A stretch of 64,000 nt of DNA from Stomoxys calcitrans (lineage: Eukaryota; Arthropoda; Insecta; Diptera; Muscidae). Below the pieces are notes generated by a model. The model was not told the origin of the DNA. It did no database searches and was given only the letters and a program-made list of their open reading frames with translations. The position numbers and the translations under genes were made by a program. Within the stretch, counting starts at the first letter, position 1. Each line of letters opens with the position of its first letter. Location: the NCBI RefSeq assembly GCF_963082655.1, contig NC_081555.1:183293424-183357423 (forward strand), in the 5' to 3' direction. This document shows positions 1 through 64,000 of the stretch, piece after piece.

Positions 1-761
1 TGCAATTTCTTATTAGAAGCCCTATCAGTAGTGAGAGCGATAGCTCCACCTCATCTTGGAGATGTCGCTTAGCACCAACAAAAGTTGGGGGGTTTACGTC
101 AAGCTAATCTTAGCAGCATACTATATGCTCTCTGAACAACCACACTCTAAACGTCATCTTCGTAGCCAACAAGCTTTAGCCCGCTCCTTTTCAAATGACC
201 TAAACATACCACAATTATCTAAGAGCCCCAAAAAAGGTTACAAAAACCGCCTTTGAGCTGTAGTCACAATATCCCTACTGGAGGCTTTTGCTGATCCTGC
301 CCATGACCATCGTATGAACTTAATTCAGGAGGAATCCTTATGTCCTCCAGAGAGTCATGCATTTGACACATGTGATGTGTGGTCCCTGGTTATAATAGTG
401 ACAAACGTCTATGATGTTGGAATCAATCCCAGCCCCATTAAAAGTGAGCTAGAACTACCCTGGTCAACCGTGGAAGGTTAAATGCACTGTTGTTGTTGTA
501 GCAGTTTGTTGTGTTCTATATTTCTTCTGCTTGAATCTGTTGAGTGTCAAGACCCATGAACTCTGCGACTTAGATGGGGTGCGTACAGAGAGATCTAGAC
601 TATGCATTCTTCGTAGCTATGGGTAGCTAGTTTACTATAACAACCTAGTGAGAACTATAATTAAACCTACCATATTGATGGTTTTGTGCGGAGCTAATAG
701 GAATTTTGAACATTTTTAATTTTTTTTTTTTTTGCTTGTCACTCCAAAATTAATAAACTTT
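1..761. other. No recognisable gene; AT-rich flank
   Basis: No protein family is recognised here. A 66-codon open frame at 56-256 has no recognisable domain and no convincing context. A T-run lies near 719-734. The stretch around 440-520 (GTTGTTGTTGTAGCAG) resembles common fly repeat tails. Probably old repeat or intergenic DNA. Confidence 0.4.
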
Positions 762-1265
762 TTTCTGATTGGTTGAAATAAATTTACCGAAAATTTTAAA
801 TGTCACGGCGAATTGAATTTTCTTCGCCCTGTTTACAAATTTTGACATACCAAGTTCCCAAAAAAGGATGCTTTGTTGTAGCAATTCCCCGGTGCGGCCA
901 CCTTATAAATACGCCTTGATCTATTTTCTTCTTGCTCTGATTGGTCGAATCAAATTTTCCGAAAATTTCAAATGCCAAAGCGAATCGAATTTTCTTCCCT
1001 TGTTTACAAATTTGTACATATCAATTCCCCAAAAAAGATGCTTTGTTATAGCAATTCGTCGATGCTGCCACCTTATATATAGGCCATACTAAACTTTTGC
1101 TCTAATTGATCGATAAAAATTTGCCGAAAATGTGAATGTCAAAGCGAGTCGATTTTTCTTCCACTTGTTTACAACTTTTTACATAAAAAAACTCCCAAAA
1201 ACAAAAAAGATGCTTTTGTGTAGCAATTCGTCAATGCGGCCACCTTATAAATGCGCCTCGATTTG
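762..1265. repeat. Three diverged tandem units of about 165-170 bp
   Basis: Three head-to-tail units are visible. Each has a CTGATTGG-like start, then TTTACCGAAAAT or a variant, a TTTTCTTC...TTGTTTACAA block, a GATGCTTTGTTGTAGCAATTC-like block and a CGGCCACCTTATAAATGCGCC-like end. They recur near 762-930, 931-1097 and 1098-1265. The units have drifted by substitutions and small indels. Small open frames on both strands across them are by-products of the repeat. No coding function is implied. Confidence 0.75.
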
Positions 1266-3165
1266 TCCGTCCTTTCTGCAACAATTTTAAAACGAGGGCC
1301 AACCTATTTAGGGATATAATTAGTATTGCAATAATAATAAATGCTGCAAATTTTTCAACAACTATTGGATATTCACTCCCGGTAATGATCCAACGTCTAT
1401 AAAAAAACACACACACACTTTTGAAACATTCTTCGACCAAAATGCGAAAGGGAACAGACCTTATGTTCGCGCACTTTTCTACTAAAAATTTGCCAGTAAA
1501 ATTGGCATGAGAGTGAGAACAGCCTCTTTTGCTTTTTATTTAAATAAATCAGCTGATTTTCAAAAACACCAACTCGATGCTGCACATTGCTGCTGGGAAT
1601 AAAAACCTCCAGCAGAAATTTTCAAACTCTCAATTACCAAAGTCTCAAAATTTTCTTGCTCTCAGATAAATTTGCACAAATTTTTGAGTATGCAAACATT
1701 CTTATAGCAACTATGAAACTATACATTTTAGGTCTACCTCATTGGCGCTTTCAATGTTTGGGTGAAAGTGCAAAGTCTAACCCAAGCTCATTCGTCACGG
1801 ACGCAGAGGTCATTAAGTCAAACTGAAATAAAAAAAAAAACGATAACATTTATTATTTCGATATCAAAAATTCAAAATAAAATTCTATAATAATTGTTGC
1901 TTGTTGAGTTCATGCAGTGATGTGCGTGATAAGAATTAAATACTTTCAACAATGCGCAGAAAACCCATTTAGTGTTAGCAAACAGATATGGATATGACCA
2001 ATGCCAAATTTTGATAATGGCCTGACCAATAAATTATTTTAACATTTCACAAATGTGACAGCATGAAAAATAATTCAACATAAAAACAGTGAAAAAGTAC
2101 AAAAAAGAAACATGCCACTATGCATTAGTTCGGCCGGGTAAAACTTTGGATATCCTCATGTGAAGGAAGGGGGATTTTTTATCTGGTAACACTGTTCCTT
2201 TTTGACAGTTCGGATAAATCGGATAATTGGTCTATGACTTATCGGAGTCGCTTTTCCAAATTTCAGCACCCAAAAACTAAATCGGGAGATTGGTTTATAT
2301 GACAGTAATGTATTTATATCAAAAACTTAACGTTAGAAAAAATATATTAATAAGTGCCAAATTTTATTTCAGATCAAAAATTTTGAAGCTCTTAGCGTGA
2401 TTACAGACGGACAGTCACACGGACATCCTGAATTCGGCATGTACCAGTTTTTGTTTTTGTTTTTTAAGCTCAACTAATAGCACGTTTCCATTGATATTTT
2501 TATGATCTAGATTTAACTAAATCTAAAAACAAATCTTGTCCGTTTACACTGCGATTTTGGTGATTTAAGTGACATACACAAGCGTACATGCGTATATATG
2601 AATGTGCATATGACACACATCCATACACAGTTCTTGAAAACAGTTGCATATTTTGGTACTTTTATCGATTATTCAGCCATGAAATCGGGTTTATTTGGGA
2701 TTTAAATATAAATCCTGAAAAAATGGGATTTATTTTTTTATGATAAAACCTGCAAAAAACACCGGATTTAGCACTTAAATCTCGAAAAGGTCATAAATAC
2801 GGATTTAGAGGCCAATGTAAATGTACTTCAACTAAGAATTTGTAAAACTTTCTATTAAAAAAATGGTCAAGGAACATCAATAAAATCCTCGGATCTCCTT
2901 GTAAACAAAAATATTTGAACTGAGGTTACAGATTTCGACAGAAATTCGCTTGTTTAGTTAAGAAGTACGAAAGTGGCTGTCCTTAAGAAAAAATAGTCAA
3001 AGTATCGACTTTGTAAGTTAAGAAAGCGTAGACAAATATAGTATTTTAAATCACAAATAATTTGTAATGGTAAAGGACAATCAAAAGAAAATTTGAATTA
3101 TAAAAATTATTTAAAAAAAATTTGTTTCTGTATTTTTTATTCGATCCAGTAGTCGTCATTTAAAA
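1266..3165. other. AT-rich stretch, no gene seen
   Basis: A short CA microsatellite lies near 1408-1417. The block at about 2470-2840 has ATTTA/TAAAT motifs and phrases such as GTTTACACTGCG and CCAATGTAAATG near its two ends, possibly a decayed non-autonomous element. No coding potential was recognised. Confidence 0.4.
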
Positions 3166-3985
3166 ACAAGTAAAAACGTGTTAAGTTCGGCCGAGCCAAA
3201 TCTTATATACCCTCCACCATGAATCGCATTTATCGAGTTCTTTTCCCGGCATCTCTTCTTAAGCAAAAAAGGATATAAGAAAAGATTTGCTCTGCTACTA
3301 GAGCGATATCAAGATATGGTCCGGTTTGGACTACAATTAAATTATATGATGGAGACCTGTGTAAAATGTCAGCCAAATCGAATAAGAATTGCGCCCTTTG
3401 GGGACTCAAGAAGTAAAATAGAGAGATCGATTTATATGGGAGCTGTATTAGGCTATAGACCGATTCAGACCATAATAAAAACGTAAGTTTATGGTCATGA
3501 GAGGATCCGTCGTACAAAATATAAGCCAAATCGGATAAAAATTGCGCACTCTAGAGGCTTAAGAAGTCAAGACCCAAGATCGATATATATGACAGCTTTA
3601 TCAGGTTATAGACCGATTTGAGCCATACTTGACACAGTTGTTGGATATCATAAGAAAACACGTCGTGCAAAATTTCATTCCAATCGGATAATAATTGCGC
3701 ACTCTAGAGGCTCAAGAAATCACTAATAAGACCTACACTAATAAGAAGTATTTGTGCAAAATTTCAAGCGGCTAACTTTACTCCTTCGAAAGTTAGCGTG
3801 CTTTCGACAGACAGACGGATGGACGGACAGACAGACGGATGGACGGACAGACGGACGGACATGGCTAGATCGACATAAAATCAAGAATATATATTCTTTA
3901 TGGGGTCTCAGACGAATATTTCGAGTATTTACAAACAGAATGACGAAATTAGTATACCCCCATCCTATGGTGGAGGGTATAAAAA
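3166..3985 (+). repeat. Type A dispersed repeat (GGTGGAGGG family)
   Basis: Begins with an ACAAGTAAAAACG head, a TTCGGCCGAGCC hairpin remnant and ATACCCTCCACCAT. Tandem-type units follow (CTCTAGAGGCTCAAGAA, then ATCGATATATATGACAGC), then a GACGGACGGAC microsatellite. It ends in TATGGTGGAGGGTATAAAAA, which inverts the ACCCTCCACCAT head. No ORF. The architecture resembles DINE-1/Helentron-type non-autonomous elements; that class assignment is inference. Confidence 0.7.
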
Positions 3986-4123
3986 TGGTTATTCTGCTCC
4001 CTTCAGAAATCTAAGTGGCAGATCGGTTTTTAAGGAAGATATATCTATATATAGTCGGATGTAGCTAGCCTATCTTCGAAATTATTATTTTTACTATGGA
4101 CGAAATAGTAATCTATACTTTGC

Positions 4124-4262
4124 ATGCCTCCGTGGCACAGAAGTTACTTGTCCCCCTATGAATTTCAATCTCCGGTTTCGAATCCTGGCGAGAAAATCCG
4201 AAAATATGTTTCTTATGATATAATCACGCTGCAGCCTTTTACAAGAGCTGAAAATAAAATAA
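4124..4262 (+). repeat. tRNA-like SINE head (fragment)
   Basis: The sequence CCTCCGTGGCACAGAAGTTA followed by GGTTTCGAATCCTGGCG resembles an A-box/B-box pair of a tRNA-derived SINE. The same family occurs more completely elsewhere in the window, mostly on the minus strand. Only the head is present here; it passes into AT-rich DNA. It is not a functional tRNA gene, because the anticodon arm cannot be formed convincingly. Confidence 0.45.
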
Positions 4263-4289
4263 ATTCAAATTATTGAAGAAATTGAATGA

Positions 4290-5387
4290 ATTACAATATA
4301 TTCTTAATCGCCGTAAAAATCTAAGACCATCTATCCATGTCCGTCCGTCTGTCTGTTGGGATCACGCTACAGCCTTAAAAAATAGAGATATTGAGCTGAA
4401 ACTTTGCACAGATTCTTTTTTTTTCATAAGCAGGTTAAATTCGAAGATGGACTATATCATGATATACCCCCCATATTGACCGATCCGCCGATTTAGGGTC
4501 TTAGGCACATAAAAGCCACATTTATTATCCGATTTTTCTGAAATTTAGGACAGTGAGTTGTGTTAGGCCCTTCGACATCCTTCTTCAATTTGGGCCAGGT
4601 CGGTCCAGATTTGGATATAGCTGTCATATAGACCGATCCGCCGATTTAGGGTCTTAGGCCCATAGAAGATACATTTATTATCCGATTTTGCCGAAATTTG
4701 GAACAGTGAGGTGTGTTAGGCCCTTCGCCATATTTCTTCAGTTTGGCCCTGATCTGTTCAGATTTGGATATAGCTGCCATATTGACTGATCTGTCGATTT
4801 AAGGTCTTGCGCCCATAAAAGTCACATTTATTGTCCGATTTTGCCAAAATTTCGGACAATGAGTTAAATTAAGCCCCTCGACATCCTTCTTCAATTTGGC
4901 CAAGATCGGTTCAGATTTGGATATAGCTGCCATATAGACCGATCTCTCCATTTAAGGTCTCGGGCCCATAGAAGCCACATTTATTATCCGATTTTGCCGA
5001 AATTTGGGACAGTGAGGTGTGTTAGGCCCTTAGCCATATTTCTTCAATTTGGCCAAGATCGGTTCAGATTTGGATATAGCTGCCATATAGACCGATCTCT
5101 CCATTTAAGGTCTCGGGCCCATAAAAGGCGCATTTATTGTCCCGTGTCGCAGAAATGTGAGACAGTGAGTTGTGCTAGGACCTTCGACATCTTTCTGAAA
5201 CTTGGCCCAGATTGGTCCAGGTTTGCATATATGTAGCTGCCATATAGACCGATCTCTCGATTTAAGGTTTTGGGCCCATTAAAGGCGCATTTATTGTCCG
5301 ATTTCACCGAAATTTGGGGCAGTGAGTTGTGTTAGGAAGGTTGGTTTACGTATATACCCGAGGTGGTGGGTATTCATTTTACTTGTT
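4290..5387 (-). repeat. Type B dispersed repeat with 153-bp units
   Basis: This is the reverse-oriented type B family. The GACG-type microsatellite and stem end lie at the left (GTCCGTCCGTCTGTCTG near 4340). Tandem units follow, and the element ends at GAGGTGGTGGGTA...TTTTACTTGTT. The unit landmark GACCGATC recurs at 4631, 4784 (as GACTGATC), 4937 and 5090, exactly 153 bp apart, then at 5247 with a 4-bp insertion. Open frames inside it are repeat-derived. Confidence 0.75.
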
Positions 5388-5768
5388 ATTTATTAATGTC
5401 TTTCATATATACACTTTGCGAATATGTATTTCATATACATTAACAATTCAAATAAAAACATTCACATTTTAAGTTCTCATTGGCTTTGGAGAAATTCCCA
5501 ATTGTATAAAATCAGCAAAGAGGAAAGCGCCATATTAATTTTCATAGAAGTTCCGTTACGCCATCTTCACAATATTTTATTGATTCAGAGAAAAGTAAGT
5601 ACATGGTTTTTTTAGTCTAATACTTACCAAAAAAGGTGTGCGTCGGCTGTAGTTATCAGTATAAATCCTTTGTGAAAACATCTGCGTTAATATATTCCAT
5701 AGCTGCACTAAATTTAGTTTGCATTTTAATTTAAAAAGTTCCTGCAACAAAGTTAAATAAAAAAGAAA
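5388..5768. other. Short AT-rich spacer
   Basis: Nothing recognisable between two type B copies. A 63-codon open frame at 5424-5615 shows no domain. Confidence 0.35.
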
Positions 5769-6384
5769 ACAAGTAAAAAGGCGTTAAGTTCGGCCGAGCC
5801 GACCTTTGGGTACCCACCACCTCGGAATAAACCACGTGAAAAATGCATAATTTATGCTATATCGAAAAATGGCCCGATTTGGACCAAATTCGACACGGAC
5901 ATTGAGTGGTCCATTGAGTGCCTATGGACAAAATAGTAATCTATACTACTTTCAAGTTTGTTGAACAAAATATTGGCCTTTTTGGCGACTATATGCAAAA
6001 ACAGACCGATCTGAATAATATAGGACACGGATGTTGAAAAGCCTAACACAAGTGACTGTGTCAAATTTCAGCAAAATCGTATAATAAATGTGGCTTTTGT
6101 GGTCGTAGGAGCTAGGAGGGGGCTATATCAATATATAGTCCGATATAGTCCATCTTCGAGCTTAACCTGCCTATGAACAAAGAAAGAATTTGTTCAAATT
6201 TTAAACTCAATATCTCTATTTTTGAAGACTGTTGCGTGATTTCAATAGACAGACTAGATCGTCTTAGATTTTTACGACGATCAAGAATATATATTCTTTA
6301 TAGGGTCGAAATGGATATTTCGATGTGTTGCAAACGGAACGACAAAATGGATATACTCCCATCTATCGGTGGTGGGTATAAAAA
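5769..6384 (+). repeat. Type B dispersed repeat (GGTGGGTA family)
   Basis: Starts ACAAGTAAAAAGGCGTTAAG, then TTCGGCCGAGCCGA and TACCCACCACCT. It ends ATCGGTGGTGGGTATAAAAA. Most of the tandem units are missing compared with the neighbouring copy. The termini invert each other (CCCACCACC and GGTGGTGGG). Confidence 0.75.
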
Positions 6385-7160
6385 GACCAGTAAACTAACA
6401 GAATAAAAGTTTTTTGTTTTTAATTCTAATGCTTACCAAAATGTCAGAACGAGTCAAGCTCTAATGCAGTATATTGTCTTCTTAGCAATAGTGATGATAA
6501 CCAATTCCTGCAAAATCGTTGCAGTTGAGGCATATTAAATTTCTTCCTATAATTTATGTAGAAAAAGAAAAACATTATATCCACAGAAACAAGGGATAGA
6601 ATTAAATTCTCACCAAATTTACCTTGTATAGAAAAAAATTCACCAGGCATTTTTGTTTGCTCCGGCAATATCATTTTTTATATTCGTGCCTGCATTTGCA
6701 CATTTGCAAAACGGTCATTATTTCACAATTGTTTACATTTTTTATGCAATGGTAAAAACTGATTTTTATTAAATACTTATTATTAGTTTCATATCACATG
6801 TTTTTACTTATTCGTTTTTGCTTATTAGCGGCCACGGCTTTGTTCGCGACTTTGTTCGCGAAACGGTATTCGGGATGTTGTTTGTGTATTTTTCAGCTGT
6901 TACCTCTGTTGTTAGTGTATCAGTGCACACACAAGGCCGTTTCGTTGCCGGAATACGTGAAATGCATTTTGCTCTGGATGGCGCATGATGTTCAATGGCA
7001 TATGCATATTTCTTTTATTATTACCGCATGTAGTTGCCACTAAGAGCATTGAATGAAAGATTGTCCCATAGACAAAACAATGTTAAAGGCGCATTTTGCT
7101 TTTTAAATAAGAATTTGTTAAGGTTTCTAATATGGTTTGTAACATGGATATTTTATCCTA
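6385..7160. other. AT-rich stretch, no gene seen
   Basis: Open frames on both strands (for example 6798-7043) have no recognisable domains. The cysteine-rich reading at 6798-7043 lacks splice or homology support. Confidence 0.35.
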
Positions 7161-7166
7161 TATCCC

Positions 7167-7203
7167 TCACTCGACTAAAGTGAACTAAGTTTTAGTCGAG
7201 TGA
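7167..7203. repeat. Perfect 13-bp inverted repeat
   Basis: TCACTCGACTAAA (7167-7179) and TTTAGTCGAGTGA (7191-7203) are exact reverse complements around an 11-nt loop. It sits just outside the left edge of the AT-rich element that hosts the nested stack. It could be part of that element's end. Confidence 0.6.
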
Positions 7204-7567
7204 TAATTGCATGACTGACAAACAACTTGTTTAAATCGCACCTTTATAATTGCATTAAGGCTAGACTTGTATTAGTGAGAAGTTATTGGATTTAATCATA
7301 TCTGTTAAAAAATCTTTCAACCTAAGTTTAAAACTTATATTTGAATTAAATCTATACAATACTGCTCAAATTTGGGAAATTCGTAAACTATTTTGAACGA
7401 ATATTTATTCAATTTGAAGAATATAGGTTTGTAATATATGTTGAACTCAAAATAGCAAAATGTTTATATTGGGTAAAAAAAACTTTGTTTGCTATAGAAA
7501 TATTAAAGCTAAGAATTAATAAACTTGGTTAAGTAAAATGACTTCCCAAATCAAAGTTTATTAACTA
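7190..7567 (+). mobile_element. AT-rich non-autonomous element, left part
   Basis: A related but diverged copy lies in inverse orientation at about 37665-38075. Shared blocks include ACAAAC...TTGTTTAAA, GCACCTTTATAATT and AAACTTGGTTAAGTAAAATG (or close variants). The element is interrupted at 7566-7567 (TA) by the mariner derivative and resumes after 17561. Its other end (17563-17622) finishes TTTTCTGAGTG, matching the CACTCAGAAAA edge of the second copy. No coding capacity was seen. Confidence 0.65.
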
Positions 7568-7760
7568 AAGGGTGATTTTTTTGAGGTTAGGATTTTCATG
7601 CATTAGTATTTGACAGATCACGTGGGATTTCAGACATGGTGTCAAAGAGAAAGATGCTCAGTATGCTTTGACATTTCATCATGAATAGACTTACTAACGA
7701 GCAACGCTTGCAAATCATTGAATTTTATTACCAAAATCAGTGTTCGGTTCGAAATGTGTT
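7568..7760 (+). mobile_element. Mariner derivative, left arm
   Basis: Starts with the mariner-type terminus AAGGGTGATTTTTTTGAGG immediately after a TA dinucleotide. It carries the beginning of a mariner transposase gene (start codon near 7681; the first 20 residues read MNRLTNEQRLQIIEFYYQNQ). It is cut at 7760 by the BEL/Pao element, whose 5-bp target copy GTGTT is 7756-7760. The same sequence appears in inverse orientation at 17369-17561 with one visible difference. This element therefore carries two 5' ends facing each other rather than a normal 5' and 3' end. Confidence 0.85.
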
Positions 7761-8225
7761 TGATGATGTGAATTGGGAACCAATCAGAACAACACCTATG
7801 GATGCGAGAGGGGGAACGGGGAGCGTCTCGTGAGCCAAGAGTTGAGTGGGTTGATGTGAAGTCTGCAATACTTCACGTCTCGAGGAGAGTTATTGGAGGT
7901 TGTGTTCCAGGTAGAGGAGTGGAAAGATAACCAAATAAAGTACACACAAGAATTAGGGTGGTTGGATAGCTACGACTTTATTTCTTTGGAATGATCTTAC
8001 CAGTTCGGCGGATGAAGTCAAAAAGAGGCAGAAGTCTTAAGACTACGCGCGGAAGTCATAATTTTGACATGGCTTATGTTGCGGCGAAATGGCATTGTTA
8101 AACTTTGACATAACTTGACGAAGTGATTAATATCTTTTTTAAGTAATTGGGGATTTCTAATATTTTCTATAGGAGTTCAATTAAGCGGGCAAATTGTAGG
8201 GTTTCTCAAGCATTTCGCGTGAACA
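7761..8225 (-). repeat. 3' LTR of the BEL/Pao element
   Basis: 465 bp, identical to the right-hand LTR except for one base at 7941. In element sense it starts TGTTCACGCG and ends CATCATCA. A polyadenylation-type AATAAA lies at 7977-7982 on the minus strand. A short self-complementary segment GTGAAGT...ACTTCAC (about 7857-7877) could fold in the RNA. Confidence 0.95.
7977..7982 (-). terminator. AATAAA polyadenylation signal in the 3' LTR
   Basis: In element sense the LTR reads AAAGAAATAAAGTCG here. This is the best polyadenylation signal seen in the LTR; a second AT-rich candidate (CTTTATTTGG) lies about 30 bp further along the transcript. Role inferred from position. Confidence 0.5.
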
Positions 8226-8240
8226 TTCCGGCCCCCTTGC
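8226..8240 (-). other. Polypurine tract
   Basis: Read on the minus strand, GCAAGGGGGCCGGAA lies directly before the 3' LTR. This is where the plus-strand primer of an LTR retrotransposon is expected. It is mostly purine with a CC interruption. Confidence 0.65.
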
Positions 8241-8603
8241 AGTACTTCTGCAATAAAATCCACAACCATGTCATCATTACTTCTTCCAGCAAAAAAAATA
8301 TGCTATAATACATAGTAAGATGTATGTTTTTTACTCTTATTAATAATTCAATTTATCAAGACGTTATAATAGAAAAAACAAGTATTGTCATAAATTCAGT
8401 TTTAGATAAATTCATCTAACAATCAAAATGGTTTAGTTATATGTAAAACTAATGTGCTTAAAATTAAGTAGTAGGGTATGGTTTACACTTTTCTAATTAT
8501 CCCAGTTCGTGCTATCAATGGTTAGTTATACGACAATCGTTGCAAATAATGGAATAGAATTCAGGTATCCATTTCAAAAATAGACAAGTATATGGAACTA
8601 GAG

Positions 8604-9497
8604 TTAAATGGAACAATTGCCATAAATAGTCCATCCAAAGATGGTGTTTTGAGCAGTTGGCAACCCCAAACGATTTATAATCCCCTCTCGAATAACTCGG
8701 GAATATGTATCGGCACCGAGAATTATGTTCACTGGACCGGATTTGAAAAAACCAGCATCAGCTAGCATCATATTATCGAATTTCGTAGCATAGAGGCTTG
8801 GCAGTGATTTGGAAGGAGTGTGTAAGGATATGCGATTATTAACACGCAACGTCGACGTAATTTGGATGGATGTGTCGTAGACAGATCTTAAAGTCACTGG
8901 ACAGATTGTCTCGTGATTCAAAGTATATGATACCAATTTGAGACGATCGACCAATTTGGAAGAGATGGAGCTATATTTGGAGCCAGAGTCTAGAAGACAT
9001 CGGACCTTGATGCTGTCTTCAATCTCAACGACCACAGTCGGAAGCAAGGTGGATGTATTTTGCTTCAGAATGGCAGATAATGATGTTTCCGTGGACTTAG
9101 TTTCGGTCGTGGGAGTGGATTTGGCTTTGGATTTGTCTTTAGGACTTCGATTTGAATGCGATGATGGACATTTGTTGGATTTTGTTTCTTGATGAGATGA
9201 TTTTGTTGGGTTTGGAATCCTCGCCTTGTTCAATCTGTTGGAGATGTGTAGCAAGCTATGATGTTTCGAATGGCAATATCTGCATCCACTGGTGGTGAAA
9301 CAAGTGTTTTGAGAGTGCGAATGGGCTAAACAATTTTTGCAGTAGCCGTATGTTTTAACCACCTGGATTCGCTCAGTTACATTCATTTCTAGAAACTTTT
9401 TGCATTTACGCAATGGATGAGTCCATCTGCACAACCTGCACACGTAGCTGTTTGACCGCTTTGTTGACTGTTTGTTGGAATTCTTGTTGTTACGCAT
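8604..9497 (-). CDS. BEL/Pao accessory ORF: zinc knuckles plus aspartic-protease-like domain
   Basis: A 297-codon ORF starting at an ATG (9497) and lying between pol and the 3' LTR, where env sits in some elements. Seen in the sequence: a CCHC-like finger C20-C23-H27-C32, a second at C53-C56-H59/H61-C66, a CxxC...H cluster at C72-C75-H84, a basic Ser/Thr/Lys-rich linker (about 90-140), then a retropepsin-like domain with DSG at 170-172. It ends just after GWTIYGNCSI. The same module (fingers, DSG protease, then FGW) occurs in the gag-pol polyprotein, whose protease region ends with a similar FGWILTG. There is no signal peptide or membrane segment, so it is not an envelope. A splice-acceptor-like TTATTATTCGTAG lies 7 nt before the ATG (AG at 9505-9504), suggesting a spliced subgenomic mRNA. 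Likely an RNA-binding or protease accessory protein; function unproven. Confidence 0.8.
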   Translation of the reverse strand: MRNNKNSNKQSTKRSNSYVCRLCRWTHPLRKCKKFLEMNVTERIQVVKTYGYCKNCLAHSHSQNTCFTTSGCRYCHSKHHSLLHISNRLNKARIPNPTKSSHQETKSNKCPSSHSNRSPKDKSKAKSTPTTETKSTETSLSAILKQNTSTLLPTVVVEIEDSIKVRCLLDSGSKYSSISSKLVDRLKLVSYTLNHETICPVTLRSVYDTSIQITSTLRVNNRISLHTPSKSLPSLYATKFDNMMLADAGFFKSGPVNIILGADTYSRVIREGIINRLGLPTAQNTIFGWTIYGNCSI

Positions 9498-9503
9498 ATT
9501 GAG

Positions 9504-9519
9504 CTACGAATAATAAGAC
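9504..9519 (-). promoter_or_regulatory. Candidate splice acceptor before the accessory ORF
   Basis: On the minus strand, TCTTATTATTCGTAG ends 7 nt before the ATG of the downstream ORF. A donor-like GTAAGC starts at 9549, 22 nt after the pol stop codon, which would give an intron of only 46 nt. Alternatively a donor in the 5' leader could be used, as for spliced env mRNAs. Inference from motif only. Confidence 0.35.
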
Positions 9520-9571
9520 TTTAGATTGCTAGTGTCATGTGATGCTTACTTTCATATATCTAAAGTGCGAG

Positions 9572-12500
9572 TTAGGAGGTTGAATCGAACGGTAATACAA
9601 CCACTTTCGTAATTGGCCGTGCTATGATACCCTTTTCAGTCGTGATATCCACAATACGAACTTGACCATCAGATCCTGGATGTACCTTTGAGATTCTACC
9701 TAGACGCCAGCAATTGGGAGGTAAGTTCTCATCCTTGACCACAACCAACATATTCTCTGCCAAGTTTTCGGTTGGTCTTTTCCATTTATGACGCTTGTGC
9801 AATTCCTTTAGGTATTCCCCTTTCCAACGGATGCAGAAATGTTGGTGTATTGCCTTCAATCGTTGCCATCGATTGACGAGGGAAATTGGAGCTTCGGAAA
9901 TCTTCGGATCTAGTGGTGTCAAAATCGGAGCACCAATTAAGAAATGCCCTGGAGTTAGAGCAGAAAAGTCCGACGACTCTTGTGAAATCGAACATAGTGG
10001 ACGGGAGTTCAAACAAGCCTCTATCTTTGAGAGCAATGTCTGAAATTCTTCAAACGTGTGTTTAAAGTTAGCTGCTACCTTCCGAAAATGAGTTTTGAAG
10101 CTCTTTACTCCCGCTTCCCAGAGCCCACCCATGTGTGGGGCTCCAGGTGGAATAAAGTGCCACTCTATCTTTTGGTGCGCATAGTTGGACTCTATAGATT
10201 GTTTGGAACTCTGCAAGAAATTCTTAGCAAGGACCTTCGATGCACCCACAAAGTTGGTGCCATTATCGGAATGAAGGTGAAGTGGACATCCTCGGCGCGA
10301 GACAAATCTGCTGAATGCAGCCAGAAACGTGTTTGTGGAGAGGTCGGATGTCGCCTCCAAATGTATTGCCTTTGTGGCAAAACAAATAAATATACACGCA
10401 TACCCCTTCGATATGCGGCAGAATCGACCGGAATAGCTCTTTATTTCAAATGGTCCTGCGAAATCCAACCCGGTGTGGGTGAAGGGCCGAGAAATGTCCA
10501 CCCTTTCAGGAGGTAAAGCGGACATTATTTGCTGTTGGCACTTGTGCTTGTACAAAACACAAGGTTTACATCTGTTCAAAGTTGTCTTTATCAAATTCTT
10601 GACCTTTATGATCCAGAATTGTGTCCGAATCAACCGCAGTACCAGTTGATTACCACCATGAACAGAAATCGAGTGGATAAATTGTACCAATAGACGCGAA
10701 AGTTGGCAGTTATAAGGCAGGATAATAGGATGTTTCTCATTGTAGGATAACCCAGGGGCTGAGGTTAGCCTACCACAAATCCTCATGATACCATCGGCAT
10801 CAAGAAACGGATTTAAACTCAGTATGGAACTAGCAGAGGCAATTGTTTTTCTCGCCGAGAGAGCTAGATATTCGTTCGGAAAGTGCGCCTTCTGGGTGAT
10901 GGATATGAGGCGGTCTTGAATCATCACGACCTCTGTAGTGGTCACATTATGAGACTCCCTTCTGTAAGCGTTTCTAAATTTGGGATGCGTGCTATAGAAA
11001 AATCTAAAAACATAGGCAATTACACGTATTGCCCTGGGGAGGGATGAAAATCTCTCGAGAATGTCCTCGTAATTGCTAAAATAGGAGAAATGAACTTTAA
11101 TACTTTTTCTCTCAATTTCGATTGAATCTGGCTGGATGTCTTCAAGTCTCGGCCAATTCTCCTCAGAATCGCCCAACCAATTAGGACCATGCCACCACAA
11201 GTCATTTCCCGAGAGATCTTGTGGGTAAGCCCCACGACTGGCGAGATCAGCTGGGTTCTGCTCCGATCTGACGTGGCGCCAATTAGGTGGACTTATGACT
11301 TGGGTAATCTTGGATACTCTGTTCGCGACGAAAGTGGACCAGAAACAAGGGGGCTTGGCCAACCATGATAAGACAATGGTTGAATCTGTCCAACAGAATA
11401 TTGAGAACTTCTGCACACGTAACTGCGGTATCAGATGGTCTATCATCTCGGCCAGTAATGTAGCACCACAAAGTTCCAGCCGAGGGATTGAAAGGGTCTT
11501 AAGTGGCGCAACCTTTGTCTTGCACGAGACCAAATGAACGAAAGTAGACTGTTTCCTTTTAACACGAATGTAAAGGGCGGCCGCGTATGCTTTCTCAGAT
11601 GCATCGCTGAAACCGTGGAACTGGACCTCGCAGTCTGTCGTATAATTGAACCACCTTGGTACAGCAATTGAATTAATAGATGGATAGAAAGACTGGAATG
11701 ATTTCCAGCTGGATAACGACTGTACCGAAATCTCCTCATCCCATTTTGTACCTTCTACCCAAATTGTTTGCATAATCAATTTGGCGATAACTATACATGG
11801 AGCAAGCCAACCAGCAGGGTCAAAAAGCCTAGATATTTGGGATAAAACCTCCCTCTTCGTATATGAACAGTGTCCAGGAAATGGAAGCGCAGTAAAGAAA
11901 AACGAGTCGGACGATGCATTCCAACGAATGCCCAAGGTTTTGGCCGTACTTCGGTCATCAAATTCTAAAAAATCCTCGAAAAGCAACTGTTCCGTTGGAA
12001 CGCCAGAGAGAATCTCTTTGGAATTCGATGTCCATTTTCGCATCGCAAAACCGGCGGAACCCAGTGCCTGAATTAACTGCCCCCTAGCATCAATTGCAGC
12101 TGGTATAGAATGTGCGCCCACCAAGGCGTCATCCACATACATTGAGTTCCGAAGAATCTCGTAAGCCAGCGGATACGTCCCCCGAACATCATCGGCCAAT
12201 TGCAGGAGGGTCCGAATGGCCAGGAAAGGAGCACAATTTACTCCAAAAGTAACCGTACTTAGTTCGTAGTCTTGAACTTTTCCGTTTGGATCCTGTCGAA
12301 AGATAATGCGCTGAAATGCCCTATGTTCAGGATTCACCAAGATTTGTCGGTACATCTTGGTAATGTCCCCATTGAATACGTAACGAAACAATCTCCAGTT
12401 CAAAATAAGTACTACAAGATCCTGTTGCAGCACAGGACCGGTATGTAAAACGTCGTTGAGACTCTTCCCGTTGGAAGCGCGAGAGGAAGCATTAAAAACA

Positions 12501-14812
12501 ACCCGCACCTTCGTGGTCGTGCTGTCCGGTTTCACCCCCGCATGGTGTGGAAGGTAGTAATGTGATGAAAGACCGGGACTTATCGGATCGGACACTTTCG
12601 TCATATGACCTAAGGATTCGTACTCCGTAAGTACCTTGTCATATTCGTCCTTGAACTGCGGCGTTCGAAGAAGACGTGCCTCATTTCGAAAGAACTGTAC
12701 CAAAGCTGCATTTCTGGAATGGCCGATATCACTACCCGCCAGAAAATCCTCCTTGAACGGGAGGGATACAATATATCTGCCATTCTTATCCCTTGTGGTG
12801 GTGGCGGAATATAGTTCCTCACAAAACCTATCAGACGCGGAAAGGAACGTCTTCCTGGGAAGGTCTTCCACCTCCCAGAAACGAGAAATAGCAGCATCGA
12901 GGGATAACTCACAGAAATAGGATACAACCCTGGAACATGAAGTATTCCTCTCACATGGAATAGGACCTGTAAGGATCCAACCGAAAACAGTTTCCTGTGC
13001 CAGTAGTGATCCACAGATTTCTCTCTTAATACCCGATCGCATAATCATAGGAAGCAAATCCGCTCCTATCAAAAGATCAATCGTCGCTTTCTCATAAAAC
13101 CGGGGATCGGCCAACGGAATACTTGGAATGTCGGCAAGCAAGTTCATACCAATGGTTCTTGATGGAAGGCTTCCAGAGAGATGTGGAACTACAAGGGCAC
13201 TAACCGAAACTTCGAAATCATCATCACTATGCGAAGCTAGGAGGAAGGAGCATTCCTTCTGGACGGAAGCCGAAGTAGAATTATTCAAACCATAAATACA
13301 GGCAGCAGTCCGCTTAAATGGAAGCCTAAGCGTGTTAAACAGTTTTTCGGAGATAAATGTTCCCTCCGAACCAGAATCCACCAACGCTCTAGCCAGATAT
13401 GCTAACCCATTGTGGCGTATTTTCACCAAAGCAGTGCCTAATAAAACTCCCTTGGACTGGGCAGCAAAACAAGACTGTACTATTTCACCCTCTGAACTAG
13501 TGGACTGTATGGCAATAGAGGAGGGGGTAGAATGCGAGGGCGAGGGCGTACAGCTTATGGAAGAATTGGAATTTGGGCTGGGTTGGCTCTGGGGAACCTG
13601 TTCCCGATGGAGTAGGGTATTATGTCGTTTGGAACATTGGAAACAAGAGAACTTGCTGGTACAATTTCTCACACTATGCACCTTCGAAAAACAGTTAAGG
13701 CATAAGTCGAATCTCTTGATCTCCGTCAATCTCTGTTGCGGGGTCATGGTCAAAAACTTGGGACATTTGCGGATCACATGGACCTCTGTAGGGCATAGTC
13801 GACACTTGGAATCTGTCACCCTAGTTTGAAATGCTTTAAGACCTTTATTCACAGATCTGGGGTTTGTCTTCTCGGCAGAAGAATCGGGCGCAGGGTCCGT
13901 CCTGCGCATCTCGGAGACGGATTCTAAGGTTCTGTGACGGTTCGTTAGGAAAGCATCTAGTGAACACCATTTTGGAATGACCGTCTTGTCGTCTAGTGTC
14001 TCCTCCCATAGAGTCAATGTGGTATCAGGCAGACGACTAGAGCAAATGAATATAAAAATTGGGTCCCAACTTTCGACGTCAATTCCGTAAAGTTTAAGCA
14101 TGGAAATGCATGCATTTATATCCCTCTGGAGTGTCTTAAGTGACTGAGCTGATTCGGATTGAGTGGAGGCAATGGCGAACAAAGACTTCAATTGATTATT
14201 CACTAAGACCCTCTTGTTCTCGTAACGTGAACAAAGGCTCTTCCATGCCACAATGAAGTTTTCGTTGGTCAATGGAACTTTCCCAACAATGTCATTCGGT
14301 TCACCCTTAGTCCTTTGGTTCAAATGGAACAATTTTTCAACGGAACTAAGTCGAGGATTTTCTATGCACACCGCTGTAAACATATCCCGAAATGTGGGCC
14401 AGGAGCGGTAGTCCCCACTGAAAACCGGGATTTCACAGGGTGGCAGCTTAAAGCCCTGAGGCTGGCTCGGAACGGATGGAGCCGTTGGCACAGGCAACTT
14501 TTGCAGCATTTCCCCTAACTGCTCCACGCATCGGCAATAAGTAGCAAACGCGCTCTTGAACTTGGACTTCACAGTCTCTAGTACCGAAGCCCTTTCATCA
14601 TCTCCCTTATTATCCTCCTCATCTGGCGATTCCTGCTCGATGTCGGAAAGACACTGCTCGTAGGCAGGCTTAAGTCGATCCCATATATCCCTTACCTCTT
14701 CCTTGTGAGTTTCTATAACAAAACTCGATGACAATGGGTTCTGTTTATCATTTAAATTGGCCTCAAATTCGACCAACATGTCCGAAAGACGGATAAACTT
14801 TTCCAAAGACAT
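9572..14812 (-). CDS. BEL/Pao gag-pol polyprotein
   Basis: An uninterrupted 1746-codon ORF. The first ATG (14812, MSLEKF) is used as the start; the frame stays open 57 nt further upstream but only from a TTG. Domains in order (residues counted from this ATG): a Gag region of the DUF1759 type (about 110-300); three zinc knuckles C337-C340...C350, C371-C374-H379-C384 and C390-C393-H397-H402; a retropepsin of the DUF1758 type with DSG at 479-481; reverse transcriptase with NGDITKMY (D816) and YVDD (892-895); an A17-type region; RNase H with D1070, E1113 and D1143; the integrase zinc-binding H1380/H1385/C1415/C1418; the integrase core D1450, D1516 and E1566; and a DUF5641-like C-terminus. All catalytic motifs are present with no frameshift, so the element may be competent for transposition. 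Gag and Pol are one frame, as usual in this clade. The stop is at 9572. Confidence 0.95.
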   Translation of the reverse strand: MSLEKFIRLSDMLVEFEANLNDKQNPLSSSFVIETHKEEVRDIWDRLKPAYEQCLSDIEQESPDEEDNKGDDERASVLETVKSKFKSAFATYCRCVEQLGEMLQKLPVPTAPSVPSQPQGFKLPPCEIPVFSGDYRSWPTFRDMFTAVCIENPRLSSVEKLFHLNQRTKGEPNDIVGKVPLTNENFIVAWKSLCSRYENKRVLVNNQLKSLFAIASTQSESAQSLKTLQRDINACISMLKLYGIDVESWDPIFIFICSSRLPDTTLTLWEETLDDKTVIPKWCSLDAFLTNRHRTLESVSEMRRTDPAPDSSAEKTNPRSVNKGLKAFQTRVTDSKCRLCPTEVHVIRKCPKFLTMTPQQRLTEIKRFDLCLNCFSKVHSVRNCTSKFSCFQCSKRHNTLLHREQVPQSQPSPNSNSSISCTPSPSHSTPSSIAIQSTSSEGEIVQSCFAAQSKGVLLGTALVKIRHNGLAYLARALVDSGSEGTFISEKLFNTLRLPFKRTAACIYGLNNSTSASVQKECSFLLASHSDDDFEVSVSALVVPHLSGSLPSRTIGMNLLADIPSIPLADPRFYEKATIDLLIGADLLPMIMRSGIKREICGSLLAQETVFGWILTGPIPCERNTSCSRVVSYFCELSLDAAISRFWEVEDLPRKTFLSASDRFCEELYSATTTRDKNGRYIVSLPFKEDFLAGSDIGHSRNAALVQFFRNEARLLRTPQFKDEYDKVLTEYESLGHMTKVSDPISPGLSSHYYLPHHAGVKPDSTTTKVRVVFNASSRASNGKSLNDVLHTGPVLQQDLVVLILNWRLFRYVFNGDITKMYRQILVNPEHRAFQRIIFRQDPNGKVQDYELSTVTFGVNCAPFLAIRTLLQLADDVRGTYPLAYEILRNSMYVDDALVGAHSIPAAIDARGQLIQALGSAGFAMRKWTSNSKEILSGVPTEQLLFEDFLEFDDRSTAKTLGIRWNASSDSFFFTALPFPGHCSYTKREVLSQISRLFDPAGWLAPCIVIAKLIMQTIWVEGTKWDEEISVQSLSSWKSFQSFYPSINSIAVPRWFNYTTDCEVQFHGFSDASEKAYAAALYIRVKRKQSTFVHLVSCKTKVAPLKTLSIPRLELCGATLLAEMIDHLIPQLRVQKFSIFCWTDSTIVLSWLAKPPCFWSTFVANRVSKITQVISPPNWRHVRSEQNPADLASRGAYPQDLSGNDLWWHGPNWLGDSEENWPRLEDIQPDSIEIERKSIKVHFSYFSNYEDILERFSSLPRAIRVIAYVFRFFYSTHPKFRNAYRRESHNVTTTEVVMIQDRLISITQKAHFPNEYLALSARKTIASASSILSLNPFLDADGIMRICGRLTSAPGLSYNEKHPIILPYNCQLSRLLVQFIHSISVHGGNQLVLRLIRTQFWIIKVKNLIKTTLNRCKPCVLYKHKCQQQIMSALPPERVDISRPFTHTGLDFAGPFEIKSYSGRFCRISKGYACIFICFATKAIHLEATSDLSTNTFLAAFSRFVSRRGCPLHLHSDNGTNFVGASKVLAKNFLQSSKQSIESNYAHQKIEWHFIPPGAPHMGGLWEAGVKSFKTHFRKVAANFKHTFEEFQTLLSKIEACLNSRPLCSISQESSDFSALTPGHFLIGAPILTPLDPKISEAPISLVNRWQRLKAIHQHFCIRWKGEYLKELHKRHKWKRPTENLAENMLVVVKDENLPPNCWRLGRISKVHPGSDGQVRIVDITTEKGIIARPITKVVVLPFDSTS

Positions 14813-16659
14813 CGTGGAAAAACGTCCGCAATTCGAAAGGAAATTGGGGAAAAACGAAAATGATTTCAAAGAAAAGATGAAAACAAACCAAAATCAACCA
14901 GTAATCTCCAGATATAGAAAATCAGGGAGACGATACACAAAAGCAAAAGGAATTTTCCTATTATAGAGCACAATATGGAAAAGAAATGTCAGTTAAACAT
15001 GTAAGAGTACACCATATTCCCTTCTGAATCTATGGTGCTACATGCAACATGTAGTTGGCAGATATGGATAGGCATAAAAGGGTACTCATGCAATTCTAGA
15101 ACCATATACACAGAAGTCCATCAACTTATACTCTGTTAGTAAGCACAGATAATAATAAAAAAAAACTTGCAAACCAGCAATAACCAGAAAACTATCCATA
15201 AGATGTATCAATACGGAGGCCAATGCATTCACACATCAGTGACGTCACGAAACAGCTGTTCACTGATGTGTTCTATCAAAGTTCATTGAACCTTAGATTT
15301 CCAAATACATGGAAGTGTTTTGGAAGCACCTCGGTAAGAGAGAAGAGAGCCTTCGAGCGCAGTAGTGGACACAGCAAAAACACTCAAGAGGTGGAGAGAG
15401 CAAATCTCCCGGCTTAATAATGATAATGCACCAGTGATGGAACTTTCTACGACGGTTGTTAAAAGTGTACGCGTGGGTACGGAATGTACATAACAAGTAC
15501 AACAATTATTTAAAAATATAAACAAAACTGCATCTGCTCTTACATCAGTAACGAGCTATAACCACCTTGTTCTCCTTTTAAATATGGAATATATGTTAAA
15601 ATATATTAAAAAGAAGCCATTTGTGATATTATTAACCAAACGAGAGGTAAGCCTCGTACTCCAAATTGTACACCAATGCGCGAATGCCAGCACTAGCTGA
15701 CTCAACAAAACCAGCTAGGTGATAAACAATGAGTGATAAAAAAATACGAGTAATTTTCGATCTAAAACTGGGAGAAACTAAGAGAATGTGACTGAGACCC
15801 CAACATGTGGAGCCAATGTTGTTGGTGAAACTTGGAGTTGCGCTGCCAAGTGGGTGGGACCTTTGGTAGAGGCTACTCCGTATTGTTTGTATAGTGGAGA
15901 TCTTTGGGAGCGGCTCTCAGAGGGATATTGGAATGGAACAAATGTAATACTGAAATGGAAGTTATGAAGCGAAATATCTATGGAGCGAAAAATATAAAAA
16001 CAACATGGGCTGAAAAATAAGCTGCGTTGACATACATATAACAGCGCTCGCTATTAATGACTAGTAACAGTGGCTGCTGTCGCATAACATGTTACAATGG
16101 ATAAAGAGTTTATTCGGTGGGCCACTGGTGGGACATAGGGCAAACCGAATATCAAACCACGATGTATGGCTTTGTCTCTATTTAAATATGTTTACAATGG
16201 GACTCACCAAATATAATGGCCTTTAACAGCAGCATAAAAATCTTCACGTTTACTAGTGTCTGGTATTCTGTGGCATGTACCATCAAATTGCAGTTTTTCT
16301 TGTGGTAATAATTTCCAATATTTTCTCCAAAGGTACATCCATCCGATATATTAATATAATTATTTTCGGCAAATTAAATTCTCCAACGCATGCTTTATTT
16401 AATTTAAAATGTACGACATTTTTTCCAACAAAATCTATTGGTTTTGATACACGTGTTTTTTTTTTTATAAAAAAAAACTAGTTTCTTCAAATCTTCCGCT
16501 ACTTAGTTAAGAACCAAACTCATTGAATAGCACTTGTTTTGCGAATCACTAGGAATGTCTAGAAATAATGTAAACCAACCTGTTTTCCTTGGCGCGTTGC
16601 TTAACTGGAACAGTGGAATAGAAATCTCAGAGTGCGGCTCTCCCAAATGGTTGAATCTG
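14813..16659 (-). other. Long 5' leader of the BEL/Pao element
   Basis: About 1.85 kb lies between the 5' LTR side and the gag start. No domain-bearing ORF was seen. It holds a perfect 12-bp inverted repeat (15231-15242 with 15260-15271, ACACATCAGTGA and its complement) that could fold in the genomic RNA. The leader is longer than I would expect for this clade. It may contain packaging signals or a cryptic insertion; neither can be decided by eye. Confidence 0.6.
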
Positions 16660-16677
16660 GTTCGAAATGGACCAAAA
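16660..16677 (-). other. Primer-binding-site position
   Basis: Reading on the minus strand, TTTTGGTCCATTTCGAAC follows the CATCATCA end of the 5' LTR. TGG, expected opposite a tRNA CCA tail, begins 3 nt inside. I could not match the following bases to a fly tRNA acceptor stem, so the primer is unassigned. Confidence 0.45.
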
Positions 16678-17142
16678 TGATGATGTGAATTGGGAACCAA
16701 TCAGAACAACACCTATGGATGCGAGAGGGGGAACGGGGAGCGTCTCGTGAGCCAAGAGTTGAGTGGGTTGATGTGAAGTCTGCAATACTTCACGTCTCGA
16801 GGAGAGTTATTGGAGGTTGTGTTCCAGGTAGAGGAGTGGAAAGATAACCAAATAAAGCACACACAAGAATTAGGGTGGTTGGATAGCTACGACTTTATTT
16901 CTTTGGAATGATCTTACCAGTTCGGCGGATGAAGTCAAAAAGAGGCAGAAGTCTTAAGACTACGCGCGGAAGTCATAATTTTGACATGGCTTATGTTGCG
17001 GCGAAATGGCATTGTTAAACTTTGACATAACTTGACGAAGTGATTAATATCTTTTTTAAGTAATTGGGGATTTCTAATATTTTCTATAGGAGTTCAATTA
17101 AGCGGGCAAATTGTAGGGTTTCTCAAGCATTTCGCGTGAACA
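16678..17142 (-). repeat. 5' LTR of the BEL/Pao element
   Basis: 465 bp. It differs from the other LTR only at 16858 (C against T at 7941). In element sense this is the upstream LTR and should hold the promoter. No unambiguous TATA/Inr pair was assigned. The adjacent GTGTT (17143-17147) is the second copy of the target duplication. Confidence 0.95.
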
Positions 17143-17147
17143 GTGTT

Positions 17148-17561
17148 CATTCACCGTAACGTTGCGTCCAACAGCATCTTTGAAAAAATACGGTCCAATG
17201 ATTCCACCAGCGTACAAACCACACCAAACAGTGCATTTTTCGGGATGCATGGGCAGTTCTTGAACGGCTTCTGGTTGCTCTTCACTCCAAATGCGGCAAT
17301 TTTGCTTATTTACGTAGCCATTCAACCAGAAATGAGCCTCATCGCTGGACAAAATTTGTCAAAATTTGAACACATTTCGAACCGAACACTGATTTTGGTA
17401 ATAAAATTCAATGATTTGCAAGCGTTGCTCGTTAGTAAGTCTATTCATGATGAAATGTCAAAGCATACTGAGCATCTTTCTCTTTGACACCATGTCTGAA
17501 ATCCCACGGGATCTGTCAAATACTAATGCATGAAAATCCTAACCTCAAAAAAATCACCCTT
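17148..17561 (-). pseudogene. Mariner derivative, right arm with deleted transposase gene
   Basis: Read from 17561 leftward: the terminus AAGGGTGATTTTTTTGAGG, then the transposase start (ATG near 17448) reading MNRLTNEQ onward. After about 27 codons an internal deletion joins it to the region around the first catalytic aspartate (SDEAHFWLNGYVNKQ, about 17350) and on to GRNVTVNEH. There it met the inverted left arm before the BEL insertion. The open frame running to 17098 reads on into the LTR and is an artefact. A TA dinucleotide follows at 17562-17563, pairing with TA at 7566-7567. It cannot encode active transposase but keeps two ends. Confidence 0.85.
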
Positions 17562-17622
17562 TATTTGCCACTAATTGCAGATGAATAAAACTTACTAAAA
17601 TCAATCAATCTCCCATTTTCTG
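17562..17622 (+). mobile_element. AT-rich non-autonomous element, right part
   Basis: Continues the element interrupted at 7567. TTTGCCACTAA matches the complement of TTAGTGGCAAA in the inverse copy near 37688, and both copies end at CTGAGTG/CACTCAG. This fixes the pre-insertion order of the nested stack. Confidence 0.6.
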
Positions 17623-17639
17623 AGTGTATTGGTACACTT

Positions 17640-17742
17640 ACCCTAGTATACTTTGTAGGGTCGAAAATTAATATTTCGATGTGTTGCAAGCGAAATAATA
17701 AAATAAATATACCCCAATTCTCTGGTGTTGGGTATACACATT
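17640..17742 (+). repeat. Type B repeat, 3' end only
   Basis: TATACTTTGTAGGGTCG, ATATTTCGATGTGTTGCAA and CTGGTGTTGGGTAT correspond to the last 100 bp of type B copies. Confidence 0.6.
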
Positions 17743-18181
17743 TTTATTATCAAAAACTAGCGCTCCAGAAGTTCAATTAGGATATTGATCTATATGGTGC
17801 TATTTCTCCATTTGAACCATTTCGGGACGAGCGTAAACTAACAAAGCGTGTGAAAAAAAAACACATTCATTCTAGTGTAACAGCCGAAAAAACAAATTTG
17901 GCCAACCATGTGTGCCATCCACGCATAAACAATGTTTAAGTACGCTGACGAGGAAAGAAATTATTAATACACGACCAGTGTTGCCGTTTTTCGTAGGTTC
18001 CTACCAAAAATGGTAGGTTTGTTTTCTTTTGGGAAGTTGATAGGCTGACCTCAAACTTTGGTAGGTTTTTCCAACATATAACTACTAAGCAAATTACTGG
18101 AAATAACCCCAAGGATAACTCAAAGTTGTTTCACTTCCCTTCGTTTCAGTGTATTCACTGAGTGTATGCTAAATAAAACCA
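17743..18181. other. AT-rich stretch, no gene seen
   Basis: Contains a GTAGGTTTGTTTTC...GTAGGTTTTTCC motif pair (about 17994-18070) that looks like a small repeat. No coding signal. Confidence 0.35.
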
Positions 18182-18870
18182 TTTTTATACCCTCCACCAT
18201 AGGATAGGGGTATACTTATTTCGTCATTCTGTTTGTAACGCCTCGTAATATGCGTCTGAGACCCCATAAACTATATATATTCTTGATCGTCATGGTATCT
18301 TAAGTCAATCTAGCCATGTCCGTCCGTCCGTCTGTCTGTCGAAATAACGCAAACTTTCGAAGGAGTAAAGCTAGGCGCTTGAAATTTTGCACAAATACCT
18401 TTTATTAGTGTAGGTCGGTTGGGATTGTAAATGGGCCAAATCGGTGCATGTTTTGATATAGCTGCCATATAAACCGATCTTGGGTCTTGACTTCTTGAGC
18501 CGATTTGACTGAAATTTTGCACGTGGTGTTTTGGTATCACTTCCAACAACTGCGCTAAGTATGGTTCAAATCGGTTCATGTTTTGATATAGCTGCCATAT
18601 AAACCGATCGGGGATCTTGAGCCTCTATAGGGCGCAATTCTCATCCGATTTGGCAGAAATTTTGTACAACAGCTTCTCTCGTGACCTTCATTAAACATAC
18701 GTATCTAATATGGTCTGACTCGATCAATAGCTTGATACAGCTCACATATAAATCTATCTCCCGATTTTGCTTCTTGAGCCCCTACAAGGCGCAATTCTTA
18801 TCCAAATGAACTGAAATATTACACAATGACTTCTACAAGGATCAGCATTCATTTATGGTCCGAATCGGAC
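18182..18870 (-). repeat. Type A repeat, reverse orientation
   Basis: Begins TTTTTATACCCTCCACCAT at the left, then GTCCGTCCGTCCGTCTG and several units with GATATAGCTGCCATATAAAC. It lacks the AAGTAAAA head and instead runs directly into a forward type B tail, so the locus is a composite. Confidence 0.65.
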
Positions 18871-19125
18871 TATAACTTAAATCGGCGGATCTGTCTATAT
18901 GGGGGCTACATCAAGATATAGTCCATCTTGGAACTTACCCAGCTTATAGACAAAAAAAAAGAATCTGTGCAAACTTTTAGCCCAATATCTCTATTTTTAA
19001 TGACTGTAGCATGATTTTAACAGAAAGACGGACGGACATGGCCGGATCGTCTTAGGTATTTTACGGCGATCAAGAATATATATACTTTATAGGATCGGAA
19101 ATGAATATTTAAACCGTTTCAAACG
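18871..19125 (+). repeat. Type B repeat, 3' part
   Basis: Contains the type B phrases ATCGGCGGATCTGTCTATAT, CAATATCTCTATTTTTAA, GACGGACGGACATGGCCGG and ATCAAGAATATATATACTTT. The final GGTGGGTA stem is lost. Confidence 0.6.
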
Positions 19126-20949
19126 GATATAAAAATAAATAACATTCTGCGACTTCAGGCCATTTAACAATGTCCCTTTTTGAAAGATTACAATGTTAAT
19201 TTATGGAAAAAAATGATTTTCTAAGACCTTTTTCACAAAAAACTTCTTTTTGTGAATCTTTTCTTAAAAAATTTCTGAATAGCAACCTTCTTTGCTTCAA
19301 TAATTTGCAGTAGGTAAGCAAACCGTTAATTCAAACATCAATTTGTGTCTACTCTGTGTATATGTGCATATATAAATCATCACATATTTTTAGGAACCAA
19401 ACTTTCTGATTGTTGCAAATGGCATTATTTCATTAATAGATGGCACCAACGATGACTTATTTTGAAGTGGTTGCTAATTAAATATTAGAACGATGTGTTT
19501 TAATCATTTTTACCAATAAATGTACATAGTAAAATATCATTATTTTTTTACCCAACTTGCGGGCTCGCTGCGCTTTGCTACCCCTAAGACATATTTTTGA
19601 AAGTGGTTTTTACTTTAAACATTGTTAAGCTGATAATCAAGACATTGATTTGGGATACAACATTTTCAGATATACTCAGATCCTTTCTCTGTCAATCCAA
19701 ACTCGTGGGCAAAAACCAAAGACCTTCCATTGGTGCCCTATTTTCCGAACGGTCTTAATGTTTTTTTTTTCTATTTTCCCCTTTTTTGAGGATAGGTGTA
19801 CTGAAATTAAAGTTTGGTTTTATTGTCATTGGGGAAAGGGGGTTAGTCCCACCGACATTTGGACCCAAATAATAATACAAATGGTAATGATGAGTACTTT
19901 TTTTGTCGCGATCTACATATCCTGTTGAAGGACTGGGCATGACCCAGACACTTGGATCCTTATAATAATATCAGAATCGTATTCTACTTTCATAGACTAA
20001 TTGTATTGATCAACCTACATGTCCTATTGAGGAGCATGTAGTGGGTGGGGCAGTACCTAATGTCTTTGTTCTTAATATGTATACCAGATTCGTAGTCTTC
20101 TCTCTAAGACATTTTATCGAATACCCATTGTTTTGGTTTGAACGTTTTTGGCAATGGGGAGTCCCCGAATATACCTTGGACCAAATTCTTATATTAGATA
20201 CATATGTACTCTGCTTCTAAATACGTTTCATTTGATACCCATATTGTCCCTATCAGTAAATATGACCGGTTGGGTTTTGCGAAGAAAAATGCACAACAAC
20301 AAAACGAGAAATAGTGACAAAATGCTGAACCTATTCCAAGTACACATTAAGTAGTTTACTTGAACTTTACTTGTAAAATTCCCCCATCAAATTTTCATAA
20401 ATGAGACAATTTTCATTGTATACCTACGTGGACATATTTCAATAGCATACATTTTAGATTTGTGATAAAAATTATTAATATTATAAATAATTTCTTAACA
20501 TGTATGAAACCAAGTTTCATAAATACATGTTTTTCAGGAACGATCATATTCATACATTTTCTTACATTAACAATTTTCTGTGATTTTATTGTTGACCTTT
20601 GAAATTTTATAACTTTGTCTTCTTGGTTTAGCTCGATGTCATCAAACAATTTACAAAAACAGGTGTTGGTGTTTTATTTGTAATTTTTATCAATATTTTG
20701 ACCACCGCCGGTAACAAACAAGTAATTTTACAATAAATTAAAAACATTTATACATTTGAAAATAATTACATTTTGAAACAAAACAATACAGCGCACCAGC
20801 TCGACTAAAGCTCTCTCATTTTTGTCTGTATTTTTTTTTCATAATATCAATGACTTTTTTCATTAATATAATAAAAATTTTTATAATATTTGTGAACAAA
20901 ATGGTATAAAAGCCGATCATTAAATTTGTGAAGGAAAATTCTCTCTGTG
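19126..20949. other. AT-rich stretch, no gene seen
   Basis: Long open frames on either strand (for example 19650-19928, 20413-20649) have no recognisable domain and low-complexity composition. Phrases such as GGACCCAAATAATAATA and CTTGGATCCTTATAATAATA suggest an internally repetitive decayed element around 19840-20110. Confidence 0.35.
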
Positions 20950-21094
20950 TAGTGTGCCGTTGGTACTCGGCTATAAAAGAAGGATACTTACCATTGAGTT
21001 CAAATTTGAATCGGATGGCACTCATTGAAATATAAGATGTTTTCCTCCTGTTACTTAATGGAATGTTCATGTGCAAATTTACAATTTTTGCCAT
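20950..21094 (+). repeat. SINE tail (tRNA-derived family, fragment)
   Basis: TCGGCTATAAAAGAAGGAT, ACCATTGAGTTCAAATTTGA, GCACTCATTGAAATATAAGA and CTTAATGGAATGTTCATG match the distal half of the SINE family found reversed at 56838-57120. The head with the Pol III boxes is missing. Confidence 0.6.
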
Positions 21095-21499
21095 GCGATT
21101 TCCCAATACATAGCTGTCATCTTATAGTACGATCTCCCATTTACCGATCTTCCCATTTAAGGTCTAATGCTAATTAAGTGCGTATATATGACTCGATATG
21201 GACGAAATTCAAACAATGATTTTTTTTACATTCATCCTTGGGAGTGGGCATCCGCCGGCCAAAATCAATGCGTTTTTACCTGTTTATAATAGTTTCCGCC
21301 ACAAAATCGTATTTAGAGCAATTAATATGTTAAAAATTAAAAACCCCGAATACGATTGAATATGTCACCAACTGACAACACTATACGGCTATTAAGAAAA
21401 TCAATGTATTGGTAAAATTGAGTATTAGAAACGAATTTACTTTACTCTTTTTCTAACAAAAAGAACACAAAGAGAAATTAAAATTCTTGGAAGAGATTA

Positions 21500-23511
21500 T
21501 TACGCAAAGAGAGCAAAAACTAATCATAAATGTGTTTAACCAACAAACAAAAACATATCCGCACACACACATTGCCACACACAATGGCGCTGCAGTCAAC
21601 CAGCCAGCCCATATGTTTGGGCTGAGGATACAACAACGGCCAGCTGGTGGCTTTTAACAAATTTACACCACACCATATCAGCCACCGCCAAGACACCGTT
21701 TGCGTATGGCTCTCCTCCTCTCGCACAAGAGGAATTTTCTGGCGATTTGTTTGACTGGGAGAATGAGTGTGGTTGTATGTTTGCGCGAGGCTCTGTATCT
21801 AGAATTGCTCTTTTTTGTGTTCTTCGCTAACTGACTGCATTTTCCCATTTCGATACATTTATTATTTTGTTCTTACAGCACACAATGGCAGTGAGCGAGT
21901 ATGACCAACTCAGAATCAGCGTGTGTGTGTGTGTGGTGTATGTGTGTTTTAAAGTATTTCAGCCGAGTGGCGTTGCTGCCGTTGGTTGGTGGTTACTTTT
22001 TTCAATAATTTTCAGTATTATTTTACGCGTCGAAAGAGCCTAACATCAACAGGTGGTTGATGCCAATATTTCAAAAAAAATCAAAATTCAACGGTACGAA
22101 TTTATATATTCCAACTATCGTTGAAAATAAATCAAAGCAAAACTTCCTCCTCCAGCAACAAAGTGCTTAAACTAAATGTCAAATCATCAAGTGTTTACAA
22201 TAAAACAAAGCTAGCGGAAATATACCCGCAACAACCAGTCAGTCAGTAGGCATTACATCCACACGGCGGCAAATACCAGCTTTGCAGTCAGCTGTTTGAG
22301 ACGGGTCTGACCATAAGCCATTGCACACACACACACACATACGTAACTGCCCACTGAGTTTGATTATTTGTTGGCGTTAATTGTTCTGTGAAAGAATATC
22401 TGAAATACACTAAACTCAATCTGGTATTTGCACATTCTCACTCAATCAATCCGGCAATCTGCCATTCAGTCAACCAGACCGCCATTATTCCCATCAGAAG
22501 TTGTGCTGCTCACTCTCTTTTGTTTACTTTTTGGCCTTATGGTTGGACTTTTTGTGTGTATGCGAGTGTAGTCAAGTCAAAACATCGGAAAGTCTGAACG
22601 CTGCCATCGTATGGATCGCGTTGCATCAGCTGGTTGTTTGCCTGGCTAGGTCTGGCGGTGTCTGCAGTCATGGAATCGTGACCATCGCGCGCACAAGTAG
22701 ATCCCCATACGTCATAACGCACGCTTCGCTCCCAAACGAGTTCTAAAATTCTAAAATCAAAATCAATTGAACAACCAACTAAACAAACGCAAAATAGTGT
22801 AAAAATAAAAAGCAAATAGATACTAGTGTTGTAAAATATGTGCAAAAGAACAGCAGCTGTTGCTACCTGAAGACCGATAACAAGATTTGCGGTCATTGGT
22901 AGTGCCTTCGGTCGGTCTCTAATTAGTCGTTGAAACTCAAGAAACAGATCTCATTTGGACTTACGTGAGTGGCCAAGTAACCCCTGCTTTGGTATAATCC
23001 GAACCATAAAATTTGACTATTATGATTTTGTCAAAGATACGGGATAAGTGAAAACAAAATTTGTGACATCATCAGCAACGATTGCTGTTTGAATTGAAAC
23101 GAATTGTGTAAGAAACATCGTTTGTTCAGGAGTCCCAAGGCCAGCTTTGTTATCGTTACAATCAGCCGCTCAACGGCAACGGAAGTAAAATAGTGACACA
23201 CGCCTCGACACCCGATCACAAAACGTAAAGCCAACAAACAGACCACACGATATATCAATACAAAATCACCACCCCCCACCCAAACCCCAATCGCCCCTAA
23301 AACTAAACGAACAATACAAAACAACAACAAAAATGTGTATACCAAGTGAAATAGTGTGATCGATAGAATAGAAAAGAAAAAACAAAGAACGAAAGTCGTG
23401 GATTTTTACAAAGCAAATCTAATTTGAGTTCAAGTGCGTTCGGTCTTAAATAAACACAACAACACAAATAAGCATACAAACGACGGCAACAACAGCAACA
23501 CACATCACATA
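21500..23511 (+). promoter_or_regulatory. Repeat-poor upstream and 5' leader region of the transporter gene
   Basis: This is the only longer stretch free of recognised repeats and with more balanced base composition. It holds GT and CA microsatellites (about 21922-21937 and 22325-22340) and CA-rich, A-rich text typical of long fly 5' UTRs (AACAACAACAAAAATG-like phrases near 23320 and ACAACAACACAAATAAGC near 23457). CAGTCAGTCAGTAGG near 22239 contains initiator-like TCAGT motifs. The transcription start cannot be placed by eye, and upstream non-coding exons are possible (a GTGAGT donor-like site near 22966). Confidence 0.4.
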
Positions 23512-23595
23512 ATGAAGCCGCAAGCTACAACAAAGAAAGTGGCTCCCGATGGTGGCTGGGGTTGGGTTGCCTGTTTCGGTGTCAGTTTGGTCAAT
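23512..23595 (+). CDS. First coding exon of an SLC16 / monocarboxylate-transporter-like gene
   Basis: Twenty-eight codons beginning at ATG 23512 (A at -3). The open frame extends further upstream only through non-ATG codons. The peptide starts MKPQATTKK, followed by VAPDGGWGWVACFGVSLVN. PDGGWGWVV-like text at the start of the first transmembrane helix is the hallmark of the SLC16 monocarboxylate transporter family, plasma-membrane 12-helix MFS carriers for lactate, pyruvate and related acids. The exon ends in phase 0 at AAT followed by the donor GTAAGT (23596). The remaining exons were not recognised in the window, so the next exon either lies beyond 64000 or is too short or diverged to see. 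Which of the several fly paralogues it is cannot be told from 28 residues, so no symbol is given. The genomic reading past 23595 is intron. Confidence 0.85.
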
Positions 23596-23601
23596 GTAAG
23601 T
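23596..23601 (+). other. Splice donor of the transporter first exon
   Basis: AAT followed by GTAAGT. It matches the consensus donor and falls exactly where the conserved SLC16 reading stops. Confidence 0.8.
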
Positions 23602-25299
23602 AAGCACCCCCTACCTCACATAAAGACTTTCCCCAAAACCAAAACAATGGCGCTTTGTGTTCTTTCTTTGTCGTCTACCGATTCTTCTGCCTTAACGCCT
23701 CCACTCATGTAACGGCATGTGCTTGTTGGCCTGCGCCACATCACCTGTCAATCAAGACGTGGCTGAAACAAAAGGTACCTTACCTTACCATACCTTAACT
23801 ACAAAACACATCAGTTAGTCTGCTCCTCCTCGTCGTCATTACGAGTCAGCAGCAGTAGTAGTTTTTGCCGCAGTAGTGGTCGTAGTCTCGCTGTCATATG
23901 GATTGGGAGTCATGGTGATCACGCTTCTGAAACGTGATTTTTATGTTACTCTCGAAAAAAATTCCATTCTGTGTTTTGCTTTGTTCATTTATCCAATATT
24001 TCTTCTTCGTTCTTCCTCCATGTCTATTATTTTTTATTTTGTTTTGTTTTATTTCTGTGTTGTATCGCACAAGAATGAACAAAATTACTACACACATCTG
24101 AACAGCAGACATATCCGCGTTGATGTGTTTAAGTGTGGTGTTTTGGAATACCGACGAGAGGATTGTGTAACACACTCTCATAACAAGACGAACCCACACA
24201 GAGCCGCACCAAAGGAACATGCAAACTAAAAAATCACCCCGTTCGTTGTTGTTCAGCAAATTATTGTATCTGCACATTTTTTAAGAAAACAAAAGCCAAG
24301 AGAGGAAAAGATGCATTTAAAATATGCCAACGACTGATCAAATGACGAATAACCCAACAAAAACTTAACATCACTTGTGTACAAACTGTCAAGGACTTTT
24401 GATGAAAACATTTCTTCGAATTAGGTGATTGGGTTTTTTTAAGGAATTCCCTCAAGCAATTTAAATTCGTAAGATTTGCTAAATGCAGGTAGTTACCCGC
24501 TGCGATATAACCGGATTTTATAAGACTGTAATCACATATATGCTTAAACGTAAGGTAAAAATAGTACGTATTAAGAATTTGCGTTTGTCATGCACAAAGG
24601 GACTTCCCGCAGATTCATTTGGAATAGGGTGTTTCAGAGCAGGTGGACACACCGCTTTGTTAAATTGTTAGAAAAATTATGCAATATGTATATTGTGTGT
24701 ATGTGTGCATACGCAATCTTTATTTTTGCAATGGAGCAAATTAGGGTTTACAATGCAGGTCACAACAAACCCAAAAAATATAATCCTGAGCACCACTAGA
24801 AAGCTGTAAGAAATGATGGTATCTCATTGATGATAAGGAGAACCTAAGAACCTTATTGAACACCTCTGGGGCATCAAACAAAAGAAAATCTATGATATAT
24901 CCTCTACGGTTTTTATACTTTTTTTATTTTTTATTCACTTTTTTCAGTTTTATGAACCCTGCAATCCATTTTTAGGTGTTAATGCTTCAATTTACGAAAC
25001 GAATATTGCAATAAAGTATGTGAATGTGCAGTAAACTTTTCTTTTTCGCTCTTCTTAGACTATAAGTTAAAAATAGAAGACAATTCATAAGTAACTAAAA
25101 TGTTTTGATAAGTGTCCCTATTATTTTTTCCACGTGAATTTACCGAAAGAATCACCATGAAGACCATTCGTGAATTCACAATTCGAAATTCAACAGGTTT
25201 AAAAATAATCAGGCTCGGCCTTTAGCAGAAGCAGCCATGTTTTCTTGCCCTTTTTGTTCAATATTTTTCTAAGCAACTATTTTCCCTATTATTTTTCCC
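23602..25299 (+). other. Probable 5' part of a large first intron
   Basis: No transporter exon text was found. Open frames at 23876-24229 (+) and 23894-24277 (-) overlap each other and carry no domain. The sequence becomes AT-rich after about 24250. Assignment as intron depends on the next exon lying further downstream. Confidence 0.4.
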
Positions 25300-25571
25300 C
25301 CACTGTATATCCAAATCAGAACCAGTATGGCCCATGTAGTCCCAAAAGATCTGCATAAATAAGAAGTTTCTAAGCTAAATAAGAGTATATCTCTATGCGT
25401 TCCACCGCTACCTGATTTCTACTGACGAACATACGGATGGACATGGGGCTTAGATTGTCAAGACGATCAATGATATATATACTTTATGGGGTTATATATC
25501 AATATTTCGAGTTCTTATAAACGGAATGACTATATGAACAAACATCCATGTTAGTGGTGGATATAAAAAGT
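25300..25571 (+). repeat. Degenerate type A/B repeat tail
   Basis: GGCCCATGTAGTCCC, ACGGATGGACATGGGGCTT, ATATATATACTTTATGGGG and AGTGGTGGATATAAAAAG follow the order of type A/B 3' halves, much decayed. Confidence 0.55.
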
Positions 25572-25639
25572 GCTACTCTATTTAAGTTGACTTCAATAAA
25601 AAAAAAACTGGCATATGACCGTGGAGAAGGATCGAAATT

Positions 25640-25945
25640 CATTGGCCGGACCGAATCTTGGGAACTCACCACCAGTCATTGTTCAAAAAATTTACACAAA
25701 CGAAGTTGGTGAAAAGTCAATCGGGAGATCAGTTTATATAGGAGCTATATCAGCTCATTGACTTATTTGGACCATTTTAATCATGGATGTTAGCATTCAT
25801 AACAGAATTCTATGTGCAAAATTTCAGCCAAATCGGACCATTTCGACTTCCAGTGTCCCAAAATCTCAAATCGGGATATCGGTTGATAAGGGAGCTATAT
25901 CAAGTTATAGACCGATCGTACTTGGCACAGTTATTAAAATAACAT
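25640..25945 (+). repeat. Degenerate type A repeat, 5' part
   Basis: GGCCGGACCGAATCTTGGG and CTCACCACC, followed by units with ATCGGGAGATCAG, AGCTATATCAG and AAAATTTCAGCCAAATCGGA. It is truncated without its microsatellite and tail. Confidence 0.55.
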
Positions 25946-26545
25946 ACATGCAAAAAAATAGAACGACAAAAAATACTTCTATTACGAAGCTTTTCTTTTA
26001 TTGCAACCGTATAACGTTTTGGTTCAACATATCAAACGTTAGCCATAAAGGTAGCGTTATTGAATGTAACTTTGTTTATTACGAACCTTTTAGCAGCTTC
26101 GCCTACGGCAAACAAGCCTTTCTTTTGTTGTAAAACCTTAAACTCTTGAATGGCAAGAGTGTTACGATAGCCTTTCTCTAGATAGAAAGGGTGAATATTT
26201 TGGAGTATAGCTATGAAAATAATCCCAAGCTAGCTCATAGGCTTGCTCATATTTACAATTGTATACTCGTTACTGGTATAGACACATTCTCACACACAAC
26301 ATTTTTTCCTTTTTTTGACTGAGCAAAGAGCAGTTCGGTCGAGTGCGGATGGCAAACTCGGGAAGTGCGATTTTTAAAGTTTCGTCTTGGGTACATAAAT
26401 GCTGCTATGTCCAATGAAAAAAATTTAGAGCAACAGATATATGGCCACCAGGCACAAGAAACAGTTTAATATTGACACGATAAAGAAATATCCATCCATA
26501 AGTGGATATTTAAATATGCGAAAGCAAGAAATCTCTTAAGTATTT
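25946..26545. other. AT-rich stretch, no gene seen
   Basis: Nothing recognisable. The open frame crossing from the repeat to 26133 has no domain. Confidence 0.35.
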
Positions 26546-26715
26546 TCATACCCACCACCATAGGATGAGGGTATACTAGTCTAGTCATTCCGTTTGTTAG
26601 ACCTCGAAATATTGATCTGCGACCCCATAAAGTATATATGTTCTTGAGCGTCTTGACATTCTTAGTTGCTTTAACCATGTCTGTCCGAGTTTGAAGTTCA
26701 CGAAACGAAATTTGA
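26546..26715 (-). repeat. Type A/B repeat end, reverse fragment
   Basis: CATACCCACCACCATAGGAT, GTCATTCCGTTTGT, CCCCATAAAGTATATATG and CATGTCTGTCCG are the reversed 3' end of the family. Confidence 0.6.
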
Positions 26716-28758
26716 TAAAATTTTAACACGTTTTACCAATTAAAACAAACCAAATCAGTGTTCCCATACTAAAAGCTGAGGGTTTTTCAAAATGTTCAGA
26801 CTCCCGGACCGCACCTTCAAATCGAACTGTGAACAATGAGTTAACCACGACCTATTTTTAAATGTCCATTACAAAAGCCTTAAATAATTTTCTTTTAAGT
26901 TACAAAATCTAGTCAACTGATCACACACTTTTATATAGGGTGTTATTTTTGGACGTTTTCAAGAATAAATATAATTTAATGAAAACTACACGTCTAAAAA
27001 TTTAAATCACTGCTAAATTTATTGACATAATTGGTCAGCAGCATGTGTTCGGCATTCCTTTAAAGTCAAGTTCAATAAAGAGGACAATGGGTTTTCATTG
27101 TTGCTGCAAATTTCTTTTTTTTATGCTCTTCGGCATATAGTCGGTTAACGTAGAACCTCCAAAATCCACACCAAATACGGCTTAGATTAACTCATAACAA
27201 GCAATAATATAGCTATTTTTCTTCTTAATTATCGGTGTCTTAAACGAAGGGATTAGCAATTTCCACAATTTTGAGGCATTTTGTGTGTGTGTGTTTTTTA
27301 ACTAAATGACAGAATTGTTCTCTTCTGGTGGATTTTCTTTCATAATGACATTTGCATTGTACAGGAAATGGTGTAGTGATGCTTCATTGTAAGTAGGTCG
27401 TATTCATTCTTTGTTTCATATGCCATGGTTTTATTACTTGTTGCCAATCGTTATTTCCTGCCTGATATGATGGTAGCTATAAAATCGGTACAATGTTTAA
27501 AGCACTCACCGAGCTACCAACAAAATATGGGCCAAAGCATTCTGTTTATTACTCCGCCCGCCCAGTCAATCCTGAGGGCAGGCATATCGAGATTGCCAGA
27601 ACCTCTTCAAAATGCTGTTGATCGATATGTGTTCATTGCCACTGGAGTACCCAACTACTTCTGAAACAAATTTTGATAGCGAGGTGTCCGTCACCTTAAT
27701 AACGGGTATAGATTAACTTGGCTTTTCTTATATCTCTTCACGTTGGCCATTGTGTCAGTGTGAAAATCGGTTAAGTCCAGTTGACAAATTTAAATTTTCG
27801 CTGACGCATTTTTAATTCGTTGAGTTCGAAATTCAAGATAAGTTTTAAACTCATTAAAAACGTTTGCCCGATTTGTTTTCCATAATTGGTGACAAACTAT
27901 CATTAACCGACCTAACACCAAATGCGATACGGGTAATTCGATTATGGCTATCGTATATAATTGTGTGTATATTAGAATGGGTTTGATAAGGAGCCATTAT
28001 ATGTTTTATAGTTTTCACATCATGAGAATATTGGCATAACAATATTAGATGGTTGAAAAGGGATTCTCTGCACGAACAAATCATTTAGCGATTTTATCTT
28101 TGAACTTAAGTGAGATGAGCTTCAAGGAAACTACAGACGAACCTTCCACAATGATTCAAAATAATTAAATTGGAATTTTAACATATTAGTTCTAAACACT
28201 TTTATTCCGTTAAAAGTTAATTGCTCCAACCAATTCCCATGCACTTATTTGATTGACAATTCATTGTATGTAGATAGAGTATCACTGACATTTCGGACAA
28301 AGAATTTGCAAGAGTCAATCTTATCTTTTGTATCTTGTGAAAATATAACATTACCCACTCTGGCATAAAGCGTTCAACACATGGCGACTCGTCTTTCCGT
28401 GGACAATGACGTTATTCGAGCATTTTTTCAATTTTGTCTCTTTGTTAAATTCGTTGCAAACGACAACACAAACGTTGAAGTAAATGCTGACATTGAAATA
28501 ACTGCGACAGAGAAAAGTCTTAATGCATTTTAATTGCGCCGTATATAGTTGACGACAACTCAAAAGCGAATTTGTTCGAACGACCAAAAACAATAAAAAT
28601 CTACAGAATACGAATAGTGGGTGCCCCGGATATTCTGCCAAAAATGTAGTAACACCAAGTGACGAACATGAATGTCAGTCGGCCAGCTAGATAGCTAGAC
28701 CAGACCCATCTAAGTAAACTGAATGTAAGCATGGACATAATAGTAGAGGTATATTTAT
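26716..28758. other. AT-rich stretch, no gene confirmed
   Basis: The plus-strand open frame at 27425-27664 includes a locally GC-richer segment (about 27540-27660) reading PEPLQNAVDRY-like text. I do not recognise it and see no splice context. Minus-strand frames at 27854-28084 and 28351-28641 are likewise unassigned. Confidence 0.3.
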
Positions 28759-30124
28759 AACAAGTAAAAGCGTGCTAAGTTCGGCCGGGCCGAATCTTAT
28801 ATACCCTCCACCATCGATCGCATTTGTCGAGTTCTTTTCCCGGCATCTCTTCTTAGGCAAAAAAGGATATAAGAAAAGAGTTGCTCTGCTATTAAAACGA
28901 TATCAAGATATGGACCGGTTCGGACCACAATTAAATTATAAGTTGGAGACCTGTGTAAAATTTCAGCCAATTCGTATAAGAATTGCGCCCATTGGGGCTC
29001 ACGAAGTAAAATAGAGAGAACGATTTATATGTGATCTGTATCGGGCTATAGACCGATTCAGACCATAATAAACACATTTGTTGATGGTCATGAGAGGATC
29101 CGTCGTACAAAATTTCAGGCATATCGGATAATAATTACGACCTCTAGGGGTCAAGAAGTCAAGATCCCAGATCGGTTTATATGGCAGCTATATCAGGTTA
29201 TGAACCGATTTGAACCTTATTTGACACAGTTGTTAAAAGTAAAAATAAAATACGTCATGCAAAATTTCAGCCAAATCGGATAGGAATTGCGCCCTCTAGA
29301 AGCTCAAGAAGTCAAGACCCAAGATCGGTTTATATGGCAGCTATATCAGGTTATGGGCCGATTTCAACCATACTTGGCACAGTTGTTGGGTATCATAACA
29401 AAACACGTCGTGCGAAATTCCATTCCATTCGGATAAGAATTGCGCCCTCTAGAGGCTCAAGAAGTCAAGACCCAAGATCTGTTTATATGGCAGCTATATC
29501 AGGTTATGAACCGATTTGAACCATACTTCGCACAGTTGTTGGATATAATAACAAAACACGTCGTGCAAAATTTCATTTCAATCGGATAAGAATTGCGCAC
29601 TCTAGAGGCTCAAGAAGTCAAGACCCAAGATCGGTTTATATGGCAGCTATATCAGGTTATGGGCCGATTTGAACCATACTTGGCACAGTTGTTGAATATC
29701 ATAACAAAACACGTCGTGCAAAATTTCATTCTGATCGGATACGAATTGCGCACGCTAGAGGCTCAAGAAGTCAAGACCCAAGATCGGTTTATATGGCAGC
29801 TATATCAAAACATGGACCGATATGGCCCATTTACAATACCAACCGACCTACACTAATAAGAAGTATTTGTGCAAAATTTCAAGCGGCTAGCTTTACTCCT
29901 TCGGAAGTTAGCGTGCTTTCGACAGACAGACGGACGGACGGACGGACGGAGGGACGGACGGACGGACGGACGGACAGACGGACGGACATGGCTAGATCGA
30001 CATAAAATGTCACGACGATCAAGAATATATATACTTTATGGGATCTCAGACGAATATTTCGAGTAGTTACAAACAGAATGACGAAATTAGTATACCCCCC
30101 ATCTTATGGTGGAGGGTATAAAAA
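28759..30124 (+). repeat. Full-length type A repeat with five 153-bp units
   Basis: The best-preserved copy. The head AACAAGTAAAAGCGTGCTAAG is followed by the hairpin TTCGGCCGGGCCGAA (28780-28794) and ATATACCCTCCACCAT. The unit landmark ATCGG (ATCTG in one copy) recurs at 29171, 29324, 29477, 29630 and 29783, exactly 153 bp each time. Next come a GACG/GGAC microsatellite (about 29921-29990) and the end ATCTTATGGTGGAGGGTATA, inverting ACCCTCCACC. Several open frames read across the units in different phases and are not genes. Resemblance to DINE-1/Helentron-type elements is inferred from structure only. Confidence 0.85.
29921..29990 (+). repeat. GACG-type microsatellite
   Basis: Runs of GACG and GGAC inside the full-length type A copy. 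Shorter versions of the same run occur at the equivalent position of every other copy in the window. Confidence 0.85.
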
Positions 30125-30436
30125 TGTATAAATATATACACACTCAGAAGGTATCTGGTAGCTAAATATGTTGAAAACATCTATTGTAAATCCCTGTTAA
30201 AATAAAAACAAAACAAAAAAACATGGGAATTGTTATAGGAAATCTATGTAATCATCTTCCACAGTGGGTGACAGAAGAACAACAAACTAGGCAAACATTT
30301 TTATTACACTCTTCACAGGGTATTTTTTTTTTACTTGATGACAATTTTTGTAACATCTGAAAACAAGAGAGATTGATCCAATGTTTAGAATACCAATTGG
30401 CTGAAAACACATTCAAAGTCGAATCAGCCGTAACAC

Positions 30437-30760
30437 TTTTTATACCCACCGTTACTTGAAAAAGTATATAGATTCTTGATCGTCTTCACATTCCGAATCG
30501 ATCTAACTACGTCTGTCCATCCAGTTCAAATCGTGAAGCTTGAAATTTTGGACAGGTGCTTCATATTGATGTAGGTCGTCAGGGATTTCAAATGCGCCAT
30601 ATCAGTGGATATTTGGATTGGGCTCCCATATAGAGTGGTCCTTCGAATTGGCTTCTTGGGCCCCTGATTTTGAAATTTTGCACATAGTGTACTCTGGCGA
30701 ATTCCAACACTTGTGCAACGTATGGTTCAAATCGGTCGATAATCTGTTTAAACCAATCTT
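30437..30760 (-). repeat. Degenerate type A repeat, reverse
   Basis: Starts TTTTTATACCCACCGTTACT, then GATTCTTGATCGTC, ACGTCTGTCCATCC, TTGAAATTTTGGACAGG and GTATGGTTCAAATCGGT, in the order of reversed type A copies. Confidence 0.6.
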
Positions 30761-32984
30761 TCGATTATCCCATTAGCATTCTCTTAAGATTAGATACAAA
30801 CCATCGAATGTAAAAAAATCTCTCAATGTTATATTAACTTTATAGAGAATCCATCATTTCTCATTCGACTATTTTGTCACATATGTACATCTGTTTGGTG
30901 GTTGAGACTCCATATATAAGCTTAATTTGCTTTGACAAGCTACTTGATATAGGTCCTATCAGGAAGGTATCCATAATTTTATTCAGGAGGGGCTCACACA
31001 CTATTTTTTTTTAGATCCAAAAATTCTTCCGCTATAGTGAAATTGTTGAAGACAATGGGTGCAGGAACTGACCCATTAAAATGAATCGTAATAAATAGCA
31101 ATATTTGCATTTTGCATGCAAGACCACATAATCTAGATCCACATATGTTATCTTCCGGCCTCAGAGTCGTTTTTCAAGTCAATTTAATCTATCTATAAAA
31201 AAATATAAAAAATTATTAAACTAAGATAATGTTAAAAACATTTATAAATACCACGTTTGCAATCTACAATGACCTCCAAATTTTTGCGTTTGGAACTCAT
31301 CCAGTCTATTTGTTCACATCCTAATTTTTCCGCTATTCACTATATCAGCCTAACGTTTTTATCAATATTTTTTTGCTTTGAAATTATATGTCTCCGAAAA
31401 ATATAATGTATTTATTAACATTATATTTTTCGGAGACATATAAAAAATACTACACTTTCTATTTTTCTTGATATTTTTTATGATAGAATCGAGACTCATT
31501 GTTTATTCTTTTCGCATTACATATGTGTGAAAAGAAAGACAATATAATCTTGGCCAATACATAATTTATACTATTAAATGAGAATTTAATTTGTACAATT
31601 AATATGCTCAACGTATACCTTCTTTACCAATAACAGTGATATAAAAAATCCAATTTCTATCTGGAAAAAATATAATGCAATTAACACCTTCTTGGAAAGT
31701 TTTTTATAAGTCAAAACCATACTTAATCGGTCAAATTGAGGTTTATATTTTTTCCGTGTTCTTTTGCGCTCATTTTAATTTGCTATCAAACTAGCTTAAT
31801 GAATTCAACAGATTATTGTTTGTGTCAGTCGATTGGTTTTAAAGGACTTTTATTTACACAAAGCTTAAAATCAGTAAGCAACTATAATTGTTAAATATTT
31901 TAAAATAATGTTGATAAATTAAATGATGTCGCTAAGTTCTTCTTCGAACTCTATTTAAATCGATCGAAAACCCGTTTTTCATGAAAAGGATGACCGGTAA
32001 AAGTTGCATTCAACCATTGCGGCATATGCCTATAGTTTTCATTTAATAATTTCAATTAATAAATAATTTATATTCTCCTGAAAAATAACAATCTTCGAAA
32101 AGAAAATTATTTTCAAATATTCTCGAAAAGTAAATTCTATGCAAACTTTTTCACTCAGCCCAAAATGCCCACTTATTGATGTTAAATATCTAAACGTAAG
32201 AGTAATATAAAACTTGCTCTCATAAAAAAGTCTGCTGGCTAATAAGTTTTAACAAAAATCTTTCCTATTTTAACCCATTTCCTTACTTAGGGACTTTGGA
32301 CTTTTTTGTAAACATGAAATTTGACTCGTCAAATTTCATTAAAGTGTTTCATATATAACACTTAAGGAAAACATAATAAAAAGATTTTTTTTGGAAGAAA
32401 ATCAAAAAGTGAACATTAAAAAAAAAAAATATTTCAAAAAAAATATTTATTTAAAAATTATTTCAAGAGGGCCCAGGTCTAAAATTATTGCCGTTTAGAA
32501 AATATTTCTTTGAAATATTGTCTTTAAAAAATTTTATTGAGATTTTGAAAAAATATGCCTTTAGTGAATGTTTTCACCGAAAAGTAGTCTTTAGAAAACT
32601 TTTTTGTAATTTTATCTCTTGAAAAAATTTATAAAAATGTTGTCTTTACAATTTTTTTAATAAATCGTTCGCATTTATTTATATAAAAAATTTTAGGATG
32701 TATAAGTAATACAATAATGTAATACTGCTTCAGCGCCACTAACGCATTTTTGACGTTAGAGAATGGTACGCTGTAATTATATCTTTAGAACAACAAATTT
32801 CCTTAGTATTAGTGTTCGTGCCCGATAGATAGAAATATCGATCTGAGACCCTCCCAAATATATAAAGTACCGGTCAAAACATAAAACAAAGCTCTATAGT
32901 TTTTTGTTTATGTTTTTTATTTATCTTTATCTGTATTTATTATTGAAAAATACAAACTTAAGGTGCTTAGGTTTTGGCCGATAC
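30761..32984. other. Long AT-rich stretch, no gene seen
   Basis: Very AT-rich with many A and T runs and a strong 24-bp hairpin at 31385-31442. No protein family was recognised. TTTTAAAATATTT-like text at about 32380-32680 looks like an old, internally repeating A/T element. Confidence 0.35.
31385..31442. repeat. Perfect 24-bp inverted repeat with 10-nt loop
   Basis: 31385-31408 (TATATGTCTCCGAAAAATAT, then AATG) is the exact reverse complement of 31419-31442. The loop is TATTTATTAA. The perfect match in otherwise decayed sequence suggests recent origin or a structural role. Confidence 0.85.
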
Positions 32985-33600
32985 TGTATGTATATTGTTC
33001 GTCGTCTTGACATTCTGAGTCGATCTAGCCATGCCCGTCCGTCCGTCCAAGAAGTCAAATTAGGAGATCGGTTTATATGGGAGCTATATCAGGTTATAGA
33101 CAAATTTGGATCGTTCTCGGCACAGTGATTGGAAGTCATATCAATACACTATGTGCAAAAATGTAAGCCAGATCGGGCAAAAATTGCGGCTTGTAAGGGC
33201 TCAAGAAGTCAAATCCAGTGAGCGGTTTATATGGGAGCTATATCAGGCTATGGACCGTACATAGCAGTATTGTTGTAAATCGTTACAGAACACTGCATGC
33301 AAAATTTCATCTAAATCGGACAAAAATTGCGGCTCCCAGGGGCGTATTTGGCACAAATGTTGAAAATCATTACAGAACACTACATACAAAACTTCAGCCA
33401 AATCGGACAAAAATTGCGACTCCAAGAAGTCAAATCTGGAGATCGGTTCATATGGGAGATATATCCAAATCTGAACCAATATGGCCCATTTGCTATCCCC
33501 AACGACCTACATCAATAAGATGTATCTGCACAAAATTTCAAGCGGCTGGATTTACGGGTTCGACCGCTATCGTGATTTCGACAGACGGACGGACAGGATA
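32985..33600 (+). repeat. Type A repeat, internal and 3' part
   Basis: Units with ATCGGTTTATATGGGAGC and TCAAGAAGTCAAA are followed by GACAGACGGACGGACAGG. The head contains a reversed fragment (CGTCTTGACATTCTGAGTCG near 33003), so the copy is rearranged. The GGTGGAGGG tail is missing. Confidence 0.65.
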
Positions 33601-33739
33601 ATGTCCCAGTCTTCCAATTTAATTTTAGTTTAACACTTACAAAAAGTTGAACATTTTTTTTTAAGTTCCGATCATCTATTTTTGAACTCAAGAAATTCAT
33701 ATGGAAATGGCTATTTTACTTTTATTGAACTTAAACTCC

Positions 33740-33920
33740 CAAGTAGCAACAATTTCTAGCCTATTCTAAAGAAATTCGTTTAAGCAAAATGACTTACTCC
33801 ATCTGAGATGCAAGCTTAGTTTTATTGCACAAAAATTAGTTTTCTAACTCTTTAAGAATTTTTAACTACTAACCTGTGTTAAATACCTCCTAAGTACGAT
33901 AAGCATTTTCTGAGTGTAGA
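33740..33920 (+). repeat. Diverged relative of the AT-rich element hosting the nested stack
   Basis: AAGCAAAATGACTTACTCC, TTAGTTTTATTG and the edge TTTTCTGAGTGTA resemble the 7480-7567 plus 17562-17622 copy. Low similarity, so tentative. Confidence 0.4.
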
Positions 33921-33930
33921 GTTGAAGAGT

Positions 33931-34205
33931 GGTGGTCACCATTGCACGAAGGTTAGATAGTCCACTTTTGACGCCGACGCCTGGGAACAAATCCCGGCAT
34001 GAACATTAACAAATTTTTCAGCGATGGTTATACCCTTACTAATGCTGGCTACATTTGTGGTGTCGTCCTAACGCCGTCCGCATTAGGCTTTAAAAAAGGA
34101 GGCCCCTTATCATTGAGCTTGAAACTTTAATTCCACTGCACTCATTGATATGAAAGAAGTATCCCCTGCTCCTTAATGGAAGGTTCATGGCAAATTTAGT
34201 GGTAG
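33931..34205 (+). repeat. tRNA-derived SINE, forward copy
   Basis: The head GGTGGTCACCATTGCACGAA, GGTTAGATAG and the B-box-like GGAACAAATCCCGGC are followed by the family body: TTTTTCAGCGATGGTTATAC, AATGCTGGCTACATTTGTGG, GGAGGCCCCTTATCATTGAG and CACTGCACTCATTGATATGA. Decayed Pol III boxes. The only near-full forward copy in the window. Confidence 0.75.
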
Positions 34206-35536
34206 TAGTTGAATTAAATCAATCATTTTTCGCTTGATTGGAACCTCACATATGTTACGTCGTCAAGACATTGCTTGCAACAAACCGTATGAATGACTTG
34301 ACAATAAATTAATCAGAATTTTTTATTCCATTCTCATTGCATGCATTTATTGAATAACAAAGTGCCCACTGTGTGAACATTCAATTTAAAACAAAAATCT
34401 ATTTACAATAGCGAACTCGAACCGGTCGCACGTGTACTCGTACCTGTGCATTGCTATTGGCATAAGGGTTATACTCATATGGCGTTCCTACCAAAAAAAA
34501 AAAAAAAAAAGACAACAAAGTTTATTATCAGTGTTCATAATGTGGGCTGGATTCTTTGTAGTTTCATAGATACTATGCGGAACGCTGCGAAAAGCCTTTG
34601 CTAATATTGAACTTAGCGACATTGCTGGCCCCGGACAGAGGAGACCATCCATATATGCCTCGCTAATCTAATTTATGTCAATATTTTTGCTTCCCCACCT
34701 TCCAACTACAAAGAAACATGCATTAACATTTACGCTTACACTCGAGACGAAATATTCGAATAGGGAAACATTTATCATCCAAGATAAGACTGAATGTTGA
34801 CTTTGGCCTTTTACGCTGCAGTAACAATTGCATCAACATTTTTCTCGAGTCTATAAACGCTCTTAAAATTGTACTACGACTATGATTTGTGCTTTCGTAT
34901 TTTTACTACCTACCGCACAATGAATTCGTTTGATTTCTAATTGAACTCTATTACGAAACTCAAATATTTGCTCATCTTGGTTCCTTATCGCCTATTTGTT
35001 TGGTTTGGCTTATTCCAGTTTCGTATTGCAGTTAATTATATTTTTTTCTTTTTGCTTTCAATAGCCGCCTGTGATGGCCGGCCGATCTTAACAGAGGCCG
35101 TGATTACCTGTTCGCAAGACATCACGTGCATGGGTTTTAAGTAACAAAGTATTGCCTTGAAGTTCATAAATTTCGAGAGTGCGATAAAATTGGCAATTGT
35201 GGCCAATGAAGAATAGTTTCGTAGCACCTCGAATGCTGGTGACGATCACAATTATTAACATATTTATATCGTTCTCATAAATAAACAAAAACAAGATAAA
35301 ACAAAGAACCGATTTGGTAATAAAGTGAAGGCGAGTAGAGTTTAGCGCTGCACAAATAAAAAATAAACTAGCAAATATAGCATTCCAAAAGTGACACATG
35401 GCCCAAAATACTCTAAAATATGATATTTTTATTAGTGCTTCAATTCGCTTGCCTTATAAAAGCGAATTGAATTCCATTTTTAAATTATTTTTTTTTATTA
35501 TAGGTTATTATGAATTTAAAGTGGATTTCTTGTGTG
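34206..35536. other. AT-rich stretch, no gene confirmed
   Basis: Contains an A-run (about 34493-34510). A strong acceptor-like pyrimidine tract TTTTTTTCTTTTTGCTTTC ends in AATAG near 35064, before a short GC-richer open segment (35065-35142). That segment does not resemble SLC16 sequence. Confidence 0.35.
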
Positions 35537-36546
35537 TTTTTATACCCACCACCGAAGGATGGGGGCATATTCATTTTATCACTCCGTTTGTCATTCACAT
35601 CGAAATAGCCATTTCCGACCCTATAAAGCATATATATTCTTGATTAGCGTAAAAATCTAAGACCATCTAGCCATGTCCGTCCGTCTGTCTGTTGAAATCA
35701 CGCTACAGTCTTTAAGAATAGAGATATTGAGCTGAAAATTTGCACAGATTCTTTTTTTTTTTGTTAAGCAGGTTAACTTCGAAGATGGGCTATATCGGAC
35801 TATATATTGATATAGGCCCAATATAGACCTATCCGCCGATTTAGGATCTTAGGCCCATAAAAGTCACATATATATCCGATTTTGCTGAAATTTGGGACAG
35901 TGAATTATGTTAGGCCCCTCGACATCCTTCTTCAATTTGGCCCAGATCGGTACAGATTTGGATATAGCTGCCATATAGACCGATCCCTCGATTTGAGTTT
36001 TTGGGCCCATAAAAAGCGCATTCATTATCCGATGTCGCCGAAATTTGGGACAGCGAATTAGGTTAAGCCCATCGACATACTTCTGCAATATGGCACAGAT
36101 TGGTCCAGATATTGATCGATATCTCGATTTAAGGTTTTGGGCCCATAAAAGGCGCATTTATTGTCCGACGTCGCCGAAATTTGGGACAGTGAGTTGTGTT
36201 GGGCCCTTCGACATTCTTCTTCAGTTTGGCTCAGATCGGCCCAGATTTGGATATAGCTGCCATATAGACCGATATCTCGATTTTAGGGTCTTGGCCCCAT
36301 AAAAAGCGCATTGGTTTATTTTTAGATATAGCTACTTAAAAGACCGATATTTTTTTAATACGCAATTGAGCAATGACTTGTACTTATAAGTATTTGGTCC
36401 AAATCGGAACATATTTCGATATAGCTGCTACGGGGCATAAGGTAAGCATTTTTCACCGGATTTTGACGAAAGTTGGTTTACATATCCCACCCGAGGTGGT
36501 GGGTATCCAAAGTTTGGCCCGGCCGAACTAAACGCCTTTTTACTTG
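35537..36546 (-). repeat. Full-length type B repeat, reverse
   Basis: From left: TTTTTATACCCACCACCGAA, GTCCGTCCGTCTGTCTG and units with GGATATAGCTGCCATATAG. On the right come CCCGAGGTGGTGGGTA, TTTGGCCCGGCCGAA and TTTTTACTTG. Head and tail are both present, so this is a good reference copy for the type B family. Confidence 0.8.
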
Positions 36547-37147
36547 CCCATCCCCATGTACATATATGAATGTGTATTCATACATTAGAATTTGTTTAAA
36601 CAATATTTGATATTGAAACGAAAACAATATTTGCAAATGTCGAGATCAGGCCTTAAAAAAAGAATCAAAACAATAAACAAAACACTTTCATCAAGTAAAT
36701 ATTTTTATAGTATAGGGGGGTGGCCTAATTAAATGTTTTTGTGTTCAAAATACAAAGTCCATTTTCCCCAAAAAATATATATATTTTTTATATATGTACA
36801 TATATGTTATTCCCAGTCAGACAAAACTAAACATATTTTATTGTGATTTAAGATGATAGGTAGATGTCAAATCTTTTGTGCCAACCTATCTCAAAACTAT
36901 GAATCAGCATTACACAGAAAAAATAAACGTCTAAAACGAATTGATCCAATTAATTTTTTTTATCGAAACAATGCGCAATTAATTGATTCAAAAAAAAAAA
37001 CGCGATTGAAAATTTTCGAGTTTTTCAATCCATCCAAAAACACTGCTATTTGCTAAAATGTGTTTGTTAAAGAAATGTGTCTCCAAACAATTGAAAATTT
37101 GAGAAATCTTCAAGTAAGAACCATTTTTTGTAAGTTATGGCCTAAAA

Positions 37148-37261
37148 CCCCGTTTACACTGCTCTTTAAATCCGGATTTAATGGCCCGATCATCTGTTTT
37201 CCCTTTATAAAATCAGCTGACGGGAGCCTTAAACCCGGATTTAATGAGCAGTGTAAACGGG
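37148..37261. mobile_element. 114-bp miniature palindromic element
   Basis: CCCGTTTACACTGCTC (37148-37163) is an exact inverse of GAGCAGTGTAAACGGG (37246-37261). Each arm continues into TTAAATCCGGATTTAA or TTAAACCCGGATTTAA, themselves palindromic or nearly so. It is probably a MITE. The target duplication is unclear, because flanks are AAAA on one side and TTTA on the other. Confidence 0.6.
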
Positions 37262-37347
37262 TTTAACACATTCTTTATTTTAATTTAAATATTTAAATAC
37301 ACTTGTGCAAATATTTACTTAAATATATTCGATACTAAATATTCCAA

Positions 37348-37630
37348 GAATATTCAATTAAGGAACAGGGTATTCTGCTCTCATATTAATAAGTGCGGTT
37401 CGATTAAAGTTCAAGCTCAAAGATAAAGGGCCTCCTTTTTTATGCCGATTCCGAACGGAGTGCCGCACACACTTAGTAAACAAGTTTAAATATGGCAAGG
37501 TACCTGACAAATGTAACCAGCATTGGTAAGAGGATAACAACCGCTGAAAAAATTTTTAATGTTCATGTCGGGATTTGATTTAGGGATTTGAATCAGGCTT
37601 TTGGTGTCATAGGCGAAATTTTTTTTATGT
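37348..37630 (-). repeat. tRNA-derived SINE, truncated copy 1
   Basis: Reverse copy with the family body (TGAGAGCAG, CCCTTTATCTTTGAGC and the poly-purine block GGAGGCCC when read on the minus strand). It ends at GGGATTTGAATCAGG, a decayed B box, and the A-box head is missing. It is almost identical to the block at 40220-40509. Confidence 0.75.
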
Positions 37631-37664
37631 ACCAAAAAATATTTGCACACTCAGAAAAAGGGTG

Positions 37665-38075
37665 CGCATAAAATAAAGTAAAACTCTTAGTGGCAAATAG
37701 TTCATAAACTTGGGTTTGGGAAGTCATTTTATTTAACCAAGTTTCTTCTCAACAAGTTAAATATTCCTATAGCAAACAAATCTTTTTTATTTACCCAATA
37801 TAAACATGATGTTATATTCTTCAATTTGTATACATATTCGTTCAAAATAGTTTATGAATTTCCCTAATTTGAGTATTATTGAATAAATTTAATTAGTTAC
37901 AAGTTTTAACTAAATTTTTCTTTAAAATATATTTAGGCTGACAGATTTGTAACAGAGATGATTAAATCCATTAACTTCTAAGCAATACCAAGCCTAGACT
38001 AATTATAAAGGTGCTTTTTAAACACGTTGTTTGTCTGTCATACCTTAACCACATGATTAAAAACTTAGAATATTA
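37665..38075 (-). mobile_element. Second copy of the AT-rich element, inverse
   Basis: Edge CACTCAGAAAAAGGG, then TTAGTGGCAAATAGTTCATA, GGGAAGTCATTTTATTTAAC, TTACCCAATATAAACAT and AAGGTGCTTTTTAAAC. This is the inverse of the element at 7190-7567 plus 17562-17622, uninterrupted here. It is the internal control for the nested insertion. Confidence 0.65.
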
Positions 38076-39308
38076 CAATTGTATTGTTTGAAGGTTTGAT
38101 TTGTGACGTCACTTTGTATAGGATAAATAGATCTATGTTAGAAACCACAAAAAAATGTCCTTAGAAACATTTACAGGTTTATTATTGACACAAATTCTTA
38201 TTTTAAAAGGTAAATCCGCCTTTTACATTTGCCTCTATTTACCTGGACTGTACAGTTAAGCATCATATGCTGGGTCATTAACTATTCAGGGCATGTGGCG
38301 CCGTCGAAATGACGTTAGCAACACACACTGTTAACAAGAGAAAACCATGCAAACCTTTCCCGTGCTATACAAACAGTATTACTACGCTCAGTCTGATTAT
38401 ACGCATTTTCCAAGAAAAGTCGTAGACGGTAACAAGAAAAAAATGAAAAAGTGCAAAAAGATGAAATAAAATTATCAAGGTAAATTTGGTGAGTCGCGAT
38501 ATCCATCTCTTCTTTCTTTTCAAATAATGTTTTCTATCTCGTTTCTCATCTCAGAATATAATTACAGGAAGTAATTTAATATGCTGCAGTGGTATAGCAG
38601 TAATTAGTTCTCATCGCTTCTTCACAGAATAGGCCGAAAATACAGCGTTAAACGGCCTGCAATTTGGGTAAGCATTAGCAATTAAAAAACCCAAAAATGA
38701 TTATGTTGTTTTACAGAACTTTATTTTTCATTGATTGCAGGAACTTTTAAAATTGAAATGCGATCTACAATGTATACAGCGATGGAATATTTTAACGCTA
38801 ATGACTTCACCAATGATTTATACTACTAATTACTGACGGACGTACACTTTTGATGGTAAGTATTAGATTGAAAATAAAACTAAGTATCTATACTGAACAC
38901 TTCATTTCTTTTTCAACAGTGTATACTAAACTATAAATATTGTGTAACGGGAAAATATGGTGCTAACTCCTTTGCGACATATTTGGCGTGGTGTTCATAG
39001 ATATCACGTGAAGCTTAGCTATGGACATGTCCGTGAAGATAAAGTTAACTTTAACTAGTAGAGACACAAACCAATTAAATTTTCAGCGTAATGTTAACAC
39101 GTTAACAAAGCTCTGTTGTACAGTTAACAGCAAATATTTATTAATAAAAAAACGATTTTACCTCCAAATTCCACAAAAAAAAACAACAATAAAAAACCAA
39201 AATATATCACAAACGCTTAAAATTTCCCAAAATTTTAAAATTACATAAATATTTATCATTATCACATACATAAAACAACTTTTCTCACGAGTGTTATTCT
39301 AGATAAAG
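38076..39308. other. AT-rich stretch, no gene seen
   Basis: No recognisable coding sequence. The open frame 39021-39248 is low-complexity and asparagine/lysine-rich. Confidence 0.35.
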
Positions 39309-39615
39309 ATGAGCCCACTGTGACGGACTGAAAAATAGTGCGTCAATCACCGCTTGGGGATTTATTACATGGACCAAGGGCTTTCCAAAAATGCGTTTAC
39401 CGACACCCTAGGTATTGAAGAAAAAAAGATATTGGCCATTTTCGATTGTATTGGCCATATCAGAGCAGTTTCACTTTAGAAAAAGATGGGCCCACTGCGG
39501 AGGACTGAAAAATAGTGCGTCAATCACCGCTTGGGGATTTATTATATGGACCAAGGGTTTTCCAAAAAAGACTTAATCGACACCCTAAATATTGAAGAAA
39601 AAAATAATGGCCATT
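39309..39615. repeat. Two tandem units of 176 bp
   Basis: GATGAGCCCACTG at 39309 and GATGGGCCCACTG at 39485 start two units. They share GACTGAAAAATAGTGCGTCA, ATCACCGCTTGGGGATTTAT and GACACCCTA...ATTGAAGAAAAAAA. The second unit is slightly shorter at its end. Confidence 0.75.
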
Positions 39616-40148
39616 TCGAATAAATATAACATCTACAATTTAACTGGCTTAAACTGAAAGGAATAGAAGCCGAAATTTTGCCAGAATTTTGTTCAAATGT
39701 ATAACCACACAGTAAAAATTTCGAATATTTTATTCCAACAAATGTGTTGACTTCAGTTCAAAATATTTTTCACGATTGTTCATCATATGCACTGAATAAA
39801 GAATAATTTCTTTCCATTTATTTAACGTTGAACCATAATCTTCATTAACTAAAAACGAATAGAAATGTCTTTAGCGCTGTATGAAGTTCAACTTTATTAG
39901 AAAGTAGTTTATTTTAACTCGACCATTGGGTCACTTTTTTTTGAGTGCGTGACAAAGTATCTCAAACAATAAACAGAGTAGTCTATTAACTTTTGTTCAT
40001 AGCTCAAATTTTATTCAGTACTTCTCAAATACAAATGTTGTCTTGTCCATTTTAGCTTTGTTTATTTATGTATAATCAACTCGGAGGAATCGTTCTAAAA
40101 GAGTTCACAAATGTTGAAAATTGCTCTATAACTTTCGAAAGCATTTTA

Positions 40149-40590
40149 ATCAGCAGGCGTTTTAGAAAAACGGACAAATCAATTCTATAAATGGTGAAGT
40201 GTCTCCATATTGTACAAGAAGAATATTCAATTAAGGAACAGGGTATTCTGCTCTCATATTAATAAGTGCGGTTCGATTAAAGTTCAAGCTCAAAGATAAA
40301 GGGCCTCCTTTTTTATGCCGATTCCGAACGGAGTGCCGCACACACTTAGTAAACAAGTTTAAACATGGCAAGGTACCTGACAAATGTAACCAGCATTGGT
40401 AAGAGGATAACAACCGCTGAAAAAATTTTTAATGTTCATGTCGGGATTTGATTTAGGGATTTGAATCAGGCTTTTGGTGTCATAGGCGAAATTTTTTTTA
40501 TGTACCAAATCATAAAAAATCAGCAGGCGTTTTAGAAAAACGGACAAATCAATTCTATAAATGGTGAAGTGTCTCCATATTGTACAAGTG
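40149..40590 (-). repeat. Copied SINE block (copy 2) between 70-bp direct repeats
   Basis: A block at 40220-40509 nearly identical to 37348-37630 (one visible substitution, C against T, near 40364) is flanked by two copies of a sequence of about 70 bp. That sequence begins AATCAGCAGGCGTTTTAGAA and ends CCATATTGTACAAG (40149-40219 and 40518-40589). A few filler bases (TCATAAA) lie at the right junction. The block includes non-SINE edge sequence shared with copy 1, so it was copied as DNA rather than retrotransposed. Confidence 0.8.
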
Positions 40591-40825
40591 TGTCTACAAT
40601 GTTCTCCATAAATGATTTTAGAAACATTGTAACAATGTTGACCAACGTCATATGGGCTTAATCCTTTCCATCGCATACAAAACATTCTCCACCGCATTGT
40701 GGAGATTGAGATCTTTTTTTGAGCTTTTAGCAAATTAAAATATATTACACAAATGTCCGCCAAAAAATACCAAAACCCAAAACTTTACAAAAACACCGGA
40801 AATCAGTAAAATTCAAAACACGTTT

Positions 40826-41330
40826 TAGCTATATCAGGTTATATGACGATTTTGACCATATTTGGCAGGCACTTGAAAGTCATTACCAGAGATGATCAGT
40901 ATGACGATTTTTTAAGGTTTGCGACTATAAAAAAGTTGTAAACTTCATATACTTGTATGGAACGTATAACAAGTTGTAAACGTCATCAACCTAAAAAGCT
41001 ATGCTACTTGTTTAGCTTCGACATCATATCATTGTTGTAGATTTATTGTTGTTGCTATAGCGCCTATCTTTTTATAATCAGCGCTCCGCCTGATGACGTT
41101 TTCGACGTATAGATTATGCATCGGAAATATATGCGTCAGAGTTTCTAACAGGCCATCTCCGGCCATAACAGAGGTCATTGTTGAAAATGTTCAAAAAGTC
41201 TAATCGGCAGATCGTTTTATAAGGGAACTATATTTGGTTATAGACCTTTTTGGTATATTTTGTACATGTTATATATTAAGCTCGGATATACTTCTGTGCA
41301 AATTTTAGAGCACGAGCTTAGCTCTATAAA
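40826..41330 (+). repeat. Scattered type A repeat units
   Basis: AGCTATATCAGGTTATATGA (about 40828) and GTCTAATCGGCAGATCGTTT (about 41199) are isolated unit fragments separated by about 270 bp of unrelated sequence. Confidence 0.5.
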
Positions 41331-41490
41331 TGTTGGGCCAACGATTGTGTGAAGAGGCTACACTGTGCGGAGTGCCACATAGCGACACTACTTCGTAGAC
41401 ATGTTATTGCTTGGCTAAATAACACATAACTATCGCCAGCATTAAGTATGGCATAACCACTGCAAAATTCTTTGCTGACATTCTCGACGG
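41331..41490 (-). repeat. Degenerate SINE, reverse
   Basis: GTGCGGAGTGCCACATAGCG, CATAACTATCGCCAGCATTA and ATAACCACTGCAAAATTC follow the order of the SINE body seen at 56838-57120, strongly decayed. Confidence 0.5.
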
Positions 41491-42260
41491 GAGAAAATTC
41501 TTAAGAATCAATTTGTGTTGCCTTGTTGGTTTGTGTGTTCCGTATAGAATCAAAAAGGGCTGAACCGATTTCCGTGAAACTTTCGCAAATGGTGGCGTTT
41601 CCATGTTAAAAACAAAATACTTCGTATTATGATATCTGATGGGGCCGGACCTTCCCCGTTATCCTAATTTAATTTTCAAGGCGATTGAAGCGATTTTTTT
41701 GCACTCGTATAGTAACTTATAAACAAAACTTTATTAATCAAGTTTGGGGTGAGATATCTGGGGGGCCGACACCAACAACCAAAACCAACCAAAGGCATAT
41801 ATGGACCAATCATGACAATAGGCATGACATGACATAAGGGATTAAAATGAAAGATATTTATGAGTAGAGCACAAATCTGACACCTGTTTTAGGCGAGGGG
41901 CCTGGTTAACCACCTACCCCCAAACCGGATATATTTATCAACCATGGCAGTATGGGGCTCATGTGAAATATATTTGGAAGTTGGAAAAAATCTGGAACCC
42001 AAAGAGCATGAGGCCACTCCACCCCCAAGAGCGAGTATGTAGAATATACGAGGGGTAGCAAGCGGTCCCACTTCAGCAAGATATAAATCTTAAAAAAGGT
42101 CTATTTAAATATAAAATCAAGAGTGCAATCACATTTCACCACAAAATGACCATCAAGAAATTGAGCTGCTATATGGAACAGAAGCAAAAAATATTCGGAT
42201 ATTCGAATAAAATGCTCCGCAAATCGGTGTCCTATGACCCACGAGCCGTATGAGCTACAC
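41491..42260. repeat. Remnant of an internally repetitive element
   Basis: Imperfectly repeated phrases: GAGTAGAGCACAAATCTGAC, CCACCTACCCCCAAACCGGA, TATATTTATCAACCATGGCA and GGGGCTCATGTGAAATATAT. This style of text is common in muscid repeat elements. There is no ORF of note; the small frame at 41889-42071 is part of it. Confidence 0.45.
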
Positions 42261-43640
42261 TGACATATTTAATCGTACTCAAATTAAAATTTTGTATTCA
42301 GAAGCAGGGAGACCGAGGACATAAACTGATTTAAACAAGGTGTTTCAGGCAAATCTCCGAAAGACACCTCATTGTATATAGTGCAGTCTCTGGAACTTTG
42401 GAAATGAAAAATTTACGATTATTTTAAGTAAATCTTTAATTCTGTATTCCCAAATCTTAATGAAGCCTTAAAATAGGTATGTTTGACATTTCTATAAAGG
42501 AAATTTGTGAAATAAACGATTTTCAAATCTACATTAAGTTTTGGGAATATCGGTATTTGTATTTACATATATCTGAATATATCCATTATGGATAAACATT
42601 TTATAAAAACTTTACAAACATTTTTAGGAAAAAATATATTTATATTCATTTGTCCCCATTTTGTTTCATAGAGATTTTTTTTTATATTTTTGTATCCTTT
42701 TCAAAATTACCTAGCAGTTACACTGCTGGAAGCATTTACAGGTTATATGTATACTCAATAATAGCAAAAGTTAAAAAGTCTAAATTAAACAATTAAAGTT
42801 TCATCTAACAAAAAGATACTGGATAACTTACTCGAATTAAAGTTTGGCAAAAATATAACAAAGACGATCATTATCATTAAGCTCACCTCGAAATAGAAGT
42901 TAACACACGGAAAATAAAAAATATTTAAATAATCTTATAAGTCAGTCCAATGTATATTTGCGGAAATATTTGACGAAAAACACATTTTCTATTTTTGTAA
43001 ATCATAAATCAATAATCATTTGAGCAGCGTTGATTTATGTGCACCATAAAAAAATATTGCATTTTACCTAAAGTTCTTTTTTTCGTGGAATTTTGCAACC
43101 TATCGTTCCGTTATCGAATCAACAATTGAATTTGTTGACAACTTTTATTTTCAAAAGCAATTAATTTTTTTCCATGAATGTTTTAAAAATGTTTTTTTTG
43201 TGAGTCAATACCCGTATGTCTGGGAGAAATTAAGCAGCACCCATTTACAATTGTATGGTGATGGTGATAAGGTTCATATTGTGTAGCAAAGGCGTCTGTT
43301 TGCAAACGTCCCATAGCTTTTCAAGTTCAACAACATTTCGTGAGCACTTGGAAGTTTTCCTGATACAGATGTCATCACGTGACTAAATAATCATCTCAAA
43401 AGAATTTTAGCAATGTTTTTTTTAATGTTTTTCTTTTTTGCAATTGACGATATTTATTAAATAGAATACCAAAATCCCCCAGGTAACCGTGGGTTCGATT
43501 TCCACTTGAGGCCTGGTCTGACGCTACTGTGGTATCACACAGGATTTAAGAAAGTTTGTTAGAAACTAAAGTGCCACTCTAACCTAACCTAAGGTGAACA
43601 TGCCAGCTCAGGACGTATGACGCACGAGATCCAAATCGAG
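42261..43640. other. AT-rich stretch, no gene seen
   Basis: No coding sequence. Around 43485-43600 the text GTGGGTTCGATTTCCACTTG, ending CTAACCTAACCTAAGG, resembles the B box and tail of another tRNA-derived SINE, but only one box is seen. Confidence 0.35.
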
Positions 43641-43840
43641 TTTTAGTGTCATTTGGTATCTATTTAATACCAGACAAAAGGTATTTATATGAAAACCACT
43701 TCCGGGAGTTAATGGGAATTGAATTATTGAATATTCCATCCCCTAATGAACCAAATTAAAAAAAAAATTAAAATAATTCTTATCGATTCGATAGTTCGAT
43801 TATTTATTATAATAGTTACAATTAAAAAATAACAAAAATA

Positions 43841-44728
43841 ATCTTATATACATACCCTCCACCATGGATCGCATTTATCAAGTTCTTTGAATGACATTTT
43901 CAAATATAAAAACATCACCTCCAAAATTTCAGGCAAATCGAGTAATAATTGCACCCTCCAGAGGCTCAAAAATTTAAACTGGGAGATCGGTTTTTATGGC
44001 ACCTGTATCAGGTTATACACCGATTTAGACCATACTTAGAACAGTTATTGGAAGTCATACCAAAACGATATATGCAAAATGTCAACCTATTGAATAAAAA
44101 TTGCGCCCTCTAGAAGCCCAAAAAATCTAATCGGGAGATCGGTTTATACGGCGCCTATATCAGGATATGGAATGTTTTAGACCATACTTGACACACTCAT
44201 TCGAAGTCACAATAAAACACTTTATGCAAAATTTCGGTCAAATCGGATAAGAATTGTGCCCTCTAGAAGCTCAAGAAGTCAAAACCCTACTAAATCGGTT
44301 TATATGGCAGCTATATCAGATTTTCAACCGATTTAGACCGTACCTAGCATAGTTGTCGGAAGTGATACCAAAAGTCCACGTGCAAAATTTCAACCAAATC
44401 GGATAAGAATTTCGCCCTCTAGAAGAAGAGTCAAGACCCAAGATCGGTTTATATGGCAGCTATATCAAAACATATACCGATTTGGCCCATGTACAATTCC
44501 AACCGACCTACACTAATAATAAGTACTTGTGCAAAATTTCAAGCGCCTAGCTTTACTTCTTCGAAAGTTAGCGTGCTTTCGACAGGCGGACGGACATGGC
44601 TCGGATCGACTTAAAATGTCATGACGATCAATAATATATATACTTTATGGGGTTTCAGACCCATATTTCGAGGTATTACAAACGGAATGACGAATTTAGT
44701 ATACCCCCCATCCTATGGTGGAGGGTAT
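43841..44728 (+). repeat. Type A repeat
   Basis: Head ATACCCTCCACCATGGATCG without the AAGTAAAA leader, then four to five units, GGACGGACATGGCTCGG and the end CCTATGGTGGAGGGTAT. It lies between inverted TTGGTAT-containing sequences at about 43647-43676 and 44838-44863, so it may have inserted into another element. Confidence 0.75.
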
Positions 44729-44864
44729 GACAAATATTTTCTAATGGTGTCAATATTTTAAGTACAAAGCAAAAAAACACTTTTGCAGCAGTGACAATAA
44801 TACAATTTGACGCCGTCAATTCTTAATAACCATCTTCGTCTGGTATTAAATTGACACCAAATGG

Positions 44865-45697
44865 TATTAAAAATATTTTCCAATAAAGCGAATAAAATTA
44901 TTCCAGCCGTTATTGGCAAAGTGCCGTCCTTTTTCTATCAGTATTCATTGCGGAGTGGAATATTGAAGTGGCAACGAGATTGGTTTTTAAGCTAACGGTT
45001 TGTACTAAAACCAAAACCAACAGTTTAGCATTAATAGCTGTACAATTTCCTTAACAAGGCTAGTAGCAAATGGTAGTTATTATTTTATATTGCATCCATA
45101 CCATCCGGTATTGGCTTGATACCATACAGTGTTGCTGCACTATCAATACCGTATGGTGCTGATATGAGTACGTTTGGTATTAAAATTTCCCTGAGTGTAT
45201 TAAATTGTTATTATTGTTTTGGTGTAATAGGAATGAATGAATTAAAATAAGTTGCATAGGTTGGCCCATCTAGTCGTTGGGCAACTTTTTCGTGCATCAC
45301 CATGTACTTGTCGCAATGTGCATTAAAAGAGTATTGTCAAAAGAATGTTCCATACACCGTTCGACATTCGAAGTTATCAGTGTCGAATCTTGGCATATCG
45401 ATAAATATGCATACATAGTAAATCACCTTCTCGACCAGTGTATTTCTTGATTACAGAAAATCTATCATCATGTTTGCATTGATCTTCCTCATATTAATAT
45501 TGCGCTACGCTCCATTACGGACATAAACAATGGTTTAATTTGTCATTCCATGTTGAGTGAAACGATAATGGTTTCTACAATCGCAGACATTCTAGAGATG
45601 CCGGTTAGAAACGTTGACTCCCATAATAAGTTTCACTTACCCACTTTCAATCGTAGAGACAAGAAATGGGTGACTTATAAGTGAAATCTTCCCCTAT
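44865..45697. other. AT-rich stretch, no gene seen
   Basis: Repeated TGGTATTAA and ATACCATA motifs (44865-45190) suggest a decayed inverted-repeat element ending at CCCTGAGTGTA. No coding sequence. Confidence 0.35.
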
Positions 45698-46144
45698 TTT
45701 TATACCCACCACTGAAGGATGGGGATATACTCATTTTGTCATTCCGTTTGCAACACAACGAAATATCTATTTCCGACCCTATAAAGTAGTAGCCATGTTC
45801 GTCCGTCTGTCTGTTGAAATCAGTCTACAGTCTTTAAAAATAGAGATATTGAGCTGAAACTTTGCACAGATTCTTTTCCTGTCCATAAGCAGGTTAAGTT
45901 CGAAGATGGGTTTTATCGGATTATATATTGAATATGGTCTAGATCGGTCCTGATTTGGATATAGCTGCCATAAAGTCCTATCTTTCAATTGAAGGCCTTG
46001 GGCCCATAAAAGACGCATTTATAGTCCAATTTCGCCGAAATTTGGGACAGTGAGTTATGTGAGGCCCTTTTACATTATTTTTCAAGTTGGCTCAGATCAT
46101 TGCAGACTTGGATATAGCTGCGAACTTAACGTATTTTTACTTGT
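45698..46144 (-). repeat. Type B repeat, shortened, reverse
   Basis: TTTTATACCCACCACTGAAG at the left, GTCCGTCTGTCTGTTG, about two units, and a head reduced to GAACTTAACGTATTTTTACT on the right. Confidence 0.7.
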
Positions 46145-46929
46145 TTCTATTTGTATTGACATCCCTAACCAGTCCGATTGTAAATGCATCAGCATTAAAG
46201 TAGAAATCACACAGTCAGTGCTGCAACACATTGACATACTATGATTACTTGCATTCTGATATTTCTTTCACACTGGCAATCTTGCAAGGAGGAACGAAAG
46301 CATTTCTTTTCCATGAAGTTTCTTAGATTTTGAATGGGTTTTCTTTGTTGTTGGTTTGCTGCGACTTGTTATGCGGTTCATTGAAATGTATGCCCAACGA
46401 TCAGCTCGTGCTAAATCACATGTCACATGATGATCACGCGCTTCATAACTGGATCCAATTGGCACTCTGGGTGACTCTATTTAAATGGATTCAAATGCAC
46501 CATCATAAATGAGCACAGTTTAATCGAAATTAATTAAAAATAATCATAACATTTTTATTTTATAGCCCACTTATCGTCTACGATGACATGCAGAACGCAA
46601 AGCCAACATTTGAAGAGTTTTTAATACATTGCCTTCATTATGTCATAAGCGATTCTCGATTAAGAAAACTAAATTACAATAATTGCCAAAAGACAACTTA
46701 TGTAACAATTAGAGTGGTGGTTGCATTAAAAACCTTTGTTAATACCTATTCTTTATGAAAATAAGTCGAAAAGTCGAAAAATCAACTTTCGCTATTTTGA
46801 TAAAAGTCTAAAGGTCAACTTTTCGTCCCAACTTGGGATCCCTAATACATCCATATATGGTCCGAACTACAATAGATTAACTGCAGTTGGGATGTTGAGT
46901 GGTTAAAGTTATTTATTCAAAATTCAATT
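46145..46929. other. AT-rich stretch, no gene seen
   Basis: Overlapping open frames at 46268-46465 (-) and 46330-46512 (+) show no domain. Nothing else recognised. Confidence 0.35.
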
Positions 46930-47290
46930 TTTTGCCCATATCAGATAAAACTTTGGCTTTTATGCGCCCATGACCTTAAATCGGGAGATCGGTCTATATG
47001 GCAGATCTATGGTGCAATCTAGACCATATGCGATTTGAAAATCAAGGACCCAAATGTTACTAATATATCCAAATTTCAGGGAAAACGGTCGAAGAACTAA
47101 TGCAACTCACTGTTCCGAATTTCAACGAAATCAAGTAATAAATACGCCTTTTATAGGCTCAAGACCAAAACCGGGATATCGAATATGTGCTAAATTTCAG
47201 CTGAAATTTTCAACTTTTATAGGCTGTAGCGGGATTTGAACGGGAATGTTCTTCGGCAAAATTTGCATTTGCGGACGGACAGACATATGT
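46930..47290 (+). repeat. Degenerate type A/B repeat
   Basis: ATCGGGAGATCGGTCTATAT, AACTCACTGTTCCGAATTTC, CGCCTTTTATAGGCTCAAGA and GCGGACGGACAGACAT, in family order. Confidence 0.55.
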
Positions 47291-47447
47291 CTAGCTCAGG
47301 TAATGGAGAAACACAAAAGGTGAATGTTTTTGTTATTCTCGTCAGTACACTCAAAAAAAAGTGAACACCATATGAATGAAAATTGAACTAAATGGAAGTA
47401 ACAGACAGACATATGTCTAGCTCAGGTAATGGAGAAACACAAAAGAT
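47280..47447 (+). repeat. 40-bp direct repeat around a short insert
   Basis: CAGACATATGTCTAGCTCAG and its continuation through GAGAAACACAAAAG occur at 47280 and again at 47406, 126 bp apart. The sequence between them starts GTGAATG and contains ACTCAAAAAAAAGTGAAC. Confidence 0.8.
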
Positions 47448-48442
47448 GATTTTTTTTTTGAAAAATGCAACACTGAATACAAATGTTAAAAAAGTAACAC
47501 TCAAAATGTAAACAATTTTTAAATTTGACGACCAAAAATCCTACTTCATGTGTGGCAACACCGAATGACGCTCGGTTTCAAGCGTCAACGTTGAACATTT
47601 TTTTAACTTTTCCGCGTTGCTTTTGTGGAATTTATGTGCTGAGCTGCATTTTTGCAACGCGACGCTCAAAACCAAAGCTAGCTCAACGCGCTCATGTCAA
47701 ACTTGGCCTAAAGATCGACACGCCGCAATACACACACGCGTATCCAACAAAAAAACACTTTCTAACGCCACAGCCACGAACAAATAAAAAATACTAAGGC
47801 ATGACAGAAAAGACAAGACACATGCATCTTCAAAAAAATCCTTAATGAAAATTTATGAAATAATTCATAACAAAACATGATTATTGTTTTGTAAAGGAGT
47901 ATATCTATAACAAGATGCTATTGAAAATGTCTTAAAAGTGCATTTACATATTTTAAGGATCATGTACAACATATTTCATTTCGCACTAATTAAAAAAAAT
48001 TTGTATCAAACTTGTGCTCAAAATATATGATAATAAGCTATATGTAGCAAAAATTTGCCACAATTTTTTTTTTCGATACACAGACTACAATTAAGGATGT
48101 AATTTTCCCTTCCGCGAGCATTTTTTAACAAGAATTTATGTTTATTTAAACTGGTTACAAAGAAAAAATTTTAGGAAATGTCCATACATACTTTAAGTAT
48201 ATGAACTAATTGATATTTCTTTTAAAATTGAATATGTTCCTGTAGCTTAGCAAAATTTCATAATAGAAGAGAAAATTTTCATAAAACAAAGTCAAATTTT
48301 TATACCAATTTTGGGTAAATTTATTACTACATTATACGATACCCTTTTGTTCAGTGTAAAAAACCATGCGTTTTGTAAATAGGCAAACAAACTTACCACG
48401 TTAGAGTAACCTATCGACTCCTGCAAATGAAAACTTGCCCAT
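47448..48442. other. AT-rich stretch, no gene seen
   Basis: The open frame 47525-47797 is arginine/threonine-rich with no recognised domain. Otherwise A/T-rich text. Confidence 0.35.
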
Positions 48443-48705
48443 ACACATTACATTAAAGAACAGGGGGCAACTTCTCACGTATCAATAAGTGCTGTCCGAT
48501 TCAAGTTTAAGCTCAATGATAAGAGGCCTCCGAGTCCGAATGGCGTGCCGTAGTGCGACACCTCTTTAGGGAGAAGTTTTTAATTGGCGTAGTACCTCAC
48601 AAATGTGGCCAGCATTAGGAGGGGATAACCAACGTTTAATTTTTTTCTGATGTTCTCGCCAGAATTCGAACCCAGGCCTCCACCTATCACTGCCATGTCA
48701 AAGCC
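48443..48705 (-). repeat. tRNA-derived SINE, reverse copy
   Basis: The body from TAAAGAACAGGGGGC through ATAAGAGGCCTCC, GTGCCGTAGTGCGACACCTC and CCAGCATTAGGAGGGG to GCCAGAATTCGAACCCAGG. The last text is the reversed B box CCTGGGTTCGAATT. The A-box head is mostly lost. Confidence 0.75.
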
Positions 48706-50249
48706 ATTCATGTTGCGTGGATTATAATGAATACCTTTGTCGGACTTTGTTATTTAGTATCTTCGTCTCCATTAACACTACCATCAGTCAGTGCATGAGG
48801 TGGTGTTATCAATGTCTAACGAAAGAAAATCATTAGCCAAATCACGTGTTTCCATATTTGGATAATTTCTAAAAAAATTTCATACATCCTCTTATTGTTT
48901 ATTTCACACCTCACCCATCCAAAAAAAACATATCGCGTATGGTAAAAGTGGCAATTTAGAGTATTATAATCGTAAGCAAAAAATCTTTATGGTGGCTTTC
49001 ATAAAAATAGTTTATAAGCATTCCTCTGCATAGCAAACTTTAAGGAAAATCTACTTACAAATCTTTCAAAAGCCGGTCCATATATGGTTATGTATATGAA
49101 AAATATTTACTTATGCCTAAATTGCCCACTATGTGTCAGAAAGCAGCACGTAAACTTATCGTCAAGCTGGCAATCGCACGAACATTTTATAGGCGTTAAT
49201 TGGATTTTTGATTATCGCAATCACATAATAAGGATTTTTATGCGGATTCTATTGTGTGTAATCAGTCAAAATAGCGTAAAATTACTTTCCATTAGCAAAA
49301 ATAAACATTGGCCAAAAGTTTATTTTTTGCACTTCTTGAGTTATTAACTCTGACAACGTCAAGTATTCTGTACCGAATGACTATTGAAATGCGAAGAAGG
49401 AGATTGAAAGCAAAAAAACCCAAAGTACCACTTTGTGATTACGACCGTTTAATTTGAAATTAGCATTCCCAATTCTGCAGCCCTGACCCTGAAATGAGCC
49501 ATTGAGTAAACACTGCAGTATTAAAATAAAACCAAACTCTCCAAGGCACCCCACATTTGACATGACAGATATGTAGGAAATCTATTATTTGTGCTGATTA
49601 ATTGTTCTTTATTCCCATCTATATGGCCAGAATTCTCAAAACAATGTATTCATATGTAGTACTACTTGATAGGTGTGAATTTCTACAAACAAACACACCA
49701 TGCCACGAATACGTATGGAAGAATAAATAATTTGTATTTACCACCATCTATAGTTGTTTTGTTTATTCGCTTAATTTTATTTGCAAACATTTGGAATAAC
49801 AAGCCATATTCTAATAACGGCCACACATTTACCTCACGATTTTATTATTGATTTATTCACTCTACCCATGTGAATGTGCTCCTCGAGGACAGTAGAACCA
49901 TTATAAAAACGGACTACTTTAATGTTCTACGCATATGTACATGTACATATATCAGAAGAGGTTAACTCAGCAGCAGAGACCTACGGTTGGTACGTACATT
50001 GGCCATCATAGAGCGTTTAATATTTCGGCAACAACAATTATATATACTCCAATAAAAGTACAGAAATGTCTACATCCAGAATATTAATTTTCTATTTATT
50101 CCCTTTTTGGAAATTGAAATGTCACAAACTATTGAAAAAGTTGTATTATGTCTCACGAACATCTTATTAAGGTACAAAGCAAAAAATTCTGATAGTCGAC
50201 CTTCTGAGCTGGAACACTTTAAATCTGGATATGTACCTATGTTCCCATG
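48706..50249. other. AT-rich stretch, no gene seen
   Basis: No protein family recognised. Frames at 49084-49347 and 49381-49563 are unassigned. Confidence 0.35.
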
Positions 50250-50490
50250 AACATTCCACTAAGGAATAGGGTATACTTCTCTCATATCAATGAGTGCAGT
50301 TCTATTCAAGTTTCAGCTCAATGATACAAGGCCAACTTTTTATGCCGCTTAGCGACACCACTAGAGAAGTTTTAACATGGCTGGATGCCCTACAAATGTC
50401 GCCAGTATTTGTAAGGGGATAAACCGCCGCAAATTTTTTTTTTTATGTTCACGCCAGTATTTGAACCTCTGCGCCACGGTGGCCTCCGGA
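50250..50490 (-). repeat. tRNA-derived SINE, reverse copy with A-box head
   Basis: Body as in the other copies, and a right edge CTGCGCCACGGTGGCCTCCG. Read on the minus strand this gives GGAGGCCACCGTGGCGCAG, the tRNA-like 5' head with an A box. Part of the B-box region is deleted. Confidence 0.75.
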
Positions 50491-50639
50491 TCAGAAAAAA
50501 AGTTGGCCCATCATTTAAGATTTTTCCTTATTTGTATGATTTGAGCTATGAAAACGAGTCAAGAACCAAATCTTTAAAATGAAGAGAATATATCTAAGTT
50601 CAATTTCTTTATTAATAACGAACAACACCATGAAAAACA

Positions 50640-51159
50640 CCTCATCCGAAATTTCAGCCAAATCGGATAAGAATTGAGCGCTCTATTGGCTCAAGAATTC
50701 AAGATCCAAGATCGGTTTATATGGCAGCTATACCAGATTATGAACCGATTTGAACCATACTTAACACAGTTGTTGGAAGTGATACCAAATCACCACGTTC
50801 AAATTTTCAGTCAAATCGGACGAGAATTGCCCCCTCAAAGGCTCAAGAAGTCAAGACCCAAGATCGGTTTATATGGCAGCTATATCAAAACATGAACCGT
50901 TTTGGCCCATTCACAATCCCAACCGATCTACACTAATAATAAGTATTTGTGCAAAATTTTATGCGGCTAGCTTTACTCCTTCGAAAGTTAGCGTGCTTTC
51001 GACAGACAGACGGACGGACGGACATGGCTAGATCGACTTAAAATGAAATGGCGATCAAGAATATATATACTTATGAGGGCTCAGACGCACATTTCGAGGT
51101 GTTACAAACAGAATGACGAAATTAGTATTCCCCCCATCCTATAGTGGAGGGTATAAAAA
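50640..51159 (+). repeat. Type A repeat, 3' half
   Basis: Two to three units (ATCGGTTTATATGGCAGC at about 50710 and 50863), GACAGACGGACGGACGG and CCTATAGTGGAGGGTATAAA. The head is missing. Confidence 0.75.
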
Positions 51160-51737
51160 CTAAACACATATAGACGCTTCTATTTCCTGGGCTATTGTGC
51201 TTTTTTTACTTAGGAACACTGTTTTTTTTTTGTCCCAAAGTCAATTTCCTAACTTTCACCATCATTTGAGATTTTTGTCTTCAATAGCAAGAAGCAAAGT
51301 TAAGGATCAATTAACCTACCATTTAAAATAAAAAAATTATAAATATCAAGCAAAATATTTCTCGTTTGTTTCTCTTTAGAGACGAGCTTAATGATAGAAG
51401 ATTTTTTGCAATGAGAAAAGCAAAGCCAGAGATCACAAGACACCAACCTCGTTTCGTTTTTGGTTAGAAGACTTTTCAACCATATTAAGGGTCATACATT
51501 GGTAGGTCGTACTTATATCGACTATACCGCGAAAACGTGTCTACGATGTATGCACGTCACTAACACACATTTGACACCTTTCACACGAACTGTTCTCTTC
51601 CATCGCATGAGTTTTTTTTTTGTAGAGATAGACTAATTTTCTACACCACTACATGGCCTCCATGGTATACACATGTTATTTGTGCATCTTTTGGACATCT
51701 CAGGCTAGACTGAGGAACTTAACCAATCTTTGTGCTA
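51160..51737. other. AT-rich spacer
   Basis: No gene recognised between two type A copies. Confidence 0.35.
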
Positions 51738-52085
51738 ACAAGTAAAAGAGCGCTAAGTTCGCCCGGGCCGAATCTTATATACCCCACCAAGGATCGCATT
51801 TGTCAATTTCATTGAATGACTTTTTCAAATATATATGAGTTATATCAAGTTATGAACCGATATTAACCCTGCTTGTCATGCCTGTTAGAGGTCGTAGACC
51901 AATTCCACCTACAAAATTTCAGGCAAATCGAGAAATAGTTGCGCCCTCCAGAGGCTCAGAAATTCAAATTGGGAGATCGGTTTATATGACAGCTACGGAC
52001 TGATTTAAACCACACTCGGCACAGATGCTAAAAGTTATACCAAAACGATATGAGCAAAATTAGAACCAAATCGGATAAGAATTAC
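51738..52085 (+). repeat. Type A repeat, 5' half
   Basis: Head ACAAGTAAAAGAGCGCTAAG, TTCGCCCGGGCCGAA and TATATACCCCACCAAGG, followed by two units. It stops abruptly at about 52085 after AATCGGATAAGAATT. Confidence 0.7.
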
Positions 52086-52489
52086 ATATGTATTTGATCC
52101 AATTAATATTCGTCTTTTCCAGTTTTCACTGTATGCATATGTATATATGTGTACCGTTATATCATTTAACCGATCTGCTTGATTATCGAGAATTGAAAAG
52201 TAAACAAATCGTATTGTTGCAAAACAGATTTAATACTATTTTTGAAATGAATATGTTCATTCTTCGCAACGAGAGTAGAAACAAACACACACGAACCCGT
52301 AGCGATATGTCGACAAAGGAAAATGCCATTTATCATCGAAACTAATTGAATTTGTTTGTATAATTAACACGTTATAAAAGTGGTCGCACACACCAAAGAC
52401 GTGACCATAAAACGGTTGCTAATTGAGAAGTAGGTGTTCGTAAGGGTCTAATTCTGTGGAGGACAATGTCTACTTGGGTACAACCCCAG

Positions 52490-52609
52490 CGCCATAAACC
52501 TATAACGCATATATATCTAGTCATCTCGATATTCTAAATCAATATATCCATATTCCTGTTCCCGTGTGTCGAAATCACGATGGGCTATTTGTTGATAATT
52601 GACATTCAT

Positions 52610-52651
<42 letters not shown>

Positions 52652-52760
52652 TTGTGGAAAAATTTTATAGCTTCCATATAAACCGATATACGCTGAAATA
52701 TATCCCCATAGGCCACTGTCTAGATATAGCCCATAGTTTGACTCCTTGAACGGCTACAAA
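52490..52760 (-). repeat. Degenerate reverse type A repeat with TA microsatellite
   Basis: CCATAAACCTATAACGCATA, TCGAAATCACGATGGG and TTCCATATAAACCGATATAC flank a TA dinucleotide run at about 52615-52648. Confidence 0.5.
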
Positions 52761-53389
52761 AACTAAAATTTCGTATGCGAAATAACTTTAGACACACACC
52801 AAATACTTTACCTTAAATGGTTACGACAGAACATTTGTCCTATTAGCTGAACTTAGAATACAGTTGCAAGAGCATCGATCTTCTGCGCACCTTCTAAGAT
52901 CCCTGACGCCAAGATTCGAAATGTCTTTCACCAATTGTTTTTGATCTTTGGTCGTTCCGGTTTGCGTGTACTACAGTGATCACATTCAAAAGACTTCTTC
53001 GCTGGAGCTGCTTCATTTATTACCTAGCCAACGCAACCGATATAGTTTGATACGTTTAACTATGCCGATAGTCTTCATTATACATTTTACATTTTACGAA
53101 GAATGTTTCTCTGAAACACTCCAAACACTGCAACGTCTGCTTTTACAAGTATCCATGCCCAAACCATACAACAACACGTATAGTATCAGTGTCTTGAATA
53201 GTGTAATCTTCGTCTATCGAGACGTTTCTAAACAGCTTACTTACTCCAGCAAGTAGCACCTATTTGCCAGTATTATACCTCTTTTTTTCAAACCTGGTGT
53301 GATTCATTTCGGTCACGAATTTTTATTTCATCTATTTAAATAAAATTACACAGCCACACAATTATGCACATAGCAAAAACTGTTTCATA
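52761..53389. other. Unassigned stretch next to the LINE remnant
   Basis: The minus-strand reading of 52948-53256 may continue the decayed LINE, but no motif confirms it. The plus-strand open frame there has no recognised domain. Confidence 0.3.
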
Positions 53390-54265
53390 TCATACAATAT
53401 TAATTTTAACCGTTAACATTGACCTTTTGCTAACATTGAACATAAAAACCAAAACACGACTTAAACTAATATCACAGATTCCTATTGTTCCTATTCTTGC
53501 TGTGGAACTTGTATCAGCAAGTATTATACAGCAGAGTCTTATTGATTGTGAAGGGATACCAAACTCTGTCATGGCTTGAAATACCTTTGAAGCTGTCAAA
53601 CGCGATTTTGTAGTCAACAAAGAGATGGTAATTGTAGACCTGTTCTTCTCGAGTCTTTTTCAAGATTTGGCGCAGTGTGAATATCGGTCTATGGTGGATT
53701 CACCTGGTCTAAAGCCGCTTTAACTCGTTGATTTTAGGTTTTAATCTTTCACACAGAACGCTCGAGAGTATCTTGTATGCGTTAGGGAGGAGACCTATTC
53801 ATCTGTAGTTAGCACATTCCATCTTGTCTGCTTTCTAGTGTACGGAACATAGTATACTCAGATTTCAATCATCGGGTATGCGCTCTTCTAGCCAGATCGC
53901 GCAAACGAGATGATGCATACGCATTATCTGCGTGTTGCCTCCAGTCTTAAATAGTTCAGCCGGCAACCCATCGGCTTCTATTGCCTTTTGTTCTTTTGTC
54001 GGGTTACTTCTACTTGGATCTCAATCTGACTAGGAAAGTCAGTCCTCAACAACATTTCTGATAATGGCTTATTATCAGAGATTGGTTCTGCGGTTCTACC
54101 ATTATCGGGCACTATCAGCTGGGTGAAATTTTCTTTCCATATCCCAAGCACACTATCTATATTAGTTATCAGAATTCCTTCTTTGTCTCTGCAGGAGGAT
54201 GCGCCTGCACCAAAGCCACCGGTGATCCGTGCTTTTATAAGGAAAATGGCAAAAATCGACTTCAC
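53390..54265 (-). pseudogene. Decayed non-LTR retrotransposon reverse transcriptase
   Basis: Minus-strand pieces in different frames read like a LINE reverse transcriptase. At 53978-54265: CRDKEGILITNIDSVLGIWK, the linker before the RT. Near 53760-53810: LLPNAYKILSSVLCERLKPK. Near 53620-53690: IFTLRQILKKTREEQ followed by HLFVDYKIAFDS-like text. At 53390-53620: FGIPSQSIRLCCIILADTSS. Stop codons (for example in NYR*IGLLPN) and at least one frameshift separate them, and the YxDD catalytic box was not found. It is therefore a dead fragment; the exact clade is not assigned. Confidence 0.75.
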
Positions 54266-56837
54266 TTTATTTATGGCCTTGTTGTTTACAAAATATTACC
54301 GAAGTTGAATGATAAACTCACCGTCATTTATTGAATATTTCCGATTCTAGAAAATTGCAGTGGCCAACGCGTAAAAATATTTTCCAAATATAGATACATA
54401 ATTGTGAGGCTATTTTTATTTAATGATGTGTGCGGCAGCAAGATATTTGCTTTTGAAATGATTTATGCTTGACATGACGACAGGAGTGATAGGACATTCT
54501 ATTTAATTTCAAAGTTGGACGTTTGACCAAAACATCAAAATTAATTAGAAAATCGAATAGAAGCGCAGTGATGCTGAATCTGCTGATCATTTGTTTGAAC
54601 ATATCATACGATCCAAATCTAACCATATTTGAATATACACAGAAAAAATTTGGCCGGTAATTTAAGAATTTTCCTTATTCGTAGGATTGTTATTGTTTCA
54701 TGAAATTATGTTGCCATATTCTCGTTTTTAATTAATTCTATTATAATAATATATATTTTTATTACAAGACAATGATCAACTTGCTTCTAGTTGCATTATT
54801 CTAGCTTTTTTGGTTCGCTGTAGGCGAAGTTGAACTATTTTTATTCTAACAAAATTAACAAATTTTGTAACCCCTTTCTCATCCTACGAATTTTAAATCC
54901 ATTTTCAACATTCTTAACGGTTTGTCCTGGTGGATGAAGTCAATCAGTCAGTCAAGCAGCTCTTTAAATGTTTGTTACCTTTAAAGGATTCAAGGTTGAA
55001 ATTGTATATTTACACAAAATCTAATGTTGATATCTTCAACCAAAATCACTTACTTTTATTTCTTCCCCAATAGACACATATATTTAGGGCATAATAGTAC
55101 TTTTAATCATTTTTAGTAGCATCTAATAAGCGCTTTACAAAATTGCTACAAACAAAATTTCAATGCAATATTTTAATGCGTTGGGTGAAAATATATTATT
55201 TATCAAGCCCGTTGCTTGAAAATAATATGTGTTACAAATCTGACATTTTTAGTGCCAAATAGTATTTCAAATTTCGGATTTCCTGCTCATTAAGTGGTTC
55301 GGGAAAAGTACATTTCGTACAGTTGTACGAAAGTAGATACGTTCAACTTACAACTGTACGAAAATTATCCATTTTCGAACAGTTGTTGGAAAAAATTTAC
55401 ATTTCGTCACATTTTAGTACAAATGTAAACCAATCCAAACCTTCCTGGCCCCTTTGATCCCTTTGTAACTTTCATGTATAATTTCAAAATTGTGACTTAA
55501 GCCGACTTGTCTAGACATTTTTCTATTATTCCACACTGACAAATATAACTATGCTATATGTAAATATATCTATGCAGGTAAAATATGTCCGATTCCAAAT
55601 TTTAACATCTGTTTACCGATAACTCAATTAAAACTATTTTTGTCGCACCCTCCCATACAAATAGAACCAGTGTACAATGTACGATCTTTGAAGTCCCCAC
55701 ACCTAAAGATTATTGATGATGACACTCTTTGCCACCCACACTAATTACGGTCAACGACCCTCCACATATTAATATAGCTCAAGACATAACTCTAACATTC
55801 GGTTCTATCAAGAGGCTATGTAAATTTTAACCACGACGTTTTTTGTTTTCTTAGCGCAATTACTTCTAACAATGCGAGTATCTAATGAACATCTAATGTC
55901 ATGAAGTTTGGACCATCTTCTAAGGGTAGCTCAACTTGGTTCTTTCTTATGCCTTATTTCTTGCCAAATAAAGCGTGTGTCACTATTCACTTTTGCTGTC
56001 GCGCCTATTAGAAGCGTTGTCAGCTTTTTTGTCAATACAATTTTTTGTATAGAATATCAATTACTACATCAAAATTGTGCTGAATGGGTAGACATGTTTC
56101 TATTAATCTTGTTGTGATAATTAAACAGTGTAAAGTGAAATGACAAACAAAAGTCGCCTTAATCGTTTGCTAGGAAAATTTTCTCATAACTAATACTTGG
56201 CAACAGTCGACCGTAAATAGTACGGCATTTGTTTGTTGGTGATTTCATTTAACAATTGCTCAAGAATAACTTATTTTTACTACTGTTGTTGCAGTTTTGT
56301 GGCAGCAGATATTTTCTTCTTGAGTACAGGCGCATGTTAATGTTGTTTGTCAATATTTCGTGCGGTGCTAAAAAGTTACGCCATGTAAACAATTCTATTT
56401 TCTAAATAGTTTTTAAGTCATATTTTTTTATTTCGGCTATAAGTTATGAAAGAAGAAAATCTTCGAAATGAGCTCATTTCTGGATATTTTTAAATAAAAT
56501 TACACTACACATTTCCATTAAATTCTACTTGGCAGTAAATGAGAGACAGAAATGTTATTTGGTGTTTATAAAAATAAATATATTTTAGAAAAAGGTCAAA
56601 CATTTTCGAATGTATTTCTTGTAAAAGGTTTGCAGACAGCGGGATAACGCAGGTATGAATTACCTTTATTTGTTGTTGTAGACTCAAAGAAGATAGTCCG
56701 CCTAATGCAATCTTACTTATTTTCATTATAAAAAGGAAATCTTATTAAAGAACTAGAAAAGGTGCATTAAAATTAAGCGTAAATGCTTTGTTGTCTAATA
56801 CGACATACTGCCTAACAAGTGCGATTTGCAAATTGCA
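54266..56837. other. Long AT-rich stretch, no gene seen
   Basis: Contains the GTACGAAA motif cluster (55313-55390). Open frames at 54420-54626, 55908-56117 and 56505-56726 have no recognised domain. Confidence 0.35.
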
Positions 56838-57120
56838 AATTTTGCCCACGAACATTGCACTAAGGAACAGGGGCAAACTTCTCTCATATCAATGAGTGCA
56901 GTACGATTCAAGTTTAAGCTCAATGATAAGGGGCCTCCTTCTTATGGCCGAGTCCGAACGGCGTGCCGCAGTGCGACACCTCTTTGGAGAGAAGTTTTAC
57001 ATGGCATAGTACCTCACAAATGTTACCAGCATTAGGAGTGGAAAACCACCGCTGAAAATTTTTTCTGATGGTGTCGCCAGGATTCGAAACCAGGCGTTCA
57101 GCGTCGGTCATGCTAACGTT
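56838..57120 (-). repeat. tRNA-derived SINE, best reverse copy
   Basis: Body from TTTTGCCCACGAACATTGCA through ATAAGGGGCCTCCTTC, GAACGGCGTGCCGCAGTGCG and CCGCTGAAAATTTTTTCTGA to CCAGGATTCGAAACCAGGCG. The last contains the reversed B box. The A-box head is truncated at GGTCATGCTAACG. The Transib element inserted 26 bp beyond its edge. Confidence 0.8.
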
Positions 57121-57141
57121 CGTCCTTTAAAGTGCGATTAA

Positions 57142-57146
57142 CATCG
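57142..57146 (+). other. Left target-site duplication CATCG of the Transib element
   Basis: CATCG is repeated at 62464-62468. Five-base, GC-containing duplications are the rule for Transib insertions. Confidence 0.85.
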
Positions 57147-58567
57147 CACAGTGGGCCAAATGGCAAAAAAATTGGAAATAAGTCTACAACTTTTTATCTG
57201 TTGATTTTAGCCATACAGACATTTGTAGAGGAGGACATAGGCTTTCAGAAAAGTGCTGTTGTTGGTCCATATCTTTAATACAGGGTGAGCTACAGGGTGT
57301 CAAAGTTGACCACTTTTGACTTCTCCAAGCTTCTGGGGGCCATAACTTTTGATCTACTCAACCGATTTACATGATTTAGGACTCTAGAGAAAGAGCTTGA
57401 CAAGATCTAAAAAACTTATGCATAAAGAACCATGCCATCGTGTACTGTTAAGGAGTTATGAATTGTTTAATTTTAAAATATGAAAATTTGGCCTTGGTTT
57501 TTTTCAGTGTTTTTTTAATAACTCCGTCAATTTTAAAGCTATAAACTTCATACTTCACACAAATTATGCCAGCATATGTGTGCATAAAATACAAAAGGAA
57601 TCACGTGAATATCTTTGGCGGTTTAAAAATGGCATCGTTTTCAATATGAAAAATATTTTTTTTGTCAAAAAATTGCAAAATTTTTCAAAAAAGATACTCC
57701 CATTTCCTTTAAGTTTTCGCAAACTTTGGCCGTCAAAGCATTATCATTTCTTTCCATTTTCACAAAGTCGAGGTATTAAGAAAAGTTTTAAGTGCTAATT
57801 TGGCTAATTTCGATATCAAACAACACCGTTATCTTAAGACCAAAATGGCCAATTTTTTTACTAAACTTCAAAAGTTTCTCACTGGAAAAAAAGTTCCACG
57901 GGGATTTTTTCGCTTTTTTTGAACTTAAATGAAAGCTTAAAATGTTCCCAACATTTTAAGGTATGTCTCGCCATATCCTAGCCATAAATGAGATCGTAGC
58001 GATCAAAATACTGAAAAAAGTCAATTTTCAAGTAGTGCTATATTCATTGCTAAAAAACAAGTATTACGTCACATTTTATTGCAAAGATGTTAAATAAACT
58101 TTTATTTGGTAACACTTCTTCTACAAAACACAAAAAGAATCATGGAAATATCTCTATTCTATTCCATTTTATGGAACCGGCAATAAAAAAGTCAATTTTT
58201 CAAAAAAGTCGAATTTCCCAAATTTTGTTTTTGTTGTCCTAATTGCACATGACACACTATAGCCATATTTACGCAACATACCTTATCGTAAAGGAAATTT
58301 TCATACCTTTCCAACGATGTATAAAACATTTCTCAACTCGGATTCTATCTACTCTAAAATTCATTTACACTTCATTAAACTCTATATAAAAATGTCTATT
58401 TGTGAAATGGAACCTTATATGGGGCCTACACTAAAACATTGATAGATTTGCCCAGGGTTTACAATACAAATGTGTTAGAATAAAAAAAGGTCTCCTGCCA
58501 AAGTTTAAAAAAATTGGAATAAAAATATGTGTTTTAGAGCGAAAACACTTCGCATCGGCGTGCGTTT
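57147..58567 (+). repeat. Left inverted arm of the Transib element
   Basis: 1421 bp. It inverts 61055-62463 up to GCATCGGCGTGCGTTT, after which the two sides diverge. It has a 22-bp segment (about 58212-58233) absent from the right arm and lacks a 10-bp segment present there. The 72-codon open frame at 57580-57798 starts at an ATG and is mirrored exactly in the other arm; no domain is seen, and it may be fortuitous. Confidence 0.92.
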
Positions 58568-58793
58568 GTATAGTACCTACATCTATTTTTAATGTAAGCT
58601 GATGATTTTTGAATAAAAAGTAACCTAGAAATATACCTGCATATATATATATATTTGTGTTAAGATTTGATGCAGACAAATGTTACCTGTTTCGCTATGT
58701 CGAATTCCCAGGAAATCCACCGTATCAATGAATGTGAAAAAACCTACCCATAAAAAATTCATTGTCATTTTTTTTAACCAAATTCGAGTCCAG

Positions 58794-58939
58794 GTAAATA
58801 ATTATAGAAGAGTAAGTAAAAAGAGGCACTTTGGACCCCTTTTTACGATTGCGTCTGATACCTGAAATGGGTCATTAATTGTGAATATATTGCATAAATA
58901 TTTGAACAAAATCCAAATTTTCTTCATTATATTTTGTAG
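58794..58939 (+). other. Candidate 5'-UTR intron of the transposase gene
   Basis: CAG followed by GTAAATA at 58794, and TTCATTATATTTTGTAG ending at 58939, 24 nt before the start codon. Splicing would give a 146-nt intron; the upstream open frame (58680) would then hit a stop before the ATG, so the coding start would not change. Motif-based only. Confidence 0.4.
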
Positions 58940-58963
58940 AGGCGTAAAGGACATTTATAAGTT

Positions 58964-61006
58964 ATGGAAGTCATACTGAAGTATTCCACTCTTTCGAAAA
59001 TTGTATGGGACATCAAAAATGATTCCAAATCATACACGGAGTCATTTAAGGAACTTGTTTACACTTTGGACCACATATATGGAATAAGGCTAAATAAAGA
59101 CGCTTTAGACAAACTTGAAAAATTCTACAAATCATTTGAGAGAAGGTTGCCAGAATGTTCATTCGCAAAAATCAAGTTTTTCAAAATGTATGAGAAGTGG
59201 CTGAAATCGGATCTACTTATTGAAATTAAACCGCTGATTCCCGGCCGGCCTAGCAAAGCATACGACGAAGTTACGGAGAAAACCAAAAAGAAAAAACAAG
59301 AGGAACTATTGGCGGCACATCCGCCAAATTTAATAAAAGATACGTTCAAAACAGCATTGTTAAAAACACAACCAAAAAATGTTGGACGAATTGTCGATGT
59401 TTTACCATTAGCATCTCCGAAAAGGGTAAAGAGAATGGTAGAAAGTATTCCAACTCCAAAATCGACTACAGAATTCACGGAGGAAGATGCACTGGCCCTG
59501 ATTTTGAACCTAGGCCTCTCAAGAAACAAATACTCAACAATGAGGAAGGCTCTTCGTGAAAAAGGATGGGGTTGTTTACCCTCAAAACATAAATTGTACA
59601 ACACCAGGACGAAAATGGTGCCATCAAATATATACGTGGACGAATTAAAAGCAAGAGTGAAACTTGCTGATCTTGTTGAAAATACAGCTGTTAGAATTAT
59701 TTCTAATTTTACTGAAGAACAGTTGAACACATGTAATAATTCCGAAGTGGTTTTGATCAGCAAATGGGGTTGTGATGGATCATCTGGATTTTCCGAATAT
59801 AAGCAACAAACAGAAATAGATACCAACTTCGCATCAATTTTCATGGCATCATTAGTACCATTGAGAATGAGATTGTACAAGGACCAATCTTCATCATCGA
59901 AAGAAAATGCATTTCAAGATATATGGATAAATAGAACACCTGGGTCAAAATATTTATGTCGCCCAATTCGGTTTGAGTATACAAAGGAAGACCGGAACAC
60001 AACACGATCTTTGGTGAACGAAATAAAGGAAGAAATTGCTGCATTACCCATGATTGTTATAAACCAATTGGGAAGAAATATAAAAGTTTCGTTTCAACTA
60101 CAACTCACTATGATCGATGGAAAGGTGGCAAACGCATTAACTGGCGTTATGTCCAATTGGAGATGCAATATTTGTGGCAAGAAGAATGGGCAATTCGAGG
60201 ACAAGTCTGATGAAAATTTAGTAAACGAAAATGCGCTCAATTTCGGTATTTCGCCCCTGCACTGTAGAATTCGATTCATGGAGTATTGTTTGCATTTATC
60301 GTATGACCTTAAATATCGGACTAGCCCTGGAAACCGCGATGTCTCTGCTAGAAACAACCAAGATCTTCACAAAATGAGGCAGGAAGAGAAGAATCGAATC
60401 CAGTTGGAGTTTAAACAAAAGGGACTTATAATAGATAAACCTCTTTACGGATACGGAAGCACAAATGATGGCAACTCGGCAAGGCGGTTTTTTGAGGACC
60501 CCGTATCGACATCTAAAATAACCGGTCTTGATGAACACTTGCTAAGACGATTCAAAGTGATTTTGGCTGTAATCAATAGCAAAAAGATGATAAATTCAAC
60601 CAAATTTGAAGCTTATAGTAATGACACAAAAAACATTTTATCTGATTTATATTCGTGGAAAGCTTTAACACCGACAGTACATAAAGTCTTACATCATGGC
60701 AAGGAAATTGTGGAATACAACATACTTCCGTTAGGAGAACTTACAGAAGAAGCTCAGGAATCCCGTAATAGAGATGTTAAACAGTTCCGGCTTTTCAATA
60801 CCCGAAAGAGCACCAAATTTAACCAAAATTATGATTTACTTCAATATTTATTGTTATCGTCTGATCCGGTACTATACAGCATCAGAACTAAATGGCTACC
60901 AAAAATATGTGACGATATAGATAAGGACGATCCCGATGCCATTCAAATTAAAGAGCTTTTAAATTTTGATACCTTAGATTATTTGGTAGAGAATAAAATC
61001 AAATAA
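58964..61006 (+). CDS. Transib transposase (RAG1 core-like)
   Basis: A 680-residue protein from ATG 58964, uninterrupted. The length fits Transib transposases. The RNase-H-like catalytic acidic residues are D271 in KWGCDGSSGFSEYKQ, D385 in TMIDGKVANAL, and a glutamate in LTEEAQESRNRD (E595/E596/E599, most likely E596). The zinc-binding pair corresponding to RAG1 C727/C730 and H937/H942 is C401-C404 (RCNICGKK) and H573/H578 (VHKVLHHG). Other family text includes YGSTNDGNSARRFF (497-510), ITGLDEHLLRRF (519-530) and LLLSSDP (629-635). The basic N-terminal half (90-215) is probably for end recognition and DNA binding. There is no RING finger as in vertebrate RAG1, and no RAG2 partner nearby. It should cut at CACAGTG ends by a nick-hairpin mechanism in the nucleus, by family analogy. 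All key residues are present, so activity is plausible. Confidence 0.93.
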   Translation: MEVILKYSTLSKIVWDIKNDSKSYTESFKELVYTLDHIYGIRLNKDALDKLEKFYKSFERRLPECSFAKIKFFKMYEKWLKSDLLIEIKPLIPGRPSKAYDEVTEKTKKKKQEELLAAHPPNLIKDTFKTALLKTQPKNVGRIVDVLPLASPKRVKRMVESIPTPKSTTEFTEEDALALILNLGLSRNKYSTMRKALREKGWGCLPSKHKLYNTRTKMVPSNIYVDELKARVKLADLVENTAVRIISNFTEEQLNTCNNSEVVLISKWGCDGSSGFSEYKQQTEIDTNFASIFMASLVPLRMRLYKDQSSSSKENAFQDIWINRTPGSKYLCRPIRFEYTKEDRNTTRSLVNEIKEEIAALPMIVINQLGRNIKVSFQLQLTMIDGKVANALTGVMSNWRCNICGKKNGQFEDKSDENLVNENALNFGISPLHCRIRFMEYCLHLSYDLKYRTSPGNRDVSARNNQDLHKMRQEEKNRIQLEFKQKGLIIDKPLYGYGSTNDGNSARRFFEDPVSTSKITGLDEHLLRRFKVILAVINSKKMINSTKFEAYSNDTKNILSDLYSWKALTPTVHKVLHHGKEIVEYNILPLGELTEEAQESRNRDVKQFRLFNTRKSTKFNQNYDLLQYLLLSSDPVLYSIRTKWLPKICDDIDKDDPDAIQIKELLNFDTLDYLVENKIK

Positions 61007-61054
61007 TACAAAACTAAAATGCTTTTTTATTTTGGGAGTAGCTAATATACATAT

Positions 61055-62463
61055 AAACGCACGCCGATGCGAAGTGTTTTCGCTCTAAAACACATATTTT
61101 TATTCCAATTTTTTTAAACTTTGGCAGGAGACCTTTTTTTATTCTAACACATTTGTATTGTAAACCCTGGGCAAATCTATCAATGTTTTAGTGTAGGCCC
61201 CATATAAGGTTCCATTTCACAAATAGACATTTTTATATAGAGTTTAATGAAGTGTAAATGAATTTTAGAGTAGATAGAATCCGAGTTGAGAAATGTTTTA
61301 TACATCGTTGGAAAGGTATGAAAATTTCCTTTACGATAAGGTATGTTGCGTAAATATGGCTATAGTGTGTCATGTGCAATTAGGACAACGACTTTTTTGA
61401 AAAATTGACTTTTTTATTGCCGGTTCCATAAAATGGAATAGAATAGAGATATTTCCATGATTCTTTTTGTGTTTTGTAGAAGAAGTGTTACCAAATAAAA
61501 GTTTATTTAACATCTTTGCAATAAAATGTGACGTAATACTTGTTTTTTAGCAATGAATATAGCACTACTTGAAAATTGACTTTTTTCAGTATTTTGATCG
61601 CTACGATCTCATTTATGGCTAGGATATGGCGAGACATACCTTAAAATGTTGGGAACATTTTAAGCTTTCATTTAAGTTCAAAAAAAGCGAAAAAATCCCC
61701 GTGGAACTTTTTTTCCAGTGAGAAACTTTTGAAGTTTAGTAAAAAAATTGGCCATTTTGGTCTTAAGATAACGGTGTTGTTTGATATCGAAATTAGCCAA
61801 ATTAGCACTTAAAACTTTTCTTAATACCTCGACTTTGTGAAAATGGAAAGAAATGATAATGCTTTGACGGCCAAAGTTTGCGAAAACTTAAAGGAAATGG
61901 GAGTATCTTTTTTGAAAAATTTTGCAATTTTTTGACAAAAAAAATATTTTTCATATTGAAAACGATGCCATTTTTAAACCGCCAAAGATATTCACGTGAT
62001 TCCTTTTGTATTTTATGCACACATATGCTGGCATAATTTGTGTGAAGTATGAAGTTTATAGCTTTAAAATTGACGGAGTTATTAAAAAAACACTGAAAAA
62101 AACCAAGGCCAAATTTTCATATTTTAAAATTAAACAATTCATAACTCCTTAACAGTACACGATGGCATGGTACTTTATGCATAAGTTTTTTAGATCTTGT
62201 CAAGCTCTTTCTCTAGAGTCCTAAATCATGTAAATCGGTTGAGTAGATCAAAAGTTATGGCCCCCAGAAGCTTGGAGAAGTCAAAAGTGGTCAACTTTGA
62301 CACCCTGTAGCTCACCCTGTATTAAAGATATGGACCAACAACAGCACTTTTCTGAAAGCCTATGTCCTCCTCTACAAATGTCTAGAACATTTTGTATGGC
62401 TAAAATCAACAGATAAAAAGTTGTAGACTTATTTCCAATTTTTTTGCCATTTGGCCCACTGTG
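61055..62463 (-). repeat. Right inverted arm of the Transib element
   Basis: 1409 bp, reverse complement of the left arm. It ends GGCCCACTGTG at 62463. It holds a 10-bp segment (about 62383-62392) missing from the left arm. The mirror of the 72-codon open frame lies at 61802-62020 on the minus strand. The transposase stop codon is about 50 bp before the arm begins. Confidence 0.92.
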
Positions 62464-62468
62464 CATCG
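62464..62468 (+). other. Right target-site duplication CATCG of the Transib element
   Basis: Identical to 57142-57146 and directly after the terminal CACTGTG. Confidence 0.85.
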
Positions 62469-62688
62469 TTAAAACAAAACGATTTCAAATAATTATCTTT
62501 GCATTTTTTTATAATTCTATGGCCGTTGTAAAATATCATCTTAATAACTTTGTGGCCCGATTTTACTAAAAATTGATGTACGGAATGCACTTATGATCTC
62601 CAAGATTAAAAAAAAAACGACCGCATCGCCCTAATATAAATAAAATCCCGATTTCATTTTTGAGTTGCTGCAAGACTATTAAGAAACA

Positions 62689-63640
62689 AGTAGAAAGGCC
62701 TTAAGTTCGGCCGGGTCGAACTTTAGATACCCACCACCTTGGGTATATATGCAAACCACGTTTCGTCATGATCCGGTGAAAAATGCATTATTTATGTCCC
62801 CATAACAGGTATACCGAAATATGGTCCGATTTGGACCAAATTCGGCACGGGCATTGAGTGGTCTAATAAGTACAAGTCATTGTTTAATTTTGTAGATCAA
62901 AATATTGGCTTTTTGGTAGCTATAGCCAAATATAAACCGGTCTGAACCGTATACAACACGGATGTCGAATAGCCCAACATATGTCACTGTGTCAAATTTC
63001 AGCGAAATTGAATTAAAAATGCGCCTTTTGGGGGTCAAGACTTTAAATCAAGAGATCGGTCTACATGGCAGCTATAGCCAGATCTGCACCGATCTGGGCC
63101 AAATTAAGGAGGAATGTCGAAGGCCCTAACACAACTCACTGTCCCAAAATTCGGCGATATCGGACAATAAATGCGCCTTTTATGGGCCCAAACTTTAAAT
63201 CAAGAGATCGGTCTATATGGCAGCTATATCCAAATCTGGACCGATCTTGGCCAAATTGATGAAGGATGTCGAAGGGCCTAGCACAACATTCAGCAAAATC
63301 GGATATTAAATGTGGCTTTTATGGGCCTAAGACCTCAAATCGGCCGATCGGTCTATAGGGTAGCTATATGAAGATATAGGCCGATATGGCCCATCTTTGA
63401 ACTTAACCTGCTTATGGACAAAAAAAAAATCTGTGCAAAGTTTCACCTCAATATCTCTATTTTTAAAGTCTGAAGCGTGATTTCAACAGACAGACGAACG
63501 GGCGGACATGGCTAGATCGTCTTATATTTTTACGGCGATCAAGAATATTTATACGTCATAGGGTCGGAAATGGATATTTCGATATGTTGCAAACGGAATG
63601 ACAAAATGAATATACCCCCATCCTTCGTTGGTGGATATAA
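62689..63640 (+). repeat. Full-length type B repeat, forward
   Basis: Head AACAAGTAGAAAGGCCTTAA, the hairpin TTCGGCCGGGTCGAA and ATACCCACCACCTT. The unit landmark ATCGGT lies at 63055, 63207 and 63347 (152 bp, then 140 bp because of a deletion), followed by GACAGACGAACGGGCGGAC and the tail TTCGTTGGTGGATATAAAAT. The open frame at 63065-63259 lies wholly within the units and is not a gene. Confidence 0.8.
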
Positions 63641-64000
63641 AATATTTTACCTCACGTTAAATAACCGTAAGAAAATATTCCTTCAAGACATCTATCCCAA
63701 TATAAGTTCAATGAATTCGTATTTCATATTATAGATCGAAACGAAATCGGATTTTGAAACAAACCGAAGTTCAAATAATTCCCCATTTCTGTTAAAAATT
63801 TCTATAAATGCAAATCTGTCAGTTTTAAAATGCACTAAGTTCGACATAAGTAAACAATGATAATCGATGACGATTATTGACTACAAGATACTCGTCGTCC
63901 AGTTAACGACAATTGCCTTGTATACAGTCAGCATGTGTTGAAAAATTGCCACTCTGGTAATTATAGCAAATCAATATCTCACACAGATAAGTGGTTTATG
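63641..64000. other. AT-rich edge of the window
   Basis: No gene or repeat recognised. Confidence 0.35.

Follow-up and report, generated by a model that had tools for sequence, protein, structure and literature searches.

Transib transposons are the family from which RAG1 is thought to descend, and a copy of such an element in the stable fly Stomoxys calcitrans raises the question of whether its kilobase-long inverted arms are a local accident or the property of a transposon family, and of how such arms come to be nearly identical. The element is complete and occupies positions 57147-62463 (5,317 bp) of the window, by which we mean the whole stretch of 64,000 nucleotides analysed here (C4:183293424-183357423). 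It begins with CACAGTG at 57147, ends with CACTGTG at 62463, and is flanked on each side by CATCG as a 5-bp target site duplication. Its parts are:

57142-57146, no strand: left 5-bp target site duplication, CATCG
57147-58567, plus strand: left inverted arm, 1,421 bp, starting with the RSS-heptamer-like CACAGTG
58568-58963, plus strand: unique 5' core region, with a TATA-like run at 58642-58654 as a possible transposase promoter (motif only)
58964-61006, plus strand: intact gene for a Transib (RAG1-like) transposase, 680 aa
60992-61031, no strand: possible two-way polyadenylation zone from the gene to the right arm, with AATAAA on the plus strand at 60992 and on the minus strand at 61031 (motif only)
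61055-62463, minus strand: right inverted arm, 1,409 bp, ending with CACTGTG
62464-62468, no strand: right 5-bp target site duplication, CATCG

The original prediction had described, from this stretch alone, an intact RAG1-like Transib with RSS-heptamer-like ends, CATCG duplications and arms of 1421 and 1409 bp, and the coordinates above agree with it exactly. A chance origin of the match between the arms is excluded because the inverted stretches measure 995 and 339 bp; both are printed as 100% identical, a rounded value, as the 995-bp stretch holds a mismatch. The TATA-like and AATAAA motifs, lying in AT-rich DNA, would be compatible with a transposase unit placed between the arms, to which they point only weakly.

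The open reading frame runs through its 680 codons without stops. The catalytic and zinc-binding residues are in place (D271, D385, C401/C404, H573/H578 and E599, the final glutamate in TEEAQES), including both aspartates, the glutamate motif and the cysteine and histidine pairs picked out beforehand. In an alignment of 37 sequences D271, C401, C404, H573, H578, E595 and E599 are found in all 37, and D385 in 36. Homology to HzTransib from Helicoverpa zea, the only structure-solved Transib enzyme among the matches (6pqn, 6pqr, 6pqu, 6pqx, 6pqy, 6pr5), extends along the transposase core in a sequence search (E = 6.8e-84) and in a profile search that places the protein with Transib and RAG1 (E = 2.1e-189). 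A fold search with the predicted model also matches HzTransib and RAG1, so that all three approaches agree on the grouping; the model aligns with HzTransib through residue 672. Residues 1-164 are without counterpart in the match to the solved HzTransib chain. This region includes a GRP motif at residues 94-96, with G and P each in 36 of the 37 sequences, which a profile alignment sets against the GGRPR of RAG1 at a weak score of about 7 bits; a putative GRP-type equivalent of the nonamer-binding domain would be shared with the subgroup II Transibs (PMC9435367), a group also marked by a type 2 C-terminal tail and by the loss of alpha11-alpha12 from the zinc-binding domain.

With RAG1/RAG2 and the RAGL transposons (ProtoRAG) the element shares the RNase H core, the zinc-binding cysteines and histidines, the CAC heptamer and the 5-bp duplication. 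It differs from them in its much longer arms and in having no second gene-sized open reading frame that could be RAG2-like: among frames of at least 90 aa inside the element, a RAG2-like gene was not found, and besides the transposase only a 251-aa antisense frame overlapping it reaches that length. A search for the DNA of relatives in viral and genome contig collections gave no confirmed relative. We also considered short public contigs of the closest relatives as an indication that long arms are shared (all 16 have no more than 837 bp outside the gene, as do 24 of 61 more distant ones). This sign is not relied on: transcripts could look alike, source and protein length guided a manual choice of rows, and neither the protein of the window copy, with a longest contig of 3,780, nor P0005 (3,961) fits it.

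At the ends, the heptamer occurs within the window element at its two termini only, and an 18-bp end motif, allowing up to three mismatches, is found in the window nowhere beyond the two ends. The nonamer ACAAAAACC, the consensus of the RSS 12/23 signal, was not found 12 or 23 bp past the heptamer, the best candidates matching six of nine positions at spacers of 9 and 11. Elsewhere in the window, neither relics of arms or ends nor an empty insertion site could be recognised convincingly, and Rfam gave no matches in the window as a whole. The pre-insertion site, joined from 57138-57146 and 62464-62472, would read TTAACATCGTTAA, which is palindromic around a 3-bp centre. The insertion lies about 50 bp past the end of a dispersed repeat (56827-57095) that holds a tRNA-box-B-like stretch, recognised by eye, and is 72-81% alike to sequences at 48422, 40221, 37344 and 50244.

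Other mobile sequences share the window. A BEL/Pao-like retrotransposon at 7761-17142 has 465-bp direct repeats that are 99.8% identical, a minus-strand open reading frame of 1,773 aa (9572-14893) closest to Haematobia and Stomoxys proteins, and a second frame of 299 aa (8604-9503) with apparent zinc-knuckle and protease-like motifs of its own, recognised by eye; outside its direct repeats lies a 198-bp inverted repeat, 99% identical (7563-7760 and 17369-17566). A further dispersed element contains tandem repeats of about 152-153 bp and is present in both orientations at 3165-5337, 18180-19141, 28757-30144, 35536-36312, 43902-44740, 50634-51178 and 62896-63642.

The main point beyond what a single stretch could reveal is the large young family to which the window copy belongs. 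Across the whole 1.07 Gb of the genome, family-type ends give 1,526 exact 38-mer matches (765 + 761) and the transposase 713 (361 + 352), with none for the reversed-pattern controls; these counts amount to about 763 copies with two ends and to 713 transposase genes, or about 0.38% of the genome if all copies are full length. A protein search returned 1,493 candidate places, of which the best-scoring 65 are all full-length, stop-free, 100% identical and on contig C1, a number that represents a floor and not a random sample. Among 100 ends listed from the first part of C1 there are 48 inward-facing pairs, 34 of them within 5 bp of a 5,349-bp spacing; a further 13 pairs are shorter or deviate slightly, the two ends of one pair lie 14.4 kb from each other, and four ends are unpaired, one of these at the edge of the listing. 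The 14.4-kb pair (G000:C1:23890654-23905135) has a single listed transposase match and could be either one element interrupted by an insertion or a pair of partial copies.

The copies looked at closely all come from C1 and were picked because their proteins are intact or their spacing is full-length. Four complete copies, chosen among the 65, measure 5,349 bp each and have cores identical to that of the window copy. Counted against L049, they show six substitution events, within the arms, in about 21.4 kb (2.8e-4 per bp among the four copies), with an arm-boundary change of L048 left out of this count. Ten further copies, chosen for full-length spacing, carry three one-arm changes in 9,600 bp of arm (480 bp per arm). 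At usual insect mutation rates, this divergence would correspond to at most some 1e5 generations. Ends were searched for in ten other copies, allowing up to three substitutions, and CACAGTG is present at the 18 of 20 ends found. All eight resolvable copies of ten tried, the remaining two having one end outside the fetched stretch or not matching, are flanked by perfect 5-bp duplications (TGACG, CACCG, CGTCG, CGGCG, TGTCG, CGACG, CATCG and CGACG, one being the CATCG also seen in the window). These insertion sites resemble CGNCG, which agrees with the GC-rich 5-bp targets that PMC11844651 reports for RAG.

The arms of the window copy differ from each other by one substitution and two indels: a 10-bp stretch about 70 bp from the end is present in the right arm only, and a 22-bp stretch at about position 1,065 in the left arm only. 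Both stretches are present in both arms of the four full copies, which are symmetric (1,431 bp in three, 1,435 bp in L048); the window arms are therefore unequal because of two deletions not seen in the four other copies. Long arms are present in all four full copies and also occur in decayed relatives; they belong to the family and did not arise by local duplication, while the unequal arm lengths are not shared. The deleted left end has one exact match in the genome, a genome-wide count made for the 10-bp deletion only. A reading of the 10-bp left/right difference as a 12/23-like rule was rejected, given a deletion unique in the genome and four full young copies with symmetric ends.

When the first 260 arm positions were scored in tens over about 21 aligned segments of old copies, positions 81-90 proved best conserved (98%), followed by 1-10 (92%) and by 41-50 and 211-220 (91% each). 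These conserved boxes suggest a putative two-part recognition site. Ends shortened in the same region as that of the window copy occur in several decayed copies (L021, L025, L031, L033, L037 and one end of L046). Some of these lack 10-38 bp between the terminal box and the 81-90 box, the latter being kept; L031 and L037 have a full-length opposite end, and L040 has two full-length ends.

Decayed loci also bear on the age of the arms. The loci L029-L047 represent 19 of the 27 diverged matches (alongside one perfect match) from a DNA search that skips very common words. In L030 one arm is complete at about 79% identity and is accompanied by some of the transposase and by the inner half of the second arm; the two arms are 83% alike over some 490 bp. 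In L031 one arm is likewise complete, at 80% identity, and 410 bp of the second are left. The match covers most of one arm in L032 and L034, about 980 bp in L043 and 711 bp in L029; most other decayed loci match in outer or scattered pieces only. Since L030 and L031, at about 20% divergence, were already long-armed, the long arms predate the burst and are an old family trait.

How old arms remain nearly identical is best approached through variants within single copies. Two substitutions private to L048 are each found in both of its arms, whose identity runs four bases past the usual boundary. The window copy departs from the four full copies at two arm sites, and at each of them both arms carry the change. 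At arm position 380 the two arms agree in every one of the 15 copies compared (T in 3, A in 12), which does not amount to 15 events, since a single old conversion passed on to several copies may account for it. One-arm changes number two in L050 and two in L051, and among the ten sampled copies three have one one-arm change each, the two two-arm changes being the same variant seen twice. Because some variants occur in both arms of one copy, the arms were at times copied onto each other, and the best reading is one of episodic arm-to-arm copying, not constant homogenisation.

Taken together, we consider it very probable that the element is an autonomous Transib that recently multiplied to about 700-760 copies by cut-and-paste, with old 1.43-kb arms kept near identical by copying. 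By homology to HzTransib and RAG, the 680-aa transposase would recognise the CACAGTG ends, cut by their nick-hairpin route and insert with 5-bp duplications, and it may be active now; copying from arm to arm could proceed by inter-arm gene conversion or by template switching during gap repair. That the copies instead arose by segmental or tandem duplication, or by copying in the assembly, is hardly credible: sequence copying could in principle account for near identity over 5.3 kb, but the resolvable copies each have their own target duplication and different flanks, the copies listed are scattered over C1 in either orientation, and several copies carry private changes. A duplication origin is largely refuted by the separate target duplications. 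Youth alone, with arms duplicated once and no time to differ, would suit a burst as young as the divergence among the four copies implies; it is nevertheless very unlikely as the cause of the arm identity, given the long-armed relatives at about 20% divergence and the two-arm variants of single copies.

Two further proposals concern what the arms do. They may be functional landing platforms for the transposase, as proposed for Galileo, which belongs to the P superfamily and, like the Foldback elements, has kilobase-scale inverted arms as here. The accessible part of PMC3688188 gives Galileo TIRs of 0.5-1.2 kb with several binding sites, the first about 70 bp in, and the conserved 81-90 box lies near that position; several decayed relatives, moreover, keep long arms. 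Galileo and Foldback, however, differ in the superfamily of their transposase, and the arms here, unlike theirs, are not internally repetitive (best self match 36.8 bits, against 45.4 for the best of 100 dinucleotide shuffles and a median of 28.3), with the 18-bp end motif confined to the two ends in the window. We therefore regard landing platforms as a somewhat doubtful explanation. A role through RNA seems less likely still. By sequence logic, a read-through transcript crossing both arms would form a near-perfect 1.4-kb hairpin that could feed small-RNA silencing; yet the TATA-like and AATAAA motifs would fit a transposase unit between the arms, and the presence of hundreds of copies suggests that any silencing failed to halt the burst.

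Returning to the reading of an autonomous, recently multiplied Transib, we tentatively suggest, as a possibility somewhat short of even, that the family continues to transpose in present-day stable flies, which would make it a natural RAG-family transposon of massive success, with arms renewed by copying in the cycle of repair or transposition so that the ends evolve as one, and with the 81-90 box perhaps acting as a nonamer-equivalent second site, much further in.

Long-TIR Transibs are not new as such. Hztransib was described in 2007 as a 3,518-bp element with a 489-aa deduced protein and 'long TIRs' (accessible part of PMC1852546), and it shares transposase family, fold and 5-bp duplication with the family described here, whose element measures 5,349 bp and encodes 680 aa. 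The assumption of the original prediction that Transibs are known only with short TIRs is therefore not supported. Its view of long arms as unusual stands in part: in the open-access literature, a scope outside which most subscription papers and Repbase lie, we found no Transib with symmetric 1.4-kb arms, no arm copying in the family and no such fresh large burst in the stable fly, and searches combining Stomoxys with Transib, or Transib with long (terminal) inverted repeats, found no literature within the same scope.

With about 700 young copies, of which at least 65 have the transposase gene intact and identical, the family offers a likely active enzyme together with hundreds of natural target sites and deletion derivatives. 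It could also serve as a clear test of how RAG-like ends evolve together, and the copying between its arms bears on how long inverted repeats remain identical.
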